From Chiridota heheva (lineage: Eukaryota; Echinodermata; Holothuroidea; Apodida; Chiridotidae): 64,000 nt of DNA. A program made the position numbers and the translations under genes. The first letter of the stretch is position 1. Each line of letters begins with the position of its first letter. Below are positions 1-64,000 of this stretch, piece by piece. Under the pieces are notes generated by a model. The model saw only the letters and a program-made list of their open reading frames with translations. It made no database searches and was not told the origin of the DNA. The stretch is from assembly GCA_020152595.1 (NCBI GenBank), contig JAIGNY010000912.1:827001-891000 (forward strand), given 5' to 3'.

Positions 1-367
1 TGGCAGATGGAATTTCACCCCCCAAAATGCCAGCTCCTATGCGTTTCCACCAAACACACTCCACTGAAGGCCAACTACATGATACATGGTCATGTTCTAG
101 TGGAGGTGGAAACTGCCAAGTATCTGAGAGTTACCCTGCACAAAAACTGAACTGGAGCACTCATATCCAAAACATCACAAAAAAAGGCGAACTCTACCAG
201 AGCTTTCCTCCAATGGAATCTCCATCACTGTCCACACAGCACCAAAGCTGTATGCTACCAAACGCTTGTCAGACCCCTGCTGGAGTACGCAAGTGTGGTC
301 TGGGACTCATCGACCAAAGTCAACATCAACCAACTAGAGATAGCACAGAGAAGAGCAGCACACTTTG
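1..367 (+). mobile_element. LINE A, C-terminal reverse transcriptase part (left half)
   Basis: This is the decayed 3' portion of a non-LTR retrotransposon polymerase. Frame 1 opens with WQMEFHPPKCQLL, then HGHVL.VE.AKYL.VTL. After frameshifts, other frames give NWSTHIQNITKK, a QTLVRPLLEYASVVWD block and IAQRRAAHFV. These are the thumb and C-terminal motifs of jockey/CR1-type reverse transcriptases. Several frame changes and a stop make it a pseudogene. The coding sense is cut near 367 by an opposite-strand LINE and resumes near 904 with NDYSTHT. The left end lies outside the window. A second copy of this family's 3' end is at 51330-51590. Confidence 0.8.
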
Positions 368-903
368 TTTGTTTGATGAGAGTTTAACGGCACCACAACA
401 GTAAGGGTCAAATTGTGCCTGAGAGGTTAGATCATTCCAGAGGTAGGAAGGAGAGTAAACAGGGGGAGATTGAGAGAAACACGAGAACTAAAAGCCAGAA
501 AGCTGGGATCGAGAGAGGTGTATGGGTAAAAAAAATAATGTAGAGAGAGAGGGGGTGGGGAAGGAGGACTAAATATGGTTGTAGAGGGAAGCATGATGAA
601 GGAAGGAGATAATTTTATCCGGAGGTTTTTTTTGGGAGAGCTGGGCTACTGAGTTGTGGGCAGCGAGGGAAGCTCTGGGAAGGTTGTACAGGGGGCAAGC
701 AAGGAGAATGTGATGGACTGTGAGGGTGCAATGGCAATTGTTGCAGAGGGGTGGGGGGAGCCAGTAAGGAGGAGGGAGTGAGTGAGGTGGTTGTGACCTA
801 TTTTAAGGCAGGTAATGTGGACGTTGTCGACACGGGATAGGTTGTGAGTAGTGGGTTTAATCGGAATGGTGGGCTGGATGACGTGGAGTTTGTTATCAAT
901 TTG
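368..903 (-). mobile_element. I-clade-like LINE 3' end nested in LINE A
   Basis: Read on the minus strand, about 870-690 gives LSRVDNVHITCLKIGHNHLTHS. After a one-base slip in a C-run it continues as PPLCNNCHCTLTVHHILLAC. This is the RIGH.RLTH plus C-x2-C...H...C signature found at the end of I/R1-like LINE proteins. The 3' UTR then runs down to a short CAAA-type tail at about 368-385 (plus strand TTTGTTTG), as expected for the end of such an element. Fragments of the same 3' UTR recur at 41092-41720 and 48190-48300. The insertion interrupts LINE A between its HFV and NDY codons. Confidence 0.75.
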
Positions 904-1370
904 CGCTCAATGACTACTCCACCCACATACAGCAGAGTAACACCAATGCTTCGAACTCTCTAGCAGACAGGTGAGCCCGCTGTAAAGCAATAATGATGTA
1001 CAGGATAGTCCATGATCTTGTTGCTATACCTCCCACCTATCTCCAACCAATAACATCAACCGCAAGGGGTCACACTCAAAAGTTCCTCATTCCTTTCGCC
1101 AGGACCCAGACTTACAAGCAATCTTTTTCCCCCAGACACCATCAGGATATGGAATGGCTTACCTCTTCATCTGGTACAAAGCTCATCACTTAAATGTATC
1201 AAGAAGGTGGTACCAGACATCCAGCTTCGGCCTTAGGTGGCCTTCTTTTACTAGCACCATGTACATAGACTACACAATTTTGACTCGCACCGAGAACGCA
1301 TTTAGTTCAGTTCGTTTATACTCCAATTGGAGGACTGTACTTTAACGGAAGAAGAATACACACTGGGCCA
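904..1370 (+). mobile_element. LINE A, C-terminal end and 3' UTR (right half)
   Basis: This is the continuation of LINE A after the nested insertion. Broken frames give NDYSTHT, MMYRIVHDLVAIPP.YLQP and, with frameshifts, SFFP.T...WN.LPSSSGTKLI, which is the usual last conserved block of jockey/CR1-type LINE proteins. It is followed by a 3' UTR. The segment from about 1130 to 1360 is nearly colinear with 51345-51585, so the two are copies of one family. Frameshifts and stops show that it is inactive. Confidence 0.75.
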
Positions 1371-1974
1371 GGCTGGCGAGGGTTTTCTGTATTAGTCAAG
1401 CAAAGCTGCAGACACTTGAAACAAACGAGAAGTTAAATAGCGCCCGCTATTTAACATTTTTAGTTGGTGATCTTTTGGACACTGATTTCAGCAGCAAAAT
1501 CAGCAACAAAATAACCGATAATTTTGTCAATGAAACAAAAGCTGATGAAATCATTGACACTTGGTTGATAAATTCTTTGCTGATGCTAAATTTATCATCG
1601 ACTACACTTTGTTTTATCAGCGATAAGAACATTTGTTATCACTTAATTATTTTCCCCGATTGGCGTTCTATGGTAACATGAAAATGGTGCTCATCGTTCC
1701 TGTGTAATAGGCATATACAGCAGAAACATACTTGAAGACTATTACAACCCAGGTAGTGGCCCCAACAACATGTTGTTCATGCACATATACAGTACAGTTC
1801 ATGCACATATACACATACAGTACCTTGTATGGCAACCATTTTTTGTAAGATGGGTCTATAACATTCAATCAGATTTTAATATTAAGTTTTACAAATAGAT
1901 TTCTCTGTATAGGTGACATCACTGAATATATATAATGTACTAAACTTACACCCTTACTTACTCAGGCTGGTCTA
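1371..1974. other. No gene recognised
   Basis: This is AT-rich anonymous DNA. A short motif, ttcatgcacatatacagtac and variants, is repeated around 1775-1825. Short open frames here have no recognisable protein similarity. Confidence 0.6.
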
Positions 1975-2562
1975 CTGATTTGCAGCCATGAGTAGGCAAA
2001 TGGTCAATGAACTGATTTGCAGCCATAGTCTTAGCCAATAAGCAGACAATAGCAACAACTTTCAATGAATAGGCGTGATTTGCAGTCAAAGTCTTAGCAA
2101 ATAAGCAGACAATAGCAACAACTTCAACCAATGAATAGGCGTGATTTGCAGCCATGAGTAGTCTTAGCCAATAAGCAGACAATAGCAACAACTTTAACCA
2201 ATGAATAGGCGTGATTTGCAGTCATGAGTAGTCTTAGCCAATAAGCAGACAATAGCAACAACTTCAACCAATGAATAGGCGTGATTTGCAGTCATGAGTA
2301 GTCTTAGCCAATAAGCAGACAATAGCAACAACTTCAACCAATGAATAGGCATGATTTGCAGTCATGAGTAGTCTTAGCCAATAAGCAGACAATAGCAACA
2401 ACTTCAACCAATGAATAGGCGTGATTTGCAGCCATGAGTAGTCTTAGCCAATAAGCAGACAATAGCAACAACTTCAACCAATGAATAGGCGTGATTTGCA
2501 GCCATGAGTAGTCTTAGCCAATAAGCAGACAATAGCAACAACTTCAACCAATGAATAGGCAT
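1975..2562 (+). repeat. 70 bp tandem repeat, about 8 copies
   Basis: The unit is 70 bp and includes atgaataggcgtgatttgca, then gtcttagccaataagcagac, then aatagcaacaacttcaacca. The five copies starting at 2201, 2271, 2341, 2411 and 2481 are almost identical. The leftmost copies (1975-2200) are shortened and more diverged. Each full unit carries two CCAAT pentamers, in agCCAATaag and aaCCAATgaa. The minus-strand open frame across the left copies is a by-product of the repeat. Confidence 0.9.
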
Positions 2563-2754
2563 CAAATGTTTGACAAAAATCATTTGTTACCAGCAAAGCA
2601 AATCTTAAACATTACTAACTACTTGCAAATGTCATCTTATATAATTTCAGTACAAAACTACATGTACCTTTCATGTTCAAACCTTATAATTAAATTTTCA
2701 ATTCAAATGCAACTCTTCTTACCACAATTTTGACAGTTTTGGTTTATTTTATTG

Positions 2755-2812
2755 TGTTGAAATTTGACATGTTGAAATTTGACATGTTGAAATTTGACAT
2801 GTTGAAATTTGA
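2755..2812 (+). repeat. 15 bp tandem repeat, 4 copies
   Basis: The unit gttgaaatttgacat is repeated four times head to tail. It lies directly before the presumed 5' region of the pogo/Tigger-like element. Confidence 0.85.
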
Positions 2813-3060
2813 CACAAAATGATACTGTAAAATGGGGTGACTAAGGGACAAAATCTAGAAAAGTTTTTTGAAGACTAATTTTCCAAATTTAACAAGCCAG
2901 TGTTTGTTGTATCTTTCCCATGTTGAAAGTACAAACCAGCAGTGGCTGTAAGTCAGTTAAACAGATCTGAATTAACAAATTTTAAGCTACATGCGCAGAA
3001 ATGAAAATTTCTTCCAAAATGCTCCGAAAAATGGGGTCAATACGGACAACATATTTCAAT

Positions 3061-5940
3061 TTGCCACGCACGTACAGTATAAGCCAAATCGTGTCATAAG
3101 AACTTTAAAAAACATTCTCGAGAAGACGTTAAAAGAGCTGTAGCAGCAGTAAAGTGAGGAATGACATACAGAGCAGCAACAGATACATATGGTATTCCAA
3201 GAAGTGTGATTCACAGACATGCTAAGCACCCCTATACAAGGTGGAATATTCCAGGAAGTGTGATTCACAGACAGGTGGAATATTCCAAGAAGTGTGATTA
3301 AGCTTAGCACCCGATGCAAGGTGGAATATTCCAAGAAGTGTGATTCACAGACATGCTTAGCACCCTGATGCAAGGTGGAATATTCCAAGAAGTGTGATTC
3401 ACAGACATGCTAAGCACCCCGATGCAAGGTGGAATATTCCAAGATGTGTGATTCACAGACATGCTAAGCACCCCGATGCAAGGTGGAATATTCCAAGAAG
3501 TGTTATTCACAGACATGCTAAGCACCCCGATGCAAGGTGGAATATTCCAAGAAGTGTGATTCACAGACATGCTAAGCACCCCGATGCAAGGTAGAATATT
3601 CCAAGAAGTGTGATTCACAGACATGCAAGGTAGAATATTCCAAGAAGTGTGATTCACAGACATGCAGCAGGTGCAAGGTGGAATATTCCAAGAAGTGTGA
3701 TTCACAGACATGCTAAGCACCCCGATGCAAGGTGGAATATTCCAAGAAGTGTGATTCACAGACATGCTAAGCATCCCGATGCAAGGTGGAATATTCCAAG
3801 AAGTGTGATTCACAGACATGCTAAGCACCCAGATGCAAGGTGGAATATTCCAAGAAGTGTGATTCACAGACATGCTAAGCAACCCGATACAAGGTGGAAT
3901 ATTCCAAGAAGTGTGATTCACAGACATGCTAAGCATCCCGATACAAGGTGGAATATTCCAAGAAGTGTGATTCACAGACATGCTAAGCACCCCGATGCAA
4001 GGTGGAATATTCCAAGAAGTGTGATTCACAGACATGCTAAGCACCCCGATACAAGGTGGAATATTCCAAGAAGTGTGATTCACAGACATGCTAAGCACCC
4101 CGATACAAGGTGGAATATTCCAAGAAGTGTGATTCACAGACATGCTAAGCACCCCGATACAAGGTGGAATATTCCAAGTGTGATTCACAGACATGCTAAG
4201 CACCCCGATATAAGGTGGAATATTCCAAGTGTGATTCACAGACATGCTAAGCACCCCGATACAAGGTGGAATATTCCAAGTGTGATTCACAGACATGCTA
4301 AGCACCCTCATACAAGGTGGACAGACAGTACTGGAACCTGCTGTAGAAAAACATATTATTGAAAGAATTATGACCTGTGCCAAGTGGGGATATCCACTAG
4401 ATACACTGGATTTGAGATACCTTGTAAAAAGCTACCTAGAAAAACATGGTATCACTGTGACTACATTCAAGAATAATATGCCAAGAAAGGAATAGGCATT
4501 CAGGTTCCTTAAGAGACACAAGGAGAATGTGACACATCGCATGTGTCAAAATTTTAACCGGTCAAGAGCTGCTGTCTCAAGAACAATTATTACTGCATAT
4601 TTTGATCACTTAACCAAGACCATTTGCAGGTACTGTATACCAGCAAGTAACATTCTCAATTATGATGAGACAAACTTGTCGGATGAGAAAGAAAGTGATA
4701 ATGAAAAGAGGCAGCAAATATCCAGAGCGAATTATGACCCATTCAGAGTTTACGACTTCTTTGATGTTTGCCCGGGCTGCAGATGCAACCCTATTGCCAC
4801 CATATGTTGTTTACAAGGCAATAAATATTTATGACACATGCGACTTTCGGGGACCACCAGGAACATGATATAACAAAAGTAAATCAAGATGGTTTGATAC
4901 CACTGTTTTTCAGATTGGCTTCTTACAATTGCCATGCCATATTTGAACAAAACTAGCTGGACCTAAAGTTGTCATTGGAGACAACCTCAGTTCTCACCTG
5001 ACACTGGAAGACATCTAACTTTGTGAGGATCATGACATAAGCTTTGCTTTCTTCCCAGCAAACTCTACACGTCTTTGTCAACCACTTGATGTTTGCTTCT
5101 TCCAACCAATGAAAATGACATGGCGTCCAATTCTTTCAAAATGGAAGATGGGGCATGGTAGAAAGAATTCTTCTGTCTCCAAGACATGTTCCTACGACTG
5201 TTGAATGAACTGATGACAACTCTTAGTGGTAACAAATATAAAAATCTAATTTCCGGCTTTTCCACTTGTGGGATTTAAAAAAAGGTATTATCAAGTCTAC
5301 CATAAGAACCTAAGCACAACAGAGAAGAGCCTACGGAAAATCTCATCAGAAGACACTATAGATGACTGCATTATGACATTGTTGAATGAAATGTGTTATG
5401 GAGGTGGCAGTGACAAAAAAACAAACAAGGAAAAAGAAGGTAAGAGTGATTCCAGGAAAAAGTGTCATGGCTGCAGACATGCCACAAGACAAAGACAAAG
5501 AAAATGATGGTGAAAGGGAAGCTGATCAATGCGAAAGCGGTGGACAGACCTCATCTGATGAATCTATCTATGGATGTCTCGCAGCAGTATGTCTCATCTG
5601 AAAATGATGATCAAGATGACAGAAATGCTCCTTGTGGAATCTGTTCTGTTGTAAATTTCATTGCTCTGAAACCTGGGATGTGGGTGGTGGTTAGTTTTGC
5701 CTTACTTGCAAGGAAATCAAACAGACTGTACCTTAGGAAAGTTACTAAATTGGTGGATACCGATAGCGGCACCGATAAAAATGAATTTGAAGCATCATTC
5801 TTAAAACTGAGTCAAAAAAGCAGGTTTTTTTTTTCATTTTCAGAAAAGTAAGACAGATGTGTCGTCAACTTTTCACAGATTGTTGTAAAAACATGCAAAC
5901 CAGAAAAGATGAGAAGAGGAATATTGAACTTCAAACAGTG
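3061..5940 (+). pseudogene. pogo/Tigger-like DDE transposase, decayed, with expanded HTH segment
   Basis: This is a degenerate DNA-transposase gene of the psq-HTH/DDE_1 (Tigger/Jerky-like) type. The N-terminus is broken, with a PRTY block near 3061 followed by DVKRAVAAVK, a stop, then GMTYRAATDTYGIPRSVIHRHAK at about 3130-3225. The last part is a helix-turn-helix, and its recognition-helix half is tandemly amplified to 4320. The normal protein order then returns in shifted frames: QGGQTVLEPAVEKHI, KWGYPLDTLDLRYLVKSYL, RMCQNFNRSRAAVSR, then the catalytic-domain blocks NYDETNL, KRGSKYPERIM, LPPYVVYKA, VIGDNLSSHL and FPANSTRLCQPLDV, and GFKK near 5275. A C-terminal block (ALKPGMWVVVSFA...KSNR) and RRGILNFKQ end near 5940. 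Many frameshifts and stops rule out activity. A 5' region at 2813-3060 may belong to the element, but I found no matching terminal inverted repeat. Confidence 0.85.
3190..4320 (+). repeat. 54 bp minisatellite encoding the transposase recognition helix, ~22 copies
   Basis: The unit is 54 bp (18 codons) and encodes NIPRSVIHRHAKHPDARW. Three late copies near 4170-4320 are 51 bp and lack the Arg codon (NIPSVIHRHA). The seed is the single GIPRSVIHRHAKHP segment of the transposase helix-turn-helix at about 3190. About 22 attccaag starts can be counted. The period is a multiple of three, so the forward frame stays open for long runs, and 12 complete helix copies are in frame from 3649 to 4317. Two early copies carry TGG to TAG stops, near 3591 and 3631. 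Two short degenerate copies sit at 3247 and 3278. Confidence 0.93.
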
Positions 5941-6217
5941 GTGAATTCCCACTCAAAATCGTAAGGATTATGGGCTGTTCTCTGTTGAGCAGAACAATTC
6001 CACAATGCACTATAGCTGGATAAGGACTGTTGAGATTCATCAATGAACTTTAGATACGGTACCGCAATTAACACAATTCTATGTCTGTACGGTAATTAAC
6101 GTTAATCATTTATGATTTTATGCACCAGTTGACATATATAACTCATGCTCATGTTGAAAATGTTTGAAAATGTTGTCGCTATGAAGTACACCAGACATGT
6201 GAGTGATGATTTATAAA

Positions 6218-6452
6218 AGTAGCTGAAATTAATCAATTTTCTCATCAAAATAGCTAAGCATTGTCAATTATGCAGAAAATAGGTGAAATTAGCTTGGAAA
6301 ATAGTTGCAATCAGCTAAACAGCTGGTCTCACATGGTGAAATTGATCAATTGTCTCATCCAAATAGCTAAGTATTGTCAATTATGCAGAAAATAGGTGAA
6401 ATTAGCTTGGAAAATAGCTGAAAACAGCTAAATAGCTTAAGTCTCACGTGCC
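6218..6452 (+). repeat. ~116 bp tandem duplication
   Basis: Two adjacent copies, about 6218-6335 and 6336-6452, share aaatagctaag.attgtcaatt, the block atgcagaaaataggtgaaat and tagcttggaaaatag in the same order. Both end in a tctcac(a/g)tg motif. The function is unknown. Confidence 0.8.
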
Positions 6453-7685
6453 TGCATGGTACACCCTGAACGGGATCGTTGAATTCAGAAAACGCAATGT
6501 ATTCCTTCATTAAAACTGATCAAATATGAACATCTTCAAGTAAAGGCAATATATAAAATATCAAATAAACAAACATCCACCAGTTTATTGAATAATTTTG
6601 TCCACTTAATCAATTCAAATTTATGCAAAGACTATATTACAGTTCATACTATTCCCTTACCAATGTGTAATACACATTTCTGTAAATTAATATGCAGACC
6701 TCCTTTTCAAGGTGTAAAATTTAATCTGCTGACAGAAATTTTAGGTTATCAACAAGATAAAAGATTTGAGTGGATATACATAAACTTAACTGAATTTTAT
6801 TCAACCTTTTAACATTTCAGGAATATAATGCAAAATTTTCTAAAGCAGGAAAAGCCTAATTTCTAAAAATAACAATATCATTCTCAAGTCCAAGAAATTG
6901 TACACAAATTAGGTTAAATGTAAACTGACACAAAAACATCAGGCTTTGTGTTATACAAATCTGAAAAAGAAGTGATTGTATCTCATGCTTAAAGGTAATT
7001 ATACAATACAAAGTTTACTTATATAATTATTAAGTCAGAGACTTTCGGCACTGTTATGAGTTATGAAGTACTCCATTTGTTCTAGGAACCCCAGAATAAC
7101 TTGCATGCACTTTCCAAGCCTTGTGCTCTTCTGAACCCCAAAACAGAAAGGTCCAAAGTAATTACTTGATGCAGGTTATGCATGATGGGTGACATATGAT
7201 CAATCTATTCCTCAAACAAAATGAACCACAATCACAGATATTTGTTTTCTCCATACCCAACAATTTTGTTGCATCATAGAAAAATCATAGGAGCAGATAT
7301 AATTTGATGAGATGTTACACAAGTAAAGCTATGTTATTTCATGCATACATGGACTACAATGACATACAGAATGTGTGCTTAATAGGTATCAAGATGAAAA
7401 ATAAGGTTTCTTGCCTCAAAAATACAAGACAAAACATAACAAGGAACAACATTCTTCTTATTCATTACATTGAAAACCTAATGTTACTAAAATTGGCTCA
7501 AAATTACATTCACCAGGCCTAATTAAGGATGCCTTTACCATTTTCAATGTACTTATTGCTTCACATAATATTTACTATTCTAAAGTGCTTTGGTTTTTTC
7601 TCGCATCACCATTACACTTAAAATATACACTTAAACCTCAGAAAAGAAATTTAATTTAATTTCGTTGTCAAAAATCACCTCAATT
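6453..7685. other. No gene recognised
   Basis: This is AT-rich DNA with short open frames only. I found no recognisable protein, RNA gene or strong repeat. Confidence 0.6.
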
Positions 7686-8785
7686 TGTCCCATTTAGGTG
7701 TCCAAGTGCTTGTCACTAACCACCGCCTACTCATTAGCATTCATGACATCACTACCACAACATTAGAACATACGTACAGACCATGACCCATCTGTGTACC
7801 ACATATAGCATAAATCTGATACATCGTTTATGGTGTTTACATCATTTAACACTTCTACATTAGGCCATGCCCACCATGCATTTTAATGACACATGTTGAT
7901 AACATAAGAATGTACACAATAACCAACACAATTATCATGTCCAATATGACACAAAACTGACATACAGTTGCTCATTTATCACTTTTTCAAAATTTTCAGT
8001 TTATGCCCTGCCCACTTATTAATATGCATGAAATCACCACAACAATTATTAGGTCACATCTGCAGACTATGAGCTATCTGTGTACCACACATGATGTGAA
8101 TCCAGTTCATAGTTCTTGAGATATCATGTTTACTTGTGCTTTTTGTTTACAAATTCATATTAAGCCCCGCCCTCCATGCATATTAATGAATTTTCAATGT
8201 TTAATTTCCAAACATGAAACAAAACAGACATGTGGTTGTTAAAAAATAAACATTTCATGATTTTCACTTTAAGCCCTGCGTACTAATTATTATGCATGAA
8301 ATCATCATCAAAAACAATAGGGCACATATACAAGACCATGGGATATCTGTGTACCAAACTTGACATGAATCCAGTTTACCATTCTTGAGATGTTTACAAT
8401 CTCTTTTCAGAAAAATCATATTAAGCCCCGCCCACTATGCATATAATAAAATTCAACGTTTTTACGTCATGAACATGTACACAACAGCTAACATCGTAAT
8501 TAGACCAAATATGAAACAACACAGACATGTGGTTGTTAAAATATGAACATTTCCCGATTTTTACATTAAGCCTGCCTACTCAATAATATGCATGACATCA
8601 CCATCAAAAACAATAGGGCACATCTACTGACCATGGGCTATCTGTGTAACCTATATAATATGAATCCAGAGAATCATTCTTGAGATATCGCGTTTACGAG
8701 CTGGCCGTCACAAACACACAAACACGCATACATACACACGCCATCACGACCGCATAGGTTCCTGATGCTATCGCATAAGAACCAA
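7686..8785 (+). repeat. Two-module interspersed satellite-like repeat, copy 1
   Basis: Two module types alternate. Module A is marked by aagccccgcccactatgcat followed by attaatga, near 7864, 8163 and 8423. Module B is marked by aagccctgcccactcatta then atatgcatgacatcaccacc, near 8007, 8270 and 8569. A and B together recur every ~260-300 bp. B modules carry aatagggcacat and gaccatgggctatctgtgta. The right edge is a CA-rich tract (cacacaaacacgcatacata) and a cgaccgcataggttcc end. A second copy with the same order and end is at 39180-40262. Confidence 0.85.
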
Positions 8786-9751
8786 TAATTAAGCAAAATT
8801 CAAACAAAAATAAAAATATGACCAATCAAATATCACACACAAAACTGACCACTTGCCACTAACAGTTATTGATGGAATGTAGAATCACTCAAAATCCTTG
8901 TGAACAGGAATCAAAACCAATTAGTGAAGAGTATCCAGAAAGTAACAACTTTCATGAGAAAAAAATAAATTATTTGCTGTTTTGCTTCACACAATTCCAC
9001 AATATTCTTCCTATCAAACAGTGCCAATCAGAAATTAAAAGAAATTTTAGATAAGTAAAACATGACATAACCTTTGTATTAAAAGCAAATTTAAATACCA
9101 AGAAAATGTCTAAAACTACACTACTAAAAGGGTGGATTAGAGTCACTGTGTAACACATGAAATACACTGAAAGATGATAATACCCAAGGCATGGTAATGT
9201 ATTTGCATTTTCTAAATTTACCCCGCTAAGAATAGCAGGAATATTTATGAGAGTTATACTTACCTTCCATGCAATAAATATGCAATCTGGTCCATGACCT
9301 GATTCTAACACACTTCTAACCAACCTTAAAAACATAGTTACCAGCCCAGCCCTGACCTCCATAATACCTCTAATATCCCTCACTTCTTTTCAGTGCATTG
9401 TTCTCACAACATCACTGGAACTGCTTAAAAAAAAATCACCATTCTAACAATTTTCTTTTTCACAGCTCCTACCACACAGGTTTTTATGCTGTTTCGCTTT
9501 TTCTGCTTGCCTTCTCAAGTCATCTAAAGTAAGACAAGGTAGCCATGGGACCGTGAATTCTTCAGTCCGACTCACAGGACTTTTCATTAAGCCTACACTT
9601 AAGTCAGAGTGTTTTTACTTCCATCCGTACAAAACAGGTGGTTAGATCCCGAGAGTCCCACTCTCACGGCGGGTGTTTCAGTCCCTAGAGCACCTGGTGT
9701 GCCTGTTTAGAGGACCACTTTCCCTTGGGTTTGGGTATTTTTCACCCTAGA
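8786..9751. other. Mostly anonymous; one candidate minus-strand splice donor
   Basis: No family was recognised. On the minus strand, an open stretch ending SGHGPDCIFIAWK is followed by a consensus donor (AAG|gtaagt) near 9263. No partner exon or homologue could be named, so this is not called a gene. Confidence 0.4.
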
Positions 9752-9812
9752 GGATAGCCTAGCCTTACCACGCGGATAGCCTAGCCTTACCACGCGGATA
9801 GCCTAGCATTAT
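9752..9812 (+). repeat. 22 bp tandem repeat, ~2.7 copies
   Basis: The unit ggatagcctagccttaccac plus gc is repeated almost three times. Confidence 0.8.
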
Positions 9813-10364
9813 ACTATGCTTTGTATTAGCATGTTAGGATGTCTTCAGTACAGGTTTTCATATGCATTAGGCCAACTTCTCGTTTCAATGTTGGCGCATG
9901 CGCATGAGGTCGAAGTCACCTCAGGGGTGATTGGGGAGTGCTTCATTCAGCTCCAAGGAGCTACAATTATTACAAGAGAGCACATCTGGATAAAAAATGG
10001 AAAGCATTATATATCATCAAATGGGTGAAGCATCGTATCTCTTGAAATAACCCAAGATGCAGCCTCCAATTTCTTGTTTGAATGAAAACACTCGACATAC
10101 AGGTAACAAAAACCTCTCAACTAAAAATATCCTAAATCAATGTGATATTAAAGAGGGACTCTCTTCCCCTGATATACACCAGTGATGCCACTTCCGCAGA
10201 TGTAATTGACTGGCTCGTTAGAATTTGGGTAAATATTTTGACCAATCAGAACTGTACAATTATTGTATAATTGTATACTCAACGTTTACATAGTAACTGG
10301 TCACTGCCAAGCTACATATTCTCCCATTGAAAAATATGAAGTATCTACCACTCCATATACAACC
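9813..10364. other. No gene recognised
   Basis: The short open frame at 9816-10028 has no recognisable similarity, and nothing else was identified. Confidence 0.5.
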
Positions 10365-10476
10365 ATTACTTAAAAATGTAATTAATCTCTTAAATGTGAT
10401 TAATCTCTTAAATGTAATTAATCTCTTAAATGTAATTATTCTCTTAAATGTAATTAATCTCTTAAATGTAATGACA
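10365..10476 (+). repeat. 18 bp tandem repeat, ~6 copies
   Basis: The unit ttaatctcttaaatgtaa is repeated. Its 18 bp period gives a repeated LITFKR peptide in the minus-strand frame, which is a by-product. Confidence 0.85.
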
Positions 10477-10559
10477 TGAATAAAAAAAACGTGCCTCTTA
10501 AATATACAACATACCTCTCTCGCTCTTACAGATGACTGAACATGCCACAAAAATGATCA

Positions 10560-11395
10560 TACAGCTAGCTGCAGCATGCCTTTTCAATGTACTGTATCAT
10601 GTCTGTGTGAAATACTGCATCATGCCTTTTTTAATGTACTGATTAAGCCTTTTCAATTTCTGTTACAATCCTTTTTAAAGAAAATTAACATGTACTTTGA
10701 ATACATATTAAAACATCATTTAATATATGGTGTCTTACATCACTTACTACTGTATCCAGCATATTTCTTATTTTCTCCTCACAACTTCAATATGCCTCAT
10801 TTTCTAAGCCTCTTAATATCATCAAAAATATTACTTAATATACATCTTAGGTTACTTAATATACTCTTATGTCACTTAATATACATCTTATGTTACTTAA
10901 TATCATCTTATGTTACTTATTATACATCTTATGCTACTTAATATACATTTTAAGTTACTTAATATGGTATGCCTCTTGTGCCTAAAATGTAACTCTTAAA
11001 TTACCTCTCTACATCATTAAATATGCTTGTGAGTCTAATATGCCTCCTGTGCTTTTAATATGCCTCTTGTGCCTTTAATATTTCTATTACATAACTAAAT
11101 ATGCTTCACAACATGTCATGTGCCTCACACAATTAATAAACCCCTTTACATCACTTAATATGCCTCTTATGTCTGCCTCTTACATATAATATGCTTCTTG
11201 CATCTTTGCATGCCTCTTGCATCTTTGCATGCCTCTTACATCACCTATGCCTCTTACATTAATCTTATATGCCTCTTAATTACATCATCTCAAATGCCTC
11301 TTACATTATCATACATGCCTCTTACATAATCTTATGCCTTTACATCATCTAACATGCTTTTTGCATCTTAATATGCCTCTGACATTGTGTAGAAC
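10560..11395 (+). repeat. Degenerate short-period array (atgcctcttacatcacttaat-like)
   Basis: Irregular copies of atgcctcttacatca, often followed by cttaatat, recur with spacings of about 20-30 bp. In the middle the motif shifts to gttacttaatatacatctta. It looks like an old tandem array that has drifted. The 121-residue open frame at 10576-10941 lies inside it and is not credible as a gene. Confidence 0.7.
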
Positions 11396-11422
11396 TGAAA
11401 CATATTCCTTAGATATACTGTA

Positions 11423-11516
11423 TGTTGTAGGATGCTGCTAAGCTCTGTTGTAGGATGCTGCTAAGATATGTTGTAGGATGCTGCTAAGCCATGTTGTAGG
11501 ATGCTGCTGCTATGTT
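11423..11516 (+). repeat. 23 bp tandem repeat, 4 copies
   Basis: The unit tgttgtaggatgctgctaag plus 3 variable bases starts at 11423, 11446, 11469 and 11492. Confidence 0.9.
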
Positions 11517-13092
11517 GCAATATGCTTCTTAAATATGCTGTAAAATAATACGGCTCAAATAGACTGTAACATGCGTCTTCAATTAGCTTCTAACAAACCT
11601 GGTAAATATATTATTAGAAGTAGAACGGTAAATACCATCAAGGTCCGCATGCACACCTGGTAGATATATTATTAGCAAAAACACTTAAACATGCTGTTGA
11701 AATACCAACTTCATATAAATGCCTCTTTCTTATAAAGAATCAAGCATCTTAAGCTTAGCAAGAATCATTCTGCTATTACAGTATCATTCTTATATTTCAC
11801 TTTGTATACTTTGTAAATAAAATGAGACAATAAAAAAGTACTCAAAAAGAAACTCATCAAGGCAACAATCTCCAGTCTTTAGATTAAAAAATAATTGAAA
11901 TCACATCTCCTTAGTATAAGACCTACTGTAGCTTACATAGTACTTATATATACCCCAGTAAGTGAGTCACTCCAAATCTACAAAAATAAGACCTTTTCAC
12001 AGTACCTACCTTTGACCCGTGTCTAAACTTACATGGGTCCAATCCAAGTTGACTCAGGTCATTTCTGGCACATGTATTTGGTTAATCGTGTTGGAATTCT
12101 TAACAAGAGTCAAAAGCTCTTAATCTCCAGAGCAGGGTTAGTACTCTACACGGGTCAATTCTGTATTGAATTTACAATGTGACAAGGTCAGCCAAGGTTA
12201 CGCATGTCAGACCTGTGTCCAACACTGAGATTTTCCGCCGTGTGAAAAAGCCTATAGATGATCATCTTACAGATTTCTCATTACAGTTTGATATTTTCGT
12301 GAAATGATCTTATTCTAGATGACAGATACTCTGACAATTCTACCAAGGTTTTGTAAGAAGGAACAACGTATTTATTCTGTAAAAAATCATCTAATCACTT
12401 TGCGGAAATGTTTATTTCCTTACTTTCCAAATAAGGCAAAAATGTTTTCAAATGTCATAAGGTAGATAGAATTAAGTTTGCTCTTACTAAAATAATCCTA
12501 CATAAATGCATATCTGCACATGATAAACGTGCACTCTCTTAACAATGTCTTGCAGTTAACACCTCCACTTCCTAACATGTAGTTACGAGAAAATATTGCA
12601 CAATGAATCAAGCAATCATATATACAGAACCCTGAGCATTTGATGGTGTTAGAAGGCCCTTAAAAATTAATCTCAATGCTCTGTCCAACAGCAACAGCAA
12701 TTTTTGGCAAAAAATATGGAATTTTCTCAAAACTTTCATCATGGATGTATGATGTACTATATACAAGCATGATAAAACAACAAATAAAGCACAGGTCAGC
12801 AAAGATCTTTGTAAAGATTTCATGTTGTTGCCCCTTACATTGCATGGAAATTTCATGGTATTTTAAATTCAAATTTTAACTTCTTTATATATTTTTGGAT
12901 AAAATACTGTGATCTTTTTCATGGATCTTTACACAGAGTACAGTGCATATATGTTCCTATACAAATGAGGACTTGCACCTGAAAACAATCCTATTAAATA
13001 GTTAATAATGTTAACAGCCTTAGTATAGGATAGACGTTTACTTACCATTTCTTGACACTCTGGAACTGGTTCACAGCATTTGAAAAATCATA
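11517..13092. other. No gene recognised
   Basis: This is AT-rich DNA with short open frames on both strands around 12600-12880. They overlap each other and have no recognisable similarity. Confidence 0.55.
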
Positions 13093-13262
13093 CATCTGGC
13101 TGCCCGGCACAAGCAAAATCTTATCCCAGCAACCATGATATTAACATGACCTACCCAGATGGACAATTAAAAGTTTCCAAAAATTTGCATTGCATGTATA
13201 CAAATCAAATCCCATGAGCAACCTTATTTACTACTTTCAGGGCAACCACAAATTTATTATCC
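13093..13262 (-). repeat. Interspersed repeat, copy shared with 47056-47232
   Basis: Read on the minus strand, this matches the plus strand at 47056-47232 in order: aatttgtg, agtactataaataaggttgc (here agtagtaaataaggttgc), a gcaatgcaaatttt block, catctggg(c/t)aggtc and tcatggttgc. The match is diverged but colinear over ~170 bp. The larger element is not identified. Confidence 0.6.
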
Positions 13263-13440
13263 CTGCCAGGCAGGCAAGTTAATTTGTTGACCTCTGCTGG
13301 TTCATCATGGAATTTTATTCTGTTGATCCAAGAATTAACAAAGTGGCATGTCAAATTATCAGCCTGGTCAATAATACCAGAAAGCCTTTCACAAAGATCC
13401 TGAAATGTGTAACACGAACAAGGGAAACAATTGTACAAAG
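13263..13440 (-). CDS. Candidate exon, product unknown
   Basis: The minus-strand open stretch reads DLCERLSGIIDQADNLTCHF, then VNSWINRIKFHDEPAEVNKL. It follows a good acceptor (tgttacacatttcag|gat) near 13401. The composition looks protein-like. No clear donor follows, and the downstream part enters the interspersed repeat shared with 47 kb, so this could be a transposon remnant. I do not recognise the family. Confidence 0.25.
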
Positions 13441-14239
13441 ATCAAATTGAAGTATTCTATTATTTCAGATTTCAATACACAGTACTTGTTTTGTGTTTAC
13501 CTCAAAAATGTTGCAATATGAAATGATTGTGTAAAGTTTATTATAAGGCCCTTAAAAGGCTGTAAAATGGTCAATTTTTTAACCATTTTTGATTCTTTGA
13601 TGGTTTTAAAACATACGTTTTCCAATATGCTAATTGTCCCTGAAGAAGTGTCATTTCAATAAAAAAAAACACATTACTCTTGAAAGGTAAACCATATTCT
13701 CTAAGATAGTAAAATAAAAACCTCTTGTCTTATTTCTGATACTTGCAAAATTAAAAGACTAACTATTACAGTAATATTCTTTAAACAAAAGAAACACGAT
13801 AAAACTTTAAGATAACATTTTCACTTGGTCCAATAAACCCACACAAATCAGCCTTTGGTCACAAAATGGCAAGATTGAATTAACTGATTTTCAAAGGGTG
13901 ATGAATCAACATGAAATTTAAAATAAACGAATTCATAAAAAAGATATTGTGACAAAGGCAAAAATGATTGCGAAAGTGGACTTTCTTTCGAATTTGCAAA
14001 TCAAAGATCATTACCGATTTTTGGCAAGATCAACTGCAAGATCAGCTGTTGATTAATAAAAAAGTCCTTCTAAAGTAAACTCACTAATCAATTACTTGTT
14101 TGATTGATTACTCTTAAAGGAATGTGAAATTTGTTAGTAGAAAATAAAATAAAAAAGTTTGTTTTTAACTAATTCATGCATATCATTTAAAAAAGTCTCA
14201 AATTGCACTCCCTTTGTTTATGCTGAGCACTTTCGTCAT

Positions 14240-14740
14240 TAAAGGATTAGTTCAGGGATCAAGCAAGTCCATCTTATATTGAAGAGGACTTCAAAAGAAA
14301 CAAATGAAGATGAAAGTATTCAAATTTCCTATTAACAATTGTTAATGTAACAATTGTTATTGTATTTTACAGAAAGTTGATTTAAATTTTGTACAATTTA
14401 AATTATTTTCCCTCAAACTTTCTTCTTCAGGTAGTGTATTACAAATACCCTTCCTAGATTCAGTTTTTCTACCTTTCTGACATATCCCATGGTTTTTAAG
14501 CCACAAAATCCCAGGACAAAATATGATAGAATGCATAAAGACTTTGAGGAATATGAGGCTATGACATCACAGCTAGCCTGACTTTAGTCGTTTCTACACA
14601 AATGATACCAAATCTTAAGTTTAGATGTCTCCTTAACGGAAAAATATTTTTGAATTGTTTCTTCACTATTTTGTTTCATTTGAAGTCCTCTTTCATTAAA
14701 GATATAGACTTGCTTGACCCCTGAACCAGTACCGTCACAA
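14240..14740. mobile_element. MITE-like element with ~75 bp imperfect inverted repeats
   Basis: The left arm at about 14243-14318 contains ttcagggatcaagcaagtc and gaggacttcaaaagaaacaa. The right arm, in reverse complement at about 14660-14735, contains ttcaggggtcaagcaagtc and gaggacttcaaatgaaacaa. The arms enclose ~340 bp of AT-rich DNA with aacaattgtt palindromes. There is no coding capacity. A related terminal-looking motif, ggccgagtgcccctttaa, lies just outside at 14800-14817. Confidence 0.55.
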
Positions 14741-15189
14741 GCAAGAATAGTGTATTCAAATATTCTAGATATCCCAGAATAATTCACCCTAACACTTTGG
14801 CCGAGTGCCCCTTTAAGTAGCAGAATATCACTGAGCCAGCCAGCTGATTCATACAGTTATGTCTTACCGGTTGCATATATTTATCTATTTACGTTCTTAG
14901 AATACAAAGACTTAAGATTTTAAATTTTCAGTTACTCAATAAATGGCACTACCTGAAGTGGATAGACACACACCTTATTTGACAAAATTGACAGTGCTAC
15001 TTTTAGCTAATAAAACAACAATCAACGCATTATATTATCTTATAATTAGCAATGATACATCACTTTAACATGTAAAAGGACAATTAACAACAACAGCAGA
15101 CCCTGATTTTGAGTTCTTTAAGCAATTGTACCAAACTTACAGCTATATACAACATTTTCTCGTCATTTCAAATTGCTACAATTTCTACG

Positions 15190-15505
15190 CTAATCCCTGG
15201 GTTTAATACCGGAACATTTTAAAGTAACGTATGGTATACCAATGTGTTCCCAGTGGTCTTTCGGCCAGTAGCGCAGCACAGGTCCCATTTCCGGGCATTC
15301 GTTCTGTGCATCAAAATATGAGAAGAGGACGCATGCGGTGTAAGCTGATACAAAAACGAGTATATGCCAGAAGCAGTGAAGGTATGGGAATGACACCATC
15401 TGCCACATGTCGCAAAGAAAGTAATCACTCAGCCAGCAGGACACGGAGACCACCCACAACATACCGCAGATCTTGCCGAGACGAGAAACACGTTTACATT
15501 CAGTT
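15190..15505 (-). CDS. ACER2: ACER2-like coding exon 4 with stop codon
   Basis: It completes codon 162 and encodes residues 163-266, then TAG at 15192-15190. The acceptor is ccattgttttacag|aac. It carries [22 protein letters not shown] with two His, [19 protein letters not shown] and [10 protein letters not shown], then a short hydrophilic tail. Upstream in-frame residues from 15531 ([11 protein letters not shown]...) are intron read-through. A candidate polyadenylation hexamer on the minus strand is near 13536-13541, but other sites are possible. Confidence 0.93.
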
Positions 15506-18500
15506 CTGTAAAACAATGGAGATAGAAGCAATGATAATACAGCTCAATCGTAATTCCTAGCAATTTGCAAGATGTAAGCAATGCAATGGGTTCTGTTGTT
15601 TCCTTTTTTTTTTGACAAAGAATATTTACAAAATTCTTTTTAACATGCGATTCGGAGCTTATCAAAAGTTGAAAGAAAGCTGATAATCATTTTCAGAAAA
15701 TAAGATCCTTTTTCAGAAGAGGTGCAATGTTTCTTTGCTTAATTGGGGTGGGGGGAGCGGTAAAACTTTTGTTGATATATTTGGGGTAAAAATTCCACAA
15801 GATTTTTTTTTAGGAAACTTGATATGGACCGGCACAAGTCCATTGGAGAATAAGTCTATTGCATATCTACTTAATGTATTATTTATTCATTTTAATTTTA
15901 TTATTCTTTCTTTCTTTCTTTTTTTTTGAAGGAAGAGGGGGAGGGGGGCAGAGAGGGGTGCAATTTGTGGACAACCTTTCCAATGGGTACTTTTTAGACA
16001 TTATGTTCAGAGCTTACATCAACAGATCAGTGTGTGTAGAGATATAAATGTATGTAATGGCAGCAGGTAAGTTATACAGTCGGTTGACATGATGACATGT
16101 CCGATAGTATGAATGGGCCTCACTCACTGGCAGCAGATGATGGAAACAAAGGTTTATTTACACCTAATTTTGGTATATAAATGCAACAAACCCAGGGGCA
16201 CAGATTAAGGGGTGTGGAAGAATAAGCATATCACTCGGAGATATGAAGAAATTGTTTTAAAATGTTGTGCGATTCTCTAATTGAATTTACTTTGTATTCA
16301 TTTTTCACTTTGCAAAATATTGGGGGGTTTAAAGTCCACCTTACCCCCTCCCACCCAAACTCTCCTGATTGTACCTCCCCTGTTGTATCATCATATCAGG
16401 CTGCAATAAAACGTAACAACTTTCTGTTTTATCATGGAAGTGACTAGGGTACCTCTTATTTTGGGGGAAGGTAAGAGGGTAGGTAATGCTTACAGAGTTT
16501 TGACCAAACATACTGTTCTTTATAATCAATGTTTTTTTAGGTTTTTTTTTACGGTAACTTTGCCAACATTTTCCCCACTTTAAATAAACTGGGTGGAAGG
16601 GATCACAACCATATTCCTGTTTGTGGTAATAAACAACAAAAACTCATGGACATTGTGAAATTTGATTGAACTACCAATCCTAACATGACAAATTTAGGTA
16701 CTTTTTAAAGTTAATTTTTTTAAATCCCTCCGAACCATTAGCATATGACCCCCCCACCCCTCTCTTAACCAGCAATCAGAGGTTAACTCCGATCAATGCT
16801 TGTACTCATTTTCACAGCCTGAGTGGAGCTGAGGCAAACAGGATTAAGTGCCTGCATGGCCTAATAACACAACACAGCTGCTGGCCCCAACCACTGATCA
16901 CCACTGCATTCATTATGTTAATGTCACTTACAGTATGTACATACTGTACTTACGACCTTCTTAATCACAATTAAAGTAGGAACATAGTTAATGCTTTTGC
17001 TTTTGTTAATTACATTAATGTATTGTATAACTTTAAAATTATCTATTGATTTTCATTTCTTTATATACAGTTTCTTATCTGACATATGACAGTGCCATGA
17101 ATGAAACCATGAATGCCTTGCAGGGGTCAAGTTTTATCATTTTCACCACTGTTCCACAGAACATTACTTTTTCAAATAATACTGTTCCAGATCAGTTTTC
17201 ACTGTTCCAACACTTTTGCCGATAACAGGACAAATTCTTTTCTTCAAAATGGGCAATTTACAACTAATTTGTAAATTAGTTGATAAGTCCAAATATGTAT
17301 ATCGGATATTGGAATTTACATGATGTAGCATCCAGTTGTGTACAGTGGTACAAATGCAAGCAGCCTTGCAAATAAGTATTCATGATGAAATTACAGACAT
17401 GGTTGGAAAAGCTTTTTCTTAGGGAAGAAATTATTTGTTATGATAATCTTATTTGACAACATGGATTTTTTTTTTGAGCAGGAATCTAGTTAAAGGTCAC
17501 TGATGTCTCAATGTTGTGAAAAGAACACTGTTCCACCAGAACAGTGAGGTTTCAAAATTCACTGTTCCCGCATGAAAAACACTGTTCTCGGAAAAGTGGA
17601 AATTTAAACCTGCCTTGTATCCCCTCTTTTGTTTCTAAATTTCTATCCAACAAGGGCCATATATGATACTGCCAGTATTAATCAACTGTTCTTTTTCACT
17701 TTTAATGTGTTTTGCTTGGTGGATACAGTAGGTGGTAATATTTGATTGGTTGTTGTGTTGTGTTTGCATTAATATCTGTATGCATCATCGTTTGGTGTTG
17801 TGTTTGCATTAATATCTGTATGCATCATCGTTTGTTGATGTTGTGTTTGCATTAATATCTGTATGCACCATTGTTTGTTGTGTTTGCATTAATATCTGTA
17901 TGCATCATCGTTTGTTGATGTTGTGTTTGCATTAATATCTGTATGCACCATTGTTTGTTGTGTTTGCATTAATATCTGTATGCACCATCGTTTGTTGTTG
18001 TGTTTGCATTAATATCTGTATGCATCATCGTTTGGTGTTGTGTTTGCATTAATATCTGTATGCATCATCGTTTGTTGATGTTGTGTTTGCATTAATATCT
18101 GTATGCACCATTGTTTGTTGTGTTTGCATTAATATCTGTATGCACCATCGTTTGTTGTTGTGTTTGCATTAATATCTGTATGCATCATCGTTTGCTGTTG
18201 TGTTTGCATTAATATCTCTATGCATCATCGTTTGTTGTTGTGTTTGCATTAATATCTGTATGCATCATCGTTTGCTGTTGTGTTTGCATTAATATCTCTA
18301 TGCATCATCGTTTGTTGATGTTGTGTTTGCATTAATATCTGTATGCATCATCGTTTGCTGTTGTGTTTGCATTAATATCTGTATGCATCATCGTTTGTTG
18401 ATGTTGTGTTTGCATTAATATCTGTATGCACCATTGTTTGTTGTGTTTGCATTAATATCTGTATGCACCATCGTTTGTTGTTGTGTTTGCATTAATATCT

Positions 18501-21500
18501 GTATGCATCATCGTTTGCTGTTGTGTTTGCATTAATATCTGTATGCATCATCGTTTGTTGATGTTGTGTTTGCATTAATATCTGTATGCACCATTGTTTG
18601 TTGTGTTTGCATTAATATCTGTATGCACCATCGTTTGTTGTTGTGTTTGCATTAATATCTGTATGCATCATCGTTTGCTGTTGTGTTTGCATTAATATCT
18701 CTATGCATCATCGTTTGTTGTTGTGTTTGCATTAATATCTGTATGCATCATCGTTTGTTGTTGTTTGCATTAATATCTGTATGCATCATCGTTTGGTGTT
18801 GTGTTTGCATTAATATCTGTATGCATCATCGTTTGTTGTTGTGTTTGCATTAATATCTGTATGCATCATCGTTTGTTGTTGTTGTGTTTGCATTAATATC
18901 TGTATGCATCATCGTTTGCTGTTGTGTTTGCATTAATATCTGTATGCATCATCGTTTGTTGTTGTGTTTGCATTAATATCTGTATGCATCATCGTTTGTT
19001 GTTGTTGTGTTTGCATTAATATCTGTATGCATCATTGTTTGTTGATGTTGTGTTTGCATTAATATCTGTATGCATCATTGTTTGTTGATGTTGTGTTTGC
19101 ATTAATATCTGTATGCATCATCCTTTGTTGATGTTGTGTTTGCATTAATATCTGTATGCACCATTGTTTGTTGTGTTTGCATTAATATCTGTATGCATCA
19201 TCGTTTGTTGTTGTGTTTGCATTAATATCTGTATGCATCATCGTTTGCTGTTGTGTTTGCATTAATATCTCTATGCATCATCGTTTGTTGATGTTGTGTT
19301 TGCATTAATATCTGTATGCACCATTGTTTGTTGTGTTTGCATTAATATCTGTATGCACCATCGTTTGTTGTTGTGTTTGCATTAATATCTGTATGCATCA
19401 TCGTTTGCTGTTGTGTTTGCATTAATATCTCTATGCATCATCGTTTGTTGTTGTGTTTGCATTAATATCTGTATGCATCATCGTTTGGTGTTGTTTGCAT
19501 TAATATCTGTATGCATCATCGTTTGTTGTTGTGTTTGCATTAATATCTGTATGCATCATCGTTTGTTGTTGTGTTTGCATTAATATCTGTATGCATCATC
19601 GTTTGTTGTTGTGTTTGCATTAATATCTGTATGCATCATCGTTTGCTGTTGTGTTTGCATTAATATCTGTATGCATCATCGTTTGCTGTTGTGTTTGCAT
19701 TAATATCTGTATGCACCATCGTTTGTTGTTGTGTTTGCATTAATATCTGTATGCATCATCGTTTGGTGTTGTGTTTGCATTAATATCTGTATGCACCATC
19801 GTTTGTTGATGTTGTGTTTGCATTAATATCTGTATGCACCATTGTTTGTTGTTGTGTTTGCATTAATATCTCTATGCATCATCGTTTGTTGTTGTGTTTG
19901 CATTAATATCTGTATGCACCATCGTTTGTTGTTGTGTTTGCATTAATATCTGTATGCATCATCGTTTGCTGTTGTGTTTGCATTAATATCTGTATGCATC
20001 ATCGTTTGTTGATGTTGTGTTTGCATTAATATCTGTATGCACCATTGTTTGTTGTGTTTGCATTAATATCTGTATGCACCATCGTTTGTTGTTGTGTTTG
20101 CATTAATATCTGTATGCATCATCGTTTGCTGTTGTGTTTGCATTAATATCTCTATGCATCATCGTTTGTTGTTGTGTTTGCATTAATATCTGTATGCATC
20201 ATCGTTTGTTGTTGTTTGCATTAATATCTGTATGCATCATCGTTTGTTGTTGTGTTTGCATTAATATCTGTATGCATCATCGTTTGTTGTTGTTTGCATT
20301 AATATCTGTATGCATCATCGTTTGGTGTTGTGTTTGCATTAATATCTGTATGCATCATCGTTTGTTGTTGTGTTTGCATTAATATCTGTATGCATCATCG
20401 TTTGTTGTTGTGTTTGCATTAATATCTGTATGCATCATTGTTTGTTGTTGTGTTTGCATTAATATCTGTATGCATCATCGTTTGCTGTTGTGTTTGCATT
20501 AATATCTGTATGCATCATCGTTTGTTGTTGTGTTTGCATTAATATCTGTATGCATCATCGTTTGTTGTTGTGTTTGCATTAATATCTGTATGCATCATCG
20601 TTTGTTGTTGTGTTTGCATTAATATGGAGGAGGGATGGAGAGGAGATGGAGGGGGGATGGAGAGGGGATGGAAAGGAGGAGTGGGGGAAGATGTCAGTTC
20701 TGAGTAACTTTTGTTCTGTTGTGCATGAAGTTTGATACTTTTTGCGCAAAACTTGCAAAAACGTTATTCTTCTCACACTCTAGCATTATGTAGATATCAA
20801 CCATAATTTCAATTAAAACGGGAACTTTTAGCAAAAAGAGATGACGCGTGGAGGCTGTATGTAGTATATCTGCCCCGTGTGCACCCCCTGGATCCGCGCC
20901 TGCACTGATTAGCCCTCTCTAGGATCACACACTTCACTTCCTTAGCACAAGGAACAGGCTAGAAAAGGTGACCCAAACAAAGCCTGCTTCACCCCGACCC
21001 TGTCATTTTACTGTGGCTGACAGGAATACTTCTCAGCGATCGAAACACAACTCGCGCCGCTTACTGGTGTATTGTATAAATGGCCGCCATTTTGAAAATC
21101 AATATGGCTGTCATTCAGAAAAATAGTTCTGCGGTTATTTGGTATTCAAAATGCAGTTTACTAAAAATTCAATGTGTTTCAAGGTTTTTAAATCAAATAA
21201 TTTAAGTTTTTTAATTTATTTAGCAGTTATTTTGAAATCCCATATGGCCACCAAATAGATGTCATGCGAATAGCATAGTTGGATTGCTCGACATTAAAAA
21301 CAGGGGGTTTGCCCCTATAACCAAGTCCCTAAGTGCTCTAAAATGTGAAAATACTGCCAGTTTTATTATATTTTATTTCAATTATTTTATTTTTCATCAT
21401 AATTTATGCAAATAACTCAAAACCCCCAAAGTGAGCATCTGGAGTTATTATATCACAATAATGTACACATTGTGATGATTCCAAAGGTACCAAATTTCTT

Positions 21501-24500
21501 TTGATTGTAATTTTTTCTGACACCAAATGTATTTATGATAGCCTATATGTTGAAGAAAGAAAGATTTTGAAAAGACCGATATTGTTCATTTCCTGATTCA
21601 ATCTTGTGGTCACAGCATAGCCAACAAATGAGACCGTTACATTAGAAATACCCACATATTAATCTGTTCGAAAAGAAGCTAGATATTGCATTATAAATAA
21701 GCTTTTGTTGTCACTTAACAAAGACTTTGAGAGTATAAGATATGCTTCGTTGAGTTTTCTGCATGTGTAACTTTCGGGAAATCTCGTGGACATAAAAAAC
21801 TTTTGTTATAGCGAGATTTTGTGAGCCAAGTTTGGTTCGCGAGATCTTGTATAAGTTGAGGGGGCTAATACGCCTTAGTGGCATGGTATTGCATGGGCAC
21901 TGGAGCATGCATGCTGTGGGAATATGAAATGCAGTAAGTATATCATCAGTAAAAATCAAGAAGTTTGAACAGTGAAATGACACTTTAGTGCATGCCCCTT
22001 CTGACAAATAAGTGCAAGGCTTTTCTGACACTCTAGTCACTAGTGCATGCCCCTTCTTCAGCCTCCAGCCCAGGACACCCAGTCTTACCTTCTTAACTCA
22101 AAGAGAAGCATTCCCAAGCAAGGAAGGATAAATGGCATCATAAAATAATTGTTGAGAGACGGCTTGATGCAGGCCAACACGGAGCTTAAAATGGTGATGG
22201 TTAACATCATCAATTTAAACGATTTCCTGTTGAAAAGAAAGAAAATATGGTTAAGAATTTTTACTTGAGAGTTCTGCAGTAAATTGTGCATCAGTAATTA
22301 CTGTATACTACTTTTCATCTGTAAACACAATGGTGCTCATTGTGATGGCCAGGTTTTGCGGGTAGAACAAATCAGTAGAGCACACGCTTGCCTTTTCAAT
22401 TTTTTTTTTCATCAGTGCGTTATAAAACTCTTGTAGGTTTGAAAGCAATAGAAAATTAATATCCTTAGTTACAGTAGTATAATTATAATTTTCTCTACTT
22501 TTGCTATTAGTCCTTTTTACACAGACCTGCCAGCCTTTAGGATCACCAAACTGTATTCTGGAACTACAAAAGCTGTATTTTTGATAAAAAAACTGTACTC
22601 TTCAAACAAAATGTACAAAACAAAGGTTTACTGTGGCTGAAAAAAAATTACCACTGTACTTTCAGTTTCTCTTATTGTACGCGGCAGTTGCCTTTTTGCA
22701 TTTCTAAAGTGCTTCATTTTTTAATGTACGTTGATGGCATGGAATCCCTGCTGCTTGCCAATAGATCTTGCTAATTAAACAGTCTGATAGAACTGGAGTG
22801 CTCAACTTGATCGGAACTCTGTTGCAGGTAGCTTGCCTTATGCATAATTAACTTGTAGTCTACACTTTTTGGCGGCAGCCGCAAATGGTTATAAATCGTA
22901 TTCTGAATCTGAATCGGTTAAGTCGGCAAAAATCCTTCAATAGGACATAAACGCCAACCGAGCGTAAAAAGAATTAGTAAAAAAACAAACAAAAACAATA
23001 AAAAAATAAAATAAAGACTAAATAAATAGATAAATAAATTTAAAAAAAAAAAAACGTATTCTGGTGCCAAAAAACGTACAATCGTATTCTCAACATTTTC
23101 CTGTATTAAATATGGCAAAATCGTACTAGTTGGCAGGTCTTTTTACAGTGTACAGTATGTAAAGGATATTTGTACTGTGGCACAATGCTTCAAAAATGAA
23201 TAACAGAGTGAAGTTGCTGTTACCAGCATAAACACAACGCAAAGCCATCCATGGGTCAATTTTGTAATGAACAATAATTAGGCCAATATCATGGAAAACA
23301 AATCTACAAAGAATTATTCAGTTCAGGAAGTCGCTATTTTATGTCTTAAACAGCATATACTTAAAATAATGTGTACTGCATGATGGTGTGTGCACAGACC
23401 TGTGGTTTTTTTGTGAACTGTTCCTAGAATCCTTAACGTCAATGAATATTTGGAGGCAACATTAATGCTTTCAAATCTATTACAAACTTGAAAGTAACAG
23501 CATGTTCCATTAAAATTGCATTGGATTGACCATTTCATTGCATTGGATTGACCATTTCATTGCATTGACCATTTCATTGCATTGATTGCCATTTCATTGC
23601 ATTGGATTGACCATTTCATTGGATTGACCATTTCATTGGATTGACCATTTCATTGCATTGGATTGACCATTTTAGAGCATTGGATTGACCATTTCATTGC
23701 ATTGACCATTTCATTGCATTGGATTGACCATTTCATTGCATTGGATTGACCATTTCATTGCATTGGATTGACCATTTCATTGCATTGGATTGACCATTTC
23801 ATTGCATTGGATTGACCATTTCAGAGCATTGGATTGACCATTTCAGAGTATTGGATCGACCATTTCAGAGCATTGAATCGACCATTTCATTGCATTGGAT
23901 TGACCATTTCAGAGCATTGGATTGACCATTTCAGAGCATTGGATTGACCATTTCAGAGCATAGGATTGACCATTTCAGAGCATTGGATTGACCATTTTAG
24001 AGCATTGGATTGACCATTTCAGAGCATTGGATTGACCATTTCAGAGCATTGGATTGACCATTTCAGAGCATTGAATTGACCATTTCAGAGCATTGGATTG
24101 ACCATTTCAGGGCATTGGAATGACCATTTCAGAGCATTGGATTGACCATTTCAGAGCATTGGATTGACCATTTCAGAGCATTGGATTGACCATTTCAGAG
24201 CATTGGATTGATCATTTCAGAGCATTGGATTGACCATTTCAGAGCATTGGATTGACCATTTCAGAGCATTGAACTGACCATTTCAGAGCATTAAATTGAC
24301 CATTTTAGAGCATTGGATTGACCATTTTAGAGCATTGGATTGACCATTTCAGAGCATTGGATTGACCATTTCAGAGCATTGGATTGACCATTTCATTGCA
24401 CTGGATTGACCATTTCAGAGCATTGGATTGACCATTTCAGAGCATTAGATTGACCTTTTCAGAGCATTGGATTGACCATTTCAGAGCATTGGATTGACCA

Positions 24501-27500
24501 TTTCAGAGCATTGGATTGACCATTTCAGAGCATTGGATTGACCATTTCAGAGCATTGGATTGACCATTTCAGAGCATTAGATTGACCATTTCAGAGCATT
24601 GGATTGACCATTTCAGAGCATTGGATTGACCATTTCAGAGCATTGGATTGACCATTTCAGAGCATTGGATTGACCATTTCAGAACATTAAATTGACCATT
24701 TCAGAGCATAGGATCGACCATTTCGGAGCATTGGATCGAACATTTCAGAGCATTGGATTGACCATTTCAGAGCATTGGATTGACCATTTCAGAGCATTGA
24801 AATGACCATTTCAGAGCATTGGATTGACCATTTCAGAGCATTGGATTGACCATTTCAGAGCATTGGATTGACCATTTCAGAGCATTGGATTGACCATTTC
24901 AGAGCATTAGATTGACCATTTCAGAGCATTGGATTGACCATTTCAGAGCATTGGATTGACCATTTCAGAGCATTGGATTGATCATTTCAGAGCATTGGAT
25001 TGACCATTTCAGAGCATTGGATTGACCATTTCAGAGCATTGAATTGACCATTTCAGAGCATTAAATTGACCATTTTAGAGCATTGGATTGACCATTTTAG
25101 AGCATTGGATTGACCATTTCAGAGCATTGGATTGACCATTTCAGAGCATTGGATTGACCATTTCATTGCACTGGATTGACCATTTCAGAGCATTGGATTG
25201 ACCATTTCAGAGCATTAGATTGACCTTTTCAGAGCATTGGATTGACCATTTCAGAGCATTGGATTGACCATTTCAGAGCATTGGATTGACCATTTCAGAG
25301 CATTGGATTGACCATTTCAGAGCATTAGATTGACCATTGGATTGACCATTTCAGAGCATTGGATTGACCATTTCAGAGCATTGGATTGACCATTTCAGAG
25401 CATTGGATTGACCATTTCAGAACATTAAATTGACCATTTCAGAGCATAGGATCGACCATTTCGGAGCATTGGATCGAACATTTCAGAGCATTGGATTGAC
25501 CATTTCAGAGCATTGGATTGACCATTTCAGAGCATTGAAATGACCATTTCAGAGCATTGGATTGACCATTTCAGAGCATTGGATTGACCATTTCAGAGCA
25601 TTGGATTGACCATTTCAGAGCATTGGATTTACCATTTCAGAGCATTGGATTGACCATTTCAGAGCATTGGATTGACCATTTCAGAGCATTGGATTGACCA
25701 TTTCAGAGCATTGGATTGACCATTTCAGAGCATTGAATTGACCATTTCAGAGCATTGTGATTTTCTTAAGTAAATTCTTAAGTTTTTAATTGTCTATCAT
25801 AATTTCTTGAAGGGGTGTTACGAATTCTTTTTAAGTCTTTAAAAAAAATTACATGCAGATTTTGAGCTGTCTGCCCAACCATACATCACAGAATAAGCAT
25901 ATCTTAAAAATTACTTAAACACGATGAGCCACAACTCAAAACCTTATGTAAAAGAACTTCTCCTAAAATATAAACTACTTTCTGATATGCATTCAACTCT
26001 AGGGATACAACAAATAGACCTTTGTTTGTTTGTCTGTTTGTTTAACCTTTAACCCTGTTTCTTGTGCTACAAAACAAAACTGCAAGCTTAAACAGAACCT
26101 GATTGTTAACCAAATGACTCACAAGCATATGACTTGCATGAGACTAATATTTCTGTAGCTCAATAACATCATTGAATGTGAAATATTAATCTAACATATT
26201 GTATGCGAACAAGTATTGTCAGCTACAAATTGCTACTCATACGGGTATCTCAATACATGTGATTATAAATCTGCACAAACAATGTGATATTCAATCTAGG
26301 CTTAAAAAAATACAAATAAAAGTCACTCGCCAGCCTCTTATACAGATTGGTGATTAAATAAGATGAAACCCGTATCTCAACTTGCCAAGTATTTCAGCTA
26401 TTCGCCAACGCTTTTAAGTGAAATTAGACAATTTTTGCACAACTAGCATGCCTCTGTATTGCCTTTTTCCTGGGCCCGACTTTCATGACCGTACGTATGC
26501 AAAATACATAGCAAGACTACATGCACACATTAAAGTAGGTGGTTTAAAAAACAAATTAAATCAACATGCACAAACTTACTTAGATTTTTAAACATTAATT
26601 TCAGGCCTACTGGCAGAAACAAGTAGGCCCCTATGGCAGAAAGTTTACACTCAATGCCTGTCGCAGCACTGGCCAGTATACATACACATACTGTGTGCAT
26701 ATCTGTACTGTACGTAGTACATGGTCCGATATCAGCGGAGCTCAGTGAATTTGTTTCTGGAATAGTTTGGAAAGTATTCTATGCATAAGGAGAGCTCCAA
26801 AGCTCCACCCACTTAAAGAAATAAGATAGCGATAGAGATAGCGAGTCTAAAACCTTTCATTTCCATCAAGCAAAGACATTACTCGGAAGGATATAGTCTT
26901 CCCACTCATATTGTGCAGCATATTGGTTGTGCAGCATATTGGTTCAGCCTTGTTAGCTTTGTTTGCATATGTTGATAGGTAGAGGGGGTCAGAACGATGT
27001 CATTTGTCAAGGTCTTCTAACCTTGACATAAATCTCTATTTTATTCCATTGCTATTGGCTTCAGTTGTCTTACGCATCACCCAGTCCAGTATTATTAGAA
27101 CATTAGAAAAATGAAACGAGACATTACATCGCCTAGTTTGACTCCCATCTTAACTTGAAGCCATTCTGACACCACCCCTTTATCTATTACAGCACATCCA
27201 TTACCTTCATGAAGTATTTTAGCCATTGCGATGATTTTCTGTGGGATACCACCTTCATGAAGTATTTTAGCCATTGCGATGATTTTAAGCTGCCAATATT
27301 TCTCATAGGCTCTTCCTGTGTACTGAGTCAAACGCTTTTTCGAAGTCAACAAAGGTAATATAGAGGGTTAACTGCCATATGACATGTTCGATGACCTGTT
27401 CTAATATGTTGCGAAGTATGAATATTTGTTCCGAAGTGTTCCTTCCTCTTCTGAACCCTGGTGTTTAACTCTCAGCTTGCTGTCAACTCCGTTTCTGATT

Positions 27501-30500
27501 CTATTGATCAAAACTCTCCCAAACACTTTTCTAGAACCTGTCCATCTACACTTACTCATTCTCAAGATATCAATGCTGTACTGTTTTATCTCATTGGAAA
27601 GCATTGATGCCTTACCAATAGAGTAAATTGATCTCACATTGCAGCAGCCAATGTAAGTAATTTTTTTTGGCTGGATAACTGATGTATTTGGCCGGTGAGC
27701 TTTCTTGTGGCTTTGACCCACTGGCGTCATGCTATCCACAAACCACAGATCGTTATCCATTGGAATCTGGATCGCCGTTGTCCTAAAACCATTTCCAGCA
27801 TATGCTGGTATATGAGATACACGTACAGTTTCCGTAACAATCAAATGAAGTGGATGGGTTGTTAGCCCATCGCAGCAGGTTTCTTGAACTGGATGGGTTG
27901 TTAGCCCATCGCAGCAGGTTTCTTGAAGTGGATGGGTTGTTGGCCTATCGAAACAGGTTTCTTAGACCGGATGAGTTATTATAGCCCATCGAAGCAGGTT
28001 TCTTGAACTGGATGGGTTGTTAGCCCATCACAGCAGGTTTCTTGAACTGGATGGGTTGTTAGCCCATCGCAGCAGGCTCTTGAACTGGATGGGTTGTTAG
28101 CCCATCGCAGCAGGTTTCTTGAACTGGATGGGTTGTTAGCCCATCGCAGCAGGCTCTTGAACTGGATGGGTTGTTAGCCCATCACAGCAGGCTTCTTAAA
28201 CTGGATGGGTTGTAAGCCCATCGCAGCAGGTTTCTTGAACTGGATGGGTTGTTAGCCCATCGCAGCAGGCTCTTAAACTGGATGGGTTGTTAGCCCATCG
28301 CAGCAGGCTTCTTGAACTGGATGGGTTGTTAGCCCAACGCAGCAGGTTTCTTGAACTAGATGGGTTGTTAGCCCATCGCAGCAGTATTGTTGAACTGGAT
28401 GGGTTGTTAGCCCATCGCAGCTTTTTTGAACAGGATGGGTTGTTAGCCCATCGCAGCAGGTTTCTTAAACTGGATGGATTGTTAGCCCATCGCAGCAGGT
28501 TCCTTGAACTGGATGGGTTGTCAGCTCATCGCAGCAGGCTTGATGAAAATGGACTTTCGGCAAAACTTTTGCAAAATACCATCTGCTCCTAGTCATACTT
28601 CATTGTAGAATTACAGTAACATTTATTTTTAAAACAATGACATCACTGATAATTTCAGGGCATCAGAAAAGATTCATAAAGAAAAAAAGAAGTATACGAA
28701 GTGGAGTTCCAAAATGCATCAGAATGCTGTGACTGATACCACGAAAATAAAGATATCACTTTCACTTTAAAAAAAATATCTCATGCTTGAATCTTTAATT
28801 TTGAACATAAAAACATCTTGTAAAAACGATTATGAAAATTATGATTGACTTTATCCATTTGCTTTGGGGACAAAGTAAAAGCAAATGGCTCAGCTACATC
28901 CACAGTACATATTAAGAATACTATACAACCTAAATGCCCCTTTTATCAATATTTGTTTGTTCTAATAACAAATTTAACAAAATAGACTTTGAGAGCGAAT
29001 ATTATGTTAGAGTTCAGAAATTAAAGTTGGTAACATTACAGAGCATGCAGTGCCATACAAAAATATTGGGTGGGGGGATAGGGTCTGAAATGGCCAATTA
29101 ATTTTGGTTTAGTCGAAGGCTAAAGCCAGCAAGTAGCCTGAAAGGCGTGTGATCCAGGGGCCTGCCTAAGCTCTGCGAATTAAGTCATTCCTGTAGTTAA
29201 AATTATGCCTAAACATACCCACTTCAACATCATGTTGAATGTAACAGATCAGAAACTCACCTGCTCCCTTGAAACAAAGCTGGATAATACCTCCGAGGAT
29301 ACCATAATGCCACGCCACACAGCACCACCCAAATGATAGCCATCTCATCTAACAGTTGACCAACCAAACTGAGGGTAGCATGAAAATATATTGAGAAAGA
29401 ACCGACCACCATCAAAAGTATCCACATGACGTTGATGGAAGAGCTGACCTGCTGGGAGTACGGTCTGTACAGGTGTACCAAAAGCGGTGGCACCACCAGG
29501 AATATAGCATTACTAGCCTGAGGAGAAAAATCAAACGAAGGAGCATTATGGGACCATTCTCCATTTACATGTGTGACAGACTGCAGAATGGTCCTGGCAG
29601 ATCCTGGGGTCTGCTTAGGTCAATTTTGCAGTGCGGTATTTGACAGGAATATCAATGGAAATAGGCTAGCAGACCCCTTGGAGACCCAAAGGGATCTGAT
29701 ACCTGGGTGTATGCTAGCAGATCCTGGGGGTATGTTAGCAGATCCCTGGGGGTATGTTAGCAGATCCCTGGGAGAGGCTACGAGTCTGTTAGCAGATCCA
29801 TGTGAAACCCTGTGGGTCTGCTAACATATACCTGAAAGACCCTGTAGGTCTGATAGGGCAATGAATACTCCCTCTAGTGTATGTCAGATTGTGGACTTGT
29901 TTTTTTTAAATCCTATTTTCTTGTTAAATGCACTGAAACAGCCATATCTCCACCTGGAACACACCATTAAAGATATATGAACGTAAATGTATGGTTAAAT
30001 TGCTCTAAAATCTTTCAACTAGAATGCCAATTTGTAATTAGGTTCTGCACAAAATGCTGGTAGCAACAGTAGAGCATCTTGAATGTACAGTAGTGCTACA
30101 CTTATTCTTAAAGTAAAATACACAGAGCCTATGGTAATAAAATCAGGATATATTTCATGCATTTTTATCCAGCTGTGTATTCTAATTATCATTTATGGGA
30201 GCATACCAGTTAAAAATAGTAATGCTTTATTTTAAGCATGGCCTTTTTATCATGACAGTCATTTTTTTTAATAAGCTGATGTTTTCTTTTTGCTTTTTTG
30301 TTAGTGAGTGAGTGCTGACGTTTATTGACTGACTGGCCGGCCTCACGAAACTAAAACAAGGCTCCATATATTGCCTATGAAAAAAGCTATGCCTATACAT
30401 ATAATAATCTTGCATCGCAAATGGTTTATTTGCAGAGAAAATATCACAAAGATTTTACAGTTTTGACACTAGAATTTGTATCAAAACTGTTTTATGTGTA

Positions 30501-32411
30501 TAATTTTAGCACCCGGTTACGTGAGTACAATTTGGAGCATCTGTCTTGTCCGTAAGTAGATGATAGATGAAAGTATTTTTTCCCGTAGCGACATGTAGCA
30601 TCACTAACTTTAACAACCCAGTGTACACATAACAAATGTCCCATAGTAAATACATGTGTACAGTGGGTGTGTGACTATTAACTAGGAGTATACCCGACGA
30701 CGACGACGAGTAAACACACAATTACAATGACGGGGTTGTCACCTGCGTAATCGGTTATGATAGTAACAATGCTATCACGAAACGCTTAATACGACCCTGA
30801 CGAGAACACAGGTACAATGTACGGACAGACATAACATCGACAACCAAGTCAATGTCCATGGCCTTTGATAACCAGTTGTGGTGCACTGGCGTGTCTACCC
30901 AAACCAGGCTTGGACCCAGGACCTCGTGGTCTGTAGGCATGTATGATAACCGCTACACCACAGTAGGTAGATGTAGGTAGGAGTATACCATGGCAGGGAA
31001 TCCTTTTGTTTTTATTTCTTTGATGGGGTGCACTAATTCGAATCAAAGGGTTTTTAATCTTTAACATGTACAGTATACTCAATCCATCCCAACAAACTAT
31101 AATCCCCCAGGAAGCTTAAAAGTTTAAGGTCGTGTAATTCTTGTGTAATACTGATTTGCGATAAATCCCAAGTTGCAAACATAGGTGTTGGAAATGTCTT
31201 GAATACAACTGTACACCCTGATTTTTGTAAAACCGTAAAATGTGTTCTTTCCAATTGAAGCTATCAGTATACTGTAAATCATTAGTAAGACTGAAAACTG
31301 TCAGACAAATGGCTTGCCTAGTAAAAAGTGCGTAAAGGGTTAAACTACTGCTTGTGTTGTACGTTACTTCAGAAACAAGTTGTGTTTTAAAGAAATACTT
31401 TTCAAAGTATAACTGAACGTTTCAAAACATGTATCTGAATTGAATACAGAATTGACATTTAGACTGCAGAAAATGCTAGCCTCGAAAAGATCTTCGATAA
31501 GTGTAATATCGCAACACGAGTTTACTAAGCTTCTGCCTGCTCCTTCTCCAACAGATACAGTACTTAAAACATTAATTCTTCCGCATACTGCACCTGTTGA
31601 TAAAAACCTTATCAAACTGACTCTGAAGCATCAAACTGACTCTGTATGAACAGAAATACATATAATTTTTGAATATGTAGATCCATATGGTTTTTGATCA
31701 TGACAAGAAACACGAGAAATTGCTCAAACAAAACAAATCTCAGTAAGCCTTTTCAGACATTTTTACACACAGAATCTGTCATTTCCCCACTTTATCTGGA
31801 GCTAGTCAAGAAAATATGCAAATGAGCAATGAAAGAATTAAGACAATGACGCTACATCTGGGTACTGTAGTGCACTGGTACAAGTCAATCCTATGACAAT
31901 AGAATGCCAACAAAAGTTAGAATTATCCTGGAAACCGACAAGCAATCTGGCAAATATGTTTCAAATTTTTAGCATCAAACAAATTTGGGATCATTAAGGG
32001 TTAATAGTAACCCTTGTCAGACCACGATCACAATGGGTCCTGTGCTTCACTCAACTTCAGTTTGATCTGATCTGGCCATAGGTCGCTGCTTCAAATGACA
32101 AATACAAATTTTGATTGTTGTTTTTATTTTCATTTGAACCATATATGCTATTTGAAGCATATATGCTATTTGAAGCATATATGCTATTTGAACCATATAT
32201 GCTATTTGAACCATACAGTATATGCTGACCCAACTCTGTCATCAATAACTATAGCCTCAGCCAGCTAATACAATCCAAGTTGTGGAAAATATATCCTTTT
32301 TATTTTAATCACTTTACTTACACAATTAAAGAACTCTGCAACACCAGGCACGATGGCATAATTATCCTCGCACCAGTCTATCGATGAACTCCCTCGTTTC
32401 AAGGTTTCCAT
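15190..32411 (-). CDS. ACER2: Alkaline ceramidase (ACER2-like), four coding exons
   Basis: The product is a multi-pass membrane enzyme that hydrolyses ceramide to sphingosine and fatty acid. The vertebrate ACER2 homologue acts in the Golgi. CDS exons on the minus strand are 32411-32322, 29517-29261, 22226-22089 and 15505-15190 (90+257+138+316 = 801 nt), giving 266 residues. This fits the family length of about 264-275. All junctions are GT..AG and phases agree (0, 2, 2). Visible family motifs are [17 protein letters not shown] at residues 11-27, [17 protein letters not shown] at 72-88 with His76 and Asp87, WYPRRYYP at 102-109, and FPYLHCFWH at 201-209 with His205 and His209. The three His and the Asp match the metal/catalytic set of the CREST superfamily. 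YFDA and the C-terminal IGIPYVTLK are also present. It is closest to ACER2 in my judgement (DWCEDNY, FHATLS, YLHC.WHIL). The introns (2.8, 7.0 and 6.6 kb) are packed with tandem repeats. The gene looks intact. Confidence 0.93.
15506..17744. other. ACER2-like intron, unique part
   Basis: No gene was found. It holds short poly-T, poly-G and CT-rich runs at 15599-15612 and 15900-15955. A perfect 20 bp palindrome lies at 16929-16948. The motif actgttcc recurs several times between 17145 and 17590, including the stem cactgttc/gaacagtg at about 17526-17546. Confidence 0.6.
17745..20622 (+). repeat. Large intronic minisatellite, ~37-43 bp unit, ~70 copies
   Basis: The core unit is ttgtgtttgcattaatatct followed by gtatgcatcatcgtttgttg. 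Length variants lack or add a few bases (ttgatgttg, ttgttgttg or ttg linkers). Point variants include catcatcg/caccatcg/caccattg and ctctatg/ctgtatg, and these recur in ordered blocks. It lies in the third intron of the ACER2-like gene. Open frames inside are by-products. Confidence 0.95.
20623..20690 (+). repeat. Purine-rich (GGA/GGGGATGGA) tract
   Basis: This is an almost pure purine run, with ggagatggaggggggatgga and related blocks, abutting the minisatellite's right end. It could form an unusual DNA structure. Confidence 0.7.
20691..22088. other. ACER2-like intron, no other gene recognised
   Basis: It includes a segment with ggccgccattttgaaa near 21083 and otherwise anonymous AT-rich DNA. 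The minus-strand open frame at 21711-22040 has no recognisable similarity. Confidence 0.55.
22089..22226 (-). CDS. ACER2: ACER2-like coding exon 3
   Basis: It encodes residues 116-161 plus two bases of the next codon, [20 protein letters not shown] then [14 protein letters not shown]. The acceptor is tttcttttcaacag|gaa and the donor is gaag|gtaaga. The KPSLNN motif matches the (R/K)P(T/A)(V/I)N(A/N) block seen in ACER proteins. Two membrane segments are likely. Confidence 0.92.
22523..23140. mobile_element. Short non-autonomous DNA transposon-like element
   Basis: Terminal inverted repeats are agacctgccagc at 22523-22534 and gttggcaggtct at 23129-23140, flanked on both sides by related tttttac-type sequence. 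The interior (~590 bp) has the motif gtattctgg near both ends and no coding capacity. It lies in the second intron of the ACER2-like gene. Confidence 0.55.
23520..25758 (+). repeat. 22 bp intronic satellite, ~100 copies
   Basis: The unit is ttggattgaccatttcagag plus ca. The first ~300 bp use a variant with cattgca in place of cagagca. A ~770 bp block (35 units) is duplicated inside the array: rare variants such as gattgatcatttc recur at 24201 and 24971, ttcattgcactgga at 24392 and 25162, and tttcggagca at 24721 and 25459. It lies in the second intron of the ACER2-like gene. Confidence 0.95.
25759..27059. other. ACER2-like intron, no gene recognised
   Basis: This is anonymous AT-rich DNA with a tttgtttgtttgtctgtttgtt run near 26024. 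No family was recognised. Confidence 0.55.
27060..27845 (-). mobile_element. Internally deleted LINE (RTE-like), endonuclease joined to RT
   Basis: On the minus strand, 27844-27530 gives endonuclease motifs [20 protein letters not shown] and [20 protein letters not shown]. These run directly into reverse-transcriptase motifs [17 protein letters not shown], and then in shifted frames QYSYFATY and [33 protein letters not shown]. The rest of the endonuclease and the RT front are missing. A 48 bp in-frame duplication repeats the [16 protein letters not shown] block (starts 27203 and 27251 on the plus strand). The copy is dead. Confidence 0.8.
27846..28552 (+). repeat. 38-39 bp hairpin minisatellite, ~18 copies
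   Basis: The unit is ctggatgggttgttagccca followed by tcgcagcaggtttcttgaa. Each copy holds the inverted repeat GATGGG-ttgttag-CCCATC, so the array encodes a run of small hairpins on either strand. It directly abuts the 5' end of the truncated LINE. The repeated peptide [13 protein letters not shown] in one frame is a by-product of the 39 bp period. Confidence 0.93.
28553..29260. other. ACER2-like intron, no gene recognised
   Basis: Anonymous AT-rich DNA up to the donor of coding exon 2. Confidence 0.55.
29261..29517 (-). CDS. ACER2: ACER2-like coding exon 2
   Basis: It encodes residues 31-115 plus two bases of codon 116, from [13 protein letters not shown] to YYPALFQGS. The acceptor is ttttctcctcag|gct and the donor is agcag|gtgagt. 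It contains hydrophobic membrane segments and the [17 protein letters not shown] core with the conserved His and Asp. Confidence 0.93.
29585..29860 (+). repeat. Irregular repeat of gttagcagatccctggg-type motif
   Basis: About nine diverged copies of gc(t)agcagatcc(ct)ggg occur with spacings of roughly 22-40 bp. The two best copies lie at 29735-29775. The array is intronic. Confidence 0.7.
29861..30749. other. ACER2-like first visible intron, no gene recognised
   Basis: This is anonymous DNA with a short cgacgacgacgag run near 30698. Confidence 0.5.
30840..30966 (-). mobile_element. tRNA-derived SINE-like sequence
   Basis: On the minus strand, gtggtgtagcggttatcata (A-box-like, near 30961-30942) is followed ~35 bases later by ggtcctgggtccaagcctgg (degenerate B-box, near 30922-30903). 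This order and spacing match a tRNA head, and the wording resembles tRNA-Val. Mismatches in the T-loop and the lack of a matching acceptor stem argue against a working tRNA gene. Confidence 0.55.
30967..32134. other. ACER2-like first visible intron, no gene recognised
   Basis: Open frames on both strands at 31364-31649 overlap and have no recognisable similarity. Confidence 0.5.
32135..32222 (+). repeat. 18 bp tandem repeat, ~5 copies
   Basis: The unit catatatgctatttgaa(g/c) is repeated head to tail. It is intronic, about 100 bp downstream (in gene sense) of the first coding exon's donor. Confidence 0.85.
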
Positions 32412-32482
32412 TTTCTTCAGATGCAAATTGCTTTGTGCAGTATGTTGTATTGAACTGAACTGTATATCGAATGTTTCATAAA
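32322..32482 (-). CDS. ACER2: ACER2-like exon with start codon (CDS 32411-32322, 5' UTR 32482-32412)
   Basis: This exon encodes residues 1-30, [20 protein letters not shown] then [10 protein letters not shown], and ends at a tgt|gtaagt donor. ATG at 32411 is chosen because it sits about ten residues before DWCEDNY, as in relatives. The longer open frame upstream ([10 protein letters not shown]...) is a read-through of the polypyrimidine tract of an acceptor (ttgttttctttgcag|ttt). That acceptor defines the exon start at 32482 and implies at least one non-coding exon upstream, which I cannot locate. Confidence 0.9.
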
Positions 32483-32759
32483 CTGCAAAGAAAACAAGAA
32501 AAAAAAACATAACAAATCATACACAATGACGTACAGTAGATGTATATACAATACTGTATATCAGTTGTTATAAGGCACAACATGCAATCAAGTCTCTTTG
32601 GGTGCCAGTCAAATTTTCCAGGCAGTAGTTTGAGATCAGCGCCATATAAACTTCACTGGACTGAGACAGGAAGTGAATAAACTCCACATTTTTCTTCTAG
32701 AATACGAGCTAAGAGAACCAGGCAGGGGTGACTCGTACTGTCGTCAGGATCGCCATTAT

Positions 32760-33332
32760 GTCCTCATTCGATGGATGATGGGACTCGTGTGATGGGATGA
32801 TAGGACTCATCAGGATCGCATCGGATGGATGATGGACTCATCAGATGGATTATGTCCTCATTCAGATGGATGATGGGACTCGGATGGATGATGGTGATGG
32901 GATGATGGAGGACTCATCGATGATGGGACTCATCGGATGGATGATGGGATCGATGGATGATGGGACTCATCGGATGGATGATGGGACTCATCGGATGGAT
33001 GATAAGACTCATCGGATGGATGATGGGACTCATCGGATGGATGATGGGACTCATCGGATGGATGATAGGACTCATCGGATGGATGATGGGACTCATCAGA
33101 TGGATGATGGGACTCGTGCGATGGATGATGGGACTCATCAGATGGATGATGGCACTCATCGGATGGATGATGGCACTCATCGGATGGATGATGGCACTCA
33201 TCGGATAGATGATGGCACTCATCGGATGGATGATAGGACTACATCGAATGGATGATGGGACTCATCGGATGGATGATGGGACTCATCGGATGGATGATGG
33301 GACTCATCGGATGGATGATGGGACTCATCCAA
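32760..33332 (+). repeat. 21 bp tandem repeat, ~25 copies
   Basis: The unit is ggatggatgatgggactcatc, with variants such as gatggcactc and gataggactc. The left 150 bp is irregular and the right part regular. The 21 bp period keeps frames open on both strands, and none is credible as coding. The array is upstream of the ACER2-like coding start, so it may lie in the 5' intron or promoter-proximal DNA. Confidence 0.93.
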
Positions 33333-33457
33333 ACATTGCCCACTTCTCCCAAAAGCTGGATGAGGTGAGACAGAAGACGTACAGTATACTAATGTACTTC
33401 TGCCCATATTATGTTTATCAGTCTGCAAACTTTGCAAAGCTGTTGGAAAACCTCTTG

Positions 33458-33535
33458 TATCTTGTGAGACTCAAACCTCAGGCATCTCAGTCGTGCACTC
33501 TACCAACTGAGCCACCTGTCTTAAATACAGGCTTA
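33458..33535 (-). other. tRNA-like sequence (SINE head or tRNA pseudogene)
   Basis: On the minus strand, ggtggctcagttggtagagt carries a clear A-box and D-arm. It is followed by gcacgactgagatgcc and then gaggtttgagtctca, a B-box with one or two mismatches. D-arm pairing (gctc/gagt) is visible. The acceptor stem does not pair convincingly, so I do not call a functional tRNA. Confidence 0.5.
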
Positions 33536-33559
33536 ATGCAAAGACCATAATTACTCTGT

Positions 33560-35737
33560 ACATATTAAAAAATCCTGTGACCTAAATCCATGGGTCAAGT
33601 CTGTACGTAGTTACAACACCCTTTAAAAAAGGGTTGTCGTAGATTTTCATTTTTTGGTATGGATAGTAATAAAGAAAGCAGTGACATGTTCAAGGGGAAT
33701 ATTAAGGGTTAGCCTCCCCTACCCCTCACCTCCCCAAATTCTGTCGAAGCCATAAATATAATTTACTGAAATATCAAATGAACCGTGTGTGGCATTTTTT
33801 GCAATCGTATTGACTGAGTTATCGTTAATTTTTGACCAAACCTTTTGCACCAATAATCCTCCCATTTTCGAACAAACATCTTTCATTTTGGCCCTAAAAT
33901 CTTCAATATTGACTCAAGAATCTGCAATTATGGATAAAAATCTTTAGACTTTTATCAAATTTGGACCTAAATTTTTAAAGACCACAATTTACAATATAGA
34001 ACCAAAAACCTTTGGATAAAGAGGTGAAGTTCTGATAATATCAGAGCCATATATGAATGCATTGGAGCCATAATGAATTTTCAAAGCAATACAATTTCAA
34101 AAAATAAGCTTTTTATCTTTTTGCCCATGCTAATTAGAAAAATCATGAAAAATTTGTGAAAATTCTCCTTAAATTTACAGGAATTTTTCTTTATTTTCAG
34201 GAATTTTTTTTTATTTTCAGAAAATTTTCTGGAAATCTCTGTCAATTTTCATGAAATCTCCTTTATTTTCCGAGAAATTTCCTGCATGTTCCTGAAATTT
34301 TCTTCAATTTCGGAAAATTCAAAACTCTTCACTTTCCAGGAAAGCATGCACTGTCAATTTTGAATTTTTTAAGGACTTGCCAAAATCAAACAAAATTTCA
34401 ACAAAATTTCAATTTTATATTAATAATTTTTTGTCATCAAAATAAAACATGCATGCAACCAGGAAACCTTTTCAGGGGTGGCCTCTTAACTTCCTACGTC
34501 CTCTGTCAGTCTGTCCTCCCTAAACTGAAGCTGGCCCTCAGTCAGTTTCCTCAAAAATAAAAAGCAAAGAAAGATACCAAAGTGATGTAGGTATTAATTA
34601 ATTTATCATAAATAGAATAGATACAATAAATAAAGATGTCACAAATTAGATTGGCCCCAGCTAAAAACAAGAAGAAAGAATACCCACTTCCATACAGTAT
34701 GCTATGTAAAATCAATATCAATCATCGCCATTGATAATGATAACCTAATCGCAAATATAATAACCAATACAAAAAATGATCATGATATCTGAATTTCCAC
34801 ATTCCCTATGTTAAAACGAATGTAAATACTCCTTCTTTCCTAAACTGTTCAAACACTAAAAAGATGGAAATGTTTTATTGAAAGACAATGATATACATTC
34901 ACCAATTCTAAACTGTTTCAAAGCTAAACTTAGCCTACTGTACTAAACTTGTTAAGTGTTCCTCCTACTTGTTACGCTCGGTTGTTGTTCATGTCCAGGA
35001 GGATATTTGCCGACTTAACCTGTAAGTTTGCAAGCCATCATTAAATATTCATAAAGTAATGTGTGCTATTTCCATTACCTTCACTTTAACCTATTCAGAT
35101 TCGGGTTGCAAGATTACTTCAGTCGATGGAAAGTGGCGTACATATACCCACCACACTAACAATTTCTTAACTTAGCTGTTGAAGTTTCTGGTCAGACTAG
35201 CCCCGTTCATTTAAAATAATATCATTCTCCTTCACTATTTCTTTGCGCCTCTTCTAAACATATTTTGGTGTAATAAATATTTTCTATTAAGTTTCTGAAA
35301 CAGTAAAAATATTTAAACAATAACATTCTTTATATCACGTTTTGAAGGTGGCTATTAAAATATCGGATTATCACTGGAACTTTTCGTCTGCATTCCTCAA
35401 CGTTGCCAATTTATATGGTTTTTGCAAATAAAAAGAACACCAACAATTTTTGAATTAGCATTACTGAAATTGATTGTAGTGTCGTAACCATTAAAATACT
35501 AATAGCACTTAATTTGAAGTCCACATTCTCTTCATTAAATGAAGTTTAAAAAATTTCCAATTAAAAGATGGCGGATTTTGAGCATGGAGCTTACAATACT
35601 AGACCTGTCATGTCCTGAGGGCCACGGCAGAAAAGACTAGATTACCTGCTGCAAATTTACTTGCAAATGAAGTGTAAGTTTCACATAAGGTGTACCTTAA
35701 TCCGAAAACAATGGGTTTTTCTGAAAGTTACAAGTAC
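33560..35737. other. No gene recognised
   Basis: From 34090 to 34345 the sequence is dense in aattttc, ggaaatt and gaaatttc motifs, similar in style to 56150-56350 and 62220-62770. The rest is anonymous AT-rich DNA. Confidence 0.55.
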
Positions 35738-36590
35738 TGTATGCAGTGGCGTAGCCAGGATTTTATATTAAAGGGGATGGGGTATGGGGGTAGGGGGGGG
35801 AATTGAGTGAATCGACACAATATTTAGTGTAGTTGAAGTGACACCGAGAGTGTTACTTCATAGTGCAAAGCTCTCTTGACTTGTCGACGAGGAGTCGAGG
35901 TGCCCACTTAAGGGCCCCTAGTGGGGTCCAGGGGCGACGCCCCGGTAGGGGTCCAGGGGGGAAAGCCACCGGGAGCTCTCGCAAAACTGACATTTCAAGG
36001 GCAAAAAACGTATGTCACAATGCATAGTAAGGTGTACAAGTGTAGGTAAAGGTGTAGATACTTAAAAGGTGTACAAGTCAAAATTCATGTCAAAGAGAGC
36101 TATAATATACCATATACAAAACACAAAATCATGACAATGCCTAATAATGTGAAATATGTTTTAATGTTTACGTTTGTACATGGTTAGGTTTATCGTCACT
36201 CTCTGAAAATTATGGGTTGTCTAAAAGAAAGGTTTTCAATAATTTGCTACAAACTTGTGTAAATGTTGTCAAACTTTTAAAATGAGCCTGTTCTGTATCA
36301 CATGCACTCCAAAACCCATCTCTCCCTCTCTTTCTCTCTCTGCGTCTTAGTTCATGTACTTAAATACAAAATCACACAAATGTGTAATATGTTATTACTG
36401 AAGAACCTTTTTCTGAGAAAGTGGCCTTTCAAAATCTAAAAACATAAAAAGCACCTTGAATGTCAAAGCTTGTTGATCCGACGGATCCAATCTTAACCGA
36501 CGGATCCAATCTTAACCGACGGATTAAAATCTGAACCGATGGATTATAAAAAATCTCCCCCCTCCCTCTTTCCATGCCACTGACTGTATG
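35738..36590. mobile_element. Interspersed repeat beginning gcagtggcgtagccagga
   Basis: The start at 35743 has the phrase agtggcgtagccagg, a widespread repeat start in marine invertebrate genomes. It is followed by G-rich sequence and ggggtccaggggcgacgccc. Near 36580 the text ccatgccactgac, flanked by gtatg, could be a decayed inverted end. A 22 bp direct repeat with ttaaccgacggatccaatc sits at 36476-36545. No coding capacity is seen. Confidence 0.5.
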
Positions 36591-37374
36591 TACAGTACAG
36601 CTTGGTTTTACAATTTTCTTCAAAATTGCAGACTATATCCCACTAAAACTGGTCTCAAATACAGTATGCTCCTACTGCAGCTACAGTATAGTTCCTGTTT
36701 TAATTCTTCATGTACATTTTGGTCATGTCACAAAGAAAAACTCCTCAACAAATCCCTTTTAATAATATCATCTCTGGCATGTCTTTAATGGTAGTAATGA
36801 ATTTGATTCAGACTACATTTGTTTTTATGCTGTAATACTATTGTCATTGGAAATTTTAAAGTACGAAAACAAAGATGCAAACTCTATTCTACAATAGCAC
36901 TGTATTACTGTTTATACCAACTGTAGTTCACTCAGACTGTTATAAAATGTTGACTAAGTAATTTTTGGACTGTACAGACCTTGGAATTTTTTAAAGCTAA
37001 TTTCACTTATTTTCCACATTCTTCAACAATATACAAATTATTTACATAACATAGAGTAAGTGGAAAAAGCCTGAAAAAGCAAGAGCTTATTCATGCAGGT
37101 CACCTTTACAAATATAAAGAAAATAATAACAAAAACAATAACCTACTAAACAAGGTCAAAAACTGCCCTTTTACAGCTTATTGCCCTTTTTATATATGCT
37201 ACAGCCTCTACAACAGTCCTCCCACCCACATAACATACCCCCAAACGCAGACCCTCCCACACCCTTACCTATCCAATATACAGCTGTACCCAGAATTAAT
37301 ATTGGTAAATTAAGATTTTTTTTCCCTTCTTTTTTTTAAAGAGATTGAGATGATGTTCTAGCAGAGGATCCAGG
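36591..37374. other. No gene recognised
   Basis: This is AT-rich anonymous DNA with TACAGTA-type motifs. Confidence 0.5.
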
Positions 37375-38880
37375 TTATTCCAGAGTTTCTATACCTGAAT
37401 TAAGGAGCTGTGATTTTTTGTTGGCAATGGTATTAAAGCTGAATAAATGATAATTATCGGAGTGTCTGGTGAAGTGGCTATGAATACTTTTGCTTGGTTG
37501 AAATAAATTGCAGAACGTAGATGGTAACAACTTCAGATTTAATTTAAACATACAAATTCCCATTTGGTGCTTATGAATGTCATAAACGTTGAGGATATTC
37601 AAATCTTTAAAAATATTACCTATGTCAGTATTATAGTCAGATGATGTGGTAACAAACAGCCCTTTTCTGTAGTATAAGCAATTAAGATATGTAATTGCCC
37701 CATGCAATGTTGCAATAAGATAAATTAGAAAGAATAAGAGAATTATACAAAGTTAATAGAATACAACAGGGTACAAAATGCTTAATTCTAATTAGGACAC
37801 CATCTTAGAAATGTTATTACATGATAGGTCAATGTGGCATTTCCATGTCAAGTATAGATCATAATAAGCCCTTTTTAAAAATTCAGTACTGATTGCTTAA
37901 CAATGGTATCATCAATGCAAATATTCAACTGTGGATTGTTAAATTGTCTGTTTTGGAAAATCATGAACTTGATTTTGTTAACATTACAGAATAGTTGATT
38001 GGCCTTAAACCAATCAGAGACAAGAACAAGTTTATAATTAAGTATATGAATGCATGAGCGTGGATCGCTAGTTAAAAAAAAATCATCTGTGAATAAGACA
38101 AATTTTATTTGTTCAAACAATAGGGAAGATCATTTATATGTATAAAAAATAACAATGGCCCATGAATAGAACCCTGAGGTACACCTTAAAGAAAGAGGAA
38201 CAATTATTATTACAAACAAGACGATTAGATAAATAACTTGTGAACTAATCATGAGCAATGCCTCTGATACCATAATGCTCGAGTTTATAAAATAAGTGTG
38301 ATTTACGGTATCGAAAGCTTTAGATAAGTCTACAAAAATGCCTAATGTATCTTCTTTATCATCAAAACCTTTAGTTATGTAGTTGATTATGTCCAGCGTG
38401 GCCATATAAGTGGAACATTTTTTATGAAACCCGAAATGCTTAGCAGAGAGGAGATTGTGTTAGTTGAGGAATTATATTAATTTATTATACATTACCATTT
38501 TAAATATTATTGAGACAATGTACAAAACAGAAATATAGAGGGCGATAACTAGAAACAGACAGGAGATCTTCTGATTTAAATACAGGTGTAACTCTGGCAA
38601 GATTAAGGTGTTCAGGAAAGTTACAACTATACAGTAGTTAGAGACAAATTAACGATATGTGTGAGTGTAACGGCAATAGTGAGATTATTTTGTTGAAGAA
38701 TGCTTACAGGATTGTTATCAATACCACGGGCTGATTTTCTGAATAACTTGTTAATTATAGTAATTATTTCAGATGAATTAGTGGGTGAGAAAACCAGAAA
38801 ACCTAAATGTTTTTTGCATGTTGTATTAACCCTCTTTGGAAGGATTGGCCCATCAATCATTCATGGGCATTGCCAAGGAC
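37375..38880 (-). mobile_element. CR1/L2-like LINE, reverse transcriptase part
   Basis: Minus-strand blocks occur in the order expected for one LINE. SPTNSSEIITIINKL, RKSARGIDNNPVSIL and LTHIVNLSLTT lie at 38860-38630. ATLDIINYITKGFDD and GIFVDLSKAFDTVNH follow at 38405-38290. The degraded active-site block LFTDDFFLTSD, with NKIKFMIFQNRQ, spans 38105-37960. The C-terminal end is DLNILNVYDIHKHQMGICMF with RHSDNYHLFSFNT, 37610-37430. Frameshifts and stops break it. The 5' (endonuclease) part continues beyond an insertion at 40310-41090. Confidence 0.85.
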
Positions 38881-40310
38881 TAATCTGTTCCAATTCACTG
38901 CAAAGCAGGCATATGGTTTTAGCCCCTGATGAATGACCTATTGTGAACAGTGTTCAGTAGCTGGTTGCTGGCAAGAGAGCTCTATAGATGCTCTTGGGTT
39001 AGGTGCGGATTACCCCTGATTTTAAGAAAACCCGTAGCGTCGGGTTGGAGGCCCCTCAAGGAGAACAAATTCTTAATGGGTTCAGATGCATTCTTTCATT
39101 GTTGGTTGATTTTCAAGTTTTATACTAACTGGCATTGCATATGCCTATCACAAAATATGCTAAATAACATATATTCATAAGTCATTCCCACCATGCATAT
39201 AGATAAAAAGAACCTGTTGACAACACTTGTATGATGCAGAACATGCATACGGTAGTTCTACATTTATCACTTATCATTTTTTTTACATAAAGCCCACTAT
39301 ACTCATTGATGTGCATGACACCATCACCAAAAGCAATAGGGCACATGCAGGGACCATGGGCTATCTGTATACCACATAACGAATCCAGTTTATCGTTCTT
39401 TAAATATTGTGTTTACAAGCTCTTTTCAGCAAAATCCTATTAGCAAGCTCCTTTGCCCACTATGCATGTTAATGGAATTCAACGTTTTTATATTATATGG
39501 GTTTTATCTGTGTACCACATACTGAATGACCTGTATCAAGGTATTGTCCTGAGTTACAGTGCTTACTGTTTTTTGTCTTTCAGCAAAACCATACTTAGCC
39601 CCACCCACTATGTATATTAATAATATTCAACAATATTATACCATGAATATGTATATACCAGCTAAGAACATAAATATGCCAACTTGCCAAGTATGAATCA
39701 TAACAGACAAGTTTATTAAAATATGAACATTTGAAGATTTTTAGATTAAGCCCTGCCCACTCATTAATATGCATGACATCACCACCAAATATGGCACATG
39801 CACGGACCATGGACTATGTACCACATATGACATGAATCCAGTTTATCGTTTCTTCAATATCATGCTTACAAGCTCTTTTTAGCAAAATCATATTAAGCTC
39901 CGCCCACTATGCATGTTAATAAAATTAAATATTTGTATACTATGAGCACGTACATGTACACACCAGCTAACATTATATTAAACCAAATATATGAAACAAA
40001 CAGAAATGTGGCTGTTAAAATATGAGCATTTCAAGATTTGTACATTAAGCCCTGCCTACTCATTAATATGCATAACATCAACACCAAAAACAATAGGGCA
40101 CATCTACAGACCATGGGCTGTATGGGTACCAACTATAACACGAATGCAAGTTATCATTCTAGAGATATCTTGTTAACAAGCTTCCTGTTACAGACACACA
40201 CACATACACATGTCAGCATGACTGCATGTTCCTTATGCTATTAGCATCGAACCAAAAAAGGAATTTAAATTGGTTTACTCTGGAGGTAAATTCGCTAAAG
40301 AAGACAAACA
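38881..40310. mobile_element. Insertion in the LINE, holding two-module satellite copy 2
   Basis: The core at 39180-40262 repeats the A/B modules of the 7.7-8.8 kb region. A-type modules lie near 39185, 39449, 39597 and 39896. B-type modules (cattaatatgcatgacatc) lie near 39290, 39748 and 40047. It has the same CA-rich right end (cagacacacacacatacaca) and a gactgcatgttcc finish. The flank at 38881-39180 has no recognised family. The block separates the LINE linker region from its RT. Confidence 0.75.
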
Positions 40311-41091
40311 ATCAGGAAAGGTGCTAGCTCGATTTAACCCTATCGTAGTACGATAGATATTGAAGGCATCTGCAAATTTAAATACAATTTTTTCAATCTT
40401 TTAAATATATACTTTTTATTAAATAAGGTAGAAACCACATGAATGAAATTATTGTATGCACTGTTAGCGTCAGAGATACAATAAATAATATTCCATTCTT
40501 ACAGCACTGAGATCAGTGGCAAGATAATGTAATGAATCGGCAGAAGTGTCTCTTTTAAAACAAAATTTATAATCAGACTTAAGGTAACATTATACAGTAT
40601 ACTATAAACAGGTAAATGATCACTTACATCACATACAATTATGCAGAACTGGATTTAAAATCATTGTCATTACAAAATATGTTGTCTATAAGAGTTGATG
40701 AGCTGCCTGTTATTCTTGTTGGTTTGAAAATACAGGTAGAAATAAAAACAAATAAAAAGGTCAAGAAACTCAGTTATATGGTTGTTTACACCATACTGGG
40801 TAAGGTCAGTATTGAAACCATCAAGAATATAACAAGTTTTGTCCTTGACATTGATAAGATTTAAAAGCTTTGACATATTCTCATTAAAAGACAAAATGGG
40901 GTTTACAGGTGAATGATATATGATGACTCCAATAATAGTGCTAAACTTAGGATATTTAATTTCGATAAACAAGGATTCAAAATGGCAAGAAGAATTACTA
41001 AGATCGTCACGGATGGAGTTAACTAAACAATCTTCCATATAAAAACCTATTCCCCCACCATGCTTATCTACTCAATCATTATGAATGAAGT
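40311..41091 (-). mobile_element. CR1/L2-like LINE, endonuclease and linker part
   Basis: This is the 5' half of the LINE at 37375-38880. On the minus strand, 41080-40990 gives DKHGGGIGFYMEDCLV. FESLFIEIKYPKFSTIIGVI and CYILDGFNTDL follow, the latter corresponding to the GDFN endonuclease block. VSDHLPVYSILYN near 40620 is the conserved end of the apurinic-type endonuclease. A linker then continues to about 40320. The 5' end stops where the 162 bp tandem repeat begins. Confidence 0.85.
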
Positions 41092-41720
41092 TACAGTAGT
41101 TATGAAACACAGAAATTCAAACATTTGATAACAAAGTTGCTAGTTTGGTTAGATTTAATGGCCCAACAACACCGATGGTCAAACTGTGCCAGAGAGAACT
41201 GTATTATGTCAGAGGTGAAAAGAGGTTGAGGAGATAGTGCTGAAGTAGGAAGCTACAGTAGTTATGAAACACAAAAATTCAAACAATTGATAACAAAGTC
41301 GCTAGTTTGGTGAGGTTTAATGGCCCCACAACACCGATGGCCAAACTGTGCCAGAGAGAACTGTATTATGTCAGAGGTGAAAAGAGGTTGAGGAGATAGT
41401 GCGGAAGTAGGAAGCTACAGTAGTTATGAAACACAAAAATTCAAACAATTGATAACAAAGTCGCTAGTTTGGTGAGGTTTAATGGCCCCACAACACCGAT
41501 GGTCAAACTGTGCCAGAGAGAACTAAATTATGTCAGAGGTGAAAAGAGGTTGAGGAGATAGTGCGGAAGTAGGAAGCTACAGTAGTTATGAAACACAAAA
41601 ATTCAAACCTTGATAACAAAGTCGCTAGTTTGGTGAGGTTTAATGGCCCCACAACACCTATGGTCAAACTGTGCCAGAGAAGTAGGAAGTAGGTGCGGAA
41701 GAAGTTTTGATATAGCTAAC
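41092..41720 (-). repeat. 162 bp tandem repeat made from an I-like LINE 3' UTR, ~3.9 copies
   Basis: Copies start at 41092, 41254, 41416 and 41577. Each contains, on the plus strand, gctagtttggtgaggtttaa, tggccccacaacaccgatgg and tcaaactgtgccagag. The same order (tttgatgagagtttaacggc, accacaacag, tcaaattgtgcctgagag) occurs at the 3' end of the nested I-like LINE near 378-425. The array is therefore a tandemised LINE tail. Confidence 0.8.
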
Positions 41721-42481
41721 TAGGTTAAGTGCATGTCGGAAGGAACAGTTAATCCACAGAGCCCGTTACTTACGTCACGTGACTGGGTTCTCTTAGGAAA
41801 GAAATCGTGCTAGGTACGCAGATTCGATTTTTACAAAACACCAACCACCATGCAGCCCAAGGTATTTTGTGTAATATGGTCACGTGGGATGCATATTCCT
41901 TAAAGGTGGCAGGATGAGTGTTTGTCGAAAAGATTATTTTCAGTTTAATCTTTTTAATTTTCTGGATTTAAGCTTTAGTTTTTGAGAAATCTGGTGTAAA
42001 AGTTAGGTCCTAAGATTTCTAGGGTACAATAAGTAGTTCATATGTGCCGTGTTCTGACTCAGCCGACACAAATTATCACATTTCAAGACTAAGATTCATG
42101 TAGGTGACATTGCATGCATTCGATACATACCTAAACACGACAAAATCTTCTGACGAATTATTCACCAAATTTCTTCATCATTGTTGAGTTACGCGAAAAA
42201 TGAGGTCAAAGAGTAGAAATGAACATAAAAGTTACAATAAGCCATCCTTCCTTGTAAAGTCGGAACCAGGGTTTTTATGATTAGATCTGCTGCACAAGGT
42301 TAAGGCCCTGTGCATTCTATTCCTAACTTTACACTTTTATCATTTATATTGTAATCTTGTTATTATCATGGTGGACATTGGGCATTCTGGGTGAGACTTT
42401 TATCTTACTAGATCAAGCATTCCTAATTTTTTGAGGGGCTGTTGTTCCATTTCTATCATAAGGTACTTTTACTTGAACGTT
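41721..42481. other. No gene recognised
   Basis: Anonymous DNA between the tandemised LINE tail and the next LINE fragment. Confidence 0.5.
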
Positions 42482-43030
42482 GTTCTTCTCTAAGTTCTTC
42501 TAAACTGGTATTTTTAGTTTCATATAAGATATTTAAGGCAAATTGTTGTTTTCAAGCAAAATCAATTACGCTCAAAGGGTATGTAAATATTGTAATAGTA
42601 ACTGCATTGATGATGAGTTTCATTTCCTTTTAGTTTGTCCATATCACACAGACTTATGAGCTAAGTACATTCCGCACTATTATACTTCTCATCCTAATTT
42701 GCATAAATTGTGTTCTCTTGTAAATAGCAATTCCAAAAGAGTTTGTCAGTCGCTTTCTAATTTCATCAGGCATGCACTGAATTCCTGTTATCTTTGAAAA
42801 CTTTTGTTGTTACCATGATTATATATATTGTCTCTTTGTATTTGAGTTCTTGCTTCCTTAAGCCATTATGTTATTTTATATTTTTGTCATTGTATAGATT
42901 GTAATATGAGAAGGGGCCAATGGCCTGTAACGAAATAAATGTATGTAAAGAAAAGTTCTTCTTAAAGTCCTTCTAAACGCGTATTTTTAGTTTTATATAA
43001 GATATTTAAGACAAATTGTTGTTTTCAAGT
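42482..43030 (+). mobile_element. LINE 3' end flanked by ~73 bp direct repeats
   Basis: Plus-strand codons at 42597-42798 read CNSNCIDDEFHFLLVCPYHT then, after one stop, AKYIPHYYTSHPNLHKLCSL and SLSNFIRHALN. This is the Cys-rich C-terminal region typical of many LINE proteins. The 3' UTR runs to gaaataaatgtatgta near 42952. Copies of ttcttctaaac...atttttagttt.atataagatatt at 42482-42557 and 42958-43030 flank it with moderate divergence. They are longer than a normal target duplication. Confidence 0.75.
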
Positions 43031-43201
43031 AAATTATTATTTAAATAATTTTCATCAAATTTTAGCTTTAGTATATTTTAAGTGGAAGGGTGGGTAAAAT
43101 GCACATGAATATATATAAATTATATGATTAAATGTAATAGTAATAGAAAAAAATATTTCAAACATTTCATTGATTACACATGTCAATTAGATTTTTAATA
43201 A
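43031..43201. other. No gene recognised
   Basis: Short AT-rich stretch. Confidence 0.5.
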
Positions 43202-43515
43202 TTAGAAATGGCTTTGCTTAAAACCCATGAACACTTCAACTGGCCCTGAACCAGAGCAAGGCCAGTCAAAATAAATGTTGATCTACTGTATTTCTTAAAC
43301 CGCAAAACTATGATCTGTTCAATTCTCCATACAAGCTAGTTCAATGAAGCGTGAGAAATGGCTTCACTTAAAATCATGAACACTCTTAACTGGCCCTGAA
43401 CCAGATTCTAACCGGCCCTAAACCAGAGCAAGGCCAGTCAAAATAAAAATAATTTATTTCTTTATTTCTCAAACTGCAGAACTGTGATCTGTTCATTGCT
43501 CCTTGTATGTTCAAT
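43202..43515 (+). repeat. ~150 bp tandem duplication
   Basis: Two diverged copies start at about 43202 and 43352. Each holds agaaatggctt, catgaacact, aactggccctgaaccaga, gcaaggccagtcaaaataaa and actgtgatctgttca in order. The second copy has an extra ccggccctaaaccaga. Confidence 0.8.
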
Positions 43516-43630
43516 GATTTCCACCCAACACAAAAAAGTTTTTATCAAGGGAAACAGCATGTCCCAAGGATTATGTCCAAATCACCTTGTGGAATAATGT
43601 GTGTTAATTGTTTGGTTTGCTTGTAGTTTC

Positions 43631-43845
43631 AAAATTACAGAACAAGTTTTTTTTAAGCAGTGTTTGTACTAATGATGATTTTTGTTAACAGTAAGTTTCT
43701 TGTTGTAGGGCCTAATGTTTAGATGAATAAGGGAGTTAAAATTACAGAACAAGTTTTTTTAAGCAGTGTTTGTACTAATGATGATTTTTGTTAACAGTAA
43801 GTTTCTTGTTGTAGGGCCTAATGTTTAGATGAATAAGGGAGTTTG
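43631..43845 (+). repeat. ~107 bp near-identical tandem duplication
   Basis: Segments starting at 43631 and 43738 are almost identical through aaaattacagaacaagtttt, gcagtgtttgtactaatgat, gttgtagggcctaatgttta and gatgaataagggagtt. The duplication is very recent. Confidence 0.92.
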
Positions 43846-45395
43846 ATTGCATAGCAATGTGCATGGCAATACAACCTCACTATAAAACACCATTGCCATA
43901 GTAACATGGTAGAAAGGAAAGTAAAGGATTTTTATCAGTACAAAATTTTGTTTATACATCGTCATCGAGATGTTAAAACTATGCTGAATTAACTTATTTG
44001 TTTATTCATTATAATAAATGTTTAATCCGAAATATTATGCTGATCACCTAAATTTTTAACATGGAATTTGAGTAAATAGCTAGAAACATTATAGAAGAAG
44101 ATGCACTTTTAATCACTTGTCGTTTCTCTATCTTTAATGTTCATTGTAAGTTGTATCACAAACTGTAGTGTACTGAAGATTTTTTTTATTACAAAGAATT
44201 TCGACCATTCTTTTGGTGAAGCATGTCTGTCCTGAAAGCCACTATAATTAGAACTTCAATAAAGATAGAGCAAGGGCATCTTGAAAATTATTAATAATGC
44301 CACTTAAGTGAGTCCCATTGGTATCAGAATACAAAGGGTGGTAATACCATACTATATAATGTGTTTTGTATTTCAGGAGGCATGGAAAATTGGATAATGC
44401 CACTTTGGTAGGGATGTCAGGTTTCCTCAAATTAACTTGGCCATTCTTGATGAAACCTTATGTTTTTGAAGCAGATTAGAGAAATGACAATTGTTTCTCA
44501 ATGGCCTACCTGGGGCCATTTCATCTATTACCCTCCCCCATTTACCTTACTGCTACCCATATCAACGCCACCCCTCCCATTTCCCCTTTACCTCTTGTAT
44601 CTCAACCCTTCGCCAGGTGGGAACAGGGAGTTATTTTCCTCCCTGACAAGATCACTTTGCTCCCCTCCCCCACTTTATCCCAGAAAACATTTTGTACCGG
44701 TGACATATGTCCGATGGATGGTCTCTTCCCCCACCCCCATACCCTGAGACAAAGCTTCCCACCTCAACCTTAGTCCCAAATCAATTTCCAAGTGCTGACC
44801 CTGCTCTGAATACAATTGGCTGAAAGCAGGGAATTCACTACTTCTAAAGTTACTAAGTGTAAAAGGAAAATCAATAATGGCAGATTTGTTCAAGGAATGT
44901 CAAACAAAGAAACAATGTGTGACGGCTAAAGGTTGGCTCCATACTTTGCAGAAGCTGTTCCAGCTATACAAATGGATTCATTATGATTTCTTCATACTAT
45001 ATTGACTTCACTTGGACATACATCCCGAAAAAGCAGGAAAAAAGAATGCGGAACACTTCTAATTAATGTATTATTAATGATGGAACCTGCAACATATATC
45101 TTCCCACAAAAATTCACAACAGAAATAATATTAAATGTAGTACATACATCTTTATATACTCCCCTCTTTCACAATTTAATGTAATTTTCATCACATAATT
45201 ACATGAGAATGTTTTTAGACATATCTACCAAATAAAACAAAATTATATAAAAATAAGGATTTTTTTTTTTCTTCCAGCAAATTCCTGATTTCCAGATCCG
45301 TAGATTCTTCCACACAAATCCAATGCATGTGAGTCAAAAATCCCAGAAAAAATTCACTGAAATATACAACAACTTTTAAGGAATGCGAGGCCGAC
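43846..45395. other. No gene recognised; pyrimidine-rich segment at 44520-44760
   Basis: The stretch at 44520-44760 is C/T-rich and gives proline-rich open frames by composition alone. No family was recognised. Confidence 0.55.
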
Positions 45396-46238
45396 ATGAA
45401 CACAGTGGTATCTACACACAGTGGTATCTACACACAGTGGTATCTACACACAGTGGTGTCTACACACAGTGGTGTCTACACACAGTGGTGTCTACACACA
45501 GTGGTGTCTACACACAGTGGTGTCTACACACAGTGGTGTCTACACACAGTGGTGTCTACACACAGTGGTGTCTACACACAGTGGTGTCTACACACAGTGG
45601 TGTCTACACAGTGGTGTCTACACAGTGGTGTCTACACAGTGGTATTTACACAGTGGTGTCTACACAGTGGTGTCTACACAGTGGTGTCTACACAGTGGTG
45701 TCTACACAGTGGTGTCTACACAGTGGTGTCTACACAGTGGTGTCTACACAGTGGTGTCTACACAGTGGTGTCTACACAGTGGTGTCTACACAGTGGTATC
45801 TACACAGTGGTATCTACACAGTGGTATCTACACAGTGGTATCTACACAGTGGTATCTACACAGTGGTATCTACACAGTGGTATCTACACAGTGGTATCTA
45901 CACAGTGGTATCTACACAGTGGTATCTACACAGTGGTATCTACACAGTGGTATCTACACAGTGGTATCTACACAGTGGTATCTACACAGTGGTATCTACA
46001 CAGTGGTATCTACACAGTGGTATCTACACAGTGGTATCTACACAGTGGTATCTACACAGTGGTATCTACACAGTGGTATCTACAGTGGTATCTACACAGT
46101 CGTATCTACACAGTCGTATCTACACAGTCGTATCTACACAGTCGTATCTACACAGTCGTATCTACACAGTCGTATCTACACAGTCGTATCTACACAGTCG
46201 TATCTACACAGTCGTATCTACACAGTCGTATCTACACA
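45396..46238 (+). repeat. 14/16 bp minisatellite, ~58 copies in homogeneous blocks
   Basis: Successive blocks can be read. 16 bp cacagtggtatctaca comes first (from 45400), then 16 bp cacagtggtgtctaca to about 45608. 14 bp cagtggtgtctaca runs to about 45790, 14 bp cagtggtatctaca to about 46090, and 14 bp cagtcgtatctaca to 46235. All three forward frames are open for over 280 codons because the unit has no stop in any frame. This is not coding evidence. Confidence 0.95.
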
Positions 46239-46789
46239 TACATTTGATAGACCTTTAAACTTGTATAACAATATAGGTCTATACTGAATTGTTTCTGTTT
46301 CAGTTAATCAATTTTTTCATTTGAAATGGACATGCTTGACCTTTACTTACTTACATTCACTATTAGCAGTATCCTTTTAAAAAGAGATGGAGCATAGTAA
46401 TTTTAACTAACCTCATAAAGGAATACCTTACATGAATACAGAACACAGAATGATAGCATAGTAAGCAATTGTCCTGTTTGGCTCATGACTGTCCTTATTA
46501 ATCAGAGTAGTTTCATTCTGAAGTATGATTATGGCTAAAATCCCAAATCTTCTTCACCATGGGATTGAGCCGTAAGGGACTCCATGCCGAAAAGATGCAG
46601 CACTTTGCGCGCACATTAATGTGCCCCTCAACAAGTCTAGCACCCTGCCCCTTCTTAAATCAAGCAAGGGGTCTGAGGGAGGGGTTGGTCAATATCCATT
46701 ATCTCATGGCAAAAGAATGCTTTTGTCAGTATCATGCACCTCCCCTGGAACCCTTCAAATAATTGTGGTTTATACCACTACTTTATTTG
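46239..46789. other. No gene recognised
   Basis: Short open frames at 46559-46806 have no recognisable similarity. Confidence 0.5.
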
Positions 46790-46985
46790 GGCTTACCCGA
46801 GTGTGATTTAGCTTGTTTACAACGTGTTTAGAATCAGGGGCTGTTAAACTTGTACTTGGCTATGATAAATTTGATAGTTCTACAAATTCTCTTAAATCGT
46901 TACATTGGCTTCCTATTTGTTACGTATTAAATTCAAAATTGGTGTTCTTTATCAAATGTTTAATAATAGTTATACATGATTAAAA
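46790..46985 (+). mobile_element. LINE C-terminal fragment
   Basis: Plus-strand codons read CDLACLQRV, a stop and NQG. After a one-base slip they read KLVLGYDKFDSSTNSLKSLHWLPICYV. This is the LQRVQN.A..LV...LKSLHWLP block of CR1/jockey-type LINE proteins. Only about 65 codons survive. Confidence 0.75.
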
Positions 46986-47055
46986 ATCATAGGGTCAACC
47001 AGGGATCTAAAACTCAACGAAAAAAAATATCAAATTTCCCTTCATGCAGGAGTAC

Positions 47056-47232
47056 AGTATGTGAATTTGTGTTTGTCTTGAAAGTACTATAAATAAGGTT
47101 GCAAGTGGAATTTTGGGTACATTATACTGTATATGCATTGCAAATTTTGCTGAAAACCAAGTTGTTCATCTGGGCAGGTCGTCATGGTTGCCCTGATAAG
47201 ATCTTTGGTTGTCCCATGAACCCAGACAATTG
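47056..47232 (+). repeat. Interspersed repeat, copy shared with 13093-13262
   Basis: It is colinear with the minus strand of 13093-13262 over ~170 bp (see that entry). A minus-strand stretch reading ESTIVWVHGTTKDLIRATMT follows a good acceptor near 47250, but its overlap with the repeat makes an exon unlikely. Confidence 0.55.
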
Positions 47233-47289
47233 TGGATTCCTGGGGTCTGCATAAGAAAATTGACAGGTACATTATATCTGCTTATATAA

Positions 47290-48180
47290 CACAAATTTGC
47301 AAAATATTTGCATAAAAGCTAAAGCTTCAAAACGCTGAAAAATGGTCAATACATTTGATCAATTTTGACAGAAATTTTTGCCCTCATTTATTTTGTGTTT
47401 TTTACTGAATATTAAAGCAATTTAAATAATGTTGATCTACCTGCCCAAAAAACTGAAAGTACACTGTTCTTGGGAACACCAACAGCTGTTGCTGTTTTGT
47501 CCTGGTAAAACTATAATGACACGAATAAAGTGCACAGTACAATTAAGCTTGCACAGTCTACCGGTTTTGTAACTAAAACTAGAACTGTTGGAAAGACAGT
47601 ATACTCGACTATTCAAAGCTAGTATAGAGAATGGGCTTGTAGAGGGAAGTATATACAGAAATAGGGTAGCAGGGGCAGATGATTTCAAATTACTTGATCT
47701 TTGAAAGACGCACTTACGTTTCCATTTGCACTACAAGCTTCAAATTATCTTTGAGTTTTCCTAGATATTTTAAGACAAAAAAGTTAAAGTAACTCAGAAA
47801 ACATGTAAAACCTAGCAGTCTTTATAACTACAACATTTCTTTTAGTTCTATAAATTGAATAACAAAGAAATAATGAAAGAATGCCATTCAAGGCCTTTTC
47901 AACCTGTACCCTGTCCCAGCCCCCAGGCCTACACATTCCCAGAACTACATCCTGGATTGTAATACAACTTTCAATTTAAGAAAATATGTGTGTCAAGCAG
48001 CATGAAAACTGTACAATAACATTAAAGCAAAAATATGTGAAACAATATTGCTTAACGTATGACAAACTAGATTGGAAACGATACGAATCCTATCACCGCT
48101 AATAATGCATATTCCAGACTGTCCCTGTCCCAAATGACATCCCACGTTTATACTCATACAATCACACCTGAAAACCAGAT
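47290..48180. other. No gene recognised
   Basis: Anonymous DNA with short open frames only. Confidence 0.5.
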
Positions 48181-48189
48181 ACAAGTTAA

Positions 48190-48300
48190 TTCATTCCAGA
48201 GGTAGGAAGAAAAGAAAACAGGGGGAAATTGAGAAAAACACAGGAACTAAAAGCCAGAAAGCTGGGATCGAGAGAGGAAGTGAATGGGTGAAAAAAAACT
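48190..48300 (-). mobile_element. I-like LINE 3' UTR fragment
   Basis: The plus strand here (ttcattccagaggtaggaag, gaactaaaagccagaaagct, gggatcgagagagg) closely matches 430-520 in the nested I-like LINE. It is therefore another 3' UTR piece in the same orientation. Confidence 0.8.
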
Positions 48301-48639
48301 AGAACATCAATGATGTAGTAGCTCAACATATATTTTGGGGCAATTACAAACCTGTTTTTATTGGTGGGTATTTAATTCGAATAGGAAAGAAATACATGTT
48401 TAATGTTTATTTTATTTTGGGGAAATGCAAGCGGGAGCTATAATATCATTGTCATCAATGGCGCTGTTACGAGAGGGGGAGGCGGGGGAGGGGGGCATGC
48501 CAATGTTTGAAATTTCAAAAATGGCTATTTTTGACATTTTTGAATGAGGGTGAGGGAGTGGGGGAGGGGGGGGTAAGTCTGTAATCCGACGGTAGTAGAA
48601 TATTACTCTACTATTACTCTACTATTCTTCAAATAGTCG
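48301..48639. other. No gene; G-rich quadruplex-like tracts at 48473-48497 and 48547-48573
   Basis: The second tract has four G-runs separated by tga, agt and a (ggg, ggg, ggggg, gggggggg). This fits a canonical intramolecular quadruplex pattern. The first is ggggg-aggc-ggggg-a-gggggg. Confidence 0.6.
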
Positions 48640-49085
48640 AGCTAAAAACTGGTTTCAGAAAACATATTATATGAAAAACATATTTTATACAAAACTGAAA
48701 AACCAAAGTACCTACCATAACGTAAATTAATTCATTACAAAGAAAATATATAGAAAATTGAAATAGTAAAAAGAAGGAAAAGAGGAAAATAGCTATTTGA
48801 ATATTTTCTTTGCCATTCCCTACAAAGTAAATCATCTCTCTTGAAAAACACACACGACAATTATTTATATCTTTGTCGGGATAACTCTATTCCAAAGACC
48901 AGAAAGAGACACATCATTTTCTTGCAATTTGAGCAAGGTTGGCCTATCAATAGTAATAAAAGAATCAGAGAAATTGTTTTTCCCAGCATATAATTCAGCA
49001 TAAAATTAGAGCTGATCAGTAGAAGCACGTGGAAGAATAGGATGCTCATACAATTAAGAGTCATCCTTTTTGTCATCAGGGACAT
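48640..49085 (-). pseudogene. Gmr1-like LTR element: post-protease linker / pre-integrase remnant
   Basis: Minus-strand fragments in several frames give FVLDDNVPDDKK, TIDRPTLLKLQENDVSLSGL and then a CVF..RDDLLCREWQRKY block. The LLKLQ.ND.SL..L...Y(F/L)..D.LL.R.W pattern is the segment that precedes the integrase zinc finger. Finding it directly after the protease fits a Gmr1-type order (gag-protease-integrase). No integrase core or RT follows, so the element is truncated. Confidence 0.6.
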
Positions 49086-49125
49086 TATCGTCTAACACAA
49101 AGAACCTAGAAATATTGACATCATT

Positions 49126-49705
49126 CTACAGTAGGATATCATGGTCATTGTTACCCTTTGCACCCACAACATCATCAACAATATTTGAAACATCATGATT
49201 ATGGCTAGTTTCATCAGCCAAAGAATCAACACCTTCTACAGATTTTAAAATTTGAGTGTTGTCCACAGTGACACACCTCAAATTGTTGCTCAATTCAGAA
49301 TTTGAATCATCGATTAACTCCCTAATTTGGGCTTTTGATTGCGCCCTAGTCAAAACACATATTTCCCATGATAACATATTACCACAACTAGGATCCAAAT
49401 CGTGACCTACAGTAGCAAGCAATCATATTACAGTCCCTCTATTACTGCAACTTGGACAACGTCATTAACAAGCTGGCATGAAAGCTTAATACGTGCCAAA
49501 GGAACATGTACAGTACCACCTACACCTTTGCGTGAAACACTTTTTTCAGGAAGATAGCAATGAAGGGTCACCAAGTCTGCTCACACTGCAGCATGAGTGC
49601 AGGCCGAGTCCATGAGTGCAGGCCAAGTCCATGAGTGCAGGCCAAGTCCCTCACAATTTTGACAGACCTACCCTCAATTGAACCGTCTACTTTACACTTT
49701 TTCAA
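49126..49705 (-). pseudogene. Gmr1-like LTR element: aspartic protease region
   Basis: Minus-strand frames give VDGSIEGRSVKIVRDLACTH at about 49690-49630. A 19 bp triplication (ggcctgcactcatggactt) there disrupts the expected (D/T)TGCT active-site region. LPEKSVSRKGVGGTVHVPLA and LVGHDLDPSCG follow near 49430-49380, then CVLTRAQSKAQIREL. The order of active-site loop, LLVGHDL and TRAQSKA matches protease domains of this retrotransposon group. Frameshifts and the repeat insert inactivate it. Confidence 0.7.
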
Positions 49706-50936
49706 CCTAGAATTGACCTCATCTGATGACACATCAGCAGACTGTGAACGTTTGAAAGCACTTTTTGGATTTGCTCCAGATTGTTGACTTTGCTTTTGTT
49801 TTTCGAAGCAGTGGCAACTAATGTGTCCAGTTTTCCGGCAGAAATAACATGTTTTTGATCCCTGTCCATGACTGAAAGTATTTTGTTTTCAGAATTGAAC
49901 TGAGCATCAGGTTTGTCATTCTTGTGGTTTTTTTTGTGTGGAGCAACATCAATTTGATTTTATTCTTGTTTTGATTGAACAGTTCTTAAATGTTTGGACA
50001 CTGCCCTTTTATTTCCAATAAGCCTGGCTACCTCTATTGGCAACAAACTCATCTGCCAGGTCAGCCAGCTCAGATGATCACTTGGGTTTTCTATCCCAGA
50101 GGAATAATTTAAAGTCGTAAGGCATTTTGTTGAGAGCCTGTTCCATTATAAACAAATCTTTGATGCCTTGTACATCATCATGTTCTATCCCAGAAGAATT
50201 AATCCAGCCCTCACATACATATTTCAAATCACTTACCCACTCACGAACAGTTTCATCCTGTTTGTGGGTTCTGCCCCTAAATTTAAATCAAAAAGTTTCA
50301 GGGTGAATTTCACATTTGGCCAAAATTGCCTTTTGCAAGATATCATAATCAGTGGTGTCCTGTACAGGAAGTGAAGCACATGTTTCCCTAGACTTTCCTG
50401 TGGGCTCAGGAACCAGGTAGGCAGGCCACACCTTTTTTCCACATTTGTTCGTTTGTGCTAAATTTTCAAACGCCCGTAAATATATATATCAATGTGATCA
50501 GAGTCCCTATAAAGGCAAGGAACTCGTGCCTCGTGGATAACTCGCGAGGTTGGTGAGTTGTTCACATGTACTGTTTGTAGCTCCAGTTTTCGGCTTCAAG
50601 TTCTATTTGCCTTGCCTTAATCTCAGCGTCAGCCTTAATTTGCTGTGTTTTGACTAAGAAATCAAGCCACATTTCTTTTGGGAGGCCCGGGGGGATTTTG
50701 TGTGGGGTAACTTCAACCGGAGGGAATGATGCAGACCTATAAAATATCCCGCTTACACCAGATTGGTAACACTTAAAGCCATTATCATCATTACCCGCAA
50801 CATTTTCAGAGTAGAATTCAGAAGCATTCCCACTTAAAACTGATGTACCATCCATCTCTTGTGACAGATCACCTACTTCTTTGCTTGATCGGAGTGTCTT
50901 AAACTCTAAACTGTGTGCCATTATCCAATGAAACAA
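49706..50936 (-). pseudogene. Gmr1-like LTR element: gag with SCAN-like capsid and CCHC knuckle
   Basis: The first 124 codons (50936-50562) run MAHSLEFKTLRSSKEVGDL to WLDFLVKTQQIKADAEIKA, a coiled-coil-like gag start. After breaks, minus-strand 50430-49990 reads VQDTTDYDILQKAILAKCEI, HKQDETVREWVSDLKYVCEG, GIKDLFIMEQALNKMPYDFK and ELADLADEFVANRG, with two stops. This matches the SCAN-like capsid fold region of Gmr1-type gag. A CCHC knuckle (CYFCRKTGHISCHC, C-x2-C-x4-H-x4-C) is at 49849-49808. Assigned role: particle assembly and RNA packaging in an active relative. This copy is dead. Confidence 0.8.
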
Positions 50937-51329
50937 TGGAAAACAATAACCTATAAAATTACTAGGCCAATATCAGATAATAATCACAGCTACGCCATGG
51001 CCCTAAAATACACAAAGAAAGACAAAAGAATTGTACCTTGACATTAGATGAAAAGTTCACTTGAGAAACATACGCAAATATTGTCAAACGATATCTGATT
51101 CAGCAAATACATGTAAATATGACATTCTGAATTAAGCGTCTAAAACTATTTTCTAGAGTTCAACACAGTCAAATAAATGTTCAACAAGTCTTGCAACTGA
51201 CTTTTGAGTCTCAAACTTGAAAGGAGAATTCATGTCAATCAAATGTTCTGTAAAATTTGAAATACTTCTTAGGTTGACATACCAGATCAAACTCACCTAC
51301 TGTATCAGTCTCCAGATGGAAAGTAAAAA

Positions 51330-51590
51330 CTTCTGACCATCAGTTTTTTCCCAGATACCATCAGGCTATGGAATAACTTACCTCCTCATCTGGTACAAAG
51401 CTCATCACTTAAATGTTTCAAAAAGGTTGTACCAGACATCCAGCTTCGGCCTTAGGTAGCCTTCTTTTACTTGCACCATGTATACACAATTATACACAAT
51501 TTTACCTCACACAGGGAACACATTTAGTTCACAGTACATTTATACTCCAATTGGAGGATGGTACTTTAAGGGAAGAAGTATGGACACAGC
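51330..51590 (+). mobile_element. LINE A family, 3' end copy
   Basis: It is colinear with 1128-1365: ttttcccagataccatcagg, ctcatctggtacaaagctca, ccagacatccagcttcggcc and tatactccaattggagga occur in the same order. It lies in the 5' part of the LTR element, between the LTR and gag, so it is probably a nested insertion. Confidence 0.85.
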
Positions 51591-51889
51591 TTAAACAGGA
51601 ACTTCTGTTTCTATTATTTTCACTACACACATAGCATATGTAGTAGAAGATCCAACACAGGAAAGAGAAGTTCTCATAGTAAATGCACACAGATATAGTG
51701 ACTCAGAAACAGCTGATCGAGGTCACCAGAACAAGCAACACATCACTGCACATGCATTAGCAGCTTACAATACAAGGTTGATTCATCCTCTTCTTAAAGT
51801 AAGTCATTCCTTTGCAGGACAATGCCGATGAGTGCAGAACAAAGTTTTACAAACTTTTTATTTTTGTATAGGGTTACAGTTTGTTGACA

Positions 51890-52185
51890 TCTACAGGGAT
51901 TGTACAAGATTCACAGTATCTCAAGTGCAAACAGGTATCAATGTTGCTGTCCAAATATCAGCAAAATATTTCTGATTCCAAGACAGCAAGTTTTTGCATC
52001 TGAATAATGTCACAAAAAGTAGAACTAACTGTTCAGGGATTGCACAGGTCTCATGGTGTCCCAGATTCAAACAAGTAGCAAGTGTTTGCATCAAAATATT
52101 AGCAATTTCACAAAGATGTAATTCTTCAGGGATTGCACTGGTCTCACAGTATCCCAGAGTTTATCCAGGTAGCATGGAGGGATAA
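51890..52185 (+). repeat. ~120-140 bp degenerate tandem repeat, ~2.5 copies
   Basis: The motif cagggattg(c/t)aca.g.(t)ctca then (g/c)ta(t/g)c(c)cag recurs near 51893, 52036 and 52130, followed by caaatatcagcaaaat-like text. It lies in the 5' non-coding part of the LTR element. Confidence 0.6.
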
Positions 52186-52290
52186 ACAATTTGAAGAGTA
52201 TAAAGAAAACTTACAAATTCTGCAGGCCGAATTTGTCTAAGAAAATTTTGATAAACTTTATCACAAGTCCAACACAAGTCCTTTAAACAA

Positions 52291-52593
52291 TCGCCGCCAC
52301 CATATTACGTTGTAGGTGGTACTCTAAATGGCAACTCCCTGCTTTAAATCACATAAAGTCCCACAACATAGAAGTAAAACACGAACACAGATGATTAACA
52401 GTATCTACAATAGCTTCTCTCTCAGACTTCTCGCCGTCAAGCAGAGTTCACAACAATATACATACAAATTAGTTATCAATCAAATAAAACATTAAGAGCC
52501 AGAGGACAGTAAGTCTTGACAGAACAAAGATCATGCTGGAACTGAATATTCTAGTCAAATGATATATTTTGGGTAGTTTGTGACATCATTACA
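52291..52593 (-). mobile_element. Candidate 5' LTR and primer-binding site of the Gmr1-like element
   Basis: Read on the minus strand, the region starts TGTAATGATGTCACAAAC at 52593 and ends near cctacaacgtaata. It is followed by TGGTGGCGGCGA at 52302-52291, a typical tRNA primer-binding-site style sequence. The length of about 285 bp suits a short LTR. No second LTR is found in the window, so this call rests on position and terminal motifs only. Confidence 0.5.
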
Positions 52594-52950
52594 CACCCTC
52601 ACTCTTACACCAATCAAAAGTTACTTTCACTCATCCCTATAAGCCACAACATACCAGCACCAATTATCATCTTACACCCACTCTCCCATCAGTACATAAG
52701 TACATGTACTCCCATCAGCAAATAAGTACATGTAAAGTTGACCACTTGCCTTCTTTGTCTGCAGGTACCCTTTCCACTTAGTACTACATTAGAATATTTC
52801 TTTGAAATAGTGCATATTTATGTAACTAATGTCCAGTTGATATATACCATTAAGCAAGAAATAGATTTGTATACAAGCTCATTTAATGATTAGCAGCCTT
52901 AAAGACTTAAAGCAATATGGAGTGTGTCATGAAGTGACTATTTAAGTAAT
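52594..52950. other. No gene recognised
   Basis: Anonymous DNA between the LTR candidate and the next LINE. Confidence 0.5.
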
Positions 52951-53850
52951 GTTATAGGGACACAATACATCACAGCATCAACACATTTGATTTTGGAATT
53001 ATTAATCGATATATCAATATTATTCATATTCTTATGATGGAGATGAAAAGCCATGAAATAGGTTTTGCTAAAATTTTAAGATAGCTTATTAAGGATGTAA
53101 TCCTTGTTGGTTTTGATATCAATGGTGAATAAGAATACATTAGATCAAGAAAATGTGAAATATGAGGCAAATGGTCATGCTTCAAAAGATCAATATTGAA
53201 ATCACTGATATGATAGCAAGTTTTCTTACCATTTTGTATGTTATGCAAAATACCAGATGATTTATCATTTAAAGTGCATTATATATTCGGACATCGGGAG
53301 GTTTATAAATGACTCCTAAAATACAGAGTTTTATCATTGAGTTTAACATCAACAAACATGTGATTTAAATAAGAGAGGGTTTGATAAAAGATCTTTTCTA
53401 ATTACAAATGGTACTAATTTATCAATATAAAATCCAACTTCCCACCTCATTTGACACCCCCGTACCTGTGAATAGAGGTATAATTTGGAATTTGAATTGA
53501 GCAAAGATTTGAATCAGTATGAAGCCAGGTTTCTGTAATAGGGCAGTAAAATTACATGAAGAAGAAATCAAAAATTCATTTATGGCATCAAAATTTCTTA
53601 ACAAACTACGAGTATTCATATGGATCATAGAAAAAGTACTTAGGGCTAGTGAATTATTAAATAAATTATTCAAATCACTTACGTCTGAATATGAAGTTGA
53701 GTTAAGATTAATGGGTGAACTATTATTATCATCATGTGAAAGGTTTTGGTCCTGGTCCCAAAATATTATTTTATAAGAAGGGTTAACCAAAACCCTTGAA
53801 AAAGCAAAATCCTTTAAGTTTGCAAATGGCAAAGAGTTCACTAAGTCCAA
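52951..53850 (-). mobile_element. Internally deleted CR1/L2-like LINE (5' region)
   Basis: Minus-strand 53850-53430 gives an ORF start region ending SMIHMNTRSLLRNFDAINEF and then FTGT.GV endonuclease front. 53250-53110 gives YHISDFNIDLLKHD (the GDFN block), FLDLMYSYS.PLISKPTRIT. Near 53070-52990, frames read FMAFHLHHKNMNNIDISINN, which resembles the K..YM.FH......DI.INN block of the RT thumb. Endonuclease therefore runs into thumb with the whole RT core missing. Confidence 0.75.
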
Positions 53851-55018
53851 GTTTAACCAAAAGTTTAGAGTTTTAAAGTAAAAATTAAAATTAAAAAAAG
53901 CAAAAATCTAACCTATAACGTTAAAAATGTACTACTATTGTATAATTTTTATCTTAGCGATTTACCAAAGGTTGTGTTCAAATGGTAGGCTAACATAATT
54001 CTACACAACCATCATGAGCACTAACGGAGTAACGCTAGGCTCTGTTGGAACTTGTACACAATATAATAGGCGTAACGTTAGGCCTTGTGCCTACTCTACT
54101 GCAAATTTCCAAAAACTTCAGTTCAACATACTCTCAATGACTTTGACAATAATGACAATGACAACTCTCTTCCCAAGTTAAACGTACAGTTATACCCCTA
54201 AAACTGAAAGTAACTCACTCTTAATGGTTCTCCAAGTTCCTTGCCTCTATCTAGACTAAGATACAGTTCCAGATGAAAGTATTTTCAACCCGGTGGTCTT
54301 ATTTCCAAGTTATAGATGTATCGAAAGTGACAAAAGATTGTAGAGATCTGCTGTCTGAAGCGTATTGACAGGCTATTGTTCGCGCATATGCATTATACAA
54401 ATGGTTTTGCGCATTGTGTTGTGTTGGTAGCATGGAACTAATTGAAACCTACATGTAGGCTATGATGAAAGAGTCAAGTTCAGGGCTCTTTTTGTACCAG
54501 AACGCGAATGAGTCGGGATGTTTCGAGATACTTTCAAAAAGGACTATCTTATATCTCTTGAATGAGGATAGTCTCAATACCCGGTTTCAATCGGGGTCAT
54601 CGGGGGTTTTAGGCTTTTTTTCAATTTTATTTTTTTAAACGAAGTGAAAAGGTGTTGTACACCCTCACCAAATCACTCAAATTTTGGTGTGGGTCCATGG
54701 TAAAATAGTTCCCCATGAAACTGTTTTTGAAGCAGATCTCGTCAAGTTTGGATATGCATACTTAAGAACCCGCAGAGAAAAGACAAATAAAAATATTTTC
54801 AAGAGGTACTATTTCATGGGACAGGAAGCTGAGAGATTGCAAATTTCAGGAATGGTAGAGAATAGATACGACTGTGCTACCTGCTTGTGAAAATTACATC
54901 ATGTGACACTGGCAGAATTTGAAGTTAGCAAAATAATTCTCATTTCAGTTAAGCGCGGGTTGTCGGGATGGACAAAACTGTTGAGACACTTTGCATGTTA
55001 TCATGTACAGCTATTTTC
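53851..55018. other. No gene recognised
   Basis: A 68-codon plus-strand open frame at 54684-54890 (starting MVWVHGKIVPHE) looks protein-like, but I recognise no family, splice context or partner. It may be part of an interspersed repeat. Confidence 0.4.
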
Positions 55019-55137
55019 AGGTCACGCCTCCCTTCCCCCTCCCTTCCCCTCCCTTCCCCCCTTCCCTTCCCCTCCCTTCCCCCTCCTTCCCCTCCCCCTC
55101 CCTTCCCCTCCCTTCCCCTCCCTTCCCCCCCTCACCT
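55019..55137 (+). repeat. Pyrimidine tract (CCCTCCCTTCC)n
   Basis: This is an almost pure C/T run of ~115 bp with ccctcccttcc-type units. Such a homopurine-homopyrimidine mirror-like tract can form triplex or i-motif structures. Pro/Ser/Leu-rich open frames here come from composition. Confidence 0.85.
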
Positions 55138-56469
55138 CACCCCCCACAAACACACACACCTTTCAATATTCAACGAGTTCAGTTTGTCCGAGATTGTAGC
55201 TGAGGACCGGTTAAATGCCTGGAAAATCTGCTTCAGAACTTAAAGAAGTAGTCTATTCTCAAAGCTAAAACTGGAACCTCATGTTACTAAACTTTATGGA
55301 CACCAGCTTCTGAAGAAATTCGTAGTGGTGCGGGGTGGCAGGAGGATAGGGAGAGGGAAGGGGAGTAAACAGAGACTATAAGCTGGCTTCACTTTCATTT
55401 TCTCAGACTACGTGGTTTAATCAAACGAAATGATAATATTTTAAAGTTTGTATCACAAAATGTATTCAAGTGCAAAATGAAAATGAATAAACTCTTACGA
55501 AATTTGGCACCTGCATAAACTTAAAGTATACTTTAGTAAGTCTTAAACAATTAATTCAGTGGTCAAGGAAGTCCAGTACAACTTTAGAATAAATAAAATG
55601 GTCAGTTTAAGAAAGCACTGATTCCAGAACCTTAATTAGGAGATTTTTAAGCTTAAGTTTGCTTGCTGAACTTTCATTCTCAAACTAAGTAGTAAAAGGA
55701 TGTAAAAGATTGAAAGTATAACCCATGAACAGGGCCATACATAATGTAAAGCAAATCAGTGGGCTATACAGCATGGTATAGGGGTAATTCAGAATTGTAA
55801 GTTCGTAATTTACACTGTAGTTATAATAATCATATAAACAATGCGCATCGAACTCACAGCCTGTTAGTGCTGGCGTTTTTAAAACTGATGATGGCTCCCA
55901 CAGCCCTAAGGTTATAAGAAGTGGGCACATCGCTTTATTTTCCATTAAACGTTGCTGCTAATCAAAATATCGTGCGCACTTTTCGGGAAACTTTTCGATT
56001 TTTTCATTCAATGTTATCAACTTTATTCTAGATATTCTAAAATTGACTTCTTAACTGCTCAATCGGGAAGAAAGCATGCAACCGATAAGAAATCCTCTCA
56101 ATCGCAGGTATCAGTTCGTCCTGGGAAATTTCCTTTTTTTTTTTTTTTCTTTGATTATCGGAAATTTTTGGTACCTTAGATTTCCTGCATTTTCGAGATA
56201 TGTTGCAAATATTTTCTAATAATTCTAACAATTCATTTTCAATTTTATATCAAATTTGACCAGCCTCCCATCCCGAAAATTTCTTTGTCAATTTTCTTTA
56301 ATTCTTCAAAAGAAATTCCAATATTTTTAATATTCTTTGCCTTCAGTTTACCAATTCTTTTCAATTGATGGAAAAGTGAATTGAATTACAGAATAAAACT
56401 AAAAAGTTTCCTTGTTCATTATGGCCTATTTAATTAATTTATTGATAAGATTCCTAGTTTATGCATGCA
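55138..56469. other. No gene recognised
   Basis: Anonymous DNA. A ggaaattt/aaatttcc-rich stretch lies at about 56125-56350. Confidence 0.5.
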
Positions 56470-56672
56470 TAGTGCAGGGCCGTATAATCCGGGGTCAGGG
56501 GCCACAGCCTCCCCTTTCCCAATAATTTGCATAACCTTATAAAAAATGTGTATTTTTTGTGTCCTCTTTATGTGTCTACTCCCCCCTCCTTTCTTCTCTA
56601 TGAAATAGAATTGGCCCTCTCTTGCCCCGGTCCCATGACCAAATAATATAAAGCCGGAAAAACGCTTCACTT
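56470..56672. mobile_element. Possible interspersed repeat fragment (gcagggccgtataatccggg...)
   Basis: The phrase tgcagggccgtataatccgg followed by ggtcaggggccacagcctcc resembles a short invertebrate repeat start. This is a weak call from wording alone. Confidence 0.3.
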
Positions 56673-56811
56673 CACCCCTTTATTTCTAGTATCCTACAAT
56701 ACCAAAGCTATAAAATCTGAGCAGGTCAGCGGTTTTGAATTTTGATGGAAAAAAAATTGATTTAGTCTTTTAATTTCTTTTCTAAACCTCAGTGACACTG
56801 AAAAATGAGGA

Positions 56812-56847
56812 GAAGGGAGGAGGGTGGGGGGGGGAGGGGAGGGGAGT
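56812..56847 (+). other. G-quadruplex-like tract
   Basis: Runs ggg-agga-ggg-t-(g)10-a-gggg-a-gggg form a strong quadruplex pattern just left of the satellite's inverted unit. Confidence 0.6.
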
Positions 56848-56899
56848 TCATTGCTGCTAGAATTGGGGGCATGGCCCTATCATAAATACGCAAAATGTT

Positions 56900-57080
56900 T
56901 TGGACAGAATTTGCTGTGTCAGTGTGTTCCAGGCCCTGAAAATCGTGGTATCTGGGAGACGCTGCTCCTGCACAAAACAAGGACTCTAGAAAGATTGCAA
57001 TTATTTAGGCACTATTTAATATGGTTTGACACTAAAATTTGCGGTATCTGAGAGATCAAAAAACGCCACACTGTGGGGGA
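56900..57080 (-). repeat. Inverted copy of the ~173 bp satellite unit
   Basis: In reverse complement this reads tgtggcg.ttttttgatctc, tcagataccgc, tttagtgtcaaaccatatta, aatagt.cct, ttgcaatctttcta and ccttgttttgtgcag. This is the same order as the array units that begin on the plus strand at about 57100. Confidence 0.85.
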
Positions 57081-57099
57081 GTAGTAAGAGGACACAGAC

Positions 57100-60000
57100 C
57101 CCGACCAATGTGTAGGGGAGTGTCCCCCGCCGTGTGGTGTTTCATGATCTCTTAGATATCGCCATTTTTAGTGTCAAATCATCTTACATAGTACCTCCGA
57201 AAGAATGAGCTTAGTAAAACAGGTTTTCATGACTATTTTTTGCACAGTTTAAATTGCAATCTTTCTAATTCTTGTTTTGCGCAGAGGGCAGTGTCCCGCA
57301 AGGCAGTGTCCCGCACCGTGCGGCGTGCTTGATCTCTCAGATATCGTGACTTATAGTTTCAAACCATGTCAAATAGTACCTCAGTCTGTAAGAATGAGTA
57401 TAGTGAGACACTGGGGTTTTCATTACTATTTTTTGCAGTTTAAATTGCAATCTTTTTCATTCCTTTTTTGTGCAGCGGGAGTGTCCCCCGTCGTGTGGTG
57501 TTTCATGATCTCTCAGATATCGCCATTTTTAGTGTCAAATCACGTTAAATAGTACCTCCGAAAGAATGAGGTTAGTGAAACAGGTTTTCATGACTATTTT
57601 TTGCACAGTTTAAATTGCAATCTTTCTAATTCTTGTTTTGTGCAGAGGGCAGTGTCCCGCAAGGCAGTGTCCCGCACCGTGCGGCGTTCTTGATCTCTCA
57701 GATATCGTGACTTTTAGTTTCAAACCATGTTAAAAAGTACCTCTGTAAGAATGAGTATAGTGAAACAGGTTTTCATGACTATTTTTTGCACAGTTTAAAT
57801 TGCAATTTTTCTAATCCTTGTTTTGTGCAGAGGGCAGTGTCCCCCACCATGTGGTGTTTCTTGATCTCTCAGATACCGCGATTTTTAGTGTCAAACCATA
57901 TTAAATAATATCTCTGAAAGAATGAGTATAGTAAAACAATTTTTCATGACTACATTTTGCAAAGTTTTAAATTGCAATCTTTCTAATCCTTGTTTTGTTC
58001 AGGGGGAAGTGTCCCCCACCGTGTGGTGTTTCTTGATCTCTGAGATAACGTTTGTTAGTGTCAAGCCATGTTAAATAGTACCTACGAACAGACGAAAGAA
58101 TGAGTATAGTGAAACAGGTTTTCATACCTATATTTTGCACAATTTAAATTGTATTGTTTCTAATCCTTGTTTTGTGCAGGGGTGAAGTGTCCCCACCATG
58201 TAGTGTTTCTTGATCTATAATATACCGCGATTGTTAGTGTCAAGCCATGATAAATCGTACCTCCAAAAGAATGAGTATAGTGAAACAGTTTTGTATGACT
58301 ATTTTCTGCACAGTTTAAATTGCTATCTTTATCATTCTTGTTTTGTGCAAGGAGAGTATCCCCCGCCGTGAGGTGTTTAATGATCTCTCAGATATCGCCA
58401 TTTTTAGTATAAAATCATGTTAAATAGTACCCCGAAAGAATGAGTATAGTGAAACAGGTTTTCATGACTATTTTTTGCAGTTTAAATTGCAATCTTTCTA
58501 ATTCTTGTTTTGCGCAGAGGGCAGTGTCCCGCACCGTGCGGCGTTCTTGATCTCTCAGATATTGTGACTTTTAGTTTCAAACCATGTTAAATAATACCTC
58601 TGTAAGAATGAGTATAGTGAAACAGGGTTTCATGGTTATTTCTTGTTTAGCTTAAATTGTAATTTGTCTAATCTTTGTTTTGTGCAAAGGGAAGTGTCCC
58701 CCACCGTTTCTTGATCTCTCAGATACCACGATTTTTAGTGTCAAACCATGTTAAATTTTACCTTCAAAATAATGAATATTTTGAAACAGGTTTTCATGAC
58801 TAATTTTTCCACAGGTTGAATTGCAATCTTTCTAATCGTTGTTTTGTGCAGTGGGAAGTGTCCCTCATCGTGTGGTGTTTTATGATCTCTCAGATCATTT
58901 TTAGTGTCAAACCATGTTAAATAGTACCTCCGAAAGAATGAGCTTAGTGAAACAGGTTTTTATGACTATTTTTTGCACAGTTTAAATTGCAATCTTTCTA
59001 ATTTTTGTTTTGCGCAGAGGGCAGTGTCCCGCAAGGCAGTGTCCCGCACCGTGCGGCGTGCTTGATCTCTCAGATATCGTGACTTATAGTTTCAAACCAT
59101 GTTAAATAGTACTTCTGTAAGAATGAGTATAGTGAGACAATGGGGTTTTCATTACTGTTTTTTGCAATTTAAATTGCAATTTTTTCCTTCCTTTTTTGTG
59201 CAGCGGGAGTGTCCCCCGTCGTGTGGTGTTTCATGATCTCTCAGATATTGCCATTTTTAGTGTCAAATCATGTTAAATAGTACCTCCGAAAGAATGAGTA
59301 TAGTGAAACAGGTTTAATGACTATTTTTTGCACAGTTTAAATTGCAATCTTTCTAATTCTTGGTTTGTGCAGAAGGCAGTGTCCCGCCCCGTGCGGCGTT
59401 CTTAATCTCTCAGATATCGTGACTTTTAGTTTTAAACCATGTTAAATAGTACTTCTGTAAGAATGAGTATAGTGAGACAGGCTTTCATGATTATTTTTTG
59501 CACAGTTTAAATTGTATTGTTTGTAATCTTTGTTTTGTGCAGGGGTGAAGTGTCCCCACCATGTAGTGTTTCTTGATCTATAATATACCGCGATTGTTAG
59601 TGTCAAGCCATGATAAATCGTACCTCCAAAAGAATGAGTATAGTAAAATAGTTTTTCATGACTATTTTCTGCACAGTTTAAATTGCTATCTTTATCATTC
59701 TTGTTTTGTGCAAGGAGAGTATCTCCCGCCGTGAGGTGTTTTATGATCTCTCATATACCGCGATTTTTAGTATAAAATCATGTTAAATAGTACATCTGAA
59801 GGAATAAGTATAGTAAAACAATTTTTCATGACTAGTTTTTTTCACAGTTTAAATTGTAACCTTTAATCCTCGTTTTGTGTAAGCGCAGTGTCCCGCATCG
59901 TGTGGTTTTTTTTCATCTCTCAGATATCGCCATTTTTAGTGTCAAACCATGTTAAATAGTACCTCCGAAAGAATGAGTATAGTGAGACAGGTTTTCATGA

Positions 60001-61400
60001 GTTTTTTCTGCACACTTTAAATTGCATTCTTTATCATTCTTGTTTTTGCAGAGGGAGTGTCCACCACCGTTTGGTGTTTCATGATTACTCAGATACCGCG
60101 ATATTTAGAGTCAAGCCATGGTAAATAGTACCCTTGAAAGAATGAGTATAGTGAAACACGTTTTCGTGACTATTTTTTGTACAGTTTAAATTGCAATCTT
60201 TCTAATCCTTGTTTTGGGCTAAGGGCAGTGTCCCCACCGTGTGGCATTTCTTGATCTCTCATATACCGCGAATTTCAGAGTCAAACCATATTGAATAGTA
60301 CCTCTGAAAGAATGATTACAGTGAAACAGGGTTTCATGGCTATTTCTTGCCCAGTTTAAATTGTAATTTTTCTAATCCTTGTTTTGTGCAAAAAGAAGTG
60401 TCTCCCACCGTTTCTTGGTCTCGCAGATATCACTGCAATTTTTAGTGTCAAACCATCTTAAATTTTGCTTCCAAAATAATGAATATTCTAAAACAGGTTT
60501 TCATGACTATTTTTTGCACAGTTTAAATTGCAATCTTTCTAATTCTTGTTTTGCGCAGAGGGCAGTGTCCCGCACGGTGCGGCGCTCTTGAACTCTCAGA
60601 TATCGCGACTTTTAGTGTCAAGCCATGTTAAATAGTACCTCTGTGAGAATAAGTAGAGTGAGACAGATTTTCATGACTGTTTTTTGCACAGTTTAAATTG
60701 TAATCTTTCTTTACCTTGTTTTGTGAACGGGGCAGTGTTCCCACCGTGCAGGAGGAAGTGTCCCCTACCGTGTGTCGATTCTTGATTTCTAGCTCTCAGA
60801 TCCCGCGATTTTTAGTGTCAAGCCATGTTAAATAATACCTCCGAAAGAACGAGCATAGTGAAACAGGTTTTCATGTCTATTTCTTCCACAGTTTAAATTG
60901 CAATCTTTCTAATCCTTGTTTTGTGCAGGGATCAGTGTCCGCCACCAGTGTGGTGTTTTTTGATCTCTCAGATTCCGTGATTTATAGTGTCAAGCCATAT
61001 TAAAGAGTACCTCCAAAAGAATGAGTATAGTTGAAACACGTTTTCATGACTATTTTTTGCAATTAAATTGCAATCTTTCTAATCCTTGTTTTAACTGAGG
61101 GCAGTGTTCCCACCGTGTGGCGTTTCTTCGTCTCTCAGATATCGCGATGTTTAGTGTCAAACCATGAGCTAGTACCTCTGAAAGAATGATTACAGTGAAA
61201 CAGTGTTTCATGACTATTTCTTGCCCAGTTTAAATTGTTATCTTTCTAATCCTTGTTTTGTGCATGGGGCAGTGTCCCCCACCGTGCACAGCGAAGTGTC
61301 CCCCACCGTGTGGCGTTTCTTGATCTCTAGCTCTCAGATACCGCGATTTTTAGTGTCAAATCATGCTAAATAGTACCTCCAAAAGAATGAGTATTGCAAA
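57100..61400 (+). repeat. ~173 bp satellite array, ~25 copies
   Basis: The unit order is gtgtccc(c/g)c(g/a)ccgtg(t/c)gg(t/c)gtt, tgatctctcagata(t/c)cg, ttttagtgtcaaaccatgtt, aaatagtacctc, gaaagaatgagtatagtgaa, acaggttttcatgactattt, tttgcacagtttaaattgca and atctttctaatccttgtttt gtgcag. Spacing is 165-190 bp. Blocks recur at a distance: gcagtgtcccgcaaggcag at 57288 and 59021 (1733 bp = 10 units), and ggtgaagtgtccccaccatg at 58181 and 59544. Open frames inside are by-products. Confidence 0.95.
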
Positions 61401-62219
61401 AATTTACCGACTCGCTGTTCACCTGTAGTACTCCGTGACCATGGGGAACACCCCTTATGAGACTGCGGGCACCACTTATAACGGTGGGCATTTAACGAGT
61501 TTTACATTACGACGAGTAGAGCTGTAGAGACGAATGTACAAGTTTTCGCATCGAAACATCCGACAAAACAACTGGCCAATAACCGGGAGGAAGGGGAGTT
61601 GCACCCCCAACAAGAAAAGTAAAATACAAGCATTTACAGGTAAAAAGAAAAAGGTGGGTACTTTATGAAGTGTAATGAGAGAGAGAGAGTACAGGGGGAG
61701 GCTCCAGTAGCATAAGGGAAGAGATGAAAAAATAAATGTGTGTGTGTTTGGCGTAGTGAGGCGCAGTAAGTGTGGCGGGGAGGGGCTGTTGTTGTTAGGC
61801 ATTGTATGTAGCTCTTTCTAAAACTTGATTTTATGGCTTTGTTGAGCCTTGCTGGGCTAAAAAAAGGACTTATTTTGCTGCCAAAAGGTCTTATTTGGTT
61901 TACCTTTTGTCTTTTCTCAAAATGTGTGATGGAGAATAACAAAAAGTTAAATATTAATTTTCCTTTAACATTTTCTATTCCTGCATGATATTTTTCGTAA
62001 AATACATCGTATTTTATCTATTCAAGTTTAAATTTCTGTAGGCCTATTATATAATTCTTATAGACGTTTTTAGATTGGAGCCAGGCGCGGTAGTCTATTG
62101 ACTGGGGTGTAATAAATAAAAGATTTGACAGCCTAACATTAACACATATCCCATTTGAAAAAAGAAAGAAAAAAAAACTGCCTCCCTGAGAGAATTTTAC
62201 CTTTCCGGCTGTTTGCCTA
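61401..62219. other. No gene recognised
   Basis: Overlapping minus-strand open frames at 61476-61942 have no family I can name. A gagagagagaga run is at 61677, and tgtgtgtgtgtttgg lies near 61738. Confidence 0.45.
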
Positions 62220-62770
62220 TACCCATTTCGGAGGTATATAAATTGAAAGTAATTAGTAAAAATGAAGGACAAACTGTTAAAATCAGTGAAATTTTTTGAA
62301 GAATTGAAGGAAAATTTCCGAAAAGTTACCCCAAAATCCAAAACTTGAATAAATTTTTTCCAAAAAGCCAAGAAAATTGCTCGGAAAGGAAGGAAATCTC
62401 CCGAACTGCCGAAAATGAATAAAAATATCCGAGGAAAACTGATATTTGACAGGATTTCACCTCAGTTGTATGTCTTCTTTCTAGGTGTTAGGTCAAATTT
62501 TGACATTTTTAACATACAATTTACAATTGAGTAAAATTGGAAGTTTTTAAGAATTTGGCAAAGTTTCCTGAAAATTGATAAAGAATTCCACAAAATCAAG
62601 GAATTTTCCCGTAAATTAAAACAACAAAAAACAAAAGAAAATTTCCGAAAGTGAAGGAAATTTCCCGAAAATGAAAATAATTTCCTGGGAAAACTGATAT
62701 GTACCTGTATGCGCTCCTTCAAGTTGGGAGGTCAAATTAGGAAATTTTTAGAAAAAAAAGTCAATAATAT
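62220..62770. repeat. ggaaattt/gaaaattt-rich low-complexity segment
   Basis: The words aatttccgaaa, ggaaatttcccgaaaa, gaaggaaa and gggaggtcaaat recur many times. Similar wording in the other orientation occurs at 34140-34320 and 56150-56350. It is probably a diverged interspersed or simple repeat. Confidence 0.5.
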
Positions 62771-63250
62771 TAAAGAGAAATTTAAAATCATAGAAAATTT
62801 GGTAATATTTAACAACATTTCCCAGAAATTGCAGTAAATGTTTCGATTACAGCAACATTTAATGGGATATGACGCGGTTTGTGCGCTTCTTAGCCTTAGC
62901 ATACATGTATAGGACTGTAGGAACCATTTCGGTTTTAGGAACGCCATCACGCAGTGCCACGTTTATGTGTGCGATGCGCATTGTAAATGAACTACAATTT
63001 TGAAGCAAAAAAACCTTGAAATATCCTTGTGAACGGTATATCGCATACACTTAAGTAAAAAAGTTCAACTAGTGGTCAAAATCGGTATATTAAATGACAA
63101 CTTGGCTTCAAACTCTTATTTCTTGTTTCGTATAATTCTAAACCTTAAGTTTTACCGACCTCAGTGATACCAGATTAACGGATTAACTGACAAATCTTAA
63201 TTTTTACCAATGTGTCCCAAAAATTTGGAATGTGAGACACCCCCCCCCTC
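62771..63250. other. No gene recognised
   Basis: Anonymous AT-rich DNA. Confidence 0.5.
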
Positions 63251-63269
63251 CTACTTCTCTCCCCCTCCC

Positions 63270-63480
63270 AACCACCACACACACACCCAGTATTTATGCT
63301 CCTGATTGGAGCTACAATCAATGTTCCACGTAAAGGAGCAAAATCCTGGTCCGATGAAATTGTTGCCTGTTGCAACAGATTTGTTTTCAGAAATTGGTAT
63401 AGCTTCCCAATGGTCAGGGCCGAATATTGTCTGAAAGACTGGGTAACCAACAGTCCAATGCACACCTAATTTGGCACCTG
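63270..63480 (-). CDS. Candidate exon or transposon remnant, product unknown
   Basis: The minus-strand open stretch reads VHWTVGYPVFQTIFGPDHWE, then AIPISENKSVATGNNFIGPG and FCSFTWNIDCSSNQEHKYW. Codon and residue composition look protein-like. A possible acceptor (cggatgacatgcag) lies just upstream near 63483. It runs into a CA/C-rich tract without a clear donor. A second overlapping frame is also open, so this remains tentative. I recognise no family. Confidence 0.25.
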
Positions 63481-64000
63481 CATGTCATCCGCGTAAAATA
63501 AGAAAAGTTTGGCTTTGTGGGGCAAGAATCACAGGCGTCATAAACAACCGTAAGAAGCCTTATTTAATTTGCCATTGGTCTGTTGGTTAAGGGTTTTGGA
63601 ACTAAAGTTGAATGGAAACAAGCAAACATTCGCAAGGGTATAAAAAGATAGAACTTGACGTATTTTATATGCGCATATCAAAAAGAAAAAAAAGGAAAAA
63701 AAAAAATCAAACTTGTGAGAGTTTCCTCCATTTTATATACTTTCTTGACTAAAATAATGCATCAATTTGTTAAGAGGTTTCTTTTCAATATACATGAAAC
63801 ACGTAAGGCATTTTACCAGACATCTTAATATAAAATAATATATCTTTCAATTACGTCGAATTATATAAAGGAAACCAGCATATTGGTATATAAATATAAT
63901 TCTCTTATTTTTCAAGGAATACAGAGAAAATTTACACAAAATAAAGAATTATATACCTTATTAATAAATAACACACTCGATTTTGCACTGACACAGTATC
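63481..64000. other. No gene recognised
   Basis: AT-rich DNA with a poly-A-rich run near 63685-63710. Confidence 0.5.

Follow-up and report, generated by a model that had tools for sequence, protein, structure and literature searches.

Introduction

Minisatellites derived from transposable elements have been described, a minisatellite being an array of up to about 100 copies (PMC6947457). In the sections of that paper cited here, they resemble the array reported below in that a short unit is repeated head to tail in tens of copies and the founder lies inside a transposable element, and very short flanking repeats have likewise been proposed at their origin. Most of the examples given there are retroelements or MITEs, and the flanking repeats proposed measure 5-10 bp (PMC6947457), whereas the present array was founded by transposase coding sequence and shares words of only three bases. 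A second likeness is to the PGBD5 gene of the lancelet, in which 60-bp and 108-bp tandem repeats overlap exons of a transposase-derived gene and two genome versions give different copy numbers, as the cited part of that paper reports (PMC3902484). However, PGBD5 is a conserved domesticated piggyBac gene, while the gene that hosts the present array is dead and of the pogo type. Third, the pogo superfamily, as set out in the cited part of PMC7386202, has HTH_psq among its listed N-terminal domains and a DDE catalytic domain, which here is DDE_1. The element here differs in that it is decayed, no convincing terminal inverted repeats were found for it, and an array follows the helix.

The locus lies in a window of 64 kb, by which we mean the whole stretch of DNA that was analysed, and all positions are those of the window unless stated otherwise. 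Searches of an open-access library showed no report of this array; minisatellites from transposable elements are already known. We conclude that the array is almost certainly a minisatellite whose birthplace was a copy of a pogo-type DNA transposon that had already died. It would then illustrate neatly how a minisatellite can start in transposon coding sequence and have a long open frame for free, and such a frame is a warning against calling open frames of this kind genes.

Structure of the array

The array was located with Tandem Repeats Finder and by counting anchors, and its features are as follows.

3194..4321, plus strand: 54-bp minisatellite in 22 units, of which the seed is the first; 2-3 partial and frame-shifting, 9-10 shortened, 20-22 with a 3-bp loss
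3358..3360, plus strand: stop in unit 4, array frame
3592..3594, plus strand: stop in unit 8, array frame
3631..3633, plus strand: stop in unit 9, array frame, by a change identical to that of unit 8
3634..4362, plus strand: longest sense open stretch, 242 aa and a stop, units 10-22

The motif ATTCCA, used as the anchor that delimits the units, gives 22 starts, the first at 3194 and the last at 4273, with the right edge of the array at 4321. Tandem Repeats Finder reports two rows of period 54, at 3302-3626 (6.0 copies, score 601) and at 3626-4321 (13.2 copies, score 1189), and one row of period 162 at 3273-4321 (score 1685). The count of about 22 copies of a 54-bp repeat, made in an earlier note from the letters alone, is thus borne out, and the short units, repeated head to tail in a number within about 100, are those of a minisatellite. 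The copy number of minisatellites varies between individuals.

The unit translates as IPRSVIHRHAKHPD(A/T)RWN. Unit 1, at the left end of the array, is the seed copy and is one of the 15 units (of 22) with a length of exactly 54 bp. Units 2, 3, 9, and 10 measure 34, 46, 39, and 48 bp, and units 20 and 21 measure 51 bp; unit 22, which merges into the right edge, has the identical 3-bp loss, so that one Arg codon is absent from units 20-22, just as had been described. The frame is shifted by two partial copies, units 2 and 3, so that the seed is not in the frame of units 4-22. The earlier note had therefore placed the seed correctly at the left edge but not in the frame of the units that follow it. 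In-frame stops are present in three units (4, 8, and 9), one more than the note had counted. The stops in units 8 and 9 are most simply explained as one change that spread with duplication. The open stretch had been read as 12 full helices in one frame, which fits units 11-22 provided that the final three are counted despite the missing Arg codon; its codons run from 3634 to 4359 across units 10-22. This stretch stops just beyond the array and never reaches the frame of the transposase body.

The transposase around the array

Two parts of a transposase flank the array, as seen by comparison with two distant relatives from the same genome, L005 and L006.

3116..3214, plus strand: psq-type helix-turn-helix (HTH) of a decayed transposase (tblastn with L005, 39% identity, E 0.001)
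4316..5275, plus strand: remainder, or body, of the decayed transposase (tblastn, L005 and L006 pieces), with stops and frame changes throughout

The HTH is interrupted by an in-frame TGA at 3155-3157, and its final helix is the seed copy of the array. The Pfam profile HTH_psq scores 19.6 bits (E 7.4e-4) on the seed piece at 3158-3280, slightly under the cut-off of 20.4, and 23.7 bits (E 3.8e-5) on the array, which exceeds it. The match of the array spans positions 22-38 of the 45 in the profile; therefore, the unit is the end of the domain and not a whole HTH.

The body starts at 4316 with the block GGQTVL, directly right of the array, and by homology the array sits at the junction of HTH and body, just past the recognition helix. 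Pieces of L005 and L006 support the body by tblastn up to 5183 (E 2e-12 to 1.7e-18 and 1.5e-20), L006 aligning at 45-55% identity in three pieces within 4595-5183; the part at 5180-5275 is weak (E 0.76). Pfam finds DDE_1 in the open piece at 5019-5204 (E 4.8e-6, 26.7 bits against a cut-off of 22). Both the HTH_psq domain, which scores 35.1 bits in L005, and the DDE catalytic domain of a pogo superfamily transposase are thus found. Counted by eye on the tblastn alignment, with one stop taken as a position, 35 positions lie between GDN and LDV; ranges of the spacing between the last two catalytic residues that include 35 occur for several families in the cited part of PMC7386202. A search for inverted repeats over 2560-8000 gave nine pairs, none convincing as element termini.

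Judged from its sequence, the host is a dead pogo-type transposase. Pfam and the relatives L005 and L006 agree with the earlier description of the unit as the recognition-helix end of a psq-type HTH from a pogo-like transposase. The wording "pogo/Tigger-like" holds as far as pogo-type, while membership in Tigger, or in any subfamily, is not settled. That the transposase is dead is upheld by the stops and frame changes in the body and the TGA in the HTH.

Relatives in the genome

The genome searched comprises 1.1 billion bases in 3744 contigs, and its size and repeat content point to a eukaryote. A protein search with the 69-aa block that follows the array gave four matches from nine scored candidates, namely the block itself and three distant relatives (L005, L006, and L007) with 36-44% identity. 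L005 is the best kept, with an open stretch of 166 aa that holds a whole psq domain leading straight into the counterpart of the GGQTVL block; this stretch lies at 1288-1785 of its own sequence (G000:C3389). Candidate identities for L005 are a better preserved element and an exon of a host gene. L006 has the post-array block and an open DDE_1 stretch of 285 aa; its helix region escaped both tblastn and Pfam (0 families), and decayed remains of it were read by eye. L007 shows no helix region.

Tandem Repeats Finder gives no row in L005 or L007 and a single 32-bp row in L006 (93-172), which is unrelated to the 54-bp unit, and the 54-bp array is present in none of the three. L005 clearly has a single helix and no array; for L006 and L007 the finding is just that no array is present. 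Single-helix transposases elsewhere had been named beforehand as counting against a multi-helix protein, and in part this is what was found, L005 having one helix and no tandem repeat. DNA searches of the genome with 696 bases of the array and with 1679 bases of the body, in which common words were skipped and only the best candidates scored, each returned only the locus itself. A scan of viral contigs with the post-array block gave 31 pattern stretches and no confirmed relative.

Register of the helix and body frames

The distance from ATT of a unit to GGTGGA, which reads GGTAGA in units 8 and 9, is 1 mod 3 in 20 of the 22 units, the seed and the last unit included. The exceptions are units 2 and 3, both partial, where it is 2 mod 3. 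In the frame of the body, GGTGGA opens the GGQTVL block, which from 4316 is 2 mod 3, whereas the frame of the array is 1 mod 3. In those 20 units the helix frame is thus off by one base relative to the body, and the helix frame of no unit enters the frame of the body. The transposase does resume after the array, as the earlier note had it, but in another frame. Since 20 of the 22 units share the mismatch, the defect belongs to the unit itself. Most simply, this copy of the transposase was already frame-broken before the expansion. It is possible that a later defect was spread among the units by conversion, which requires more steps.

The order of events bears on a further alternative, that the expansion took place during the working life of the transposase, producing a variant with several recognition helices that decayed afterwards. 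A coding founder and a unit length divisible by three are in keeping with this alternative. However, a variant of that kind is hard to reconcile with a register defect that extends from the seed to the last unit, or with the lack of a 54-bp array in all three relatives, and we consider it very unlikely.

Openness and constraint of the array frame

Does the array encode a protein? The earlier note suggested a transposase-derived protein of tandem helices that would bind DNA multivalently. An open stretch of 242 aa across 13 units, with an HTH_psq match above the cut-off, is in keeping with such a protein. The opposite strand was used as a control for openness.

3304..4431, minus strand: antisense open stretch, 375 aa, 0 Pfam families

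From stop to stop, the antisense run of 375 aa is longer than the sense run of 242 aa. In the segment 3273-4321, the antisense frame has two stops and a longest run of 338 aa, compared with four stops and 229 aa for the sense frame; when the segment is widened to 3194-4321 to take in the frame-shifting units, both frames have five stops each. When the 54-mer was shuffled, at least two of the six frames were open in 3815 of 5000 trials, and two are open in the real unit; an open frame is therefore expected in a unit whose length is a multiple of three. Ten other arrays of the window were examined, and nine of them reach at most 140 aa. The tenth, a 14-bp array (ACACAGTGGTATCT, 58 copies, 45400-46238), is open for 279 aa in each of the three plus frames, because its unit is not a multiple of three and no stop is met in any register of that strand. 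The 54-bp array is more open than most of its neighbours, as a multiple-of-three unit would be.

Substitutions and length changes were compiled by hand from the unit alignments, leaving out the partial units 2, 3, 9, and 10 and two edge positions of unit 22. The 12 distinct substitutions relative to the consensus comprise four synonymous, six non-synonymous, and two stops; a narrower machine count over 14 full units gave four, three, and two. Random change would yield 20-26% synonymous changes and about 3% stops. The synonymous share (4/12) is slightly above expectation, as a protein under selection would have it, but not significantly (P 0.20-0.37 over three transition weights), while stops are if anything in excess (P 0.05-0.06). 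Three of the five distinct length changes in the array are multiples of three (P 0.21). There is no detectable protein constraint in this sample, which with 12 substitutions is small enough that weak constraint could be missed.

A functional tandem DNA-binding protein would have a continuous, constrained frame, and what is found instead is a frame with stops in 3 of 22 units and no significant synonymous excess. Stops and frame-shifting units, which had been named in advance as evidence for a plain repeat, are indeed present in the one assembly, though this is only part of what had been asked for. A search of PDB sequences gave one chance match (E 0.38). We reject the functional multi-helix protein because of the stops, the match limited to part of the domain, the longer antisense run, and the lack of detectable constraint; with the register mismatch, these leave the proposed multivalent binding unsupported and make such a protein extremely improbable. 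Equally, we give almost no credence to the weaker proposal that the 242-aa stretch is transcribed and translated to a repetitive basic peptide of recognition helices, a new protein by way of minisatellite expansion. Were the peptide made, a transposase would directly have given rise to a new repetitive protein; no observation here points that way.

The array as DNA

The junction of adjacent units forms a 12-bp palindrome, TGGAATATTCCA, which raises the question of whether the array works as DNA, for example as a set of candidate protein-binding sites. The palindrome occurs at 19 of the 21 unit junctions, within 3242-4278, being missing before units 9 and 10, and it is absent elsewhere in the window. 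However, the palindrome arises simply from the joining of units and disappears in those with the stop change; one and two units fold as single strands no better than shuffled sequences (z -0.30 to -0.47), and the DNA search of the genome found no second locus. A function as DNA is thus very unlikely. Expansion driven by hairpins was also considered, and it is rejected on the same folding result.

Other searches of the locus were negative. Rfam at gathering thresholds gave no match, ARAGORN with the bacterial code gave none, and a promoter and terminator scan of 3100-3200, of a kind unsuited to a eukaryote, gave no site. Pfam found no family at E 0.01 in nine other open stretches of the window.

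Origin of the array

We suggest that the founding event in the dead transposon was the duplication of some 54 bp, reaching from the recognition helix up to where the GGQTVL block begins. The first duplication would probably have occurred by replication slippage or by end joining at a very short shared sequence, with slippage or unequal exchange enlarging the array afterwards. Given a coding founder and a unit length divisible by three, one frame is open by inheritance, and no protein would have been made or selected for. We infer this order of events, the mechanism of expansion, and the absence of a product from the structure of the locus.

The left flank (TATGGTATTCC), the unit junction (GGTGGAATATTCC), and the right edge (GGTGGACAG) have the three-base words GGT and TGG in common. 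Slippage or end joining would be compatible with such words at the breakpoints, provided that a short filler was added. An origin of minisatellites with flanking repeats of 5-10 bp is proposed in the cited part of PMC6947457; since the words shared here are shorter than that, we only infer the mechanism of birth.

Several other minisatellites are present in the window, and the neighbourhood therefore forms them readily. The long arrays, minisatellite or satellite-like, are 40 bp x 71, 22 bp x about 100, 39 bp x 18, and about 170 bp x 23 (74% matches), at 17756-20625, 23518-25762, 27846-28538, and 57301-61286; the first three, like the 14 bp x 58 array, differ in sequence from the 54-bp unit. 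Two shorter arrays lie just upstream of the dead transposase, one of 70 bp (7.7 copies) at 2026-2560 and a perfect one of 15 bp x 4 at 2755-2814, neither more than about 1.2 kb away from the 54-bp array.
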